The notes under the pieces are model-generated. The model was not told the DNA's origin, ran no database searches, and saw only the letters and a program-made list of their open reading frames with translations. Shown here piece by piece: positions 1-64,000 of a stretch of DNA of 64,000 nucleotides. Position numbers and translations under genes: made by a program. The DNA is from Isoetes taiwanensis. Its lineage: Eukaryota > Streptophyta > Lycopodiopsida > Isoetales > Isoetaceae. Location of the stretch: positions 2,722,738-2,786,737 of the forward strand of contig JAJEKV010000109.1 in the NCBI GenBank assembly GCA_021234155.1. The letters are read 5' to 3'. How positions within the stretch are numbered: the stretch's first letter is position 1; each line of letters opens with the position of its first letter.

Positions 1-360
1 TTGTTCCTCCCCATAAACTATGTTATTATTGGTCGAACTTCATATTTTATATGGGGTTATCCTCAAGTCCAAATGTTCCTAGTAGATGTTGCTGACATTA
101 TATTTGTCATGCACTATCCTTGTTGATTCTCCATAATTAGTGATTAAAAAGCTTCATTCCCTCAAAAAAAAAAGAAAAAATAAAATATATCATTTGAGTG
201 TGCATACATGTTTTTGTTTCAGGGAAGTGCACTGGCCAAATTTTCTGTCCAATTTAAACCCATTTTTCTAACATTCTAGATCCAAATTGAGCCAAAAAAA
301 AATTTACATCTCACTCCAAGTTTTCTCTAATTCCTCCTTCAAGAATCATTTAAAAAGATC
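1..360. other. AT-rich spacer, no gene seen
   Basis: AT-rich sequence with short A and T runs. No open frame resembling a protein and no repeat border is visible before the inverted repeat that starts near 361. Confidence 0.5.
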
Positions 361-1425
361 AGTACAACTCTGAGTACAACTGTCTCATTTTGCTTTAAGG
401 ATCCTAAAGTGATTCATATTTTTTTTGCAGATTTTGCACAAAGATTGGTTGCCTTAAGAACCTGAGATTCTAAACCACTGAGGTTGAAGGTTTGCAAGGA
501 GTACCTTCAACATGTGATGCCAAGAAACATACCCCGCTGCAAAAAACAAGGAAATCGACCCGGATTTCGCGAGAACCAAACGAAATAAGGGGTTTTAAGG
601 GTTTTCTTTTTTCTTGTTTATCTCATAGATTTTTCAAAGGCTTCAGCATGATTGTCAACGTATTGTGATCAAATATTGACTTGGTCAGGATTGCAAATTT
701 GAAGGGATTTTGAAGGGATCTGCACTAATGAAGATCACGCTAAGGGGTTTATTGCTATTCCTTTCTTGAATCCTAACTTGCAATCAGAGAATGCTTTTTC
801 TTATGGTCCTTCTTCTAGAGACTTCAAAATTGCTGGAACTGGTAGTTCTCTTGGATTTCACGCGCCATTTGAGACATTTTCGAATGCTTCAATAATATAG
901 ATGTTTGCAAGCTAATAAATATGCTCCAAAAAGGGCGAAGGATGAGCAACTCCCTCACCCCAAAATAGCAAGGCTCTGACAATGGTCTCAGAATGTCAAT
1001 ATTATACCTTGGGTACAAGTTTCGTGGGCAGAAGACCATCCCTTCTGCAAGAAGAGCCAAAAGGCTCATGTCTAGCACGTTCGTAGTCAATTGGTCTAGG
1101 TGGTGGGTGCGGGATACTACCTGGTCGTCATGTTACCTTGTTGCTGCTTGCTCTTCTTGTGGTAGAGGTCATTTCACTCTTTTGTTTGCTTTATCAATCT
1201 TACTTTTTCTATAGCAACCGACCGACATATATCTAACCACCAGTGGCAGCTTTATATTATGGAACATGTTGATCCTAAACCTGGCATGTGGATCAAACCT
1301 CAGTGGATTTTATGGTTAGAAACTTCAGGTTGCTTAAGGCAACCAATCCTTATGCAAAATTTGCAAAAAAGTATAAATCACATTAGGATGCCTAAAGCAA
1401 AATGAGACAGTTGCACTCATATCTC
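361..1425. repeat. Inverted-repeat (foldback/MITE-like) element
   Basis: About 130 bases at 361-490 recur as an imperfect reverse complement at about 1300-1425. Shared landmarks are ACTGTCTCATTTTGCTTTA, then TTTGCA(G/A)ATTTTGCA, then GATTGGTTGCCTTAAG. The ~800-base interior has no convincing coding sequence; two short open frames on opposite strands near 824-1214 look like chance. The long arms with a non-coding centre suggest a non-autonomous DNA transposon or foldback element. I could not fix the outer ends or find a target duplication, so the family is unknown. Confidence 0.65.
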
Positions 1426-1554
1426 AATATCCCTTGATTAGTCGTTATATAACGAGACCTATACGCGAAGTAGGGTACTTCAACATAGGATTAAACGATC
1501 ACATAGGAGAACCGAGCTTCGAGAGGGTGGGCATTAGCGTAGGACCCCTTGGAG
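1426..1554. other. Pre-insertion flank of the copia element
   Basis: Short non-coding stretch containing the palindrome GTTATATAAC. It is continuous in sense with the sequence after 9873, i.e. the empty site of the copia insertion. Confidence 0.4.
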
Positions 1555-1559
1555 GCGAG

Positions 1560-2271
1560 TGAAGGAAATATTGATGTTCATATCATAATCCAGATGTTTA
1601 TAAAGATACTTGAAGTGTTGCAGACATTTGATATATTTGACAGTGAACATTGTTGTTGGAGATGAAGGCAGACAAAATACAATGCTGAGAAGAATGATCA
1701 CAAGCATTCACATATTCTCAGTTGAATATGTGGTTGAACCAGTGCAATGATACACAGGTACGTATGGCTCTTAAGACAAAATGATATTTAGGTTCATATG
1801 GGTTTCGAGACCTAAAGGTTCCAAAAACATAAATTGTATTATAACCTAAGGTCATCTGTGTTTACGAAACCATTGAAAGAAAATTGTAAATAGCATGTAC
1901 AGATCGGTCCAATAAGATTGGAGCGAAAACTCATTCAAACATGCCTGGTCATATGAGATTTCGACATGCAAACCTCGATAGATCGGTCCCGTGAATGGTC
2001 GGGACGGATCCTATTTGAAAAACAAAATTGTATAGAATAGATACACTGAAAGGAGAAGACTTGGGGAATAGAATCGTTTCGAGTTTCGAAGATAAAATTA
2101 TATGGTTAATGGTTGTGAGACTATTTCGAATATTTGAATAGTGAATGGTGCATATTGCATTGGTAAGCATTGATAAATTAAATGGTTGTTCTAAGTGAAA
2201 TGTGATTGTTCTAGATTGGTTTCTTAGAACAAGATTGCAATTACAATTTATTAGTGCAAAATATCCTAACA
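1560..2271 (+). repeat. 5' LTR of copia element
   Basis: 712 bases, TG...CA ends, matching 9154-9868. It should hold the element promoter and polyadenylation signal; I did not identify a specific TATA box. Differences from the 3' LTR cluster around the CAG/CTG-rich stretch near 1946-1996. Confidence 0.95.
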
Positions 2272-2272
2272 G

Positions 2273-2284
2273 TGGTATCAGAGC
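2273..2284 (+). promoter_or_regulatory. Primer-binding site, initiator tRNA-Met
   Basis: TGGTATCAGAGC begins one base after the LTR. It is the classical complement of the 3' end of plant initiator tRNA-Met used to prime minus-strand synthesis in copia elements. Confidence 0.95.
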
Positions 2285-2328
2285 TAGCTTGCAGACACAA
2301 TGTCTCAGCGATTTGGCATGGGTGACTA

Positions 2329-3129
2329 TTGAATGCCATAGAGGTATTCAAAGGGGATTCTGGCTTCCAAGTATGGAAGGAAAAGGTGAAGCATGTGCTT
2401 CAAGTAGAAGATCTGTGGGATCTTATTGTGTCTTCAGAAGGGGAAACCAGCATGTCCAGCTCCAGGAGGAGATTGACATCTGAGGCAAATGAGGCAGGCT
2501 CTTCTTCAACTGAAGAGCAAGTGGAAGGGGCAGCAGGAGAAGTTAGTGTAACTTCTGGTGCTGGTGCAGTAACTGACAGTGCAAAATTTCGTGAGGCTCA
2601 AGGCATCATAATGAGCAAAGTGAGCTCAGGAATTGTGTTAAAATTAAGGGGAATGACACCAAAGCAGATGTGGAACTATATGTTAAAAACATATGAAGCT
2701 AAAACTTCCTCACAGATTGACTTGCTGGAAAATGAGCTGAGAAGGTTAAAGTTTCATGAGAAAGACAATGTAAATGAGTTCTTTCAAAACTTTGATAACA
2801 TAATAGCAGATTTGGAGGCAGCTGGAGTGGTTTATTCCCAACAGCAGCAGGTGTTGGCTATTTCAAGAGCAGTCATAAATCTAGGAAATATTGCAACATT
2901 TATTAGAACTATTGCTACAACCAGAATAGAAGCTGAGAGAATGCTCAAGACTGAGCTTGAGCAAAACAGGGTACTTGAGGAAGAAGATGCAACACAGGTT
3001 CTATTGGCAAAGGGGAAAGGAAAAACTGAAAATCGAGGAGGAAAAATAGGACCCTGTTTTGGCTGCAATGAGTATGGGCATATTAAAATTAATTGCCCAA
3101 AGATGTCAAAGGATATATTCTCTATATAA
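2329..3129 (+). CDS. gag: Copia Gag nucleocapsid polyprotein region
   Basis: A 266-residue frame of the plant copia Gag type (UBN2-like region) that forms the virus-like particle and binds element RNA. The body contains the typical run from MTPKQMWNYMLKTYEAKTSS through the LRRLKFHEKDNVNEFFQNFD region. A CX2CX4HX4C zinc knuckle (CFGCNEYGHIKINC) lies near residues 243-256. The frame closes at TAA 3127-3129. A second, decayed knuckle (GGKGHYASKW, last Cys replaced by Trp) can be read in another frame just after it. So gag-pol was once continuous, with two small frame disruptions between about 3110 and 3210. The start near 2329 is the first that covers the whole homologous region; the exact initiator is uncertain. 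Confidence 0.9.
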   Translation: MNAIEVFKGDSGFQVWKEKVKHVLQVEDLWDLIVSSEGETSMSSSRRRLTSEANEAGSSSTEEQVEGAAGEVSVTSGAGAVTDSAKFREAQGIIMSKVSSGIVLKLRGMTPKQMWNYMLKTYEAKTSSQIDLLENELRRLKFHEKDNVNEFFQNFDNIIADLEAAGVVYSQQQQVLAISRAVINLGNIATFIRTIATTRIEAERMLKTELEQNRVLEEEDATQVLLAKGKGKTENRGGKIGPCFGCNEYGHIKINCPKMSKDIFSI

Positions 3130-3210
3130 TCGTGGTGGCAAAGGCCACTATGCATCGAAATGGCCCATCTCCAAAGGACAATAAATGTAAAACAAAAATA
3201 AAAAGGAGGG

Positions 3211-4905
3211 GGAAGTCAAGTCTTTAGAGGCAGGGGAAGGGGAAGAGGGAGAAGATCAGGCCCTGAAACTCACATAGCTGAAGAAATTCCTCTTGAAGAA
3301 GAAACTGGTGAAGATGAAGAAGAGGTTAGTAATTCAGCATGTTTGACATTTGAAAATAGTTCTAATAGTGATGATATTTTCATTCTAGATAGTGGAGCTG
3401 AGAAAACCATTGCATGCACAACAAAAATCTTGAAAGATTGCAAAGGAAATGGAGGTGGCCACATCCAAGTTGGAAATGGAAACTTGCAAAGGGTTGAAGA
3501 TGTAGGAGTACTTGAATTATTTGACTTGAAAGGAAGAAGAGTTAATTTGCAGAATGTTCTTTGTGTTCCTAGTTTAGTGAGAAATTTGATATCCATTGCT
3601 CAACTTGTTGACATGGGATTCAAAGTGGTTTTTGAGCAGATGCATTGTAAAGTCTTTGAAGGGAATGAATTAAAATTTTTGGGAAGACGTGTTGGAAATT
3701 TTTTTGGGATAAATCCTAAATGTTTTGGAAGTGTTAATTTAACAACAAAACCAAATATTGAACTATGGCATGAGAGGCTTGGGCACACAAATGTCAAAAA
3801 CATAGAAATGATGATCAAACAGGGCTGGTTGGATTCGTATGACAGCAAGTTGAATAACTTTGTTTGCAATGGATGCATGCTTGGAAAACACAGCAGGCTG
3901 CCTTTTTCAAAGGCAAAAAGAAATGCTAAAGAAATTCTAGAGCTGATACACACTGATATTTGTGGACCTCTCAATGTCACAGGCATATCAGGTAAACGTT
4001 ATTTTATAACATTTGTGGATGACTTTAGCAGGAAAACCAGAGTATTTTGTCTCAAAACAAAGGATCTTGCTTTTGAAGCCTTTAAAAGATTTGCTGCTGA
4101 AGAGGAGTGCACAACAGGGAGAAAAATCAAGTGTGTGCGATCTGATAGAGGAGGTGAGTACATGTCTTCAAAATTTGTGAGTTATTGCATAAATAAAGGG
4201 ATCAAGAGACAATTTACTTGTAGTTACACCCCACAACAAAATGGTGTGGCCGAAAGGATGAACAAAACAATTTTGAATGCAACTATATCCATGCTTAAGC
4301 ATGCTGGCCTTCCTAATTTTCTTTGGGAAGAGGCCGTAAAGACTGCAGTGGAAATGCACAATGTTTTGCCCTCAAGGGCCATAAATGGGAATATCCCAGA
4401 AATGATGTGGTCAGGGAAGGAACCAAATTATGAAAAATATAAGGCATATGGCTGCCTAGGTTACACTCATGTCCCTGAAGAACTTAGAAAAAAATTGGAT
4501 AACAGATCTACTATAACTTATTTAGTCGGATATGATGAGAACTCCAAGGGATTTAGGATGTATAATCCAGCAAAAAGGAATATTCTAATAAGTAGGGATG
4601 TCACATTTGTAGAAAACCAGCTGTACAAGCCCATGGTAAACTGTGGAGCAGACAAAGTTCATAATGAAATTAAAGGAGTTGAAGAAAATTCTGAAAAGGT
4701 GACAGAAAAAGGAACACAAGAAACTAAGCTAGATGCTGATTTTGATGATGACGAGGAGAAAAGGGGAGCTGGTAATGATAAGACAGAGCAGGACTTAGAG
4801 AATGTGGCAGAAAACAGATTTTTTGAACATGTAATAGAGGAACAAGGAGTAAATGAAAATGCAAATAAGAAAAGAAGAAGTGAAGCAGAATATGTAGCAT
4901 TATAA
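3211..4905 (+). CDS. pol: Copia protease-integrase portion of Pol
   Basis: Open from 3211 (after a TAA at 3208-3210) in the same frame as gag. The aspartic protease active site DSGA lies at about 3391-3402. The integrase has an HHCC zinc-binding region (HERLGHTN ... CNGCMLGKHS), then the DDE catalytic core: HTDICGPL, VDDFSRK, SDRGGEYM and the PQQNGVAERMN segment. It would process Gag-Pol and insert the cDNA. The C-terminus becomes acidic and ends at 4903-4905 where foreign sequence begins, so the last residues are not copia-like and the link to RT is lost. The region 3130-3210 holds two stops in this frame. Confidence 0.93.
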   Translation, partial: GSQVFRGRGRGRGRRSGPETHIAEEIPLEEETGEDEEEVSNSACLTFENSSNSDDIFILDSGAEKTIACTTKILKDCKGNGGGHIQVGNGNLQRVEDVGVLELFDLKGRRVNLQNVLCVPSLVRNLISIAQLVDMGFKVVFEQMHCKVFEGNELKFLGRRVGNFFGINPKCFGSVNLTTKPNIELWHERLGHTNVKNIEMMIKQGWLDSYDSKLNNFVCNGCMLGKHSRLPFSKAKRNAKEILELIHTDICGPLNVTGISGKRYFITFVDDFSRKTRVFCLKTKDLAFEAFKRFAAEEECTTGRKIKCVRSDRGGEYMSSKFVSYCINKGIKRQFTCSYTPQQNGVAERMNKTILNATISMLKHAGLPNFLWEEAVKTAVEMHNVLPSRAINGNIPEMMWSGKEPNYEKYKAYGCLGYTHVPEELRKKLDNRSTITYLVGYDENSKGFRMYNPAKRNILISRDVTFVENQLYKPMVNCGADKVHNEIKGVEENSEKVTEKGTQETKLDADFDDDEEKRGAGNDKTEQDLENVAENRFFEHVIEEQGVNENANKKRRSEAEYVAL

Positions 4906-7067
4906 CAGGGGGTTTTTTTTATGTTTTTATACTGTTTTCTCTAAGGTTTTCATATGATTTGGTGGCCGTATTCATCCAGGTGTACTAAAGAGTATTTCTA
5001 GAGTGCAACCTTTTGTTAGCCATTGATTTTAGAAAAGGGGCAAATCCTGCGGTGGGGTTTTTTTTGTGCTGGTTGTGAATATCCTCCCATTATTTTTAGG
5101 GTTCATTTCTAGGGTTTAATATCTAGGGCTAGGATGCATGAGCAGCGGTTCGAGAAATTCCTCGGAAGATCCGGCGTTGATATGGGTCAGCTATGGCGAA
5201 TCCATGCCTCTTTATGGTACCCGGCTCTGTTTAAAAGATGCCCATAATGCCATTTCCCTTTTGGGCATGTCTTCATCTCCGCCCCTTTTTCTCTAATTCA
5301 TGCTGCATTTCTGTCCTTCCCCCTTTGTATGTGGTTATATCACAGAAGAAACCGGCATGTTTGTTCATATGGTATGGCTGAAGCAACGTGACATGCAAGA
5401 GGATGATCCACTGTGCATACATGAATTTATCTGGTACAAATCGATGGCACAAAAGCCTGCACCGATTCACAATAACTAGTTAGGGATTTGGAGCCATTTC
5501 AAATATGCTTTGCCTGGGTAAGCTTGCTTTTCAAAATGTTTTTAGACAAATACAAAGGGAGCTACGAATTTACAGGTGCTCTGATGCCTTTTTACCATTT
5601 GGCAAGAGACTTGGACTCATCGAAATAATGTGCAAGTCACAAAATCGGATCTGTTTTTTGATCTGCGAATGCTTTACACATCGGATCTGCCTGCTTTCAT
5701 TTCTGTTGGGTTATGGTTGGGCCTCAAATTTTCGGCACTTATATCATGCGGACCTGCATTTGCCCTGGGATGAAGATATTCAAATATTTGTAGCTTGGTA
5801 AGAACCTCTTATTTTTACTCCAGAAATGATATTATCAACATTGAGTTCTGTTTATCCCACATTGTAAAACGTTCAAACAAAACAAGGCTCCTGATCTGAA
5901 ACCGCCATATGGGCTTTGTGCAGGAGGAGAAGATGAGCGAAATGCTACTGCTTGAGTCGATCAGATGGGCGCAGTAGGGGAACTGTATTAAAATCAGATA
6001 GTGGTCACCTTGCTGGTAAAAAAAATTGTACCACATTTTTCTATCCCTATTTGGTCGATTCAGAACCTATTCAGAACCTGTTCATTACGACTCCATGCAT
6101 TGTCCTTTCAAATCTTATAGTTCATGTGTTTCATTATGTTAAAAAAATGGAGACATGCATAACCTAATGGATATGCTCAGTTTGGAGAAGCCATCGGGTA
6201 GATGGTTCAGTTTATAGAGGGCATCTTGTTTTGCTAGGTAGTGCTGGGCTTCGTGGATTTGCAGCTTCTTTAGTAAAGAAGAAGGTATGGATATCAATGT
6301 GGCAATCATACGAGTGTATGCTGGAAAGAAATGAAGAAGACTTGAGGGCAGGAATGGATTCTATGGAGGATCTTGCACGTCTAATATGCTTGAGAACATT
6401 TGTTCAAAGGGGAAATTTTGCAGTTTGACAAAAATCATAGAATCTTTTTTACTGTACAGAGAATCAGACATGCCTTGGAAAGCCACATATTTGCGAAGGG
6501 AAAGATCTGGATTCTACCTGGTATGCAACACCTATTTTTCTTCTTTATAATAATTAATTTGAGGCTTTCACGCGACATGCAATAACCGGATTGTATCGGG
6601 TAATTTTTGTATTATGCTTTTCAACCCAATATATTAGGCCACAATTGTGCTACATATCCAAAGAGTAAGTGTAGCTTTCATTATTTCTTTGCAAATAAAT
6701 GGATGATATTAATTGTATTATTGTTTGTTCTCCTAAGACATATTCTATGCAACAATGAAGCTTCAAACACTATATTTTGCCGCAATGGACCAGCCCTGTT
6801 ATGTTATGTAGCACTGTAAACAACTCATATCATGATGGATGGTTAACTTTGGGTTCAAATTCCAGACCAAAGCTATCGCTCCACCCAGGAATTTCATACA
6901 GATGAATTGGATGCACAACTATTCCAAAAATTGCAGTTGCTCTTCTCATTATCTATTCTAAATGTACACTTGTTTTGTTTTGTTTTGCTTATATTCAATA
7001 ATATCTACTCATCCAAGTGTCATGTAACATTGTTTGTTTTGGCCCGAAAGGCAAAAAAATTTTTAAC
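4906..7067. other. Foreign insertion inside copia pol, possible gene-fragment capture
   Basis: About 2.2 kb with no retroelement coding, lying between integrase and RT where copia elements normally run straight through. Some stretches look exonic rather than random. A 52-codon frame starts at ATG 5138 and ends at TAA 5296. A second frame after a possible acceptor (ATATCACAG, about 5337-5345) runs to about 5480 and contains VWLKQRDMQEDDPLCIHEF. A possible donor lies near 5800 (TTGGTAAGAAC) and an acceptor near 5920 (TTTGTGCAG). I do not recognise the protein. This may be a transposon carrying host gene pieces, or an older insertion. The left border shows TTATA, which also occurs at 7457-7461; I could not confirm it as a target duplication. 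Confidence 0.45.
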
Positions 7068-7462
7068 GTATAACACAAACCATTACATTACACGCATTAA
7101 AATTAAATTCCCCCTTAAACCCCCTTTGGTTTGGGTGCATATTCACACGGGGGGTGACGTAGGGCAGCGAGAGCCCTCATAATTGTATTTTGCACGTACG
7201 AAATCAGCACCATATAGTATTCCGGTTGAAATCTTATAGTATTTTGCGAATCTTATTATACAGTATAGAAAATCTTGTACTTGCATACCCCACAAATGAG
7301 GAACTTTACGTACGGTGTAGATTAAGGAATAAGGGGCGAATATGCCTATCCAACAGCTCTCGATGCCCGGAGTCACCCCCCGTGTGAATATGCACCCAAA
7401 CCAAAGGGGGTTTAAGGGGGAATTTAATTTTAATGCGTGTAATGTAATGGTTTGTGTTATAC
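7068..7462. repeat. 395-bp foldback/MITE-like element with ~110-bp inverted arms
   Basis: Arm 7068-7177 is nearly the exact reverse complement of 7350-7462: GTATAACACAAACCATTACA at the outer left against its complement at the outer right. The ~170-base spacer is AT-rich. TTAA occurs at 7063-7066 and 7463-7466, one base from the left arm tip, compatible with a TTAA-type target duplication but not proof. The arms differ mainly at four bases near the inner end. RNA from it would form a long hairpin. Confidence 0.8.
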
Positions 7463-9156
7463 TTAAGGAAGAATTAAAATTTGATGTGAACTTGTATGGT
7501 AGAAAGGAGGATGGAAAAAGTGGCAGAACAAAAGGATTGTCTGAGGACACTTCTGAAGCATTAATAATACTGGAGACTGGAGTGCCAGAGGACTTTGAGG
7601 ATGCAATAAATAGGCATGACAGTGAAAATTGGAGAAAAGCTATGATTGAAGAGATGGAATCGTTTGTGAGAACTTCAACTTATGAAATTGCAGTTTTACC
7701 AAAAGGCAAGCAAGCAATAGGGAATAAATGGATCTTCAAGTTAAAGCAAAATGCAGACGGCTCACCCAAGTATAAGGCAAGGTTGGTGGCCCAAGGGTAC
7801 TCTCAACAAAAGGGAATTGATTTTGAGGAAACATATTCACCAGTAGTTAAAATGAACAGTATCAGAATGATTATAGCCATGGCAAATGCACTAAATATGG
7901 AACTGCATCACATGGACGTTTGCACAGCCTTTTTGAATGCAGAATTGGAAGAGGAAGTGTACATGAAACAAGCACAAGGTTTTGAAAATGGGAATGAAAA
8001 GCTATGGAGATTGAAGAGGGCAGTTTATGGTTTGAAACAGGCACCCAGACAATGGTATAAATGTATTGACAACTATCTGAAAGAACAAGGACTTAGAAAG
8101 CTTGAGAATGATGGGAATGTGTACATTTTAAAAAGGGAAAAAGGTATATGCATTGTAGGCATTTATGTTGATGACTGCGTGCTGGCAGCAAACAATATGG
8201 AGATCCTTAATCAATGTAAGGAAATACTGAAAGAAAAATATAAAATGACAGATTTGGGAGAGTTGTCTAAGTTCTTGGGTATTGAAATCAAAAGAGACAG
8301 AGCTAACAAAAGAATTTTTATGTGTCAAGAGAAATATATAGATGCTGTGTTGGATAGATTTAAGATGCAAGATTGTAATCCAGTGAAATTGCCATTAACT
8401 GTAGGAGAAAAGTTGTCAAAGCATATGTGCCCAAAGAATGACAGGGAGAGAGAAGAAATGAGAAAAATACCATATAGGCAGTTAGTTGGGAGTCTTTTAC
8501 ATGTTGCCAATCATACACGACCTGATATAAGTTACAGTGTGAATGTGCTCAGCAGATACAACAGTGACCCTGGAAAATGTCATTGGATAGCAGCCAAAAA
8601 GGTCTTGAGATTTTTAAAAGGAACGAAAACAAGAGGCATTGGTTTTTGTGGAGATGACTTAGAACTGAAAGCATATGCAGATGCTGATTGGTGTGGGGAT
8701 GTAGACGAAAGGAAATCAACATCTGGCTATGTGCTAATGTTTGGTGGTGGACCTGTTTGCTGGAGAACAAAGAAACAGACATCTATTGCATTATCCACGG
8801 CTGAATCAGAATATGCTGCCACAACATTAGCAAGCAAAAAAATAATTTGGAGCAGAAGATTCTTGGATGAATTAGGCATTGCGCAAAGAAAAGGTACAAC
8901 CTTGTTTTGTGACAGTCAGAGCTGTATAGCAATGTGTAAAAATCCAGTTATGCATGAAAGAACAAAACACATAGAAATGGAGATGCACTTCATTAGACAA
9001 ATGGTGAATCAGGGAGTCATTGAGCTTCAATATATTTGTTCAGAGAAACAATTTGCAGACATATTCACAAAAGGTTTAAATTGCAGCAGATTTTCAAAAC
9101 TGGCAGAGGAAATAAATTGCAAAGAGTTAAAGGATTATGATCTGAAAGGGGAATGA
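7342..9156 (+). CDS. pol: Copia reverse transcriptase-RNase H portion of Pol
   Basis: A 604-codon frame; copia homology starts around residue 41 (7462), and the first 40 residues are translated from the foldback arm and are not part of the original protein. RT landmarks are WKAMI-type entry (ENWRKAMIEEM), NKWIFKLKQ, ARLVAQGYSQ, the FLNAELEEEVYM segment, LKRAVYGLKQAPRQWY and the catalytic IYVDDCVLAA. RNase H landmarks are ADADWCGDVDERKSTSGY, LSTAESEYAA and CDSQSCIAM. The frame is intact to TGA 9154-9156, which overlaps the first bases of the 3' LTR. As it stands it has no natural start and is cut off from gag-protease-integrase by the insertion. Confidence 0.94.
   Translation: MPIQQLSMPGVTPRVNMHPNQRGFKGEFNFNACNVMVCVILKEELKFDVNLYGRKEDGKSGRTKGLSEDTSEALIILETGVPEDFEDAINRHDSENWRKAMIEEMESFVRTSTYEIAVLPKGKQAIGNKWIFKLKQNADGSPKYKARLVAQGYSQQKGIDFEETYSPVVKMNSIRMIIAMANALNMELHHMDVCTAFLNAELEEEVYMKQAQGFENGNEKLWRLKRAVYGLKQAPRQWYKCIDNYLKEQGLRKLENDGNVYILKREKGICIVGIYVDDCVLAANNMEILNQCKEILKEKYKMTDLGELSKFLGIEIKRDRANKRIFMCQEKYIDAVLDRFKMQDCNPVKLPLTVGEKLSKHMCPKNDREREEMRKIPYRQLVGSLLHVANHTRPDISYSVNVLSRYNSDPGKCHWIAAKKVLRFLKGTKTRGIGFCGDDLELKAYADADWCGDVDERKSTSGYVLMFGGGPVCWRTKKQTSIALSTAESEYAATTLASKKIIWSRRFLDELGIAQRKGTTLFCDSQSCIAMCKNPVMHERTKHIEMEMHFIRQMVNQGVIELQYICSEKQFADIFTKGLNCSRFSKLAEEINCKELKDYDLKGE
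9145..9153 (+). promoter_or_regulatory. Polypurine tract
   Basis: AAAGGGGAA directly abuts the 3' LTR and would prime plus-strand synthesis. Confidence 0.85.
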
Positions 9157-9868
9157 AGGAAATATTGATGTTCATATCATAATCCAGATGTTTATAAAGA
9201 TACTTGAAGTGTTGCAGACATTTGATATATTTGACAGTGAACATTGTTGTTGGAGATGAAGGCAGACAAAATACAATGCTGAGAAGAATGATCACAAGCA
9301 TTCACATATTCTCAGTTGAATATGTGGTTGAACCAGTGCAATGATACACAGGTACGTATGGCTCTTAAGACAAAATGATATTTAGGTTCATATGGGTTTC
9401 GAGACCTAAAGGTTCCAAAAACATAAATTGTATTATAACCTAAGGTCATCTGTGTTTACGAAACCATTGAAAGAAAATTGTAAATAGCATGTACAGATCG
9501 GTCCAATAAGATTGGAGCGAAAACTCATTCAAACATGTCGGTCATATGAGATTTCGACATGCAGCTTCTGATAGCAGATCGGTCCGACGAAGTGGCCGGG
9601 ACGGATCCTATTTGAAAAACAAAATTGTATAGAATAGATACACTGAAAGGAGAAGACTTGGGGAATAGAATCGTTTCGAGTTTCGAAGGTAAAATTATAT
9701 GGTTAATGGTTGTGAGACTATTTCGAATATTTGAATAGTGAATGGTGCATATTGCATTGGTAAGCATTGATAAATTAAATGGTTGTTCTAAGTGAAATGT
9801 GATTGTTCTAGATTGGTTTCTTAGAACAAGATTGCAATTACAATTTATTAGTGCAAAATATCCTAACA
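9154..9868 (+). repeat. 3' LTR of copia element
   Basis: 715 bases, TG...CA, followed by the GCGAG duplication. Nearly identical to 1560-2271 except for a cluster of small indels near 9537-9601 at CAG/CTG-type sites. Confidence 0.95.
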
Positions 9869-10019
9869 GCGAGGGTTGCCAAGAAAGACAGCCTTGAAAA
9901 AATAACCATTGCTAGCCTTTTTAACTTGGCCTACATTTTGACACATCGCATGTAATGACACTATAGTAAGTCATATGGATAAGTGTGGCATGGTGATATA
10001 GTTGTGCATGCAATATTAG

Positions 10020-11425
10020 CTTAAAAAAAAACCTCACACCAGTTCCAAAAACTATACTTCCTTAAAAAACATCCATTTAGAAACTACACTTACTTATAAA
10101 CCACGCCTCAAAAAATTGTATACTTTCCTAAAAAAATAGCTACTTAAAAACTACATCTGCTTATTATTCACATCTCAAAAAAACCATACTTCTTTAATCA
10201 AAAACAGTTACTAGAAACTACACATAGTTATAAATTACAACTCAAAAAAAACTATACTTACTTAAGAAATAGCTACTTGAAAACTATGTCTAGTCGTAAA
10301 CCACACCACTTTAGAAAACCATACTTCCTTAAAATATAGCCACTTAGAAACTACATCTACTTATAAACTACACTTCAAAAAACCATACTTCCCTAAAAAA
10401 ACAGCTACTTAAAAACTACATCTAATTATATAAACCACACCTCCAAAAAACCATACTTCCTTAAAAATAGCTTCTTAAAAACTACACCTAGTTATAAACT
10501 ACACCACTTCAGAAAACCATACTTCATTAAAAACTACATCTAATTATATAAACCACACCTCCAAAAAACCATACTTCCTTAAAAATAGCTTCTTAAAAAC
10601 TACAACTAGTTATAAACTACACCACTTCAGAAAACCATACTTCATTAGAAAACAACCACTTAAGAACTACATCCACTTATAAACCACAGCTCAAAAACCC
10701 ATACTTCTTTCCAAAACAGCTGCTTAAAAACTACATTTACTTATAAACCACACCTCAAAAAACAACACCTAGACTTAAAAAATCATACCACTTCAGAAAA
10801 CTATACTTCCTTAGAAAACAACTACTTAAAAACTACACCTACTTATAAACGACACCTTAAAAAACCATATTTCCTTAAAAAATAGCCACTTAAAAACCAC
10901 ACCTCCAAAAAACCACACTTCCTTAAAAATAGCTTCTTAAAAACTACACCTAGTTATAAACTACACCACTTCAGAAAACCATACTTCATTAGAAAACAAC
11001 CACTTAAGAACTACACCCACTTATAAACCACACCTCAAAAACCCATACTTCTTTCCAAAACAGCTGCTTAAAAACAAACCACACCTCAAAAAACAACACC
11101 TAGACTTAAAAAATCATACCACTTCAGAAAACTATACTTTCTTAGAAAACAGCTACTTAAAAACTACACCTACTTATAAACGACACCTTAAAAAACTATA
11201 TTTCCTTAAAAAATAGCTACTTAAAAACAACACCTTATTATAAACCACACCTCAGAAAACAACATCCTCTTAAAAATAACTCATCTTTAAAAAAAAAACT
11301 ACACTTCTGCAAAATGAAACCACACCTAAAAAAAAACCACACCTTCAAAAAAAAAAAACTATAGCTCCTTAAAAAAAACCTACATCGTCTTCCTAATAAA
11401 CCACACCTCCACATAACCACATGTA
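10020..11425. repeat. Degenerate ~66-bp tandem array
   Basis: About twenty imperfect units whose core reads ACTACACCTACTTATAAACC, then CACCTC plus an A-run, CCATACTTCCTTAAAA and TAGCTACTTAAA. Some blocks of two units are duplicated as higher-order repeats (compare about 10410-10520 with 10530-10640, and 10570-10700 with 10900-11050). No coding sequence is supported on either strand; the - strand frames are Phe/Leu-rich artefacts of the A-runs. Confidence 0.85.
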
Positions 11426-11612
11426 GAGTTTTTTGAACAACAACATGTGGTTTTCTTTTACTGTTGTTTTTAAGTGTGGACCCAGAATTGGGGTGGTAGT
11501 GTGAAGCGGCGAATTAGAACGGTTGTTGAAGACCATCTGATAAGATTTGGTACATTTGAAACAACCCACCAGATCTGATGCTCGTCATGGATATCAGGTT
11601 GGTATACAATGA
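11426..11612. other. Spacer before the 7.64-kb repeat array
   Basis: Non-coding bridge from the 66-bp array to the T-run that opens the first large unit. Nothing recognised. Confidence 0.4.
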
Positions 11613-12561
11613 TTTTTTTTTTTTTTGTAATTAATTAAAATCCTATGACTATGTGAGATGATAAAGAAGTATGGTGGATCATACTTAGGAATTCCCCATG
11701 GAGAATAAAACAGAGTGTGCCTCAAAAGAAAATAGGGGAACGACGTGTAATATACAAGAAAACAAGGTATGTAAAATGCTCCTGGACCGTGTACGTGCAT
11801 AGTTGTATTCAGATCTTTATCTCAAGGCGTATATGGCAGTTAATGCTCCATGAGTGTATTATTAAAGCACTTGTAAGCTTGGTGGTACTTTTGAAGCCTT
11901 GTATAATCTGGCGTATCTAAAGGTAAAGTAATAATATGGCCACAGATGAAAATTAAGAGAAAAACCAAGGTAACTTTCATATCCATGTAAATCATATATT
12001 AGATGGCGGGGTTTTTTTTTTTTTTTCCTCCTAAGGTATCCATTTCAGGACTAATAAGCTCAAATTTGGCATATCATGTAGAATGGTCCCTATGGGTTAA
12101 ACATCTACCAGTATTTTGAAACAATAAAGATATTTAAAATTTTTAGCCAAAGTCTACCCATGGTGCTTTGAGAGGTCTAAGGTTGTTTATCTCGAAATAG
12201 TATTGAGGCTAATAGCCGAAAACCTAATCGAATCAAACTCAAATTTTACACTATTCGATGGCGATGGTCGGGCGATGTCGGCGACTAAACGCATGGTAAC
12301 AGCCGAATCTGCGGTGTGTACCTCGGTTTCAAGCATGAGAGATAAAGCAACCGCGGACAAGGTAAGTGAATCCTCCATGCTAGATTTGTTCTAAGAATTT
12401 TAGTTCAAAACCTACTGCATAAAGCAAACATGTAAGGGAATAGGTCTCCGCTTTGAGAAAGCTCGCACGGTTTATGGCGAGAAAAAGTCCCATTATGGCG
12501 AGAAAAAATCCCATTGAATAGTTGCGCTTAAATCCTTAGATATCCATGTCTTTCTCGAAAT

Positions 12562-13398
12562 ATGGAATGGGAATATGATTCAGCCAGACCCTTAGTTCGG
12601 ACTACGAATGTGAAGCATTGAATGATAAAGGGTTAGAGGAAGAATTCAAAGCCCCAGTATTTCCTTATCCGAATGTTCCGAGGGGCCTACGAGAATGGGA
12701 GATATGCAAAGAAATGTTGCAAACTCAAAGAGGGAAGCAAATGCTTCAGAGGAGGATATACCAACAAGAAGAGCAATTTTGGAGAAAAAAATATGCACAC
12801 TAGCAAGTCTTTGGGAACTTGGATATTGATGATTTGTAGTATTCTCAAACACGGTACCGCAACAAGATTATGCATCCGACTGGGGCCTAATTTCGTGTGC
12901 TTCTTTGTTCAAAATAAATGTGGACGTCAAAAGAATTAAGATCTAAATTAATGGGCTTATAATGCTTAGTACAAAGAGTTACGTAAACGGGAAATGACTT
13001 GTAAGTTAGTACTTCAACCAAAATATCAAAGTTACTTGAAATTAGTTATATATTCGTGTTCTAGTTATTTCTCTAACTGGGCAAGAGGATACAAGGGTTG
13101 ATCGGCTATAAACCGAGAGGCTCACTGTACCTTTTGGCCCTTCGTGCATTACCAATATTTTGCTAATGTCATGATGTTTGGCTGCGGTACTAGACCTCTC
13201 CCGCCCTTGTCTTTTCTTTGCTTGAAGTTTCGAATTTGCTAGGATCCGGAATTGGAAATGGCTCCTCCTTTTTGGGATAACACTAATGTTGGAGATATAC
13301 GCAAGCAATACCAAAGACAAACAGGGTTTGCTATCATTCTATTTTCGTATATAAAGACAAGGTTGTATTACATATTTGAAGTTTCGGATAAACAATAG
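12562..13398 (+). pseudogene. Small intron-containing ORF, copy 1 (broken as read)
   Basis: Counterpart of the spliced ORF at 27835-28669. The reading frame is broken here at many points, and nearly all breaks fall where copy 3 has CAG or CTG (for example GACTCTGAATG in copy 3 against GACTACGAATG here). I suspect sequencing error more than true decay. The donor CAG|GTAACT of copy 3 is also altered here. Confidence 0.5.
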
Positions 13399-14360
13399 AC
13401 AAAGTATTCACTTGATTTAGAAGTGTTAAGCGAGGCTTCCATTTATTGCTTTCGAAAAGTGAAAAAATCTGTCCTATATCTATGTTTAATACAAGAATGG
13501 AAGTTTGATTAAGGTTTAAGTGTGTAAGTCGTCTTTACTTTAAAGAACAAGTTTATTGTTATGGGAAGTTGCAACATGAAATGAAAAGGGTCCTTGACAT
13601 GCAAGACTGCTTTGAAGGTTTTTGCATCCTTCTGTTTCCAAATCGACTTTTCGTCATAATCGCCTTTCATGAGTTGAGAAAAATAGTTTTGTTACAGAGT
13701 GAGCATGGTCCAACCATTGAGAGAAGAATCGTGAAGTTCTGCGGAAACTTATAGCGGCAGCTTTTGTGAACCCCGCTAATCGCCGAGGAACATTTGGACA
13801 AACTCAATCAACCGAGAGATGAAAATACGTTTGGGGACCTGCAGACATTGTTAGACCCTAACACAAGTTTTTTCCGATTCCATTAAAAGCTAAGGCAGGC
13901 TGTAAAAAGTTCTTTAGAGTCTAATAAACATGCCGGGCCGCTTAATAATGATAATACCGGAAGTGTTAAAGGGGTTTCCTTTTCTCGAAATATCTTAAAG
14001 AAAATGGACATGCAGATAATTAAAGCCAAAGTGGCATAAATACTAAGACATGCGAGTTTTTCGCATTTCATTGCTATGATTAAGTGAGATTCTGCCATAT
14101 ATCTATGAATATTACAGTAATGGAAGTTTGGTTAAGATTTAAGTGTGTAAACTATCTTTATTTTAAAGAACAATTTCGTGGTTATGGGAAAACCAATGGA
14201 AATGAGGTAAGGCATGGTGTAAAAAGTTTTTCAAGTGTCTAATAAACATCGGGCTACATAATGAAGATAGTAATGGAAATGTTAAAACAGGCTTCCTTTT
14301 CGAAATATCTTAAAGAAATATAATTCCGTGAGGATATAACTATAATGGGCGCTAAAGTGA

Positions 14361-14500
14361 AGGAAATAGAACGGATGTAATCTGTAACTAAGTTGAAAAT
14401 TGACATGCAAATAATTAAAGTCGAAGTGGCAGGAAATAGAACGGGTGTAATCTGTAACTAAGTTGAAAATTGACATGCAAATAATTAAAGTCGAAGTGGC
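14361..14500 (+). repeat. 70-bp tandem duplication in PLE unit
   Basis: AGGAAATAGAACGG starts at 14361 and again at 14431 with a 70-bp period. Also present in copy 2 at 21985/22055; single in copy 3 (about 29617). It groups copies 1 and 2 as closer relatives. Confidence 0.9.
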
Positions 14501-15219
14501 ATAATTTTCAAGACATGCGTGGTCCGTTATAAGGTAAAACCAGAAAGTTAGAGTCAAAATATGAAGTACAGAGTTGACATGCAAGACAGATGATATTATG
14601 TGCATGCAAAAATACAAACGTGAACCTTTAAATGTTAAAACATGGGGATTTTGAGAAAAATGTTAAACATGAGGATTTGAGGATTTGAGGATGCAAGGCA
14701 TGTGTGGTTGCATGCATGCATGCATGACACATTGCCTCTTCTAAAATGTTCTTCCTAAGGCTATAAGGTTGGGCTAAATGTTTACATGTATGCAACCAAG
14801 GCTTAGAATAAGGGCTTTAGACTTTTGGAGTTTATACCTCAAACCTTTAAAATTTAATCTTGCTTGCTTATATTGACTATGGGCGTCTTTGGTAGCTATG
14901 GTCTATTAGGACTTGAGTTTACAAAGTTGCAGTATAAACTGGGGATCCAGAGGCTAAAGGATAATGAGTACCGGTTTCATACGTGTATACGTATCCGGAT
15001 TGATAATACAGTCGTTGGGATTGACCAAGACTGATGTTCGACCTAGAGATCTAGGTTTGACTGGGTTTTTTTTAGACACTTCGATTCCTTGGTTTAACCA
15101 GGGTTGCTTGTGTCCTTTAGCCTCTTCCCTGTTTTCCTTAGAAAATTAGATAAGTGGTTTCAGATATGGTACTCATGGTTTCAGATATGGTACTCACAAG
15201 TCATCTTACTCTATTCCAG

Positions 15220-15753
15220 GTTGAAAACAGATACTTAGAGGACGTGGACTTCGAAGTGGTCCCTCCTACATGGAATAAGGAGCTGTCTGCTTTGGGATAT
15301 GCAGCCAGTAAAATGGAGTGCCCAAATAATGTTGTGCAGACTATACTGAGCTGCATTAAAAATGGTGATATTCACGAGCTGATACATGAGAAGGAGGCCC
15401 TTAGAATGCCAGGGGATTACTCTGCTGTATCACATATGGGTTGCAGTGAGTGGATCAAAGCATTTCCTTACCTAAACAAGGCTATGGAGGAGGACATTAG
15501 CCGAGTGGTAAATGCATTATATGAAAATCTGCCAGAAAAAATATACCAGTGGACCATGGAGGAAGATAAATGCAAGGCTCAGTTTATGACTGGTGTTGCT
15601 GCTCTTAAGGTTGCAAACAACATAATAGAAGATGGTATGGAGAAAAACAATATGCAGTATGCACAAGAAAATAAAGAGGATGATCCTTTTGGAGCTGCCC
15701 TTCTCTCGGACGAAGATAAAGAGGCAATTAAGGCTAAAGCCATGGCACTGTAA
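15220..15753 (+). CDS. Unrecognised ORF upstream of RT, copy 1 (exon)
   Basis: Open from a good 3' splice site (CTCTATTCCAG|GTTG, exon at 15220) to TAA 15751-15753, giving about 177 residues; the same frame is open upstream to 15154. The product is mainly acidic and helical-looking, with a hydrophobic middle (SEWIKAFPYLNKAMEEDISR) and an acidic tail (DDPFGAALLSDEDKEAIKAK). I do not recognise a family. The same frame reopens directly after the TAA (from about 15754 to 15981), so either a stop separates two products or an intron or readthrough joins them. It lies 1.3 kb upstream of the RT exon in the same orientation and recurs, frameshifted, in copy 2. It may be an accessory (ORF1-type) protein of the element. 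Confidence 0.6.
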   Translation, partial: VENRYLEDVDFEVVPPTWNKELSALGYAASKMECPNNVVQTILSCIKNGDIHELIHEKEALRMPGDYSAVSHMGCSEWIKAFPYLNKAMEEDISRVVNALYENLPEKIYQWTMEEDKCKAQFMTGVAALKVANNIIEDGMEKNNMQYAQENKEDDPFGAALLSDEDKEAIKAKAMAL

Positions 15754-15780
15754 CCTGGTCAGGAAGATTTCCAGTTTACC

Positions 15781-15981
15781 TTGAACAATTGTCTTATGTT
15801 CCCCATTATTCCAGAAAGACTTGTGGAATGCCAAAGTGTGCTATGCAATCAGGGCATATGGCGCACAAAGAATTTTGGTGCGTTGGCCCCCATTAGCAAA
15901 GAAGTATGGATTACACTCGGTGACATCACACCAGCCCAGCTTATAGCCACAAAAAATGCAGCAGAAAAAATGGAAAATTAG
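15781..15981 (+). CDS. Unrecognised short ORF, copy 1
   Basis: In frame with 15220-15753 after its TAA. It encodes a Cys-containing stretch (LVECQSVLCNQGIW) and ends at TAG 15979-15981. It overlaps the next frame (open from 15924) in an A-rich region containing A AAA AAT around 15950, which could suit a -1 frameshift or simply mark an intron. Function unknown. Confidence 0.4.
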   Translation: MNNCLMFPIIPERLVECQSVLCNQGIWRTKNFGALAPISKEVWITLGDITPAQLIATKNAAEKMEN

Positions 15982-16310
15982 TCAAGAAAGATAAGATCAA
16001 GATTATGATCGATTGCCATTTTTTCGACAAAACTTGCAGCAAGGAACCTTTCATGTATCTCAGTCAAAAGAGCCATATGGCATATCCTGCAGAAACACGA
16101 GATGCATTCTATCTTAAAAAGATATGGAGGACCATGTGCCCCTACTTGAAATGTGGATGTGAAACGCCTAGGGGAAATAATAAGGCCAGCAGAGTTAAAG
16201 ACAATGTCTGCAGGGAAAATATGACCTGGTTGGATCATGCTATCTGGTATATGTTCAATAACCTCGATTCCATCTTTCCTAACATGTCCTGTGCTGTTAC
16301 TCTTTCATAA
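15924..16310 (+). CDS. Cysteine-rich ORF upstream of RT, copy 1
   Basis: Open frame of about 128 codons ending at TAA 16308-16310. Cysteines and histidines cluster in CHFFDKTCSK, MCPYLKCGCETP and DNVCRENMTWLDH, suggesting a zinc-binding module. In the Naiad/Chlamys branch of Penelope-like elements a zinc-binding region precedes the RT, so this could be the equivalent position, but I cannot align it to a known motif and see no GIY-YIG signature. Conserved without change in copy 2 at 23549-23935. Confidence 0.5.
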   Translation, partial: HHTSPAYSHKKCSRKNGKLVKKDKIKIMIDCHFFDKTCSKEPFMYLSQKSHMAYPAETRDAFYLKKIWRTMCPYLKCGCETPRGNNKASRVKDNVCRENMTWLDHAIWYMFNNLDSIFPNMSCAVTLS

Positions 16311-16312
16311 AT

Positions 16313-16645
16313 ATGCTCAAGACAACTTTCAAGAAAGGCATTATGGCGTACCTCTCGTATTTAGAAATAAGGAGTTCACTGTTGGGTATGACGGCACTGC
16401 TGGCAACAGACCCATGGGCTGATTTTATGATTACAATGCCAAGAAACAAGATGAATGACATCTGCGAGAAGACCATTAAGCACGCGTCATTTATGACAAA
16501 TCCAAGGGCAGCGAACAATAGGCGCAGCAGATTCACAAAAAGATCTAGTACCAGCATTGGAAGCAGTTCCCAAAGCAAAATGACACAGCCACCGCGCATT
16601 ACAATTGCACCAAGCTCAAGTATTAGCAAGTGTACTGAAAGTTGA
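16313..16645 (+). CDS. Ser/Arg-rich short ORF upstream of RT, copy 1
   Basis: 110-codon frame with a basic, Ser/Thr-rich C-terminus (NPRAANNRRSRFTKRSSTS), as in a nucleic-acid-binding linker. A second frame over its first part (16237-16422) also looks protein-like (QERHYGVPLVFRNKEF). The two may be exons or frames of one protein, separated by an uncertain stretch at 16380-16422 where copies 1 and 2 disagree at CTG sites. Low certainty. Confidence 0.35.
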   Translation: MLKTTFKKGIMAYLSYLEIRSSLLGMTALLATDPWADFMITMPRNKMNDICEKTIKHASFMTNPRAANNRRSRFTKRSSTSIGSSSQSKMTQPPRITIAPSSSISKCTES

Positions 16646-17032
16646 ACTGTGGAATGCCTAAACACGCCAGATCCAGCTGGGCATTCAGTTACAAAAGGAG
16701 AGCCAAGTAAAGTCCTAAAAGATGTTGGTGGTGGACAAACACTCAGCTATAATGTCTAAGAGGTAGATAACCTATCATATTCTCCAATTTTTCAATTTCT
16801 CTATTTTTTAGTCCATTTGGAAATGATACATAGATGTGTAGATTATAAAGGTGTATCCTTAAAATAACAGGCCAGTTATCTGGTCCAAGAGAAAGAGGGC
16901 ATGAACCTCGTTTGCCATTTGGCCACAAAATACCAAAACGCCATTTATATGGCCCCAATTCCATGACGATGCTCACTGGGACACCAGTGGAAGTAGTCAG
17001 TATAATTAGAATGGTTTGTTTGTGTATTACAG

Positions 17033-19039
17033 ATCCAAAAATGTATTAGGAAGGACTGTGCACATTTGAGCAGCTTAGGAAAGAAAGACAAAAAGAAAAT
17101 TATCCATGGGTCCTTCTTATCTAAAATCTTAGATAAAATATGTCTGCCCAAGATCATAAGCGCAGCCATGATTACAGTACTTGGAGAAGGTGGCAAAAAA
17201 ATTATGGATGATACCATGTTTAGCTGGAAGTATACTGAAAGTCTTCGAGACATATGCTACAAGCCTTACCCAATTTTTGCAACAGACCGAGAGATTAGCT
17301 GCCCATGTAGAAATCCGACCCTCAGCAAATATCTTGACAATAGGATAGGACATATTTGCACCACAGATGTAAATCTGATACATAATCCGACCTTGAGAGG
17401 CTTGTTTAAAAGGGGGTTAAATCATATTCCCAACAAAATGCTGGATTTGGATACCCTAAAAGAGGAAATTAACTACATGTGTGATACCCTGTTTGAAATG
17501 CACAAGTACACTTATATAATACATGAAAATGATAGATTGATCATCAAGAACAGAGTCTCGGCTAGGGCTGTAGCAGAATTCAAAGAGGTCTGCAAGAAAG
17601 ACTGCACAAGAAAGTTTGCATTCAATGATGTATCAGTCATCAGAAATATGGAATGGCTATGCCAAAAATTCTATATCTCAGGAGTGGACAAAGCCTCCAA
17701 TAACCCGGCATTTATTTGCCCTAAATTTATTAGAGATCTGGCTATTAAAAGATTAAGCAGCAAAGACTTCAAGCGCATTGAAGAGGAACCTGAGCAAATC
17801 AAGAATAAGGTCAAGAAGCAAATACAAAACCTTATTGGCGACATTGACTTTGAATTTGACAGCCTTCCATATCTTTTAGGCCTATTTAAAGCACATAAAA
17901 AAGATTTCAGATGGATAACCAATGCGCACAGTACCATCTATACAGAAATTTCTCATATTATTACAGCTGTCCTTAACAATATCCTGGAAATATGGCCAAA
18001 TGTATCCAAAAAAGTATGTGCAAGAATATGTACTTTGATGCCAGGAAAGGCCATTCCCTGCTGGGTTATAGGTTTAATCTATGATATCGTGTTAAACCTA
18101 CCTTCCAAGATTGACCAAGTGTTCGTAGCCGATATTACAAAGTGCTACGAAAACATACCACTAAAAGGTGGGAATGGAATCTGCCAGGTTATGAAGCAAG
18201 TAAGCAGTGCTGCTTGGGAATATATGAAAGGGGTCAATCAGCACCATGAACTCTGGATAAAAAAAGACAATGGGAACAATTATTCAGCCAAATGGTTTAA
18301 ATATAGTCCGCAAGGAAAGTGTTGGAGCAAAATGGATCTAAACCATTTTTCGCTGCTAGGAGACTGGCTTCTAACCAACTTTTTTATTGTCATGGGAAGT
18401 GTGGCATGGCAGCAAGTGTGTGGCATCCCTATGGGATTCTCCTGTAGCCCATGTTGGTGTAATTTGTACCTTGCCTGGTTTGAAGTATCGTTCATAAAAA
18501 ACCTCGCAAAACAAGGAAGGTACAATGATATTGAAAGGTTTAGGTACACATTTCGGTATATGGATGACCTACTGGCTGTCAATTGCCCAGTTATCAAAGA
18601 GTTTCTCAGCAGCATACAAGAACCTGAAAAGAATGCCTTACGAATTTATGATATGCAAACCTTAGGTATCAAGGAAGAGACCATACTCAAATATGAGGAA
18701 GACCCAACTAGATGCTTTGGATATAAGGCCAATTTTCTAAACTTGACCATTGAAGTTCTCAATAGGGATATGGGACTGTATAGGACTTACAAGTATGACA
18801 AAAGAGACAAACTGCCCTTCAAGGCAATTAAGTATGTACATGCTGATAGTTGTCGCCCATACTATCAAGCTAGGAACGTGATCATCTCTCAAATTATGCC
18901 ATACTTGTACATAAATTCATGCCCTATTATGGCTGCAAAGGATATTATAGGCATCATCAACAAATTTGTTGCAAATGGTTTTGACAGTTTTGGACTAAAA
19001 AAGAAGAGTCTGATGTACATGCGAAGTAATGATTTCTAG
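17033..19039 (+). CDS. Penelope-like reverse transcriptase, copy 1 (intact)
   Basis: Open from a 3' splice site (TTTGTGTATTACAG|ATC, 17033) to TAG 19037-19039, about 668 residues. In order (numbering from 17066): CPCRNP (79-84); GHICTTDVNLIHNPTLRGLF (95-114), the block that in relatives reads GHxxTxDLxIIxN..LRxLL; VDKASNNPAFICPK (207-220), an RT1-type block; KAHKKDFRWITNAHS (275-289); motif A VADITKCYENIPL (354-366); motif B CGIPMGFSCSPCWCNLYLAW (452-471); catalytic YMDD (498-501); YKYDKRDKLPF (575-585). This set matches Naiad/Chlamys-type Penelope-like elements (known relatives have IPMGTNCAPLLADLF and FRYIDD). It would copy element RNA at a chromosomal 3' end. The catalytic Asp residues are present and the frame is unbroken. 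No GIY-YIG domain is fused at either end. Confidence 0.88.
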   Translation: MQKCIRKDCAHLSSLGKKDKKKIIHGSFLSKILDKICLPKIISAAMITVLGEGGKKIMDDTMFSWKYTESLRDICYKPYPIFATDREISCPCRNPTLSKYLDNRIGHICTTDVNLIHNPTLRGLFKRGLNHIPNKMLDLDTLKEEINYMCDTLFEMHKYTYIIHENDRLIIKNRVSARAVAEFKEVCKKDCTRKFAFNDVSVIRNMEWLCQKFYISGVDKASNNPAFICPKFIRDLAIKRLSSKDFKRIEEEPEQIKNKVKKQIQNLIGDIDFEFDSLPYLLGLFKAHKKDFRWITNAHSTIYTEISHIITAVLNNILEIWPNVSKKVCARICTLMPGKAIPCWVIGLIYDIVLNLPSKIDQVFVADITKCYENIPLKGGNGICQVMKQVSSAAWEYMKGVNQHHELWIKKDNGNNYSAKWFKYSPQGKCWSKMDLNHFSLLGDWLLTNFFIVMGSVAWQQVCGIPMGFSCSPCWCNLYLAWFEVSFIKNLAKQGRYNDIERFRYTFRYMDDLLAVNCPVIKEFLSSIQEPEKNALRIYDMQTLGIKEETILKYEEDPTRCFGYKANFLNLTIEVLNRDMGLYRTYKYDKRDKLPFKAIKYVHADSCRPYYQARNVIISQIMPYLYINSCPIMAAKDIIGIINKFVANGFDSFGLKKKSLMYMRSNDF

Positions 19040-19160
19040 GGACTCAAATATGATATTCAAGTTCTTATTCAAATAATCAGCAATCAATACTGAATTGGTA
19101 CGTGTTAATTTTCTGTTTATATCGGGTTTATTTACTTTGGTATGGATATTTACAATAGGT

Positions 19161-19198
19161 GTGGGTCTGACCTCTGCTGAACAGTAGGGGTCAACCCA
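19161..19198 (+). other. 3' terminal stem-loop of PLE unit, copy 1
   Basis: GTGGGTCTGACCTCTGCTG pairs with CAGTAGGGGTCAACCCAC across a two-base loop, with one bulge and one or two mismatches. It sits 59 bases before the unit end, about 120 bases after the RT stop. A plausible RNA recognition structure for the element RT. I found no hammerhead core (CTGATGA...GAAA) around it. Confidence 0.7.
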
Positions 19199-20197
19199 CC
19201 CCTATGATACAGCTTTCATAATAACCTAGTCAACCCTGTCCTACGGAAGGAGGTAGATTTTTTTTGTAATTAATTAAAATCCTATGACTATGTGAGATGA
19301 TAAAGAAGTATGGTGGATCATACTTAGGAATTCCCCATGGAGAGAATAAAGCAGAGTGTGCCTCAAAAGAAAATAGGGGAACGACGTGTAATATACAAGA
19401 AAACAAGGTATGTAAAATGCTCCTGGACCGTGTACGTGCATAGTTGTATTCAGATCTTTATCTCAAGGCGTATATGGCAGTTAACGCTCCATGAGTGTAT
19501 TATTAAAGCACTTGTAAGCTTGGTGGTACTTTTGAAGCCTTGTATAATCCGGGCGTATCTAAAGGTAAAGTAATAATATGGCCACGAGATGAAAATTAAG
19601 AGAAAAACCAAGGTAACTTTCATATCCATGTAAATCATATATTAGATGGGTTTTTTTTTTTTTTTTTTTTTCCTCCTAAGGTATCCATTTCGGGACTAAT
19701 AAGCTCAAATTTGGCATATCATGTAGAATGGTCCCTATGGGTTAAACATCTACTGTATTTTGAAACAATAAAGATACTTAAAATTTTTAGCCAAAGTCTA
19801 CCCATGGTGCTTTGAGAGGTCTAAGGTTGTTTATCTCGAAATAGTATTGAGGCTAATAGCCGAAAACCTAATCGACCGAAACTCGCTTTACACTATTCGA
19901 TGGCGATGGTCGGCGATGTCCGGCAGCTAAACGCATGGTAACAGGCCGAATCTGCGGTGTGTACCTCGGTTTCAAGCATGAGAGATAAAGCAACTGCCGG
20001 ACAAGGTAAGTGAATCCTCCATGCTAGATTTGTTCTAAGAATTTTAGTTCAAAACCTCTGCATTAAACAAACATGTAAGGGAATAGGTCTCCTTTGAGAA
20101 AGCTCGCGCACGGTTTATGGCGAAAAAGTCCCATTATGGCGAAAAAATCCCATTGAATAGTTGCGGTTAAATCCTTAGATATCCATGTCTTTGAAAT

Positions 20198-21034
20198 ATG
20201 GAATGGGAATATGATTGCACGGCGGACCCTTTAGTTCGACTCGAATGTGAAGCATTGAATGATAAAGGGTTAGAGGAAGAATTCAAAGCCCTGTATTTCC
20301 TTATCGAATGTTCCGAGGGCCTCTGAGAATGGGAGATATGCAAAGAAATCTTTGCAAACTCAAAGAGGGAAGCAAATGCTTCGAGGAGGAGGATATACCA
20401 ACAAGAAGAGCAATTTTGGAGCAAAAATATGCACACTAGCAATCTTTGGGAACTTGGATATTGATGATCAGTAGTATTTCGAAAACACGTTTGCAACAAG
20501 ATTATGCATCCGACCGGATCCAATTTCAGGTAGCTTCTTTGTTCAAAATAAATGTGGACGTGCAAACAATTAAGATCTAAATTAATGGGCTTATAATGCT
20601 TAGTACAAAGAGTTACGTAACTGGGAAATGACTTGTAAGTTAGTACTTCAACCAAAATATCAAAGTTACTTGAAATTAGTTATATATTCAGGTTCTAGTT
20701 ATTTCTCTAATCGGGCAAGAGGATACAAGGGTTGATCGGCTATAAACCGAGAGGCTCCATTTGTACCTTTTGGCCCTTCGTGCATTACCAATATTTTGCT
20801 AATGTCATGATGTTTGGCTGCAGGTACTAGACCTCTCCTCGCCCTTGTCTTTTCTTTGCTTGAAGTTTCTGAATTTGCTAGGATCCGGAATTGGAAATGG
20901 CTCCTCCTTTTTGGGATAACACTAATGTTGAGATACTTACGCAAGCAATACCAAAGACAACAGGGTTTGCTATCATTCTATTTTCGTATAAAGACAGGTT
21001 GTATTACATATTTGAAGTTTCGGATAAACAATAG
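20198..21034 (+). pseudogene. Small intron-containing ORF, copy 2 (broken as read)
   Basis: Counterpart of 27835-28669. The frame is disrupted at sites that are CAG/CTG in copy 3. The exon-2 landmark (ATGGCTCCTCCTTTTTGGGA) is present near 20897. Confidence 0.5.
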
Positions 21035-22842
21035 ACAAAGTATTCACTTGATTTAGAAGTGTTAAGCGAGAGGCTTCCATTTATTGCTCCGAAAAGTGAA
21101 AAATCTGTCCTATATCTATGTTTAATACAAGAATGGAAGTTTGATTAAGGTTTAAGTGTGTAAGTTTGTCTTTACTTTAAAGAACAAGTTTATTGTTATG
21201 GGAAGTTGCAACATGAAATGAAAAGGGTCCTTGACATGCAAGACTGTTTGAAGGTTTTGCATCCTTCTCGTTTCCGGTCGACTTTTCGTCATAACGCCTT
21301 TCATGAGTTGAGAAAAATAGTTTTGTTACAGAGTGAGCATGGTCCAACCATTGAGAGAAGAATAACGAAGTTCTGCGGAAACTTATAGCAGACTTTTGTG
21401 AACCCCGCTAATCTTTGAGGAACATTTGGACAAACTCAATCAACTGAGAGATGAAAATACGTTTGGGGACCTGCAGACATTGTTAGACCCTAACACAAGT
21501 TTTTCTGATTCCATTAAAAGCTAAGGCAGGCTGTAAAAAGTTCTTTAGAGTCTAATAAACATGCTGGCCGCTTAATAATGATAATACGGAAGTGTTAAAG
21601 CAGGTTTCCTTTCTGAAATATCTTAAAGAAAATGGACATGCAGATAATTAAAGCCAAAGTGGCATAAATACTAAGACATGCAGAGTTTTCTGTTTACTGC
21701 TATGATTAAGTGAGATTCTGCCATATATCTATGAATATTACAGTAATGGAAGTTTGGTTAAGATTTAAGTGTGTAAACTATCTTTATTTTAAAGAACAAT
21801 TTCGTGGTTATGGGAAAACCAATGGAAATGAGGTAAGGCATGGTGTAAAAAGTTTTTCAGTGTCTAATAAACATGCTGGCTACATAATGAAGATAGTACG
21901 GAAATGTTAAAACAGGCTTCCTTTCTGAAATATCTTAAAGAAATATAATTCCGTAGGATATAACTATAATGGGCGCTAAAGTGAAGGAAATAGAACGGAT
22001 GTAATCTGTAACTAAGTTGAAAATTGACATGCAAATAATTAAAGTCGAAGTGGCAGGAAATAGAACGGGTGTAATCTGTAACTAAGTTGAAAATTGACAT
22101 GCAAATAATTAAAGTCGAAGTGGCATAATTTTCAAGACATGCAGGGTCTGTTATAAGGTAAACCAGAAAGTTAGAGTCAAAATATGAAGTACAGAGTTGA
22201 CATGCAAGACAGATGATATTATGTGCATGCAAAAATACAAACGTGAACCTTTAAATGTTAAAACATGGGGATTTTGAGAAAAATGTTAAACATGAGGATT
22301 TGAGGATTTGAGGATGCAAGGCATGTGTGGTTGCATGCATGCATGCATGACACATTGCCTCTTCTAAAATGTTCTTCCTAAGGCTATAAGGTTGGGCTAA
22401 ATGTTTACATGTATGCAACCAAGGCTTAGAATAAGGGCTTTAGACTTTTGGAGTTTATACCTCAAACCTTTAAAATTTAATCTTGCTTGCTTATATTGAC
22501 TATGGGCGTCTTTGGTAGCTATGGTCTATTAGGACTTGAGTTTACAAAGTTGCAGTATAAACTGGGGATCCAGAGGCTAAAGGATAATGAGTACCGGTTT
22601 CATACGTGTATACGTATCCGGATTGATAATACAGTCGTTGGGATTGACCAAGACTGATGTTCGACCTAGAGATCTAGGTTTGACTGGGTTTTTTTTAGAC
22701 ACTTCGATTCCTTGGTTTAACCAGGGTTGCTTGTGTCCTTTAGCCTCTTCCCTGTTTTCCTTAGAAAATTAGATAAGTGGTTTGGATATGGTACTCATGG
22801 TTTCGAGATATGGTACTCACAAGTCATCTTACTCTATTCCGG

Positions 22843-23378
22843 GTTGAAAACAGATACTTAGAGGACGTGGACTTGAAGTGGTCCCTCCTACATGGAATAA
22901 GGAGTCAGCTGCGCTTTGGGATATGCAGCCCAAGAAAATGGAGTGCCCAAATAATGTTGTGCGAGACTATCGAAATGCATTAAAAATGGTGATATTCACG
23001 AAGCTGATACATGAGAAGGAGGCCCTTAGAATGCCAGGGGATTACTCTGCTGTATCACATATGGGTTGCAGTGAGTGGATCAAAGCATTTCCTTACCTAA
23101 ACAAGGCTATGGAGGAGGACATTAGCCGAGTGGTAAATGCATTATATGAAAATCTGCCAGAAAAAATATACCAGTGGACCATGGAGGAAGATAAATGCAA
23201 GGCTCAGTTTATGACTGGTGTTGCTGCTCTTAAGGTTGCAAACAACATAATAGAAGATGGTATGGAGAAAAACAATATGCAGTATGCACAAGAAAATAAA
23301 GAGGATGATCCTTTTGGAGCTGCCCTTCTCTCGGACGAAGATAAAGAGGCAATTAAGGCTAAAGCCATGGCACTGTAA
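22843..23378 (+). pseudogene. Unrecognised ORF upstream of RT, copy 2 (frameshifted)
   Basis: Same protein as 15220-15753. The first ~45 codons are out of frame because of small indels at 22887-22985 (copy 1 GGAGCTGTCTGCTTTG against GGAGTCAGCTGCGCTTTG here). The acceptor CCAG|G reads CCGG|G here. From about 22990 to TAA 23378 it is identical to copy 1. The differences are at CTG/CAG, so the break may be artefactual. Confidence 0.6.
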
Positions 23379-23548
23379 CCTGGTCAGGAAGATTTCCAGT
23401 TTACCTTGAACAATTGTCTTATGTTCCCCATTATTCCAGAAAGACTTGTGGAATGCCAAAGTGTGCTATGCAATCAGGGCATATGGCGACAAAAGAATTT
23501 TGGTGCGTTGGCCCCCATTAGCAAAGAAGTATGGATTACACTCGGTGA

Positions 23549-23935
23549 CATCACACCAGCCCAGCTTATAGCCACAAAAAATGCAGCAGAAAAAATGGAA
23601 AATTAGTCAAGAAAGATAAGATCAAGATTATGATCGATTGCCATTTTTTCGACAAAACTTGCAGCAAGGAACCTTTCATGTATCTCAGTCAAAAGAGCCA
23701 TATGGCATATCCTGCAGAAACACGAGATGCATTCTATCTTAAAAAGATATGGAGGACCATGTGCCCCTACTTGAAATGTGGATGTGAAACGCCTAGGGGA
23801 AATAATAAGGCCAGCAGAGTTAAAGACAATGTCTGCAGGGAAAATATGACCTGGTTGGATCATGCTATCTGGTATATGTTCAATAACCTCGATTCCATCT
23901 TTCCTAACATGTCCTGTGCTGTTACTCTTTCATAA
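23549..23935 (+). CDS. Cysteine-rich ORF upstream of RT, copy 2
   Basis: Identical in its coding part to 15924-16310; see that entry for the cysteine clusters. Ends at TAA 23933-23935, 730 bases before the RT exon acceptor. Confidence 0.5.
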   Translation, partial: HHTSPAYSHKKCSRKNGKLVKKDKIKIMIDCHFFDKTCSKEPFMYLSQKSHMAYPAETRDAFYLKKIWRTMCPYLKCGCETPRGNNKASRVKDNVCRENMTWLDHAIWYMFNNLDSIFPNMSCAVTLS

Positions 23936-24666
23936 ATATGCTCAAGACAACTTTCAAGAAAGGCATTATGGCGTACCTCTCGTATTTAGAAATAAGGAGT
24001 TCATTGTTGGGTATGGCAAGATCGGGCCGGGCAACGTAACCCATGGGCTGATTTTATGATTACAATGCCAAGAAACAAGATGAATGACATCTGCGAGAAG
24101 ACCATTAAGCACGCGTCATTTATGACAAATCCAAGGGCAGCGAACAATAGGCGCAGCAGATTCACAAAAAGATCTAGTACCAGCATTGGAAGCAGTTCCC
24201 AAAGCAAAATGACACAGCCACCGCGCATTACAATTGCACCAAGCTCAAGTATTAGCAAGTGTACTGAAAGTTGAACTGTGGAATGCCTAAACACGCCGAG
24301 ATCCAATTTGGGCATTCGGTTACAAAAGGAGAGCCAAGTAAAGTCCTAAAAGATGTTGGTGGTGGACAAACACTCGCGGCTATAATGTCTAAGAGGTAGA
24401 TAACCTATCATATTCTCCAATTTTTCAATTTCTCTATTTTTTTAGTCCATTTGGAAATGATACATAGATGTGTAGATTATAAAGGTGTATCCTTAAAATA
24501 ACAGGCCAGTTATCTGGTCCAAGAGAAAGAGGGCATGAACCTCGTTTGCCATTTGGCCACAAAATACCAAAACGCCATTTATATGGCCCCAATTCCATGA
24601 CGATGCTCACTGGGACACCAGTGGAAGTAGTCAGTATAATTAGAATGGTTTGTTTGTGTATTACAG

Positions 24667-26680
24667 ATCCAAAAATGTATTAGGAAGGACTGTGCACATT
24701 TGAGCAGCTTAGGAAAGAAAGACAAAAAGAAAATTATCCATGGGTCCTTCTTATCTAAAATCTTAGATAAAATATGTCTGCCCAAGATCATAAGCGCAGC
24801 CATGATTACAGTACTTGGAGAAGGTGGCAAAAAAATTATGGATGATACCATGTTTAGCTGGAAGTATACTGAAAGTCTTCGAGACATATGCTACAAGCCT
24901 TACCCAATTTTTGCAACAGTCCGAGAGATTAGCTGCCCATGTAGAAATCCGACCCTCAGCAAATATCTTGACAATAGGACAGGACATATTTGCACCACAG
25001 ATGTAAATCTGATACATAATCCGACCTTGAGAGGCTTGTTTAAAAGGGGGTTAAATCATATTCCCAACAAAATCTTTGGATTTGGATACCCTAAAAGAGG
25101 AAATTAACTACATGTGTGATACCTCGTTTGAAATGCACAAGTACACTTATATAATACATGAAAATGATAGATTGATCATCAAGAACGAGTCTCGGCTAGG
25201 GTCTGAAAGCGAGTAATTCAAAGAGGTGCGCAAGAAAGACCGCTGCACAAGAAAGTTTGCATTCAATGATGTATCAGTCATCAGGAATATGGAATGGCTA
25301 TGCCAAAAATTCTATATCTCAGGAGTGGACAAAGCCTCCAATAACCCGGCATTTATTTGCCCTAAATTTATTAGAGATCTGGCTATTAAAAGATTAAGCA
25401 GCAAAGACTTCAAGCGCATTGAAGAGGAACCTGAGCAAATCAAGAATAAGGTCAAGAAGCAAATACAAAACCTTATTGGCGACATTGACTTTGAATTTGA
25501 CAGCCTTCCATATCTTTTAGGCCTATTTAAAGCACATAAAAAAGATTTCAGATGGATAACCAATGCGCACAGTACCATCTATACAGAAATTTCTCATATT
25601 ATTACAGCTGTCCTTAACAATATCCTGGAAATATGGCCAAATGTATCCAAAAAAGTATGTGCAAGAATATGTACTTTGATGCCAGGAAAGGCCATTCCCT
25701 GCTGGGTTATAGGTTTAATCTATGATATCGTGTTAAACCTACCTTCCAAGATTGACCAAGTGTTCGTAGCCGATATTACAAAGTGCTACGAAAACATACC
25801 ACTAAAAGGTGGGAATGGAATCTGCCAGGTTATGAAGCAAGTAAGCAGTGCTGCTTGGGAATATATGAAAGGGGTCAATCAGCACCATGAACTCTGGATA
25901 AAAAAAGACAATGGGAACAATTATTCAGCCAAATGGTTTAAATATAGTCCGCAAGGAAAGTGTTGGAGCAAAATGGATCTAAACCATTTTTCGCTGCTAG
26001 GAGACTGGCTTCTAACCAACTTTTTTATTGTCATGGGAAGTGTGGCATGGCAGCAAGTGTGTGGCATCCCTATGGGATTCTCCTGTAGCCCATGTTGGTG
26101 TAATTTGTACCTTGCCTGGTTTGAAGTATCGTTCATAAAAAACCTCGCAAAACAAGGAAGGTACAATGATATTGAAAGGTTTAGGTACACATTTCGGTAT
26201 ATGGATGACCTACTGGCTGTCAATTGCCCAGTTATCAAAGAGTTTCTCAGCAGCATACAAGAACCTGAAAAGAATGCCTTACGAATTTATGATATGCAAA
26301 CCTTAGGTATCAAGGAAGAGACCATACTCAAATATGAGGAAGACCCAACTAGATGCTTTGGATATAAGGCCAATTTTCTAAACTTGACCATTGAAGTTCT
26401 CAATAGGGATATGGGACTGTATAGGACTTACAAGTATGACAAAAGAGACAAACTGCCCTTCAAGGCAATTAAGTATGTACATGCTGATAGTTGTCGCCCA
26501 TACTATCAAGCTAGGAACGTGATCATCTCTCAAATTATGCCATACTTGTACATAAATTCATGCCCTATTATGGCTGCAAAGGATATTATAGGCATCATCA
26601 ACAAATTTGTTGCAAATGGTTTTGACAGTTTTGGACTAAAAAAGAAGAGTCTGATGTACATGCGAAGTAATGATTTCTAG
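24667..26680 (+). pseudogene. Penelope-like reverse transcriptase, copy 2 (frameshifted as read)
   Basis: Same acceptor and exon start as copy 1. The frame breaks at about 25071-25245, where five small differences from copy 1 all lie on CTG/CAG: AATGCTGG to AATCTTTGG, ACCCTG to ACCTCG, AACAGAG to AACGAG, GGCTGTAGCAG to GGTCTGAAAGCGAG, and GACTGC to GACCGCTGC. From 25226 the frame is open for 484 residues and identical to copy 1, including motif B, YMDD and the C-terminus. I think the frame breaks are more likely base-calling errors than mutations. Confidence 0.8.
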
Positions 26681-26801
26681 GGACTCAAATATGATATTCA
26701 AGTTCTTATTCAAATAATCAGCAATCAATACTGAATTGGTACGTGTTAATTTTCTGTTTATATCGGGTTTATTTACTTTGGTATGGATATTTACAATAGG
26801 T

Positions 26802-26840
26802 GTGGGTCTGACCTCTGCTGAACAGTAGGGGTCAACCCAC
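26802..26840 (+). other. 3' terminal stem-loop of PLE unit, copy 2
   Basis: Same imperfect hairpin as 19161-19198, unchanged, 58 bases before the next unit begins. Confidence 0.7.
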
Positions 26841-27834
26841 CCCTATGATACAGCTTTCATAATAACCTAGTCAACCCTGTCCTACGGAAGGAGGTAGATT
26901 TTTTTTGTAATTAATTAAAATCCTATGACTATGTGAGATGATAAAGAAGTATGGTGGATCATACTTAGGAATTCCCCATGGAGAATAAAACAGAGTGTGC
27001 CTCAAAAGAAAATAGGGGAACGACGTGTAATATACAAGAAAACAAGGTATGTAAAATGCTCCTGGACCGTGTACGTGCATAGTTGTATTCAGATCTTTAT
27101 CTCAAGGCGTATATGGCAGTTAACGCTCCATGAGTGTATTATTAAAGCACTTGTAAGCTTGGTGGTACTTTTGAAGCCTTGTATAATCTGGCGTATCTAA
27201 AGGTAAAGTAATAATATGGCCACAGATGAAAATTAAGAGAAAAACCAAGGTAACTTTCATATCCATGTAAATCATATATTAGATGGCGGGGTTTTTTTTT
27301 TTTCCTCCTAAGGTATCCATTTCAGGACTAATAAGCTCAAATTTGGCATATCATGTAGAATGGTCCCTATGGGTTAAACATCGGCTGTATTTTGAAACAA
27401 TAAAGATACTTAAAATTTTTAGCCAAAGTCTACCCATGGTGCTTTGAGAGGTCTAAGGTTGTTTATCTCGAAATAGTATTGAGGCTAATAGCCGAAAACC
27501 TAACTGACCGAAACTCAGCTTACACTATTCGATGGCGATGGCTGGCGATGTCTGGCAGCTAAACGCATGGTAACAGGCCGGAATCTGCAGTGTGTACCTC
27601 GGTTTCAAGCATGAGAGATAAAGCAACTGCCAGACAAGGTAAGTGAATCCTCCATGCTAGATTTGTTCTAAGAATTTTAGTTCAAAACCTACAGACAGCA
27701 AACATGTAAGGGAATAGGTCTCCCGCTTTGAGAAAGCTCTGCACGGTTTATGGCAGAAAAAGTCCCATTATGGCAGAAAAAATCCCATTGAATAGTTGCA
27801 GTTAAATCCTTAGATATCCATGTCTTTCTGAAAT

Positions 27835-28669
27835 ATGGAATGGGAATATGATTCAGACGGCAGACCCCTTAGTTCCGACTCTGAATGTGAAGCATTGAAT
27901 GATAAAGGGTTAGAGGAAGAATTCAAAGCCTGTATTTCCTTATCTGAATGTTCTGAGGGCGCCTACAGAATGGGAGATATGCAAAGAAATGCTGCAAACT
28001 CAAAGAGGGAAGCAAATGCTTCCAGAGGAGGATATACCAACAAGAAGAGCAATTTTGGAGCAAAAAATATGCACACTAGCAGTGCTGGGAACTTGGATAT
28101 TGATGACTGTAGTATTCCTGAAACACAGCTGCAACAAGATTATGCATCTGACCAGGACGAATTTCAGGTAACTGCTGTTCAAAATAAATGTGGACGTGCA
28201 GCAATTAAGATCTAAATTAATGGGCTTATAATGCTTAGTACAAAGAGTTACAGAAATCTGGGAAATGACTTGTAAGTTAGTACTTCAACCAAAATATCAA
28301 AGTTACTTGAAATTCGTTATATATTCAGGTTCTAGTTATTTCTCTAACTGGGCAAGAGGATACAAGGGTTGATCGGCTATAAACCGAGAGGCTCCGCTGT
28401 ACCTTTTGGCCCTTCGTGCATTACCAATATTTTGCTAATGTCATGATGTTTGGCTGCAGGTACTAGACCTCTCCTGCCCTTGTCTTTTCTTTGCTTGAAG
28501 TTTCTGAATTTGCTAGGATCTGGAATTGGAAATGGCTCCTCCTTTTTGGGATAACACTAATGTTGGAGATACTTCTGCAAGCAATACCAGCACAACAGGG
28601 TTTGCTATCATTCTATTTTCGTATAAAGACAGGTTGTATTACATATTTGAAGTTTCGGATAAACAATAG
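27835..28669 (+). CDS. Two-exon small ORF of PLE 5' region, copy 3
   Basis: Exon 1 runs from ATG 27835 to CAG at 28165-28167, donor CAG|GTAACT. The next fitting acceptor, TTGCTAG at 28510-28516, resumes in frame with DLELEMAPPFWDNTN and continues to TAG 28667-28669. The product is about 161 residues: acidic N-terminus (MEWEYDSDGRPLSSDSECEA), a basic Gly/Asn middle, and a C-terminal stretch TGFAIILFSYKDRLYYIFEV that looks folded. I do not recognise it. The exact fit of frame across a 349-bp GT-AG intron is good evidence of a real gene. Penelope-like elements are known to retain introns. An upstream exon cannot be excluded: AAG|GTAAGT at about 27641 is a strong donor. Confidence 0.6.
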
Positions 28670-28778
28670 ACAAAGTATTCACTTGATTTAGAAGTGTTAA
28701 GCAGAGGCTTCCATTTACTGCTCTGAAAAGTGAAAAATCTGTCCTATATCTATGTTTAATACAGTAATGGAAGTTTGA

Positions 28779-29156
28779 TTAAGGTTTAAGTGTGTAAGCT
28801 GTCTTTACTTTAAAGAACAAGTTTATTGTTATGGGAAGTTGCAACATGAAATGAAAAGGGTCCTTGACATGCAAGACTGTTTGAAGGTTTTTGCATCCTT
28901 CTGTTTCCAGTCGACTTTTCGTCATACTGCCTTTCATGAGTTGAGAAAAATAGTTTTGTTACAGAGTGAGCATGGTCCAACCATTGAGAGAAGAATACGT
29001 AGTTCTGTGAAACTTATAGCAGCAGCTTTTGTGAACCCTGCTAATGCTGAGGAACATTTGGACAAACTCAATCAACTGAGAGATGAAAATACGTTTGGGG
29101 ACCTGCAGACATTGTTAGACCCTAACACAAGTTTTTCTGATTCCATTAAAAGCTAA
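28779..29156 (+). CDS. Unrecognised ORF/exon of PLE 5' region, copy 3
   Basis: Open from 28779 to TAA 29154-29156 (first ATG codon inside it near 28851). It codes for a basic then Leu-rich segment (RKIVLLQSEHGPTIERRI, AEEHLDKLNQLRDENTFGDL) likely to be alpha-helical or coiled. The start of the frame, LRFKCVSCLYFKEQ, is repeated in divergent form in the next ORF (LRFKCVNYIYFKEQ), so the two lie in an internal duplication. A TGA at 28776 closes the frame at the place where the second copy has TGG. Confidence 0.45.
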   Translation, partial: LRFKCVSCLYFKEQVYCYGKLQHEMKRVLDMQDCLKVFASFCFQSTFRHTAFHELRKIVLLQSEHGPTIERRIRSSVKLIAAAFVNPANAEEHLDKLNQLRDENTFGDLQTLLDPNTSFSDSIKS

Positions 29157-29341
29157 GGCAGGCTGTAAAAAGTTCTTTAGAGTCTAATAAACATGCTGGC
29201 CGCTTAATAATGATAATACGGAAGTGTTAAAGCAGGTTTCCTTTCTGAAATATCTTAAAGAAAATGGACATGCAGATAATTAAAGCCAAAGTGGCATAAA
29301 TACTAAGACATGCAGAGTTTTCTGTTTACTGCTATGATTAA

Positions 29342-29542
29342 GTGAGATTCTGTCATATATCTATGAATATTACAGTAATGGAAGTTTGGTTAAGATTTAA
29401 GTGTGTAAACTATATTTATTTTAAAGAACAATTTTGTGGTTATGGGAAAACCAATGGAAATGAGGTAAGGCATGGTGTAAAAAGTTTTTCAGTGTCTAAT
29501 AAACATGCTGGCTGCATAATGAAGATAGTACGGAAATGTTAA
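29342..29542 (+). CDS. Duplicate short ORF of PLE 5' region, copy 3
   Basis: 66 codons (EVWLRFKCVNYIYFKEQFCG ...). About 600 bases after its relative at 28740-28840. The downstream stretches 29157-29320 and 29466-29710 are also alike (both contain TTTCCTTTCTGAAATATCTT and ACATGCA(G/A)ATAATTAAAG), so the whole segment was duplicated. Coding status uncertain. Confidence 0.35.
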   Translation: MRFCHISMNITVMEVWLRFKCVNYIYFKEQFCGYGKTNGNEVRHGVKSFSVSNKHAGCIMKIVRKC

Positions 29543-30448
29543 AACAGGCTTCCTTTCTGAAATATCTTAAAGAAATATAATTCCGTAGGATATAACTATA
29601 ATGGGCGCTAAAGTGAAGGAAATAGAACGGATGTAATCTGTAACTAAGTTGAAAATTGACATGCAAATAATTAAAGTCAAAGTGGCATAATTTTCAAGAC
29701 ATGCAGGGTCTGTTATAAGGTAAACCAGAAAGTTAGAGTCAAAATATGAAGTACAGAGTTGACATACAATACAAGACATATGATATTATGTGCATGCAAA
29801 AATACAAACGTGAACCTTTAAATGTTAAAACATGGGGATTTTGAGAAAAATGTTAAACATGAGGATTTGAGGATTTGAGGATGCAAGGCATGTGTGGTTG
29901 CATGCATGCATGCATGACACGTTGCCTCTTCTAAAATGTTCTTCCTAAGGCTATAAGGTTGGGCTAAATGTTTACATGTATGCAACCAAGGCTTAGAATA
30001 AGGGCTTTAGACTTTTGGAGTTTATACCTCGAACCTTTAAAATTTAATCTTGCTTGCTTATATTGACTATGGGCGTCTTTGGTAGCTATGATCTATTAGG
30101 ACTTGAGTTTACAAAGTTGCAGTATAAACTGGGGATCCAGAGGCTAAAGGATAATGAGTACCGGTTTCATACGTGTATACGTATCCGGATTGATAATACA
30201 GTCGTTGGGATTGACCAAGACTGATGTTCGACCTAGAGATCTAGGTTTGACTGGGTTTTTTTTTTAAGAGTATCTCTCCCAGTTCAAGTATATATTCAAG
30301 ATGTTTATGATATCTAAATATGTAGGTAGATGATGCTGATGTCTCCTCCAAAATAGATGTGGATTTTGGTTTAATGTTGTCCATAGAGGCATATGAAACC
30401 GAAGCAGTAATCTGATTCATCAATAATGTGGATGGATGCCGCTCAACG

Positions 30449-31130
30449 TTGAGTATTCCCTCGCGTGAAAGAACACGAAGGGCTACAATCATGAGAACAT
30501 TACATGTGTTGCAAATTTTCCAAGAACGCTTGGCCTCACTGCCCGAGTGTGAAATTCCTGAAGAATTGCAAAGATCAGTCTGACCCTTTGCTAGGGACCG
30601 CAAGACATTTGGCTTGTGGCCAGTAGACTTACCTATCCCTACGGATCAAGAATTTGCTTATTGGGGAAGAAGATTCATCATTACGCGGAGTTGCATTTGT
30701 CCAGAAGCTGGATTCGGCCTTATCTCCGGCAAGCGTATAGAAGTGGAACGAGGAACCAATATTCCATTAATGCCATATGCAGGTCCTGAGTACGATTGAA
30801 AAACTTGGCAAACTTTGACTAAATATGCTTGGCGTATGAGGATTTATGGAATGAATTCCAATGCTGCGTCGATAGCTGTGGGGGCATGTGATGAGGAGTT
30901 CAAGTTTATTGATGGTCGGCCAGGGGTTCATGGCAATATTGCCTATTGACGACCGTGAGCGATGCAATTGTGAATTTTTAGAGTGTCAAGGAGGGGAGGA
31001 AGATTTTTTTACAAGATATGTAAAAGGTAGATTTATCATGGTGTGTGCTATTAAAAGCACAAACATTGGAGATGAGTTATTCATCAATTATTGCTATGAT
31101 AGACCACTCCCATTTGAGATGGAACAATAG
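30449..31130 (+). pseudogene. SET-domain protein remnant
   Basis: Read with two in-frame TGA codons (30581-30583, 30797-30799) and one frame change near 30945. The segments follow a SET lysine-methyltransferase fold: AGFGLISGKRIEVERGTNIP then PYAG (the G-x-G and Y-x-G of SET-N), FIDGRPGVHGNIA with NDRERCNCEF-like text (degenerate NHS-C-N-pocket), and GRFIMVCAIKSTNIGDELF then INY (the A-x-x-x-I-x-x-G-EEL-x-x-Y element). The post-SET cysteines are not seen. It begins straight after the truncated PLE copy and ends 200 bases before the LTR element. It may be a decayed host gene or a gene carried by a transposon. Confidence 0.65.
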
Positions 31131-31248
31131 TATTGTTGTACTAAAAAAAAAAGGGAATAAAGAGCATTTTTTTTTTAATATGTTTCTTGTCATTCACGAG
31201 TCTATGCATATGATTGTATATATTTTATACTTATTACATTATTTAACA

Positions 31249-31332
31249 TGATGTTTAATACGTTGCTCATGTTTAATGAACTCATTCAAGCATGGTATGA
31301 GGAGGGTCGCCTACTGTCTTGGCCTGAATTTC
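31249..31332 (+). pseudogene. LINE ORF2 fragment, left of LTR insertion
   Basis: The frame FNELIQAWYEEGRLLSWPEF runs to 31332 and continues in the same sense at 37161 (QAKFLLSCWDVSLWEKV) once the LTR element and one ATTTC are left out. This shows the LTR element entered a LINE. The LINE 5' part is missing; upstream sequence is unrelated. Confidence 0.75.
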
Positions 31333-33002
31333 TGTAACGGACCTAGCAACCTAGCACCAACATTGAGATGTAAGTAACGTTGCCATTATATAAGAGTGCA
31401 TTTTCAAGGTAAAATAAATGATTATGTGCTAGGAATACATGCATGCAATGTGTCCATGCATGCAGTGTATGCATGCATGCATGCAAGGGCATTGCTAGGT
31501 TATATAAGTGCAACAATATTATTCTTGATTTCTTAGGGGGGGAAGGAGTTTTCCATGGGGAAAGAAGTTTTTTATGTGATGGTGAAGCATTTGGAAGGAG
31601 ATAGATTGCAGATGGATTGTTGAAGGAGCGAAGTTGTGTGAGAGATCCGGGGCGCGCTTTGGGAGCCTGAGAGGAAAAAAGCGGGATTCGGTGGGGATCA
31701 AGCCTTACACCGGGTTTTCTAGTGTTTGTATAGCTGTGTTGATTTAATAATGATTGCTTTGAACGTAGTATAAACTTGGAGTTAAATCATATGAGCATGG
31801 TCATGAATAGAATAGAATAGGCATGCATGGTTAATGGATAGCGAGCATATTAACCAATTCAATAAACTAGTTAGCAGGGTTATGGAAGCCACCGTCATTA
31901 AGGTTATAAGTAGTAATTTGAAGGAAGTTGATCTAGTTAAAAGTAATAAGATATTAGTGAAGGTTGTATTTTGCTTAAGCACAGGGCATTGCATGTTGCA
32001 TGGTAGAGATAGTAATGTTTATATGAGGATTTCCTTTGTTGCATGAGGTGTAAATTATGGAATTTCTAAGGTAAATTTGATATGGAAATGTGCCTAATTG
32101 ATATTGGGTGGAATTCATAGTATTGTGATCTATGTGTAGTATAATTCTTTGATATAGACCTCTGGGGCCGGAGTCTAGGTGCGATGGTCTAGACTCGCGG
32201 TTATTGCACAGTGCTATGGTATTATTTGAACATCGGGCGTTGGTACCATATGGTACAACGTCATGCACAGTTAAGTGGTCCTCCAATGCTGGACGCAGCG
32301 TGGATGGGTGTGTACACACGTGGTTACCCCGCCTCTATGTCACTGGCCTGATCAGCCGAGTTGACCTTGCTCAGACCCAGAGGAATATTGGTTGCAATGT
32401 TGATGCTATGATTGCTTGGTTATTGTATATGTGTTTTTAATGTTGGAATTAAGTTGCAATGGTCATGCTTGGTGTAATTATGCATTGTGATTATGCTTGT
32501 TGGACTAAGTAACCTAGGTTGCAGGGGCGAGGCTACGGTAAGGCTAAGTTATTGTTCTAAGTTAAGGCTTTGTGGTGATTGTTTTAAGATATATCCTAGA
32601 TCCCCGATCCCCACTTAGTCCATGTGACTAACCCCGTGGTTGATGGTGTAAGCAGAGGTGTGAGATGCTCCGGAAAGTAGCCAAGCTTCGGAAAGGCGAG
32701 AGTGGAAGTGTGTGGATTGCTATTCAATAAACTTGATTATTATTACTATTATTATTATTATTATATATGGGCTTGAAGTTACAATTATTAAGATCATTCA
32801 TAGTGTGCGGGGATATTGCTGAGTAATGGGCAAGTACATGTTTGGAACCTTAGAATATGTACAAAGATTAAATTCTTTACCTAAGTGTTATTGTTGCAGA
32901 TGCATGAGTTAATTTCTTAAGTTTTAAGCTTAAGTAGATCCAATGGTCGAGATTGATGGGATCTCCGTTACCATAAAGGTTAACCGCCGGGCCCAAATCA
33001 CA
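31333..33002 (+). repeat. 5' LTR of non-autonomous element
   Basis: Starts TGTAACGGACC and ends AAATCACA. Carries a (CATG)n patch near 31437-31487 and an (ATT)n run near 32743-32764. Differences from the 3' copy are concentrated at CAG/CTG, e.g. 31620-31700 against 35761-35840. Confidence 0.9.
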
Positions 33003-35471
33003 GCTTGGTATCGAAAAAGGTCTCGAAGTTCGAGTCTCCATGGGTGCCTATATGCATGGGTAATTTGCAAAGACTTGGTAATCATTGAGACATGGTATAG
33101 ACTTGGATGCTCGAGGGGCGAGCATAGTTCTAGTGGGAGAGACCAGAACGGGCCCATGGTAGACCGCCGAGTATTGAACCTTGAATGTGCACGTGGGGCG
33201 TTCCGGAGACACCGCATAAATGGGTAGAAGCGACTACTCATAAACGTCTAGACGGTTTTGCCCGATTGGTTAAGGGCATGTCGGTAGGAACGCCACAGTT
33301 GGTATCAGAGCATAGTTGGATCCTTGGATGTATGATAACGAAGTCTAGATTCAAGTTGAGGTTGTTGGATTATGCTAATAGTATTCAATTGAATATATGT
33401 GGAGATGATGGCCTTAGAGGAGGCGTGACAAATTGTTTTATGAAGGTATGTGAAATTGATTACATGGTATTTCTATAATCTTGGTTGATTTTCTATCCTG
33501 CAAAGCAGATAAGCTAGAAAAATGTACTTCATCAAGGGGCTAACTTTGATTTAGGGTTGCCAATGTGCGCATAGCATGGAAGTGATGCTTGAGGGAGATT
33601 AAGTTACAGGTATTGCGTTTCACTTTGGTAACCACTTCTTATAATGTAGATGTGATCTCGTAGTAGCATACTCTGGTGGCAAGAAAATTTAGAATAAGCA
33701 AATTGCATGATATATAATGCCTATGATATTCAGGGAAGGTTCATCTCACCATATCGGGTGAATAAGATTCTTGATGTGATGTTAGGTGCATCCTTTTGAA
33801 GCTAAAAATTGAGAAAACCAGGCAGCATCTATATATTGCTATCCAGTGGTGAAATAACAATAAGTTGCTAAGTTGATAGCATTCAGGCTATGGTGGGATA
33901 AGGTTACAACACGGTGGTTGTAAGACAAGTTTTGAGAATGCTTAGATATGCTTATAAAATAAGATTGGCGTGATAGTCAGATTGAAGCTCATGTGTAAAT
34001 AGCGGATGTGTGGACGTAGAAGGAAATGTCATGATTACATCATGGTCCTACTTGAGGTCTATAAAGTTGTTGGCCTTAGGGTTATGGCTAGAATAGTCGG
34101 TGATAGCCTTGAAAAAGTTCTTGGCCTTGAAAAACTTCTTGAAGTATAAGAAAGCTTTAATGGAACAAAGTGGTCGGGTTACGCATTTATATTTAGAGAA
34201 TGATATACACTTAAATTATGGCAGATTGAAGAATTGATTGGCCAAGATTGAACAATGTTATCTATCTTATGGATAAGGAAGCGTAAGACGATGAATAGAG
34301 GAATAACATATTTAATCGTGGTAGTAGGTGAACCATGAAATTGAACGAAAGAGTTGTCGATAAGGCCCGCACATGAGATAAAGGCAGAGGGGAATGTATA
34401 GACATGGGGAAGTGCCATTTTTGAAAATCTTAGAACGTAATAGAAGAGTTGTAAGTACATCTAGTAATGGTGCTTCCATGTATTGTAATTATTTGGCATG
34501 CTAGAAGTGATTGTAAATTAATGGAGGGATGGTGATTGCATTAATTGATTAAGGATACAGTCAAAGGATTGAAGTTGTGAACGAAATACATGAAGTAAGA
34601 GCTTCACTGAAATTAACGGCAATTGATGCCTATAAAATCTTGTTGAAAGACTAACCAGTGTGATGGGGTAATATGTATGGAAGTAGACTAAATATAGAGG
34701 CCAAGTGTATAGCCTAGGATACTTCAATGTCATTGGATGAACTCGTAGAGGAATTCTCTGTACCATGGGTTATAATTCTTATGGGATCCCTTGTATCAAC
34801 TTAAGCATACCTAGCTATAAGATACCCAGACTGGGGGACTTGATTATGTATTTTACTTGTTACTTTTTGGATTTGGCCACCCAAGAAGTCTCAAGAGATT
34901 ACATATCTAGTTCGACCTGAGTATCTCTTTGGAATGGTGGGTTTTTTTTCTATGGCACGTACCTTCTTTATGAAAAGTTGCGTTAACTGCATTATGTTTA
35001 TTATATTGAATTGGATATGTAGTATACTCATAATATTTGAGTTAGTTCTAGACTTGGCGGTATGTTAAATTGAAAGTTAGAAGGGTCGTGCATTGGAGCT
35101 ATCTAATATGTATCTTTCCTTTAGCTTAAATTACTTGTATGAAGCTAGCTTTGAATTTTCAAGTTTGGAGATGCATCATCTTGGATTGGAAGGCTAAGCA
35201 ATTGTGTTTGACAAGGATGGGTCAGTTCTAAGGGACAAAATTGTATTCATTTGGGAGTATGTTGAATTGAGGATTAAGATGTGAAAGCATAAAGGGAAGA
35301 GACCCGAAAGTAATTAAGGAGGCAGACTATAAAAAAAAAAAAAAAAAAATTTAGATCAATGGTTGAGTTTGTTCCAATGAAGATGTCACAAAGGGAGATA
35401 CAAACTAGATTTTTCATGAGTGCTCTAAGATGCACCCATGAGGACATGGGTTGAATTTTTGGAGGAGAGAT
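33003..35471 (+). other. Non-coding interior of LTR element
   Basis: Begins with GCTTGGTATCGA, a damaged match to the TTGGTATCAGAGC primer site (the CAG is what is missing). An intact TTGGTATCAGAGCATAGTTGG-type sequence occurs again at about 33299. No frame resembles a retroelement protein. A pure A run lies at about 35331-35350. Purine tract GGAGGAGAGA at 35461-35470 is the probable PPT. Confidence 0.8.
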
Positions 35472-37155
35472 CAGAACGGACCTAGCAACCTAGCACCAAC
35501 ATTGAGATGTAAGTAACGTTGCCATTATATAAGAGTGCATTTTCAAGGTAAAATAAATGATTATGTGCTAGGAATACATGCATGCAATGTGTCCATGCAT
35601 GCAGTGTATGCATGCATGCATGCAAGGGCATTGCTAGGTTATATAAGTGCAACAATATTATTCTTGATTTCTTAGGGGGGGAAGGAGTTTTCCATGGGGA
35701 AAGAAGTCTTTTATGTGATGGTGAAGCATTTGGAAGGAGATAGATTGCAGATGGATTGTTGAAGGAGCGAGTTGTGTGCAGAGATCTGGGAGCGTTGCTG
35801 GGAGCACAGAGGAAGCAAGCGGGATTCCAGGTGGGGATCAAGCCTTACACCTGGGGTTTTCTAGTGTTTGTATAGCTGTGTTGATTTAATAATGATTGCT
35901 TTGAACGTAGTATAAACTTGGAGTTAAATCATATGAGCATGGTCATGAATAGAATAGAATAGAATAGGCATGCATGGTTAATGGATAGCGAGCATATTAA
36001 CCAATTCAATAAACTAGTTAGCAGGGTTATGGAAGCCACCGTCATTAAGGTTATAAGTAGTAATTTAAAGGAAGTTGATCTAGTTAAAAGTAATAAGATA
36101 TTAGTGAAGGTTGTATTTTACTTAAGCACCGGGCATTGCATGTTGCATGGTAGAGATAGTAATGTTTATATGAGGATTTCCTTTGTTGCATGAGGTGTAA
36201 ATTATGGAATTTCTAAGGTAAATTTGATATGGAAATGTGCCTAATTGATAATGGGTGGAATTCATAGTATTGTGATCTATGTGTAGTATAATTCTTTGAT
36301 ATAGACCTCTGGGGCCGGAGTCTAGGTGCGATGGTCTAGACTCGCGGTTATTGCACAGTGCTATGGTATTATTTGAACATCGGGCATTGGTACCATATGG
36401 TACAACGTCATGCACAGTTAAGTGGTCCTCCAATCTTTGGACGCAGGCGTGGATGGGTGTGTACACACGTGCGGTTACCCCGCCTCTATATGTCACCGGC
36501 CCGATCGGTAGAGTTGACCTTGCTCAGACCTAGAGGAATATTGGTTGCAATGTTGATGCTATGATTGCTTGGTTATTGTATATGTGTTTTTAATGTTGGA
36601 ATTAAGTTGCAATGGTCATGCTTGGTGTAATTATGCATTGTGATTATGCTTGTTGGACTAAGTAACCTAGGTTGTGGGCTGAGGCTACGGTAAGGCTAAG
36701 TTATTGTTCTAAGTTAAGGCTTTGTGGTGATTGTTTTAAGATATATCCTAGATCCCCGATCCCCACTTAGTCCATGTGACTAACCCCGTGGTTGATGGTG
36801 TAAGCAGAGGTGTGAGATGCTCCGGAAAGTAGCCAAGCTTCGGAAAGGCGAGAGTGGAAGTGTGTGGATTGCTATTCAATAAACTTGATTATTATTACTA
36901 TTATTATTATTATTATATATGGGCTTGAAGTTACAATTATTAAGATCATTCATAGTATGCGGGGATATTGCTGAGTAATGGGCAAGTACATGTTTGGAAC
37001 CTTAGAATATGTACAAAGATTAAATTCTTTACCTAAGTGTTATTGTTGCAGATGCATGAGTTAATTTCTTAAGTTTTTAAGCTTAAGTAGATCCAATGGT
37101 CGAGATTGATGGGATCTCCAGTTACCATAAAGGTTAACTGGCCAGGCCCGTCACA
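35472..37155 (+). repeat. 3' LTR of non-autonomous element
   Basis: 1684 bases matching 31333-33002. Begins CAGAACGGACC where the 5' copy has TGTAACGGACC; ends GTCACA before the ATTTC duplication. Confidence 0.9.
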
Positions 37156-37160
37156 ATTTC

Positions 37161-38030
37161 AGGCAAAGTTCCTGCTCTCTTGTTGGGATGTATCTCTATG
37201 GGAGAAGGTCGCAGAAAATTTGCCTTTCATAGTGCAAGTTGGTGTTGCTGAAAGGGTGCCATGGGACTGTCATGAAAATATTCACAAAGGCAAGCAATTT
37301 GTGAGATCAGTATATCGCCTTCTTTTAGCACCACAACCCCTCCAGTTGCCAGATGGGTGGCACCTACATGTTCCACAGCCCACTTTGTGTCGTACATGGC
37401 GATGGCTTTGGGATAGGTTGCTCCACCCTAAAGTCTCTGTACTGTGGTGGCAGGTTATCCACAGGTGCCTGCGGGTCAATGCCTTTCAACATCGCTATGA
37501 TTCTCGCATATCTGCAGTATGCCCGCTCTGCCTCTCAGATGTTGAGACTCTTGAGCATTGTCTCTTTGATTGTCCTGAGGTTCAACCAGCGTGGTCCTGG
37601 CTACAAGGTTTGTTTAATAGTACATTGGACTGTCGATGCATCCTTTTGGCGTCCTATCCCAACGCATGGCCTCCAGCTAAACAAAGGGTATTTCATCTTG
37701 GTTCCGGTTGTCTCCTATGGTCGATATGGGAGCGTCGCAGACACCACATCTTTCAGGGCATTTATTCATCTGCACACAGTGTTATTACAGTAGCCCAGAA
37801 AAAGATATTGACAGCCTACAGGTGTTCTTCCCTTGACTCAGAACTGGTGGAACGCATCTGGATTCAGTATCTTCGAATTGATTCTTATCATTAGTTTCCT
37901 ATTCTGGAGTAAGTACATTGTGCTCCAGGCTCGTGCTCCTGTGGCATCTCTGTGTGCTTACACAGTTAGATGAGACATGTAAATTTTGTACTTTTTCTCT
38001 AATTAATAAACTTTTTGGCTTTCGTCCTTC

Positions 38031-38059
<29 letters not shown>
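37161..38059 (+). pseudogene. LINE 3' end: RT zinc-binding domain and poly(A) tail
   Basis: The coding part ends at TAG 37892-37894. It holds the zf-RVT domain found after the RT of plant L1-type LINEs: WRWLWDRLLHPKVSVLWWQV, a conserved Trp-rich block, then a CPLCLSDVETLEHCLFDC zinc knuckle (CX2CX8HX4C), then WSWLQGLFN. A ~135-base 3' UTR is followed by about 29 A residues (38031-38059). The RT and endonuclease parts are absent, as expected of a 5'-truncated insertion. The LTR element separates it from its other part at 31249-31332. Confidence 0.88.
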
Positions 38060-38062
<3 letters not shown>

Positions 38063-38760
38063 ATCGTCGTGAATTTCAAGCCAGAGCGCACCAATATGAA
38101 GATATTGCATACGATCAATATGAAGAGGATGAACCTATTGACGAACCCGAGAATGAAGTCTTTCATGACGAGCCGATGCTCGATATGTTGCACGCTCTTC
38201 AAGAATTACCTGATATTGATTTAGATGATGTCGAGGATGGTGGTGGAGAGGATATGGTAGAAGATGTGGGATACCCTTCGAGGATTGGTCGTACTGACGA
38301 TGACCCTATTGTTATCGAAGCAGAAACGCAGTTATTTCTTGTGTCTCGAACCTCTCATTTGTCGGCGTGCCTGCTAATTCTCAATCTCCAAACCAAGTTC
38401 AAGTGGAGCAATGCTAGTGTCTCTGCTCTATTGAGGTGACATACTTATCAACTCTTTCTATCTTACCACCATCTCTATCTTTTATCTTACCACTCTTAGA
38501 TGCGCAGGTTATTGCACGATATGTAAGAAGAAACGATATAGAAGAACAATATGCCTACCGACAGATCTCAAGTTAAGAAAATGGTTCAAGCAACCGGCCT
38601 TGGTTATAAAGTCATACATGCATGTCCAAATAATTGTATGATCTTCTACCCCCCTGCCGAGCATGAAAAGTCCACTCATTGTCTCGTATGTAATGCACCG
38701 AGATACAGGAATGACCTAAAGGGACAACAGTACCTCAGAAGGTTATTCGACACTTTCTAA
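38060..38760 (+). pseudogene. CACTA (En/Spm) TNP2-type transposase fragment
   Basis: First block: an acidic N-terminal region (DEPMLDMLHALQELPDIDLD). Second block at 38551-38760, after a ~110-base gap with frame change, contains the highly conserved TNP2 text ATGLGYKVIHACPNNCMIFY then HCLVCNAPRYR, the CxxC...C zinc-like site at the head of the TNP2 catalytic region. The DDE core is absent because the sequence runs into CT-rich repeat. It is the flank of the LINE poly(A), so the LINE probably inserted next to or into this element. Confidence 0.8.
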
Positions 38761-38889
38761 TAATCCCAAGGTATATGCATCACCACTTCTCACAAATAGT
38801 TGTAGATTCACTTATTTTCAGTACTTATATATTGCCTATATTTATTCTAATATATTATACTAGAAAAGGGCCCGGCCTGACGGTCTGAC
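38761..38889. other. Spacer
   Basis: AT-rich, ending with GAAAAGGGCCCGGCCTGACG. Nothing recognised. Confidence 0.35.
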
Positions 38890-39280
38890 GGCTCTTCTCT
38901 CTCCTCTCTCTTCCCTTTTTCCTTTTTCTCTTCTCTCTCCTCTCTCTTCTTCCCCTCTCTCTCTTTCAGCTCTCGCTGCCCTCCCTCCCTCCCTCCCTCT
39001 CTCTCTCTTCTATCTCCTCTCTCTCTCTCCATCTCTTCTCTCTCCTCTCTCTTTCTCCTCTCTCCTCTCTTCTGTCTCTCTTCCCTCTCTTCTCTCTCCC
39101 CTCTCTCTCCTCTCTCCCTCTCCCCTCTTTTCCTTCTCTCGCCTATCTCTCTCCTCTCTCTTTATTTCTCCCTCCTCTCTCTTCTCTCTCCTCTCTCTTC
39201 TCTCTCCTCTCTCCTCTCTCTCCTCTCTCTTCCTTCTCTCTCCTCTCCTCTCTCTCTCCTCTCTCCTCTCTTTCTCTCTC
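38890..39280. repeat. Imperfect polypyrimidine (CT-rich) tract
   Basis: About 390 bases of TCTC/CCTC repeats, almost free of purines on this strand. The Glu/Arg-rich frames on the - strand are artefacts. Adjoins the LINE fragment that begins at 39281. Confidence 0.95.
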
Positions 39281-39782
<502 letters not shown>

Positions 39783-39857
39783 GGTTGGCCACATGATCAA
39801 AAAAAATTTGTCTCTCGCGCTATACGGCGGTTATTATGCTACTTATTCTAAACTGGG

Positions 39858-40100
39858 TGCACCCTGAACTACCACAGTCGTTGGATCTGTCGATCCTACG
39901 GCCCATATTGTATGTTGGAGCCTCTGGGTGCCTCTCGTTTCGCTTATGCTTTCGATTATGATGGGGTTTCCTATGATTTTGAAATGTCAAATACGAGTTT
40001 GCCTAAGGTTTTGATGCGATATCGAGACTCTATACGGCTTTGTATACGGATTTAGAAGATGTAATACGGGGTCTTGAACCTCTACCAAAAAAACTCAATA
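39858..40100. repeat. Dispersed repeat, copy 1
   Basis: Two blocks recur at 49845-50045 in exchanged order: GGGTGCACCCTGAACTACCA... through GATCCTACGGCCCATA (39858-39925), and GCCTAAGGTTTTGATG...CTCGAACCTCTACC-type text (about 39995-40100). No coding sense. Confidence 0.75.
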
Positions 40101-40589
40101 TCCTGATAAGTCTACATTAACCAACATTTCTCTATGAGCTCATGTAACTATTTTCTATCTTGAGTCTATGTTTTTTTTTTTATTTTTTTTTTTTTTTTTT
40201 TTTTTATAACAACCCATTCAATTATCTTAGGAATATATGGCCTATGGTTCTAAGATTTGTCATTTTAACATCCATATGAAATCCCCCTGGAACCCCCTGT
40301 TATTATGCTACTTATTTATACCGTATAGGCCGAGAGAAGATGGGAGATGAGCTTCTCTCGGGCCTTAACAGCGGCCGTTTCGAGCTCCCCCGCCGGATTT
40401 TTTCCCTCCTATTTGTCTCCGGCGATCCATCCCATATGGGATATTTCTTTCCTCAATCGATCTTCAAAATGACAGATATGGGATATTTCGAGCTCGTCTT
40501 CCCGCGTCCCATTTCCATTTGAAATCTCTGAAAAATCCATCCCTCACACCTTCGAGGCAGGAAATCTTCGCCTATAGCATCTTCCAAGC
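40101..40589. other. Spacer with T-run; probable 5' region of the Harbinger element
   Basis: Contains a ~35-base T-rich run near 40170-40205. GC rises from about 40320 (CGGGCCTTAACAGCGGCCG), as in a 5' leader. No element terminus identified. Confidence 0.35.
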
Positions 40590-41985
40590 ATGGATCCGGT
40601 AATTTTAGGTATGATTGCAATGCGTCTTAGGGCTATTTTGCTAGGTTTAGCATTGCAGAAGTTCTGCTTGGATCTCATTCAAGAGAACGAACTGGAAGAT
40701 CCTATGGCAATAGTCGAGGAAGAAGAGTTCGAAGAAGACAACACTAGTCTTCAATGTGTATGTTCAATATTGCTCTTGGCTGCAACCTCTCGACTAAGAA
40801 GACCTTAGAAGATTTTGGGTTTGTCGAGGTGCACCACACAATGGGATAACATTGACAATCATGCTTGAAATTGCCTTCCCTCATTTGAAGATGATATGTG
40901 GCATCAGTTCTATAGAATGAAGAGAAGGTCATTTGAAAAATTGGTTGGACTGATTGTGCCATACCTGATCAGGCCGGGTCAGAAAGTTAGGCTCCCTGTA
41001 GATCCCAGGAAAGCAGTAGCCATGGTACTTTACTTTCTTGCTCATGGAGAGATGCCATTGCATGTCGGCCAAAGATTTTATGTTGGAAAGGCCACAATCC
41101 AGAAATACACCAAGAAAGTGACTTTAGTTTTAGCATCCAAGACTATGCTTTACAAAAGGTTTGTTGCCTTACCCTCAGGTCAAAGACTACTTGATATCAT
41201 TAAGGAATTTGAAGATGCCACAGTCTGCCTAATATTTTTGGTGCTGTTGATGGTTCTCACATATTTCGCATGAAAGCCATGGAGAAAAGACAAAGGGGAT
41301 GATTATTACAGCAGACACAAAAGACATTCCTGCCTCATGCAAGGTGTAGTAACACACTCTCGAATATTTGTCAATGTATGCGTTAGTAGAACAGTTACGT
41401 GCATGATTCCAATCGGTTTAAGAAAGAGCCTATTGTACAAGAGGCTAGCATCAAAGCAGATTTTGCAGGGAACCTATTGTTCAAATGGCGGGGAAAAAAG
41501 ATTAATGAGAAGAGGTGAATTATTTGGATGCGGATGTAGCAGTTAGTATACCTCCAATGCTTTTTGGGGATTCGGCTTATCCAAGCGGAAGGTTTTTATT
41601 AAGGTTTTTCGGATGGCGCGGGTGCTTACGGCAAGTTCAATAAGAGGATTTGCAAAGGCGGGGGTTTGTGTTGAGAATGGTTTTGGTATAGTGAAAGAAA
41701 AATTCAGAATTTTGAAAGCTCTACGCCTATTCATGTTGGTAGGGCAGCCAATATTATTCATGCTGCCTGTGTCTTGTGGAATTTCTCGTGATAATGGAAG
41801 ACCTGGATATGGAAATGCTGCCCTTAGAACCAGAATTGCCAGATGTTGCCTACTATGAGACAGAGGACATGAATAAGAAATTGAAGAAGGAAGGGGATTT
41901 GATAAGACATGTAATTTTTCAGAATAGAGAAGGTAGAAACTAGTTTGATTCATTCCACACACCTCATCTGGTTTGAGGTGTTCCC
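40590..41985 (+). pseudogene. PIF/Harbinger (HARBI1-type) DDE transposase, decayed
   Basis: Read across three frames. N-terminal part: an acidic region, then SFEDDMWHQFYRMKRRSFEK, the conserved helix before the catalytic core, then VGKATIQKY. The catalytic region begins with VDGSHI (first Asp, about 41240-41270) in a shifted frame, continues through DSNRFKKE, then GDSAYP (second Asp, about 41565), and the end segment ENGFGIVKEKFRILKALRLF that carries the family's final acidic residue region. Stops and frame changes at about 40808, 41270, 41410 and 41510 make it non-functional as read. The Myb/SANT partner ORF is on the opposite strand (43390-46973) in the convergent arrangement usual for this superfamily. 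Confidence 0.85.
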
Positions 41986-43389
41986 ATTAATTGAATGTAT
42001 TACGCCATTTGTTGGCGTAAATATGTACATGAACTTTCATGGAATCATTGAATTGAAACATTTGAATTGAAACAATGTTTGGATTTTGTGCACTTCACCT
42101 AGGTATAGCAAAAGTAAAACAATGTTTGTATCTTAATAGATTGTTTGCAGACTTTAAAGAATGTTTGCAGAGTTTAAAGGAGGTTTGCAGACGAAAAATA
42201 ATGTTTCCACAGTGAAACAGTGTTTGCATGTTTCCTTCTAGTGAATGAACATATCTGTGAGAACAAATACGCCAGATAATGAATAAGACAATGAAAACAA
42301 GATAATAGACAAGTGTAGAAGATGATGAGCTGCTTTTATTTCCAAAAACTTCAGTCCATTACATGAACAAATTTGGAAAATAGAGTAGCCACAGAAATGT
42401 TTGTGGTCCCTGGAATGCTTCTAAACTACAACTAAACAATCCTAAACTCCATGAACCTCCTCCACTTAACCAGTAACAATAGCATTTACGAAAAATGGGT
42501 TAGTGAAAATGTAGAATATGCACAATCGAAGAATATCATTGGAAATCAAAAACACGTATTCACATTTCAATGATTTACAAAAAGTAAGACCATTTCATCA
42601 TGGTGCGAGTCCAAAATAAGGCCTATGGCGATTCGATTATCATACAACATTTCAGAACTAAACCACAAACGAAAAAAAAGGCACCGAGGTAAAAAAAAAT
42701 TTGAGTTCATGAAGAGGCTGCGTTCGAGAGAAAAAAGGTTCTTCAAAGCAGTAGGCTATTCTAGGCAGTTCTCACATGCAACTGAAGGAATCCGGACCTC
42801 CCAAAGGCACCATCTACCATGATGCTTGACGTGCACAAGCTCAACATGTGCTCTCTGGCGAAAGGGGGCTTGCTCAGCCCATGCAATCAACTCCGCTTCC
42901 ACAAAAACCTCTTCCATAGCCATGTAACCAAGAATAACTCTTTGGTTGTGAGGAGGCATGGAAACTCTTATCTTGCAGCTCCACAATTTCGTTGGACTCC
43001 TTTGTCATCTTCTTTGGAAGCACTACTTGTCGCTACCGCCATATCGGAAGAGCTTCGAAGGCGAAAGTACCACGGGGAAATGGGCCGGACCAAGACCTTG
43101 CGCCTTGCCATCTTGAGCCCAAAACAATAAAGATTCTAGCGCGAGAAACGAGACATGCATAATGGAATTTAAAGAGACATAGTACGAAACCTTTATGGTA
43201 TTATAATTTCATACTAGTCAAGATCAGGAATATTATTTCTCTCTCATTTTAATTCCAATTGAGATCCCCAAACCACTTAGAAAGGTATGTTCCAATCATA
43301 CTGAACCCGAACGAGAACATAGTCTTTTAACTAACTTCCATAAACTGAAGAACATAATGTAAAACGAGAGAATAAAAATTGAAAATGAC
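41986..43389. other. Region between Harbinger ORFs, possible - strand ORF
   Basis: Mostly non-coding, with a short internal repeat of TGTTTGCAGA near 42140-42225. On the - strand two frames look weakly protein-like: ATG at about 43112 for 47 codons (MARRKVLVRPISPWYFRLRS) and 42986-42756 (HVELVHVKHHGRWCLWEV). They may be exons or frames of one decayed ORF. I do not recognise it. Confidence 0.35.
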
Positions 43390-43965
43390 GGTCTTGGGAC
43401 AAAGGTCCATACCTCTAGATTGCATACTAATTTGTCTGTTTCGATGCGACCAACTTAGCAATTTCGGAAGAGTGTCTTTGGTCATTTGGCAAATGCTTTT
43501 CGTCATTGTAGCCATTGATTGGGCAATTTTTAAAGTATTGGCGGACCTCATGGACTCAATTCCCTAATCAGTTCATGTTTCTTAAGCAGATTCCTCCTTC
43601 ATGAAATCTAGTTTCCTTTTTTCATTTTCACCAAATTTGGTAGCCATGTTTGATATCCTGCTGCAATTTCTTCATCAATATGAACCCGAGATCTCTTTTT
43701 ACTTGTTGGCTTACCACTAACCCCTGGCTGATTACATGCAGCAGACCGAGGACTTGTGTCCGAAGGATTGAAAGCACTTGGAGTTTCTTTGCCAGAATTT
43801 TTTTCTTGTGCACTTGAATTGTCTTTGCTACCATTTGCTTCATTTGCAACAGGGGACACAGGGTTATCATCTGGAACGTTTACAAATTCTTCTTCCACAA
43901 ATGAAGCATTTGTTCCAATTGTCTCATAGAATGCATCAGACATGTAGGTATTTGGAACATGGTTA

Positions 43966-44112
43966 CCGGGAACGGCGTTCCGAACGCCGTTCCGGTTCCG
44001 AACACGTTCCGGGGCATGCCACGTTCCGGGAACATTTGTTCCCGTTCCAGATGTGTATGTTACCCGGAACGCCGTTCCGACAACGTTCCGGTAAGTTGGG
44101 AACGTTGTTCCC
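43966..44112. repeat. Subterminal GGAACG/CGTTCC cluster of hAT element 1
   Basis: About a dozen GGAACG or CGTTCC copies, several forming palindromes such as GGAACGGCGTTCC and GGAACGCCGTTCC, packed into ~145 bases next to the left terminus. Subterminal repeats of this kind are transposase-binding sites in hAT elements. The right end has fewer, related GTTCGG copies. Confidence 0.8.
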
Positions 44113-44194
44113 AACTATAAAATTTGTTTTGACCTTTTCCTTCATCTTTTTTTCTTATTTTTCACTTTTACTTTTGCAAATTTCGATTTGAGGT

Positions 44195-45217
44195 TTGGGT
44201 CTCTTGCTTTTGGATCTCTTGCAGCAGATGTTCGTATCACCAGACTTTAAAAAGCTTAAAGAAAGTCATTCAAAAGCAAGTAAGTTATGCCATCAAATTC
44301 TTTTTGATAATAACTTCTGGTCAGACCTTGAGAGCATTTTAAGCATTGTGAAGCCGCTGAATTTAATGCTTAGATTGGTTGATAGCCCTTTCCCATGCAT
44401 TGGCAAAGTTTATGAAGGGATGGACAGCTTGGTTGGACACATTAAAGATGTGAATGTTGAAGATGATATCCGTAGCGAATTGTTAACTTTTGTGAATGAC
44501 AGGTGGTCAGAATACCATTCACCTCTCCATGCTGTTGCCTATGTACTTGATCCAGAATTTCAAGGGAAAGGTCAAGAAAGAGAAAGGCTTGTTATTCAAG
44601 GTTGGGAAGATGCTCTCAAGAGAATTACTGCAGATTCTGATGAAAGAACAATGGTTAAGAACCAATTATCACATTATAGAAGCAGGAGTGGATTGTTTAA
44701 TAGTGATGATGCAAAATTGGACTGCTATCGTGTGAATTTAGCTTTGTGGTGGGAGGATTATGGATCAGTTACAAAAGAGCTCCAAACTTTGGCCATTCGC
44801 ATATTATGCCAAGGAGCAAGCTCCTCATCTATTGAGCGTTTGTTTAGTCACATGGGAAGCGTAGCAACAAAGAAAAGGAACAAACTTGGCACAAAGAAAA
44901 CTAACGATCTTACTTTTGTTGGTGCAAACATGCGACTAATAGAATTTTGTTCTAAGATGGATTTTTCAAATGAGAAATTCATTGGTGTGCACAAAGAAGA
45001 AACAATACCTGCAGCATGTGAAGATGACGACGACAATGACAATAATGAAGCCGAACATTGTGAGGATGAAGAAATTAAAGCTGAAGAAGATAATGGTGAT
45101 AATGAGAATGAGGATATGCTCATTGCTACTGCTGAAAATGATTTTAGTTCTACTAGTCAAATGAGAATGAGAATGAGGATGAGGAAGGAAGGAAGGAAGG
45201 AAGGAAGTTTATTTTAA
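44195..45217 (+). pseudogene. hAT transposase C-terminal part (dimerisation domain)
   Basis: 340-codon frame. It covers the later RNase-H-fold segment (LESILSIVKPLNLMLRLVDS, a typical hAT stretch near the third catalytic region) and the C-terminal dimerisation domain (LALWWEDYGSVTKELQTLAI, QGASSSSIERLFSHMGSV). The BED finger and the first catalytic residues are missing, so the element is internally deleted. The acidic tail (DDDDNDNNEAEHCEDEE) runs into GGAA repeats and the LINE tail, so the last ~20 residues are not original. Non-autonomous. Confidence 0.88.
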
Positions 45218-45895
45218 CGTCCACGGAGGCCAGAGGCCTATGAGACGGCACAGAACAGGCAAAAAAGCCAAAAACCCCAACACCAAAAACAAACAATGTA
45301 ATTGTACAGTGGAACCCTACTACCGGGATGAAAAAACCCCCACTTGGGAGGAAAAACCCTAACAGTAGGCTCTCAAATACCATGCCCCAGAAGAGCAAGT
45401 CTGAAGGCCGAAATCTGCAGGATGTAAGCTCCCAGCCGCGCTACCATAGGTGATGCGAGTAACTGATGTAGCGGTGTGTCAGAGCATCTAAGATCAGTGT
45501 GCACTGCTCGGACATGGGCATATGCTGGGCACCGCTGGAGGGCATGGTGCTCATCCTCTATCACGTGCATCTCACAACACTGACATATCCTCTCCTCCCT
45601 GGGGATCCCGTGCCCGCCATTCACCCCCCAGCGACCTGTCTCAATTCTGAGGTAATGGGAACCCGTCCTTATGGCGGCAATAGCTCTCCGTTTCTTCACA
45701 GAGATGTGTGCTTTCAAGTACCGATGGGGTCCATGCTCAAGGCTGGGATTAATCTGAGCGTGATAGTGCTCTGTCTTGGGCTTTGCAAGAGTAGAGGCAT
45801 CCCACAGAGTGGCAGCATAGCCCGCATCCAATTGCCCATTCTGCGCATCAGAATCTGCCAGTGCCACCATCTGTTGGTAATCCATAGACCACCTC
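45183..45895 (-). pseudogene. LINE C-terminal fragment inside hAT element, with (GGAA)n tail
   Basis: On the - strand, a 170-residue frame (45885-45373) contains RTGSHYLRIETGRWG, then CQCCEMHVIEDEHHALQRCP (the CX2C...IEDExHxLxxC knuckle) and AYAHVRAVH. The 3' UTR has AGGCCTCTGGCCT (hairpin) and ends in TTAAAATAAAC followed by a (CTTC)n tail, seen as GGAAGGAA at 45183-45207 on the + strand. 5'-truncated. Related to the + strand fragment at 39281-39621 by knuckle, 3' hairpin and simple-repeat tail. Confidence 0.8.
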
Positions 45896-46973
45896 CTATG
45901 AGCATTGTCATGAAATTAATGTTTTGAAAACTATTTTAGCTACTTTATTATGAAATTATGAATATGTTTCGAGGCTATCATGCATATTTGCTATAATAGA
46001 AGATTTCTGTTTTATAATGATGGCTTAAGATATATTCGTCATAAAAGTTAAACTATGTGGTGTTTTTATGTTCATTTATAAGAATATGTAATACGGTAGA
46101 GCCTTATTTTCATTTGGCCATTATTATACATCACCCTTTGACATTTTAAAATTGAAAACTAGTTCAATAGGTTGATTAGCTCATGGGAACACCAAATCCA
46201 TTTTCAAAATTTAAAAATTCCAAAGTTGGATGTTCGGATTCGAAGTGTTCGGTTCGGTTCGAAATTTGGGGTGCCGATTCGGTTCCGTTCGGTTAGGGTA
46301 ACCATGATTTGGAAACATATCAGCATCCTGGAATGCCTCGGCCCCAAATTCCCCATCATCCCCTGCACCTGGAATGTCTCTCTCATTAGTAACTCCATGT
46401 TTCAGATCTTCCATAGCTTCAAACCAAGGCCAGGTAGATGGTTCTGATCCAGTTCTCTCGGATGCCTCTTTTTCATCCCTGAATTTGATCTGCAATTTAT
46501 CCCACTTGTTCCTTAACTGTCTCAAATCTTCAAGCCCACGAACTGTGGGTTGTAATTTCAACATAATCTCTCCATTCCATTGCCTGAGAAAGATTAATAC
46601 TACCATTATTGTGAACCTTGTACTCCTTCATCAAAGCAAGCATGGTGGAGATTGCATTGTCGACCAATCAACCGGAGTTTTCCTTTTCTTGGCGGGTTCA
46701 TAGCAATGAAATTGCTATCGTGCACAACTAAGGCTAATTCATTGGGAGGGGTTCAGATTGAACCTCACTTAATCCATTTTCCTGCTGATCCCTCTTCTTT
46801 CCCCGTGCAATGCCATTGGAAGCCCGTGAAGGTTCAGAATTTATCTCAATGGCCACAGATTGGGAAACTGATCCAGTCATCCTTTTAGTTCTTCTAGGAA
46901 CCAATTTCTCGCTCCTCGGTGGAATGAAAGGCTTCTTAGCAGTCGGCATGGAGGGTCTGGTAGCCTTTGTCAT

Positions 46974-47390
46974 GTTCTTTAGAAAATTTGTGTCTGCTAT
47001 TTCAATCTATTAGATGCTAAAAAAATGCCTATCACCAAAGCAATGAACGAATTGAAGTTAAGTAATTCTCGAAATGCTTACCGGATTGAGAATTGGCTTT
47101 AATGCTCTAGGCTAGGAGGAAGGAATTGGGATCTGATTCTTGGAGCCCGCCCACCTAGAACAGAGGCCGGAATTAAGGTCGAAATTTCCGGCCTCCAAAA
47201 ACGATCCCCATAAATTTTTCGGGGCGTTGGGCTTAACGGCCCATTAATTGATGGAAACGCCCCTAACAGCAGTTAGGGGCGAATTTACCTCTATAAGTGG
47301 ACTCTTGCATTACTCCCATTATCTCTCCTCCCATTTCGTCTCTCAAATCATCTCTCATGATCTCTCGGCTCTCATGTGGCCGACGCTTCT
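46974..47390. other. Upstream of Myb/SANT ORF, no gene seen
   Basis: Would be the 5' leader and promoter of the - strand ORF. It contains CGCCCCTAACAGCAGTTAGGGGCG (47258-47281), a perfect-armed hairpin (arms CGCCCCTAAC and GTTAGGGGCG). No element end identified. Confidence 0.4.
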
Positions 47391-47830
47391 CTCTCTCTCC
47401 CTCCCTCCCTCCCTCCCCCCCCCTCCCTCCCTCCCTCCCTCCTATCTCTCTCTCTCTCTCTATTTCTCCCCTCTCTCTATCTTTCTCTCTCTTCTCTATT
47501 CCTCTCTCTCTCTCTCTCTTCCCCTCCTCTCTCTTCTCTCTCCTCTCTCTCTCCTCTCTCTTCCCTCTCTCCTTTCTCTCCTCTCTCTCTCTCCTCTCTC
47601 TTCTTTCCCCTCTCTCTCTCTTTCATCTCTCCTCTCTCTCTCCTCTTCTCTCCTCTCTCTTCTTTCCCCCCCCCTCTCTCTCCCATGTCTCTTCCCTCTC
47701 CCCCCCTCTCTCTCTTCTATCTCCTCCCTCTCTCTCTCCTCCCTCTCCTCTCTCTCTCTCCTCTCTCTCTCCTCTCTCCTCTCTCTATCCCATCTCTCTC
47801 CCCCTCTGTCTTTCCCTCTTCTCTCTCTAG
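47391..47830. repeat. Imperfect polypyrimidine (CT-rich) tract
   Basis: About 440 bases of CCCT, CTCTCT and TTCTCTC repeats. Ser/Leu/Pro-rich frames across it are artefacts. Confidence 0.95.
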
Positions 47831-47835
47831 CTTTA

Positions 47836-47853
47836 TTCTAGAACATTCTAGAA
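47836..47853. promoter_or_regulatory. Perfect four-unit heat-shock element sequence
   Basis: TTCTAGAACATTCTAGAA has four alternating TTC/GAA units at exact 5-bp spacing, the best form of the binding site for heat-shock factor trimers. It lies at the end of a CT-rich tract. No gene start is recognised close by, so function is unproven. Confidence 0.5.
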
Positions 47854-47944
47854 GGAACTTTTAACATCAAGGCTTTTAATTAACCAAAGGAATTTCCATT
47901 GCCCCAGCATTAACTAAGCATGGACTTCCTATACTTTTAAGAAA

Positions 47945-48075
47945 AGACTGGTTGGTCTAGTGGTAAGGGTGGGGGGTTTGGGGGGCAATGTCCAGGGTTC
48001 AAGTCCGTGATAAACCAAAAAAATTTTGTCCACCAAACTTGGGAGCTTTTGAGAGGCCAAGGCCCACGGACGGCC
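47945..48075 (+). repeat. tRNA-derived SINE head
   Basis: TGGTCTAGTGG (47953-47963) fits the RNA polymerase III A box and GGTTCAAGTCC (47996-48006) fits the B box, 33 bases apart, close to tRNA spacing. It does not fold as a full tRNA because the region between is a G-run. The 3' boundary is uncertain; related body sequence follows to about 48075. Confidence 0.65.
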
Positions 48076-48297
48076 CGGATCAAGCCACATGGCGCCTCCT
48101 TATCCGTCGATAGATAGGTTAAAGCTGATGTTCAGTTGCAAAACATTGGCTAGCCTAATGGACTTTACAACTACACATGCATCTAGTGATGATGTGATGC
48201 GAGTCCGAGCGACAGTGCAGCTTGGAAGCATGTCGATGCGACATGGCCTGACTTTGGAAAAGAACCACGTAACGTGCATTTGGGCCTGGCCACCGAT

Positions 48298-48832
48298 CCC
48301 ATCGATCCGAGACATCGGATCGCCATTCTAGAATGGGACGAGCATGCATGTTTTGCATGCATGCGGGCGGCGCATGCCCATTCTGGTTGGGAGTTCGCTA
48401 TTTTAGGCGCGTTTCTGCATCGACTCCTCATCGGCGCTTCCTCTTCTCTCTCAGCAGTACCTCTTTCTCTTTGAATTGTTTCCAGGCAGGGGAGGGGCTT
48501 CTCCCTGCCTGGTTTGGCCAATTTGGCGTTTCTTTTATGCTGTCCTTTCGGCCTTTAGCCTTCGTCCTGTGACCTTCGTCCTCGATTCTAGTTTGTAAGG
48601 AAGTCCTTTGGTATTCGGGCGGTTTGTTGGTTTCATGCGAGTTCCATTCTAGAATCCCATCGATCCGAGACATCGGATCGCCATTCTAGAATAGGACGAG
48701 CATGCATGTTTTGCATGCATGCGGGCGGCGCATGCCCATTCTGGTTGGGAGTTCGCTATTTTAGGCGCGTTTCTGCATCGACTCCTCATCGGCGCTTCCT
48801 CTTCTCTCTCAGCAGTACCTCTTTCTCTTTGA
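48298..48832. repeat. 177-bp direct duplication
   Basis: 48298-48474 recurs almost perfectly at 48656-48832 (offset 358). Each starts CCCATCGATCCGAGACATCG and carries the inverted-repeat element's left end and the patch GCATGCATGTTTTGCATGCA. Confidence 0.9.
48323..48655. mobile_element. Inverted-repeat element A (short form)
   Basis: Left end CCATTCTAGAATGGGACGAG and right end, read on the - strand, ATTCTAGAATGGAACTCGCA form ~22-bp inverted repeats. 333 bases, non-coding. Looks like an internally deleted relative of element B. Confidence 0.6.
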
Positions 48833-49301
48833 ACCCACCCTCCCCCCCTTCTTTGTTTATTATATTTGTCGCGTGGCATGCGCGTAATCAGCCCCTCCAC
48901 TCTGGGAGGTTTGTTTTGTTTTGTTTTTGTGGTGTTGGTGATGTGCAGGTACAGGTTGGCGAGCGGCATTTGTTTCGACTTCTCCATTCGTGGGTTTTGG
49001 GAGCGATTTCTCTGCCTTGCGTTTGTCTAAACCCCTTGCCGAAGGTTTATCACGAGGGTTTTTCCTCGAAAACCCGAAAGGGCGGGGTTTTTTAATCCTG
49101 GTGATAAGCTTTCGGCAGGTACACCAGCCGAACATCTGTTAGCATTGTATTTTTGGGGTCCAAATGATATAATTGGATTTTCCCTTTATTTTCGTGGGTA
49201 GTTCATGTGTGCGGCTACCCACTATCCACCATTGTAGAAAATCTGCTGAGATGAATGAGAAGCCGGTTTGTTGGTTTCATGCGAGTTCCATTCTAGAATG
49301 G
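48681..49301. mobile_element. Inverted-repeat element B
   Basis: Same terminal repeats as element A, 621 bases. The interior shares text with the copy at 60034-60684: TGTCGCGTGGCA, GTGATGTGCAGGTAC, TTGCCGA...TACACCA, TTTGGGGTCCAA. No transposase. A non-autonomous DNA transposon family is the likeliest reading. Confidence 0.6.
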
Positions 49302-49844
49302 CGTAAACCCATATGGTACACAATCGACTGCATAGTCTACATGGCCAATGATGCTAGTTAACTATAACATACCCCCATGGTTGTTGATGAAGAGTTTATT
49401 ATTCTAACCTGCCTAAGATTTTCATACACTGACGCATCTAAGCACTAGCCTTTTTCAGAGCAAGCTTCTTCCACGCTTAAGATTCCGCCGTAATCGCTCC
49501 CACCTTCAAGCTTCTTCACTTTTCGTCCAAATCCTTCCACTCCTAATCCTTCTGCTCCTAATCCTTCATGGATTCAAGCAGATCTGCATGCAGCATCAAT
49601 AAAGCATATGGACATGTGTTTAAGCAGGTGCCCAAGAATGCGAGCGTAGCTCCGCAATACAAAGGTTCCTACTTCTTTGAGCCTACCTGCCAGAAGAATC
49701 GACCGAGCCTGAAGACCGGGAAGATGTGGAAGGTTACCTTCCTTCCAAATTTTTTTATTTTACTTCTCTTATGTTTAGTTTTCTTATGATGTTTACAAAA
49801 GAAGATACAGTAGCAACTAAAGTGAAGCAACAGGAAGAAGAGGC
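49302..49844 (+). other. Intergenic stretch with a 73-codon ORF (49568-49789)
   Basis: An ATG frame at 49568-49789 encodes MDSSRSACSINKAYGHVFKQ and a hydrophobic C-terminus. The preceding ~150 bases are pyrimidine-rich like a leader. I do not recognise it; it could be a first exon, or chance. Confidence 0.3.
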
Positions 49845-50045
49845 CTAAGGTTTTGATGGTATATCGAGCCTCTATACGGCTTCGCTTAAGGTTTTAGAAC
49901 ATGAAATACGGGAGCTCGAACCTCTACCAAAATAACTCAATGTTATTTTGTTATTTTTTTTTTCTAAAGGAGGTGCACCCTGGACTATGACAGTCATCGC
50001 ATCTGTCAATCCTACGGCCCATACTGTATGTTAGAGCCTGCTAAA
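49845..50045. repeat. Dispersed repeat, copy 2
   Basis: Same two blocks as 39858-40100 but in the opposite order, separated by a T-run. Confidence 0.75.
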
Positions 50046-50767
50046 AAGCAGTCTAAAAAAGACTCCAGTTGGAATGGGAGCTTGTAGTGCGCCTAAAATA
50101 TACGCCTAAAAATTTGGCTTTTTTTGTCTTTACCTCCCTTTTCTGGCCAAATTCAAGGGGGAAATAGCTCAAATTGATCTAATTGACAGCTGAATTCAAT
50201 CGAATTGCACGCTAGCCTTGTAGAGGCTAGCATCTTGTCAAATTTATGATGCGGAGATCTACCTATGGATACCAGAATTTTTGCAATCATAAAACAGGGG
50301 AATAGATTGATCTGTGGTTTTCTTGAAGGCCCATTCATCTGATTTGTGGAATTCTCTTATTTACAGGAGATCCTTTCCCCATAAAAATTTTCGCTCAGAG
50401 TATTCTTTTGTCCTAGGTTGTCAAGAATTTGAAATTCAAACCACTGATTTTTGGTTAGAAGAATTCATTGGATCCAAGAATATGGAAGCTACTGCTGTTC
50501 TTCGAATATACTGTGACTAGGATGACTTCAAAATCACTGTAAAACTATAGTCAGAAGTGGAATTAGGAGAACTTTCAAGCAACTAACGAATTAATATGTG
50601 TACTGAGATTTTGGTTTTGAGGGGGTCTTCTAGACTTCTCATTCATAGATAGGTTCTTTGCTCATCCTCATTTCCCTTCCAATTTCCCTCTTTTTTCCTT
50701 CTTTTTCTCCAATTCCTCTTCTCTGCGTTTATTTTGCCCTTTGTTGCTTTCTCTTGAACATTTCCTT
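50046..50767. other. Non-coding stretch
   Basis: Short open frames on both strands without family resemblance. No repeat border seen. Confidence 0.35.
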
Positions 50768-51506
50768 ATGGAAAATAAAAATTACATTCGCCCTAAGTTT
50801 TTACCTTTGATTCATGCTTTTTCTTCTTTGTCACCAGAGGGTCGATCTGCCCTCCTTCACAAGTTAAGCTCCTTTCGTCAAAATCCTGAAGATTTTATTC
50901 TTTTTGGCAATTTTGCTAATTTTGTAGGTAAAATCAGGCTATGGATCCCAAAACCTTCAAGACTCCTATTTGGGATAATTTTTCAAAAGATCCAAATATA
51001 TGGAGGCGTCTTCCTTTGATTAATCCTGCTACTCAGATTTCGCTTCCATATGAGGTCCCGAAACCTTCTGCTGAGATACAAACTGATGACACTTATGATG
51101 CTGCTTTAAAGGAACTTCATCGAATTGAAGGGAGCAAGCAAAAACTTTATCATGGTATTTCTTTAGATCTCCCTCCAATTCATGCTACTCTTAGATACTG
51201 CTATTTCTCATTAAAATTACAGAAAGCGGTATCCAACTTGATAAATTATGATCTTTTTACCTCAGCCTATATAAGGGTATCCTTATTAATGCCATGTATT
51301 CGCTAAACTTCCCTTATATTATGGTTGAGTGTGGTAGCCAAAGAACTGCCAGTTTCTTTCTTAAGCAGGAACCTATCTCTTTTGAATCTTATCAATTAAT
51401 CTTCCGCAAATGGGAACCAAAATTGAACTCTGATATTCTGGACACCTTATGTGTTGCTTCCACCACCCCAGGGATAGGTTCAATAGTGTATACGTTTTAT
51501 ACATAA
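50768..51506 (+). pseudogene. Unrecognised, possibly gag-like ORF remnant
   Basis: Three overlapping frames look protein-like in succession: SSLSPEGRSALLHKLSSFRQ (to about 50930), then MDPKTFKTPIWDNFSKDPNI and DDTYDAALKELHRIEGSKQK (50941-51306), then SFESYQLIFRKWEPKLNSDI (51294-51506). Size and helical character fit a retroelement Gag, but I cannot assign a family. Frame changes near 50935 and 51300 mean a broken gene or missed introns. Confidence 0.4.
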
Positions 51507-51589
51507 TACATATTTTTCGAAAGATACGGCACAAATTTGACGTATAATACGTCAAAAATACGTCCAAAAACATTTCCGGCGTCGAAAAA

Positions 51590-51835
51590 TTAAATTTTCG
51601 CATAAGCGAAAACAACAGTTTCGCTTACGCGAAGTTTTTTTCGCGTAAGCGAAACAGTTGTTTTCGCTTACGCGAAGCCAAAAAAAATTCGCATAAGCGA
51701 AGTCAACTGTTTCGCTTACGCGAAAAAAACTTCGCGAGTTTTCGCTTACGCGAAATTTTTTAAACTTCGCGTAAGCGAAAACAACAGTTTCGCTTATGCG
51801 TTACGCGAAAACAACAGTTTCGCTTACGCGAAGAA
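51590..51835. repeat. Cluster of TTCGCTTACGCGAA inverted motifs
   Basis: About a dozen copies of TTCGC(T/A)TA(A/C)GCGAA-type 14-mers on both strands in ~245 bases, several as head-to-head hairpins around AACAACAGTT or AAAAAAA spacers. They precede the hAT transposase by ~450 bases and probably form its left subterminal region. No matching cluster is seen to the right of the gene. Confidence 0.9.
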
Positions 51836-52288
51836 GTTGCAAAGCATTTTAGGGCATTTTGTTAAGGGAAAAAAAGTTTTTGCGCCACTTTTTGGTCTAT
51901 TTTGAGCAGGTGAATTATTATATATAAGAAAAACGTGTTTAGCCCTAGAATTTGCCTCGAACGTTGACTACCAGGTCGAGTCAACATACTCCTTGGGAAA
52001 CGGTCAGCCTTTGAGGTGTGGGTTTTGCGTCCGGGGCCTAACGCCGGAATTGTGAAATGAGATTACTCCTTCACAGAGTTTTCCGACCTTGGGTTCCTAC
52101 CCTGTTCCTTAGAGACCTATAGGTTCATGTCCTTCCCTCCTTACGTTCGAACGGGACGTTGATGTAACATATGCGTAGTGAGCTTGCTCCTTCGCATATA
52201 TAGACGTCGGCCTTTAGTTCGGACGATTAAGGAGTCTTTACCCTTTAGAATAGCAGAGCAGAGACAGTAATTTTAGATAGCCGTAGGG

Positions 52289-54781
52289 ATGGCAGCTGGT
52301 CACGCTTCTACATCAGGCGGCCCTGGTGGCCATGCATCTACATCCCGTGGCGCCGGCGGTCATGCATCATCATCTAGGGGTACGCGACTGTCGCGCGGTC
52401 ATGGCAGGGCCACGGGGGTTGCAGCAGCATGTGGAAGAATTGTATGTCGAAATACTGGTGGTCGAAGGAGAGGTCCTTAGTGGGGATTTGTGAAGGAATT
52501 TGGTCAGAATGAGTGACGATGTGTGTTTTGTGGATACACATCAATAAATGGATCTGCGACAAGAATACGAGCTCATCTTTTACGTGACTCTAAAATTGGG
52601 GTGCAAACTTGTACGGCATCTGCTGACATACGACAAGATGCAATTGAAGTGTTGGGTCGAAAAAAGAACTTCAGCAAAAAAACACAGCCAAGGGATAGTC
52701 AAGGACCTTCACCGTGCCAAGCAGAAGAGATCAATTACACCACCCCTCCTGCACGCCAATGTACCAACCAGAGAGTGGACTAGGGTCGATAGGAGGGTTA
52801 AGTACGGGCGAAAAAAGAATGGCAGAGACAATTGAAATAGTGGAAAGATAGACTAAGCAACAGAGGGTTGACCAATGCTTAACATCAGAGCAACTGAAGA
52901 AGACGCAATTGAAGGTTGTAGAGGCATTTTTATATGCCAGATTGTCTCCACATGTCTTAGAACACAAAGCAATGAAAGAAGCCTTCCAAGAAGTTGCCAA
53001 AGCGGGGTCGGCTTTCAGGCTGCCATCATACAAGCATGCCAATAACAAAATGGTGGATGAAATACACGGGAAAATGGTCGAGAAGGTGGAGATGAAGTTG
53101 TGTCGTGTTACTGAAGCCAGGCCGGCTTCACTAGTGACTGATGGTTGGAGTAATGTAAACAAGGACCACCTTATAAACTTCATGATCGTCTATCCAGGGG
53201 GTAAAGTATTTTTGAAGATTGTGAAAACTAAAACTGATCAAGTGACAGGAAATTGGATTTTTCAGAAAACAAAGGCTGTGATAGAGAGTTTTGGGCCGAA
53301 GAGAATATGTTAGGTCGTAATGGACAACGCGTCTAATTGTAAGTTAGCGGGTGAATTGTTGGAGTCTGAATTTCCAGGATTGTACACGACCAGCTGCCAA
53401 TGCCATTGCCTAAACTTATTGCTCAAGGACTGGTTTTCACAGCACACTTGATTCAAAGATCCCATTCAAAAGGCCCGTCGTCTTGTGAAATTCATCACAA
53501 AGAAGCCGGCAATTTACGCCATATACAAGTCATTGCGTCAGAAGGCCCTAGCACTCATGAATCCTGGCCAGACTCGGTTTGATTCCAATTACATTTGTCT
53601 TGAAAGAGTGCTTAGGTGTCGCGACTCGATTATCTCGACCTTCAACCATACAGAGTTCTTTGAATGGGAGAGGAGGCAGAAGGGCAAAAATGCATCAAAA
53701 CACCAGCAGCAAGCTGCTGCCTTCGAAAAATGCTTGGGCGGGAGACATTTTGGAAAGGCGTAAAGAACGTTGTCAGGTGCATGCAACCTGTTTGCCATAC
53801 CATCAAAACCCTTGATTCTTCGAAGGCAAGCACTGGAAAGGTCTGGAGGTGTTGACACTCCATTCAATCCTTTCTAGAACGTGATGGCCCCAATGCACCA
53901 TTTGACAATGCTAAGCGCGCAGTACTGCTCAGATGCTTCAATGAACGATGGAAGAAGTCCTACAATGATCTTCATGGCGCCGCACATGCCTTAGACCCAC
54001 ACAACCACGATATGGACCAGCATACAGATAAAGAAGTGATGGGTTCGTTGAAGAAGGTTGCAAAAATGTATTATCCGAACAACTCGGACTATAAGACCTT
54101 CATTGCCAAGTTAACCGAATACCAGAACCTGAGTGGAAGGTGGGCAGATGAAGAGCTTCACGATGCACTGGAGAGTCATAAAAAGGAACCAAATATGGAA
54201 TCTTATGTATGGTGGCAAGCCCATGGACAGGTTACTGATACGTTACAGGCCCTTGCAATGACTATCCTCTCCTTGGTATCCTCCAATAGTGCAAGTGAGA
54301 GGAATTGGAATGCTTATAAGTACATACACAGTGTCACACGAAAGCTACAGTTTCCTTTCATGGATGCAGATTCCGAAGTGGAAGAGGACAGCTTCGAAGA
54401 CAGTGAGGACGAGCTGCTTGCTGTAATGCCGCTAACCATGTTGATGAGGACATTCAACATACCCATTTTGTCGATGCCGAAGATGATTTAGATAAGAACA
54501 TGTTCTCGGACGACTCAGACGACAGCGAAGATACAGAAGAGGAGTCTGATACAGAAAGGCCAGGTCCAAGTAATACAGGAGATCCGCTTGAGGACTTAAC
54601 GGTACGTGATTCAGCGGACTCTCCAATGTCAATTACCCAGACAAACAGGCAACGTGTCAGAAGAAACACATCTCGAGGACGTTGCAGTAAGGGAAAGGGC
54701 CAGAGGAGGTTGAACCTAACCCTACAGGCAGAAGAGGACGAAACCCCGGATGATGAAACTGATGAAGATGGTGCTGCCTAG
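52289..54781 (+). pseudogene. hAT transposase 2 (BED finger to dimerisation domain), frameshifted
   Basis: ATG 52289 starts a Gly/His/Ser-rich leader. The BED zinc finger (WGFVKEFGQNE, stop, RCVFCGYTS, TRIRAHLL) lies at about 52480-52580. The DUF659-like catalytic region contains SLVTDGWSNVNKDHLINFM (52909-53313) and then VVMDNASNCKLAGELL; the spacing of the DGW and MDNA aspartates is typical of plant hAT. Further blocks in shifted frames: KARRLVKFITKKPAIYA, and the dimerisation domain with VWWQAHGQVTDTLQALAMTI and SSNSASERNWNAYKYIH (54012-54491). An acidic, Ser-rich tail follows after one frame change (54500-54781). At least five frame changes or stops. Non-functional as read. Confidence 0.85.
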
Positions 54782-55009
54782 AAAGATGATGTGATGAGTC
54801 TTCAGTCTATTGTAACCGTACATGAGGATTTTCAAACTATTGTAACCGTTCCGGCACTATTAATAAAAAGTAAAGTTTTTTGTTATAAGTTTTTGACTTC
54901 TATATACTTCGTTGCCGTGTTCTATGTTTCTTTCATGTATGATGGTTCTGGTCATTTCAACAATTTGTAACTTCGTTCCATGTTTCATTCATGTATAACC
55001 TCAATCAAC
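54782..55009. other. 3' flank of hAT element 2
   Basis: AT-rich with AATAAAAAG near 54862, a possible polyadenylation signal. No terminal repeat matched to the left side. Confidence 0.35.
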
Positions 55010-55443
55010 CTAAGTGCCTAGAGAAACCTCACCCCCGCCAAAGCCGGCTTGACTTCCGTTGCCGCTTGCCCCTTCGCATGCCACAAAATCTTGCTGATGA
55101 GAAGTAATCTACGCATGCCAAGGGGGTCAAACAGACACGGATCAATCGAGCCGACTTTGACGGAGATGAAATTTCACTAGATACATGATCCATTGTTGTG
55201 TCACCGTGTTCCATTACCTTCATCGACCGTAGTGTCTTGAGAACCCTCCTCGGATCAGATTCGTCTCGACTTCCGTTGCTGCTTGCCTCTTCGCATGCCA
55301 CAGAATCTTGCTGATGAGAAGTAATCTACGCATGCCAAGGGGCCAAACAGCTACGGACTAGTTGGGATGAATCTGATCCTGAAGACGGTTCATAAGATAC
55401 ATGATCCACATCGTCCCATCCACTGGATAGGTAAGGCGTATCT
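55010..55443. repeat. Two-unit ~217-bp tandem repeat
   Basis: GACTTCCGTTGC(C/T)GCTTGCC then CTTCGCATGCCACA(A/G)AATCTTGCTG begins at 55051 and recurs at 55268. Units include GAAACCTC/GAACCCTC and end with AGATACATGATCCA. The last part also matches the 62-kb repeat family in reverse orientation. Confidence 0.85.
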
Positions 55444-55500
55444 CCGGTATGCCAAACTGACATTTGAATGCCATCAGGACCCTATATCTGTCACAAGGCC
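55417..55500 (-). repeat. Dispersed repeat, - strand copy of 62020-62110 family
   Basis: Reverse complement of GATGGCATTCAAA...CCTTATCTATCCAGTGGATGGGAC at 62030-62092. Both copies would translate to SSGWD-type peptides, suggesting a shared former coding exon of unknown kind. Confidence 0.65.
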
Positions 55501-56029
55501 CACAAAATAGAATCAATATGACTTTTTTGTAATGATTTATTAGTGAAAACCAAATCTTAAAATCAATACGCATTATTTGTGGGCCAAAAAGTTTACAAAC
55601 CATATCTAGTTCTACTATATAGTTCATCAATACAATTCCATGAGGTGATAAAGAAGCATTATTTTTTGACATATTACTAGAACATGATAATTGTAGTTGG
55701 TCTTTATAACAGCTTAAAATATATAATGTGTACTAATGCTTAACATATCAAGTTTGTGGACATAGTAATTTAACTGCTATTTGCTCATATCTTTCTTCAT
55801 TGGTATGTGGACATGGTAACTTAACTGCTATATTTTGATGATTGATAGTGATTATTCATTAGACTACAATGTAGTAAATGTAGTTGGTTTATATTTCAAA
55901 TAACAACGTGGTAAATGTAGGTGGTTTATATCTCAACCAATTAATCGAGACAATTTAATAACTTGATTTCATAGTATGATAGTTTAAATTGCTTCATGTA
56001 TCAAATTATTGAGCTGCAGTGGGATTTCA
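55501..56029. other. AT-rich non-coding stretch
   Basis: Contains short duplicated phrases (GTGGACATAGTAATTTAACTGC / GTGGACATGGTAACTTAACTGC-like near 55754 and 55807; TAGTAAATGTAGTTGGTTTATA / GGTAAATGTAGGTGGTTTATA-like near 55871 and 55911). No gene seen. Confidence 0.4.
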
Positions 56030-56115
56030 TGGAACATGTGGGATTTGAACCCACAATTTACAATTTGTTTTACAATATGATATCAATCAGGGTCATGTGA
56101 TCAATCACCTGGGCA
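56030..56115 (-). repeat. tRNA-like (SINE head or degenerate tRNA), - strand
   Basis: On the - strand GGGTTCAAATCCCACA (B box and T arm) is preceded ~60 bases earlier by TTGCCCAGGTGATTGATC, a weak A-box match. It does not fold into a full cloverleaf as I read it. A SINE head or pseudo-tRNA is likelier than a working tRNA gene. Confidence 0.4.
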
Positions 56116-57179
56116 ATTTGAGGGCCACATTGCTTTAGAAAGGAGAAAATCTAATGCATTGCAAAAATGGAAGGGAAGAGGTAGTTACGCAAAAGAAGGA
56201 TCCACCAAGCTTGAAATCTTATAAACCAGAAGATCAAAGGAAAACCCCAAAGAGAAGAAAGAAAAAGAGAGAGATACTACAAGAACAAAACAAAATTTTG
56301 GTGAGCTTCTCCAAACAATAGAAGAACCTAAGATCGAGCATGACAGCTTGCCACAATACAATCTTCTGCAAAAATAAGGATCATTCAAGATTATCAAAGT
56401 GCCTGCAAGGGGCAAGGTAGCAAAGCTTTCATTTTTGGCATGTGCAATGCAAAAATACGCTGCTTCAATACCATACAAATTTTAATATAGAGGAGCAAGA
56501 TCAATAACACCTAGAAAAGGAAATGCATACAAGAAGAGAACTCAAAGCAAGATAGCCCATACCATTTTCGCCGAGGCAAGCCAAAGAAAAAGGGAAAATC
56601 CATCATAATGCGCAAAACATCGAGGTGATAAATCTGTAGGTCGTTGATAAACAAGCAAGAACTACAAATGATAATATTCCGGAGCTCAAAAGAGTAAGAA
56701 AAGGCATAGAAGAGCAGATAAATGTTCTACCTTGAATCAGTAGCAGCCCTGCAAGCACTAAAACATTGTGGCAATATTCAATTAACTTCTCTGAAGCTGG
56801 TATAACATGCAGATAAGAGGAGGAAGAGCTCTCCGACTCCACTCCCTCTAGGTGAGCACAAGAAGAGCTTGCAACTCCACTGTTGGAAAAGCCATTTTAA
56901 GAAACAATAGGATTTTGTTAGGGTTGCAATTTGCAAGAGTGGACCATCCAAAAAAAAAAAAAAAAAATTCAAAATTTTGATGTATCAATTCATATCCTCA
57001 CAGCCCATATAGAGCAAACATGATGCTTGAGCACTACTTGTTTTGGGATTTGAGAAGATAAAAACCCATATGGGCAATAAAAATGTAGCTCTGTTTCAAG
57101 TTCAACCTAGAGCAAACAGACCTGCAATGCAAATATAGGGCTATAAAAAGACAGTAAAAGAAACAACAAAGCAAACATT
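56116..57179 (-). other. AT-rich region, possible downstream part of a - strand gene
   Basis: On the - strand there are acceptor-like sequences (TTTGCATTGCAG at about 57120) and an A-run at 56949-56967, but no exon chain I can support. Non-coding as far as I can see. Confidence 0.3.
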
Positions 57180-57990
57180 GAGTTTACAAAATCAGTAGTC
57201 ATTACCATTTCCTGCCACAGTTATGCCAAGATGTTGGACTACAAATCTTCATAAAGAAGCAGACATGCATCTCACGCTTTCTAATAACCTGTAAAGATAC
57301 AAATACTGATTTTTGCAATACCGCAATATGCATTATGTCTCAGTTGAACGATGAAGTGAGAAGAATACCTCAAGAATAGAAATGGCAGATCTGGCCAAAT
57401 CTAAGAATGCGCTAACTTAGCTTCATCATGCAATTGAGACCCTGATGCCACTAAAATTAACAATTATTCTACTTCAAGCTCAGAAGGACGGAGCAAAACA
57501 TTCATTTGCTGGAAATCCCAGGGTGCTTTTGCAACGTGCTGCCGTAACAAAGACAGAACAAAATAAGAAAATGAACTGGAGAAGGAGATAAAATGGCAGA
57601 AAAGTTTGTGACAATGCTGTATAAGCAAGATTAACCCTGTGGAACGTGAACAAAATATAAAAGCTCTGAGCTTTACAAAAGGACCTGCAAATTCTGTGTC
57701 GAGGTTGCATTCAGCTATGTGCTTCTTTTGAAAGAAAAAATCCAAAACCCTAAGAAGATATTTACCGAAAGCTATGCCCCACTGTGTTCCATTCTGCTGG
57801 AGGTCTTTCGGCACTGTTTTTGAAATCCTTCAATGCTCTAAATCCGATGTATACATATTCTTCAAGCGTCGATCCTACAGTTGGATGATCTCAATACTGA
57901 AGGCTTTGCCGGATCCGTAACCTCTGCATCATCGCTTCCATTGCCTTCGAAACGCTTCCTAGTTTCTCCCGCCTACTTTATTTTAAAATT
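57180..57990 (-). CDS. Possible intron-containing gene (partial exons)
   Basis: Reading the - strand, an open segment near 57875-57768 encodes STLEEYVYIGFRALKDFKNS then PPAEWNTVGHSF and ends at a donor-like TTTCG|GTAAATATC. Farther on, an acceptor TTTACAG| (about 57295) opens a segment VIRKREMHVCFFMKICSPTS ending at GAAATG|GTAATG (about 57208). The upstream end has a GC-richer leader with ATG codons (57940-57960). This looks like a host gene with short exons rather than a transposon. I do not recognise the product and cannot connect the exons. Confidence 0.35.
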
Positions 57991-58470
57991 TTCTTACAAA
58001 ACGCCCTTGTATATTAGGATATCTAGCAAAATGCCTTAGTATCTGAAGAGTTTAATGTATCAAATGACAAATAAATGGGTTACTATACTCCAATTTTGAA
58101 GCAACAAAATGACAAATTGATGGGTTACGATACTACGGGCATGAATTGAAAATGTAAAAGTAAATCCATGGATGTTAAGATCTCATCCCTAGGTAGAAAA
58201 ATATATTGCCCACTTGGGCTTCTAGCAAAGCTTGATTTTATTCTAGGATGGCATATTCTAGCTGCCAGGAGAGATAATCCTTGATTTGCTATAGAATTGA
58301 GCTTGGAATAGTTCGACAATTGGACTAGGACAGAGGATGCAACAGTGAATTAGGTAAAACTTAGCATTGATGGGTGAGTTTTTCCTCATTGAGTAGAGGC
58401 GGTGCTCGCTTTAATGTGATCACTTCAAAGGTTGCATACTTGGGTCCCATAGGCCAGTTGGTCTCCGTGG
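57991..58470. other. Non-coding stretch
   Basis: AT-rich. The phrase CAAATGACAAATAAATGGGTTAC is repeated at ~57-base distance (58055, 58106 in variant form). No gene seen. Confidence 0.4.
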
Positions 58471-58476
58471 ACGATA

Positions 58477-58507
58477 AAATCATATTCTATTCTATTCTAT
58501 TCTATTC
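58477..58507. repeat. (TTCTA)n short tandem repeat
   Basis: TATTCTATTCTATTCTATTC, about six pentanucleotide units. Confidence 0.9.
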
Positions 58508-60033
58508 ATTTCTTAATAAGGGAAAATTGGTTGGAAGGAAGATAAACATGTTACAAAACCATACACGGAATTAAAATTGTAGGTGGCCCGCTCCTCTAAT
58601 CAACATGACCATACAACATGAATCAAAAACCCAAAATAGAAGGAAGTACTTTGAAATCGGGGTTGAATTGCATGAAACAGTTGATCATATATGAGCCAAA
58701 AATTTGAGCTTGAAAGAACAATCTGAATTTTCAATCATAGTTTTAAATTTGGGGCAATTTGGCAATTTCAAGAAATGCATGAGCATTTTGTCAAATACCC
58801 GTAAATACAAGGGCATTCCTGAAAATTTCCTTTGTTTTTCGTAAACTCAACCATTGTTATACCAATTACTAGGCAACTACAAGGTTATACTACTATGCCT
58901 TAACAACTTAATAGCTAAAACATGCATTTGCTCCATATTATCTGCCCTTGTCAAGATAGTGGTAATGCCGATGTTCGGCATACTATGCCAAATGTCATTA
59001 ACAAAATATATAAATAATTAAGTGCAATACAACAATGTCCTATAAGGTAACAACCAAACTAGTGAACCATAAGTTGTCTCAATTAAAACCAATCTGTTGA
59101 ACTTGTAGGGAGAGATATGTTTATAACTTCTATTCAATTCGTTTTGCAGCTAGGGATAGACATGTGAATGACATCCTTTAATAAATATTTTCTATAATGT
59201 TACCTCTCAATGGCTTGATCATCCAAATTTAGGAGCTACATAGACCTCTAGTCAATTACAGCACCATGGACCAATATCACCATTCATTAACGCCCAATAC
59301 CACATATTGGCAAAGAGATGGCAAATTAAAGCTCTAGTCTATTGGAGAACTTTTGCTACTTTTATAGTTAGCATTTATTACTGCACACGATGTGGATGAA
59401 CAAATTACTATATCTTTGCAAGTTGTTCCTTAGTTCCATCATTCATTTAACTGCCATTCTTTTCGATCATCAACATATCATATACTGGTGTTTGATTTGA
59501 TAGTTTTAATGTCTTGAAATTTGCAAATTTTGTTACATCAATAAGTAACTAAGATTGCAATTTGCTATATTTGAACATATGCACCCATTTCCTTTGTTTG
59601 ACAACCTTAATGTAATTTTAAGCGAAACAACGAAGAGCGATTTGCAAGACAGGTGAAAAATATTTGGCTAGCAAGATGTGGCCATGTAATGTATGCTCGG
59701 ATGCTTGAAACTTATGACGTCTATTATGACTTTACCTCATCCATGACCCGACATGATATCTATAAGACAATCAATTATCTTGTTGAACACACATGTGCTA
59801 GAAAAGTCACACAATCAACAATACTATGTGTCTACGCTTTTATCAACAAGAAACATTCGAGTAATCTATATCTTCAAACTAGTTTGGTGTGAAGAATAGA
59901 AATTTGAAACCTACAAGCAGGCAAGTAAGTGTATATTATGGAAACAAGTAAAAGGGTAACAATTCAACCATAGTAGGGCACATGATGCGGTGTATATACC
60001 ATGGACAATGTCATCGATTCGCGTAGCGGATCG
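58508..60033. other. AT-rich intergenic stretch
   Basis: Low-GC sequence without homology I can name. A 79-codon + strand frame at 59653-59892 (MLETYDVYYDFTSSMTRHDI) is the only moderately protein-like segment. No repeats with identifiable ends. Confidence 0.4.
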
Positions 60034-60684
60034 AGATTCTTGCACAAGACGAGCATGCATGCATTGCATGCGTCGCATGCATGCATCGCATGCATTTTTA
60101 GGCCGTTTTCAGGTTGGAGGATCGCTATTTATTGCAGAGTTCTTCATCGACATTTCATCGGCGCTTTCTCATCTCTCAGCAGTATCCATGGCTCCCACCC
60201 TCCCCCCTTAAAATTGTTATTTATATGTTCATATTTGTTATAATTGTCGCGTGGCACGCATGACCAGCCCCTCGTTTTTTCGAGGTGTAAATGTTGTTTT
60301 TTGTCGCGTGGCACGCGTGACCAGCTCCTCGCTTTTCAAGGTTTTTTCTCTATTGGTTTTTTTTGTTGATGATATGCAGGTCCAGAGGTGGTGCGCAACT
60401 TCGGTATTCTCTGTGGAGCGTGGGTTTTTTTGTGGGAACGTTTAGCAGCCCTGCGTTGTCCAAGCTCCTTGCCGAGATTTTATCGCAGGTACACTAACCA
60501 ACATCTGTAGCACACAATTTTATTTGGGGTCCAGGTGTTATAACTGGATATTTCCTATGTTTTTCATTTTTTGGGTAGCCTGCGATGTGCAGCTACCCAC
60601 ACTATACCATTATAGCAAAAACTGCTGAGATGATGAAAAGCCTACGGGATGATGTTGTTTTCATGCGAGTCGCAGTGCAAGAAT
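60034..60684. mobile_element. Inverted-repeat element C, relative of elements A and B
   Basis: Left end GATTCTTGCACAAGACGAGC; right end on the - strand ATTCTTGCACTGCGACTCGC. The interior follows element B (TGTCGCGTGGCACGC, TTGATGATATGCAGGTCC, CTTGCCGAGATTTTATCGCA, TTTGGGGTCCAGG) with moderate divergence. The patch 60056-60095 is rich in GCATGC. Non-coding. Similarity with A/B also extends ~25 bases left of the inverted repeat (TCATCGATTCGCG / CCATCGATCCGAG), so the true end may lie farther out. Confidence 0.6.
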
Positions 60685-61850
60685 TATTTGTTTTACTTTT
60701 AACAACATGATCATTTCCAAAAGGGAAATCTTATGTCCCTTTTTTTCCTTGAAGAACAAAAGCTTTATAATTAATAGCAAAGTACACAACAAGCACAGGC
60801 ATTTGCCAGCAGAACTAGAGCCTCAAGCACAATTCACTTGCCCCACAAGAGAAGCCTAAGGATGTGAATTAATTTGGAGATACGGGATCCAAATACGATC
60901 CCTGACCTCTGCCTCAATGGTAGAACATTTATAAGCCATTACTATTTTTATTTGGGCACAAGACACAAGATCACGAGGAGAAGAATAAATGCCTAATATG
61001 AAGTCTACCTAATGGAAAATGTGAAGTTTGCATTGTTTCTGCCATTAAAACACATATACCTTTGGAATGGAACGGTTTATCCCAAACTCGATGCCATGTA
61101 CAAGACAAATACTTACATGGAGACCTTGCACGAAGAGAATGCAATCTTTTGGACTATTTAAATTTTGATTATATTCTTCTTTTGTAATTTTACTGATTGG
61201 AAACTTTCTAAGTCTGGAAGTCCTAAAACCATGACATATTTAGTAATGTTTGAAAACAAAGAAGAAAACAGCTCGCAAAGCACACATCATGCAACTTCAT
61301 GAGCAACTCAAACTGACGAAATACTAGATAATATTGGAAAAGCAATTCAAAATCACATTTGAAAAACAATGCAACACCAGAAGAATTAGATCTGATAGCT
61401 GGATTTACTAGAAAATATAAAGAACTATGCTCAAGATCAATATTGACTCAAGGATTGAAAGAATTGTATGCAAAATTAGAGCAACAAACTAGATCAAAAT
61501 GGACTACTAACCAGCATATAAATAAGCATATAGCAAAACCATAACACACTTAAAAAATCGAATATATTTTTTGAACCAACTAAAAAAACTTCAAAGCATT
61601 AGAACTATGTTATAAAACCACATAGGTTAATGACAATTAGCATTAAGAAATCATCCTAGATTATAGTATTCAAAATGTAAGGTAATAAACCACCTCCCAA
61701 ACTAGTGATGATTTCAAGAAACGAGTATCAGATATAGAATTAGTATCAAAATCACGATATAAACTAGTAATAATTTACAAAACTACGAAGCACATGTGAT
61801 TTTTGATAAATTTGTGATTTATTTGTATGAGAAATCACAGTTATACTAGT
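60685..61850. other. AT-rich intergenic stretch
   Basis: No gene, element end or array recognised. A 61-codon frame at 61359-61544 has helical composition (AGFTRKYKELCSRSILTQGL) but no known relatives to me. Confidence 0.4.
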
Positions 61851-61854
61851 TTCC

Positions 61855-62355
61855 ATGGTGATTATCTACACAAGTCCTATTTTGGGGGCCTTGTGTGTAC
61901 TCCATTCCTTTGGGTGGCACATGCTCTACATACCTCATGGGTTTATATGGCAGGTGCCGCCCAAAGGAATGGAGGTGGGTTTATATGGCAGGTGCCGCCC
62001 AAAGGAATGGAGGTACAGATACACAATCCCGATGGCATTCAAACACACATTTGGCATATCGGAGTTACGCCTTATCTATCCAGTGGATGGGACAATGGAA
62101 CAAGTGATATTCGGGTTCGACATTCGACCTGAGTGCCTTGAGAACCTCCCTTTGAAACCATCGCACCTTATTGACTTCCGTTATGGTCTCGATGCTTTCA
62201 CTCATCAATCACTAATCTCTAATGAACGTACAGAATGGCAAGCAACCACGAGGCTGATATCATCCGTGGCCACAATAAAAATAGAGCACTCAAAAACCTT
62301 GTTACCTCCGTCCTTGTACAATCCACCACCACGCCGAAGGGGACGCGTCCTCTAA
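61855..62355 (+). pseudogene. Unrecognised ORF over a repeat family
   Basis: A 166-codon frame running through a 38-bp tandem duplication and then the segment shared in reverse with 55417-55500 (FGISELRLIYPVDGTM here; FGIPEIRLTYPVDGTM on the - strand there). The shared peptide-level likeness suggests the segment once coded, possibly in another frame (IWHIGVTPYLSSGWDN). No family assigned. Confidence 0.3.
61939..62014. repeat. Perfect 38-bp tandem duplication
   Basis: GGGTTTATATGGCAGGTGCC...GGAATGGAGGT at 61939-61976 and again at 61977-62014. Confidence 0.95.
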
Positions 62356-63200
62356 TTTCAAGTCATAGTGATGCTCAAGGTTCTCCATCAATAGCAGGAG
62401 TTAGGATGTTCCATGATTTGGTGCCTAACAGCCGCTATAGGCACCACTTTGGCTTGAAATTAGGGTATGCTCTCACCTCTGACATCATAGCAACTTGCAT
62501 ACGAGAACTTTTAACTCTAGAACGAACGATTTTTGCTCTGGATCCCATTTTGAGCCTCTTTGTGTAATATAACCTAGCAAAGTAACTAAGCTACATTGAC
62601 ACAGAGAGACTACAAAAGAGGCAAAGCTCGCTCTTTCTAAAGGAGGTAACAAGAATTTCGAGCTTGCCATGGACAATATCAAGCCTGGTGAGCTGACAAC
62701 CATCACGGAATATCAGAGTCAAAGCATCGTGAATTCCCAAATCGACCTGAGTGCAAGCATCGAGACTTCCTAAACCTTGCTTTCACCCCTCTTTGGACAA
62801 TGGAACTTAGCATGTAAACTAAGCTACATTGCCCAAAGAGGAGGGGAAAGAAAGATTGGGAAGTCTCGATGCTTGAACTCATCAATCACTAACATCTAAT
62901 GAACCCACAGAATCGCAAACAACCACTAGGCTGATATCATCCGCGACCACAATAAAAATAGAGTACTCAAAAACCTTATAACCTCCTCTAGAACGAACGA
63001 TTTTTGTTCCAGATCCCATTTGGGGCGTCTTTGTGTAATATAACCTAGCAAAGTAACTAAGCTACATTGACACAGAGACACCCCAAAAGAGAGCTAGAGC
63101 AAAGCTCACTCTTTTTAAAGGAGGTAACAAGAATTTCGAGAAGTCTATATTGTTTGCCGCGGAGAATACTCAAGCCTGGTGAGCTGACAACCATTCAAGA
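62203..63200. repeat. Direct repeat blocks (62203-62705 and 62877-63200)
   Basis: Both blocks contain CATCAATCACTAA(C)ATCTCTAATGAAC-like text, AGGCTGATATCATCCG, CTAGAACGAACGATTTTTG, TGTGTAATATAACCTAGCAA and AAGGAGGTAACAAGAATTTC. The second lacks ~180 bases present in the first (62310-62510). Probably two copies of one non-coding element, the second internally deleted. Confidence 0.75.
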
Positions 63201-63674
63201 GGGTCGCGCTCTTGACTTACTCCCTTTTCGAGTTTCCTGCTGATGTATTTAATACGCCACCTAAAATGAGTGAGCGACCTCATCCTAGGGGGCAAATTAG
63301 ATACATCAAACAGGACAAACAAAAGAGACTAAGCCAGGGTGAAAGATTGAGAAGTCCACTAATCCTAATTGGCATCTGTCCCTCTACATCAGGCCCTTCT
63401 TTTCAGTGATCACCATGGTTTTATCAACTATGACGTTCAAAGAAAAGAAGGCCTGACATGAGGTCCAGATGTCAAATAGGTTGCGTGTGCAGATGTTTTG
63501 ACTCACTCACATACTTACTTTACTTAACTATTATACAAACAACTCAATGCGACAACCCAACCCCGGAAATTTTATTAAGACAAAGAAATCCTCGTCAACG
63601 AACGTTGGTTCATTCATGTGCATCTGAGATCTTAGGGAAAAATATCAAAAAAATAATGTAGATAGCTCATGGGT
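63201..63674. other. Non-coding stretch
   Basis: No recognised gene or repeat border. Would contain the 3' flank of the - strand ORF that follows. Confidence 0.35.
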
Positions 63675-64000
63675 TTAATTTAAGTAATCGTCTGCATCCA
63701 TGTTTGCACCAGGATTCACCCAATCACCTGCTGGCCCAGGAGCAGGAGGCAGGTACTGATTAATGTCTGGTACCTCTTCACCTTCACGCGGTTCTTCTAC
63801 CCCCCTCCAAAGGTCCATTTCACATTGGGTATGGAACGCGTGAGCCATTCCATCCCTCCTGCGAGCAATCAGAGGTGGCAAGGGAGGCATGCGTGATTGC
63901 AGGTTGAGCATTGCATACTGGCGCTCTGGTATAATATATACATCCTCTGCTGGACAGAACCTACTGCCCATCATCCAATCCAACAAACACCTCAAATGCA
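63675..64000 (-). CDS. C-terminal end of an unrecognised - strand ORF (partial)
   Basis: Open from the window edge to a stop at 63675-63677, at least 106 residues. The sequence is GC-richer than its surroundings and protein-like: LLDWMMGSRFCPAEDVYIIP, then PPLPPLIARRRDGMAH, then an acidic/Pro-rich tail with EEPREGEEVPDINQYLPPAP. The N-terminus lies beyond 64000. I do not recognise the family; it may be a transposon-encoded protein or a host gene. Confidence 0.45.
   Translation of the reverse strand, partial: HLRCLLDWMMGSRFCPAEDVYIIPERQYAMLNLQSRMPPLPPLIARRRDGMAHAFHTQCEMDLWRGVEEPREGEEVPDINQYLPPAPGPAGDWVNPGANMDADDYLN

Follow-up and report, generated by a model that had tools for sequence, protein, structure and literature searches.

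The window analysed here, 64,000 nucleotides of the Isoetes taiwanensis genome, contains a head-to-tail array of a large element that we interpret, with a probability of about 0.77, as an autonomous Penelope-like retroelement (PLE) without a recognised endonuclease. Such an element would insert into T-runs, start reverse transcription at an internal site from an A-tract primer, produce two proteins by splicing and carry a functional folded RNA; we infer its expression, splicing, RNA function and nicking enzyme from sequence. It resembles known PLEs and would be a new form of them. All features described below lie on the forward (+) strand of the window.

The array and its target site

Self-comparison of the window aligns positions 19258-29687 with 11619-22055 at 96.6% over 10,513 columns, and a third copy ends at 30263, which closes the head-to-tail array (11619-30263). 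The period is about 7.64 kb. There are two full 7.64-kb units, unit 1 (11619..19257) and unit 2 (19258..26898, with frame-shifted ORFs), followed by a partial unit 3 (26899..30263), which is a terminal pseudo-LTR (pLTR) of 3.36 kb. The plan is A-B-A-B-A, where A is the 3.36-kb pLTR and B carries ORF1 and the reverse transcriptase (RT). In part A, a 5′ leader and a predicted exon 1 are followed by a predicted intron 1 that contains a conserved folded RNA; the first copy of part A extends from the 5′ start to an internal T8 tract (11619..15073), and the second occupies 19258..22696. When units 1 and 2 are aligned with MAFFT, the RT half has 55 substitutions and 16 gaps in 4,180 aligned bases and the upstream half 124 substitutions and 48 gaps in 3,413, so the copies are not identical. 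The initial annotation had described a head-to-tail tandem of two full and one partial 7.64-kb unit, and an element both large and complex, and both descriptions hold; its upstream "unknown ORFs" are now accounted for by a structured RNA, exon 1, ORF1 and an exon captured from PDS5.

The 5′ junction between array and target is a T14 run (11613..11626), and at the 3′ end a T10 run (30256..30265) leads into target sequence. When joined, the flanks of the array match 40 scored places, from 320 candidates, at 91-97%, and these matches extend from position 2 to position 190 of the 190 in the joined sequence. Since all six of the empty sites read carry a run of T10 to T17 where the array sits, the array is a true insertion into the pre-existing T-run of another repeat.

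The 3′ ends of the inserts, with one exception seen, fall at a single internal oligo-T tract (T7-9) just upstream of ORF1, which is a T8 tract in both unit 1 (15066..15073, the putative start point of reverse transcription) and unit 2 (22689..22696). A 22-mer pattern around this tract is found at 70 places in the genome, and its reversed control at none. Forty-eight of these places were read: 25 are internal, and every one of them runs on into the element, while 23 (19 distinct flanks) are terminal and exit into unrelated DNA, 17 of the 19 flanks following T10 or more and 2 of the 19 following T7 only. In the exception, C1079, the insert stops short of the tract's end by about 43 nt. This convergence of 3′ ends on the internal T7-9 tract suggests that reverse transcription is primed there by an A-tract.

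It could be argued that the array comes from a single copy duplicated locally in tandem or by the assembly, and not from the element's own mobility, as the assembly is Nanopore-based (PMC8566536) and there is indel noise between the units. Several observations make this very improbable. Five other loci, picked among the RT matches and including C1079, C963 and C1059, were fetched at length, and all five have direct repeats around the RT in the same layout as the window; since, in addition, the flanks are contiguous in the 40 other scored places, the array is far from a chance arrangement. The repeats inside one locus are 95.8-99.3% alike, whereas different loci are often only 66-85% alike, C1059 being closer (up to 98%). 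Finally, the flanks of the array are contiguous in the empty sites, and terminal copies end at one T-tract genome-wide. Among 100 listed RNA cores, of 176 in the genome, a neighbour no more than 10.1 kb away is on the same strand in 32 cases and on the opposite strand in none. Units may also have been added after insertion.

Predicted exons and proteins

Predicted exon 3 encodes the RT (17033..19039, with the acceptor CAG ending at 17032; the frame-shifted counterpart in unit 2 is at 24667..26680) and carries CxC, DKASNN, motif A (DITKCYENI), CGIPMGFSCSP and YMDD. The RT ORF (17006-19039, 677 aa) has no internal stop. An earlier description of it as open from one end to the other comes close without being exact, because by comparison with the family alignment a three-residue stretch near the start is missing and the stop comes about 18 codons before the usual end. 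The intact RT reported at first is readable, but it is not a lone copy: at least 67 RT matches occur in the genome, and 48 of the 67 listed are without stops. The dN/dS ratios of 0.06-0.23 in six of seven RT pairs, the seventh being saturated, indicate that the RT is under purifying selection in the pairs tested.

In the RT family alignment, C99 and C101 of the CxC (CPC) motif are invariant in 24 of 24 rows, and motifs A and B′ are 97 aa apart in 23 of 24, one row not being measurable. The corresponding distances, a comparison of spacing only, are 118 in TERT, 34 in Gypsy-like elements (8 of 8) and 37 in copia. In a mixed set from 12 sources, the best non-self match of the RT profile is a host TERT exon (L059, E 0.0074); hhalign scores, which cover motif B′ only, are 30.9 for TERT (probability 5.4%), 22.3 for copia and 20.3 for eight Gypsy-like RTs. 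The RTs of PLEs share ancestry with telomerase RT, and the PLE-type RT claimed at the outset may be reflected in this TERT match, small as the mixed set is, and in an A-B′ spacing nearer to telomerase than to LTR elements. Pfam gives only a weak RVT_1 match, below the cut-off in the window. A PDB profile search with the RT returned no match, and no relatives came up when the RT alignment was scanned against prokaryote genomes and viral contigs.

Predicted exon 1 (27835..28167, open in unit 3) encodes an acidic sequence, MEWEYDSDG...DQDEFQ, and is followed by a phase-0 GT donor; four loci show it clearly, and in C963 it has diverged. Predicted exon 2 is ORF1 (15220..16762), which is frame-disrupted here and ends in a stop of its own, with a GT donor 3 nt further on. 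ORF1 is conserved across the relatives in the family and would be a second protein, of no recognised identity: a PDB profile search gave unconvincing matches only. Pfam matches to DUF382, BNR, AcaB and the like, in the element's sequences at large, were judged to be due to chance. The acceptor AG of the RT exon is at phase 0 in all 20 rows shown (of 24), and the exon 1 donor and the exon 2 acceptor, in four loci each, have the same phase. Spliceosomal introns are kept in genomic copies of PLEs, and these conserved splice-like borders may reflect the same here.

We propose that RT and ORF1 are probably two proteins, made by splicing one leader exon either to the ORF1 exon or to the RT exon. It is quite possible, though we lean the other way, that exon skipping is not involved and that translation of a spliced ORF1-RT mRNA reaches the RT by reading through the ORF1 stop or by re-initiating there. 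In accordance with this, the stop is within a few nt of the GT in 13 of 17 rows, and also in the window, and L052 and the window are cases where the two frames would line up; in 4 of 17 rows the stop-then-GT arrangement is not clean. However, the number of nt from stop to donor, modulo 3, is 1, 2 and 0 in 8, 4 and 2 of 14 cases (counted by hand; 13 rows and the window). Since all three frame offsets occur among the relatives, no single frameshift could join ORF1 and RT, and the common phase 0 of the exon 1 donor and both acceptors likewise favours a leader spliced to either exon.

A folded RNA in predicted intron 1

The structured RNA is found three times in the array, at 13083..13218, 20717..20856 and 28354..28491. 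It forms a three-way junction whose covariation score is above those of all 500 shuffles, and the model matches seven further loci. In C1059 it is absent or decayed, L051 giving no match at E 0.01. Of the 29 RT loci L022-L050 only 8 have a match, most of these loci having been trimmed 1.5 kb past the RT. Rfam yields chance-level matches only, and no credible one, in 11300-19300 or in L054:2200-2550; the junction, not found in that database, thus appears to be uncatalogued. It would probably be bound by ORF1 or RT, or else act as a processing ribozyme. A hammerhead was considered and rejected: its core pattern is not conserved, with no occurrence in window positions 9001-33000 or in C1079 and only scattered ones in four other loci, and a stem follows the UGA of the folded RNA almost directly.

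Relationship to known PLEs and proposed mode of movement

Poseidon PAc of Anolis carolinensis is a canonical PLE whose tandem and partial-tandem copies form pLTRs and whose genomic 3′ ends are internal reverse-transcription start sites near the pLTR-ORF junction (PMC11167929). The Isoetes element likewise has tandem and partial-tandem copies with pLTRs, in the window and the five long loci, 3′ ends at an internal site, where reverse transcription presumably starts, and AT-rich targets; this layout and the internal 3′ ends support the assignment to PLEs made at first. PAc has a GIY-YIG endonuclease and a hammerhead ribozyme, whereas here neither the GIY-YIG in the ORF nor the hammerhead in the pLTR that mark canonical (EN+) PLEs is recognised, and the folded RNA is a different one. 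Moreover, the start site of PAc is not homologous to the cut DNA, whereas here the putative U7-9 start tract is complementary to the target A-tract.

The initial annotation had placed the RT in the Naiad/Chlamys branch. Elements of that clade have an N-terminal GIY-YIG domain, a CxC motif before the RT, a long insertion in the fingers between RT motifs A and B′ and a bias for microsatellite or simple-repeat targets, and we know of no hammerhead in them; the clade was reportedly described by Craig et al. in 2021. A true member would fit the CPC motif, the long A-B′ spacing, which may reflect such an insertion, and the T-run target, if its GIY-YIG either escapes recognition or comes in trans from a sister element; the lack of a hammerhead would also be shared. 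With 150 of 263 candidates scored, the genome has at least 121 GIY-YIG matches, and many of them are in small ORFs that are repeated. We consider such membership unlikely. Pfam finds no GIY-YIG in exon 1, ORF1 or the RT, and none of the 121 listed matches lies within 20 kb of any of the 67 RT places listed. The smallest distance from a match to an RT place is 38.6 kb, and that to a listed RNA core 17.3 kb. Two of the GIY-YIG repeat loci, read as candidates for a missing endonuclease exon, showed neither an RT nor an ORF1 match of significance across 4.8 kb and were rejected. The CxC motif thus agrees with the placement and the endonuclease does not, so the label is only partly supported; the extra conserved ORF1 and the 3.4-kb pLTR set the element further apart.

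Endonuclease-deficient PLEs of the Athena/Coprina type are associated with telomeric repeats or a telomeric location, and one of these might merely have drifted into internal sites. Two ORFs and no endonuclease are described for them in PMC6431247, as here, where ORF1 and RT are separate and no endonuclease is recognised, and PMC9033089 and PMC12477314 list them for a lycophyte, Selaginella. However, neither the window nor any of the 101 loci fetched has a TTTAGGG telomeric repeat, the empty sites are T-runs, and many of the insertions lie away from the ends of contigs many Mb long. The idea of a telomeric element was rejected on these grounds, and a drifted one is improbable.

How would an autonomous PLE without its own recognised endonuclease move? 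A nick or break in a T/A-run would leave an A-tract 3′ end. This end would pair with the element's RNA at the internal U7-9 tract and prime reverse transcription there, so that the RNA downstream of the tract would not be copied. The RNA template might be a multi-unit transcript or a circular molecule, and copying would stop at a unit's own 5′ T7-8, joined to the other side of the T-run. An internal start followed by multi-unit copying to the 5′ T7-8 would yield head-to-tail arrays that end in a partial unit. More tentatively, and less likely than not, we may be dealing with a separate lycophyte lineage of telomerase-like retroelements that moves without its own endonuclease, priming by A-tract ends at genomic T-runs on an internal RNA U-tract. 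Its RNP would combine the new ORF1 protein with the new three-way-junction RNA, which might be a self-cleaving ribozyme of a new type, located where other PLEs have a hammerhead, and exon choice would decide between ORF1 and RT.

The family offers a genomic readout on PLE priming, on the origin of tandems and on the movement of PLEs without endonuclease, with defined empty sites, an internal tract complementary to the target and dozens of readable copies, and the covarying RNA can be made and tested. It is also a case of a plant genome with abundant PLE-like elements carrying intact ORFs. The word "Penelope" is absent from the main text of the Isoetes genome paper (PMC8566536), and a search of openly accessible papers found none that, by its title, reports on Penelope in Isoetes.

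The pLTR of the window's lineage also contains a PDS5 exon captured from the host. At 28838..29157, it is identical at 310 of 320 bp to the gene on contig C1091, and it has counterparts at about 13568-13894 in unit 1 and from about 21205 in unit 2. Head-to-tail arrays with host gene capture are also described for Terminons, among the endonuclease-deficient PLEs. The Penelope families of Adineta vaga have intron-containing copies, pLTRs and host sequences captured between the pLTRs (PMC3846280); the Isoetes element shares pLTRs, captured host sequence and, if the predicted splicing holds, introns, whereas its host piece is a single exon inside the pLTR itself, and its pLTR is much larger.

Array layout and site of insertion

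Self-comparison divides the array (window 11619-30263, plus strand) into two full units and a partial one, arranged head to tail: unit 1 at 11619-19257, unit 2 at 19258-26898 and unit 3 at 26899-30263. In MAFFT alignments, units 1 and 2 differ by 55 substitutions over 4,180 aligned bases in the half carrying the reverse transcriptase (RT) and by 124 over 3,413 in the upstream half; the many small indels between them may be assembly noise. The window occupies C918:2722738-2786737, and the genome searched comprises 1,658,258,908 bases in 1110 contigs. For the Isoetes taiwanensis assembly, Wickell et al. (PMC8566536) give 1658.30 Mb in 204 scaffolds and 909 unplaced contigs, with Nanopore, Illumina and Bionano data behind it. 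Five other RT loci were read at 9.9 kb each, and three of them were then extended. Direct repeats flank the RT in all five, with a within-locus similarity of 95.8–99.3% and a period of 6.75–7.66 kb; similarity to the window is about 66 to 98%, varying by stretch. All the copies examined over a long stretch thus have the arrangement A-B-A, where A is the pseudo-LTR (pLTR) and B holds ORF1 and the RT, in agreement with what PMC11167929 describes for Penelope-like elements (PLEs).

The left and right flanks of the array, joined across ten T's, form an empty-site query of 190 bases, which matches 40 scored places (of 320 candidates) in the host genome at 91–97% over positions 2–190. All six of the empty sites read are uninterrupted, with runs of 10, 12, 17, 11, 12 and 11 T's at the spot of the window's 18.6-kb array. 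This makes the array a genuine insertion in a pre-existing T-run of another repeat. Relative to the window, four of these six sites have a few extra bases ahead of the T-run and two have none, so that target loss at insertion was little or nil; any target-site duplication is indistinguishable from the T's of the target run. At the 5′ ends of four arrays (the window and contigs C996, C1079 and C1059), the element starts with the unit's own T7-8 within 13–21 T's.

Directly left of the insertion site lies an AC-rich, satellite-like tandem repeat with a period of about 64–67 (10047-11384), and further left a Copia element (1553-9869), whose LTRs of about 720 bp (1553-2272 and 9147-9869) are 97.7% alike and whose coding region is interrupted from 4905 to 7333 by some 2.4 kb of other DNA. 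Just past the array, two direct repeats of about 1.66 kb, 96.9% alike and 4.1 kb apart (31336-37149), look like a non-coding LTR-type element; a LINE-like fragment with a zf-RVT domain follows at 37091-37894 (Pfam E 1e-10).

The internal 3′ end, its suggested priming and a captured exon

The last copy in the window ends at an oligo-T tract; within the units, AGACACTTCGATTCC comes next after the same tract (15066-15073 and 22689-22696). Genome-wide, a 22-base pattern that has this tract at its end matches 70 places, and its reversed control none. Among the 48 places read, the element runs on past the tract in 25, with T7-9, and exits there into unrelated DNA in 23, which amount to 19 distinct flanks because one flank is common to five. 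The terminal runs at these flanks have 7–19 T's (median 12; at least 10 in 17 of 19) and exceed the internal tracts in length (one-sided Mann–Whitney p 1e-6, for copies that are related and not independent). The copy on C963, which falls outside the 22-base pattern, has its 3′ end at the homologous tract, and the T-run there is 39 long. The sole exception seen is C1079, where the insert ends about 43 bases short of the tract end, followed by T17.

In PMC11167929, the genomic ends of an anole PLE coincide with internal reverse transcription start sites, and the start site is described as non-homologous to the cut DNA. In the quillwort element, by contrast, the presumed start tract is complementary to the target. 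This complementarity suggests A-tract priming, in which the A-tract of the target would prime reverse transcription on the element's internal tract. Arrays with a period of about 2.9 and 3.4 kb that bear the T-tract pattern or the core of the folded RNA described below, with no listed RT nearby (C958:17813-26543, C94:171022-173897 and C1018:42024446-42031205), are probably non-autonomous derivatives.

The pLTR has also acquired host sequence. Window 28838-29157 agrees with a PDS5 gene on C1091 at 310 of 320 bases (96.9%); its 5′ edge is that of a PDS5 exon, and the 3′ edge is at most about nine bases away from where the exon ends, which hints at capture via spliced RNA. Weak PDS5 matches, one slightly below the Pfam cut-off, occur on both sides of the RT on C1059, and another match lies at C996:19405133. 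Local repeats within the pLTR (13402-14503 and 28701-29575) flank the exon, which is present in one repeat copy and missing from the other; the exon-free state thus seems to be preserved next to the exon.

Coding exons, predicted splicing and a folded RNA

The RT search listed 67 matches, 48 of them stop-free; its first look gave 4,749 candidates, of which 66 were scored. In an alignment of 24 rows, C99-x-C101 is invariant, KAxNN, motif A, IPMGF and Y(M/I)DD are present, and most rows have a GH(I/V)(C/R)TT stretch. RT dN/dS is 0.06–0.23 in six pairs, some with common members; a seventh pair is saturated. Upstream of the RT, ORF1 (about 510–535 aa; 84 matches listed, 3,792 candidates) carries a conserved CPYxKCxCE stretch and matched no named family in the domain and profile libraries searched; the window copy is disrupted by frameshifts. 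A short acidic ORF (MEWEYDSDG...) makes up the predicted exon 1; the window shares it with C996, C1079 and C1032, and C963 has a diverged form.

How these parts are expressed is suggested by their borders. There is no ATG near the conserved start of the RT ORF, and an AG lies directly ahead of that start, always in phase 0, in all 20 rows printed of the 24 (CAG in 19, TAG in one). Exon 1 ends in CAG/GTA, phase 0, in four loci, and in each of the four loci displayed, ORF1 starts after CAG, again in phase 0. The stop of ORF1 itself lies a few bases ahead of a GT in the window and 13 of 17 rows, the arrangement being unclear or a misfit in L026, L039, L042 and L045. For the 14 cases that are clear, the stop-to-donor count modulo 3, taken manually, is 1, 2 and 0 in 8, 4 and 2, respectively. 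Because all three frames occur, neither readthrough nor a single frameshift can serve the whole family. Frame is kept when exon 1 is joined to ORF1 or to the RT, and exon 1 would be spliced to either of these two exons. Introns within pLTRs are attributed to PLEs in PMC11722881.

Predicted intron 1 of each unit contains a block of 136–140 bases whose sense strand folds with z-scores of −4.2 to −7.6 in five loci. A good fold is likewise obtained for the antisense strand of the window copy (z −4.2), and the strand is therefore assigned by position. The fold is a three-way junction plus a short hairpin, whose loop is often KAUAA; its core rules out a hammerhead, and an Rfam search found no counterpart. 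Across seven rows from five loci, both-side changes occur in 11 of 47 pairs; neither this count nor the covariation score was reached in 500 shuffles, and the count of further pair types is ordinary (reached in 225 of 500). An RNA model finds seven loci outside its building set (L028, L031, L032, L038, L039, L045 and L049), further copies in the building-set loci and one decayed copy, L054:479. It has no match in 13 control loci, in the C1059 locus or in 21 of the 29 RT loci L022-L050, which extend just 1.5 kb beyond the RT; the block lies 1.3 kb past the RT in L054 and 1.7 kb in the window. In a 19-row alignment, fitted to the model and with one place entered twice, 95.0% of cells pair, 23 pairs have both-side changes, the covariation score is 0.198 (0.084 in shuffles, at most 0.048 when slid) and no measure was reached in any of 500 shuffles. 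The first 35 bases occur at 176 genome places with at most 3 mismatches (reversed, 0), and for 12 of the 14 top RT matches an RNA core is listed no more than 12 kb away in the same orientation.

Affinities of the element and the search for an endonuclease

In its layout, its internal 3′ end and its intron-like structure the element resembles PLEs, and the RT motifs are nearest those of Naiad/Chlamys. An affinity of the RT to telomerase is weakly supported, and no telomeric repeats were seen. An endonuclease and a hammerhead are absent from the element by the tests made; by its parts list, it is nearest to endonuclease-deficient PLEs. Endonuclease help may come in trans; all 67 RT places are more than 20 kb away from every GIY-YIG match listed (121 matches, 150 of 263 candidates scored). 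We conclude that the element is a new PLE variant, and we put the whole reading, a Penelope-like element inserted in a T-run and primed at its internal tract, at slightly better than three chances in four.

The quillwort genome holds many small GIY-YIG-coding ORFs, at L060, L061 and 119 other listed places. In both L060 and L061 the GIY-YIG ORF is preceded by another ORF, alike in the two, and these small ORFs could be a separate mobile family.
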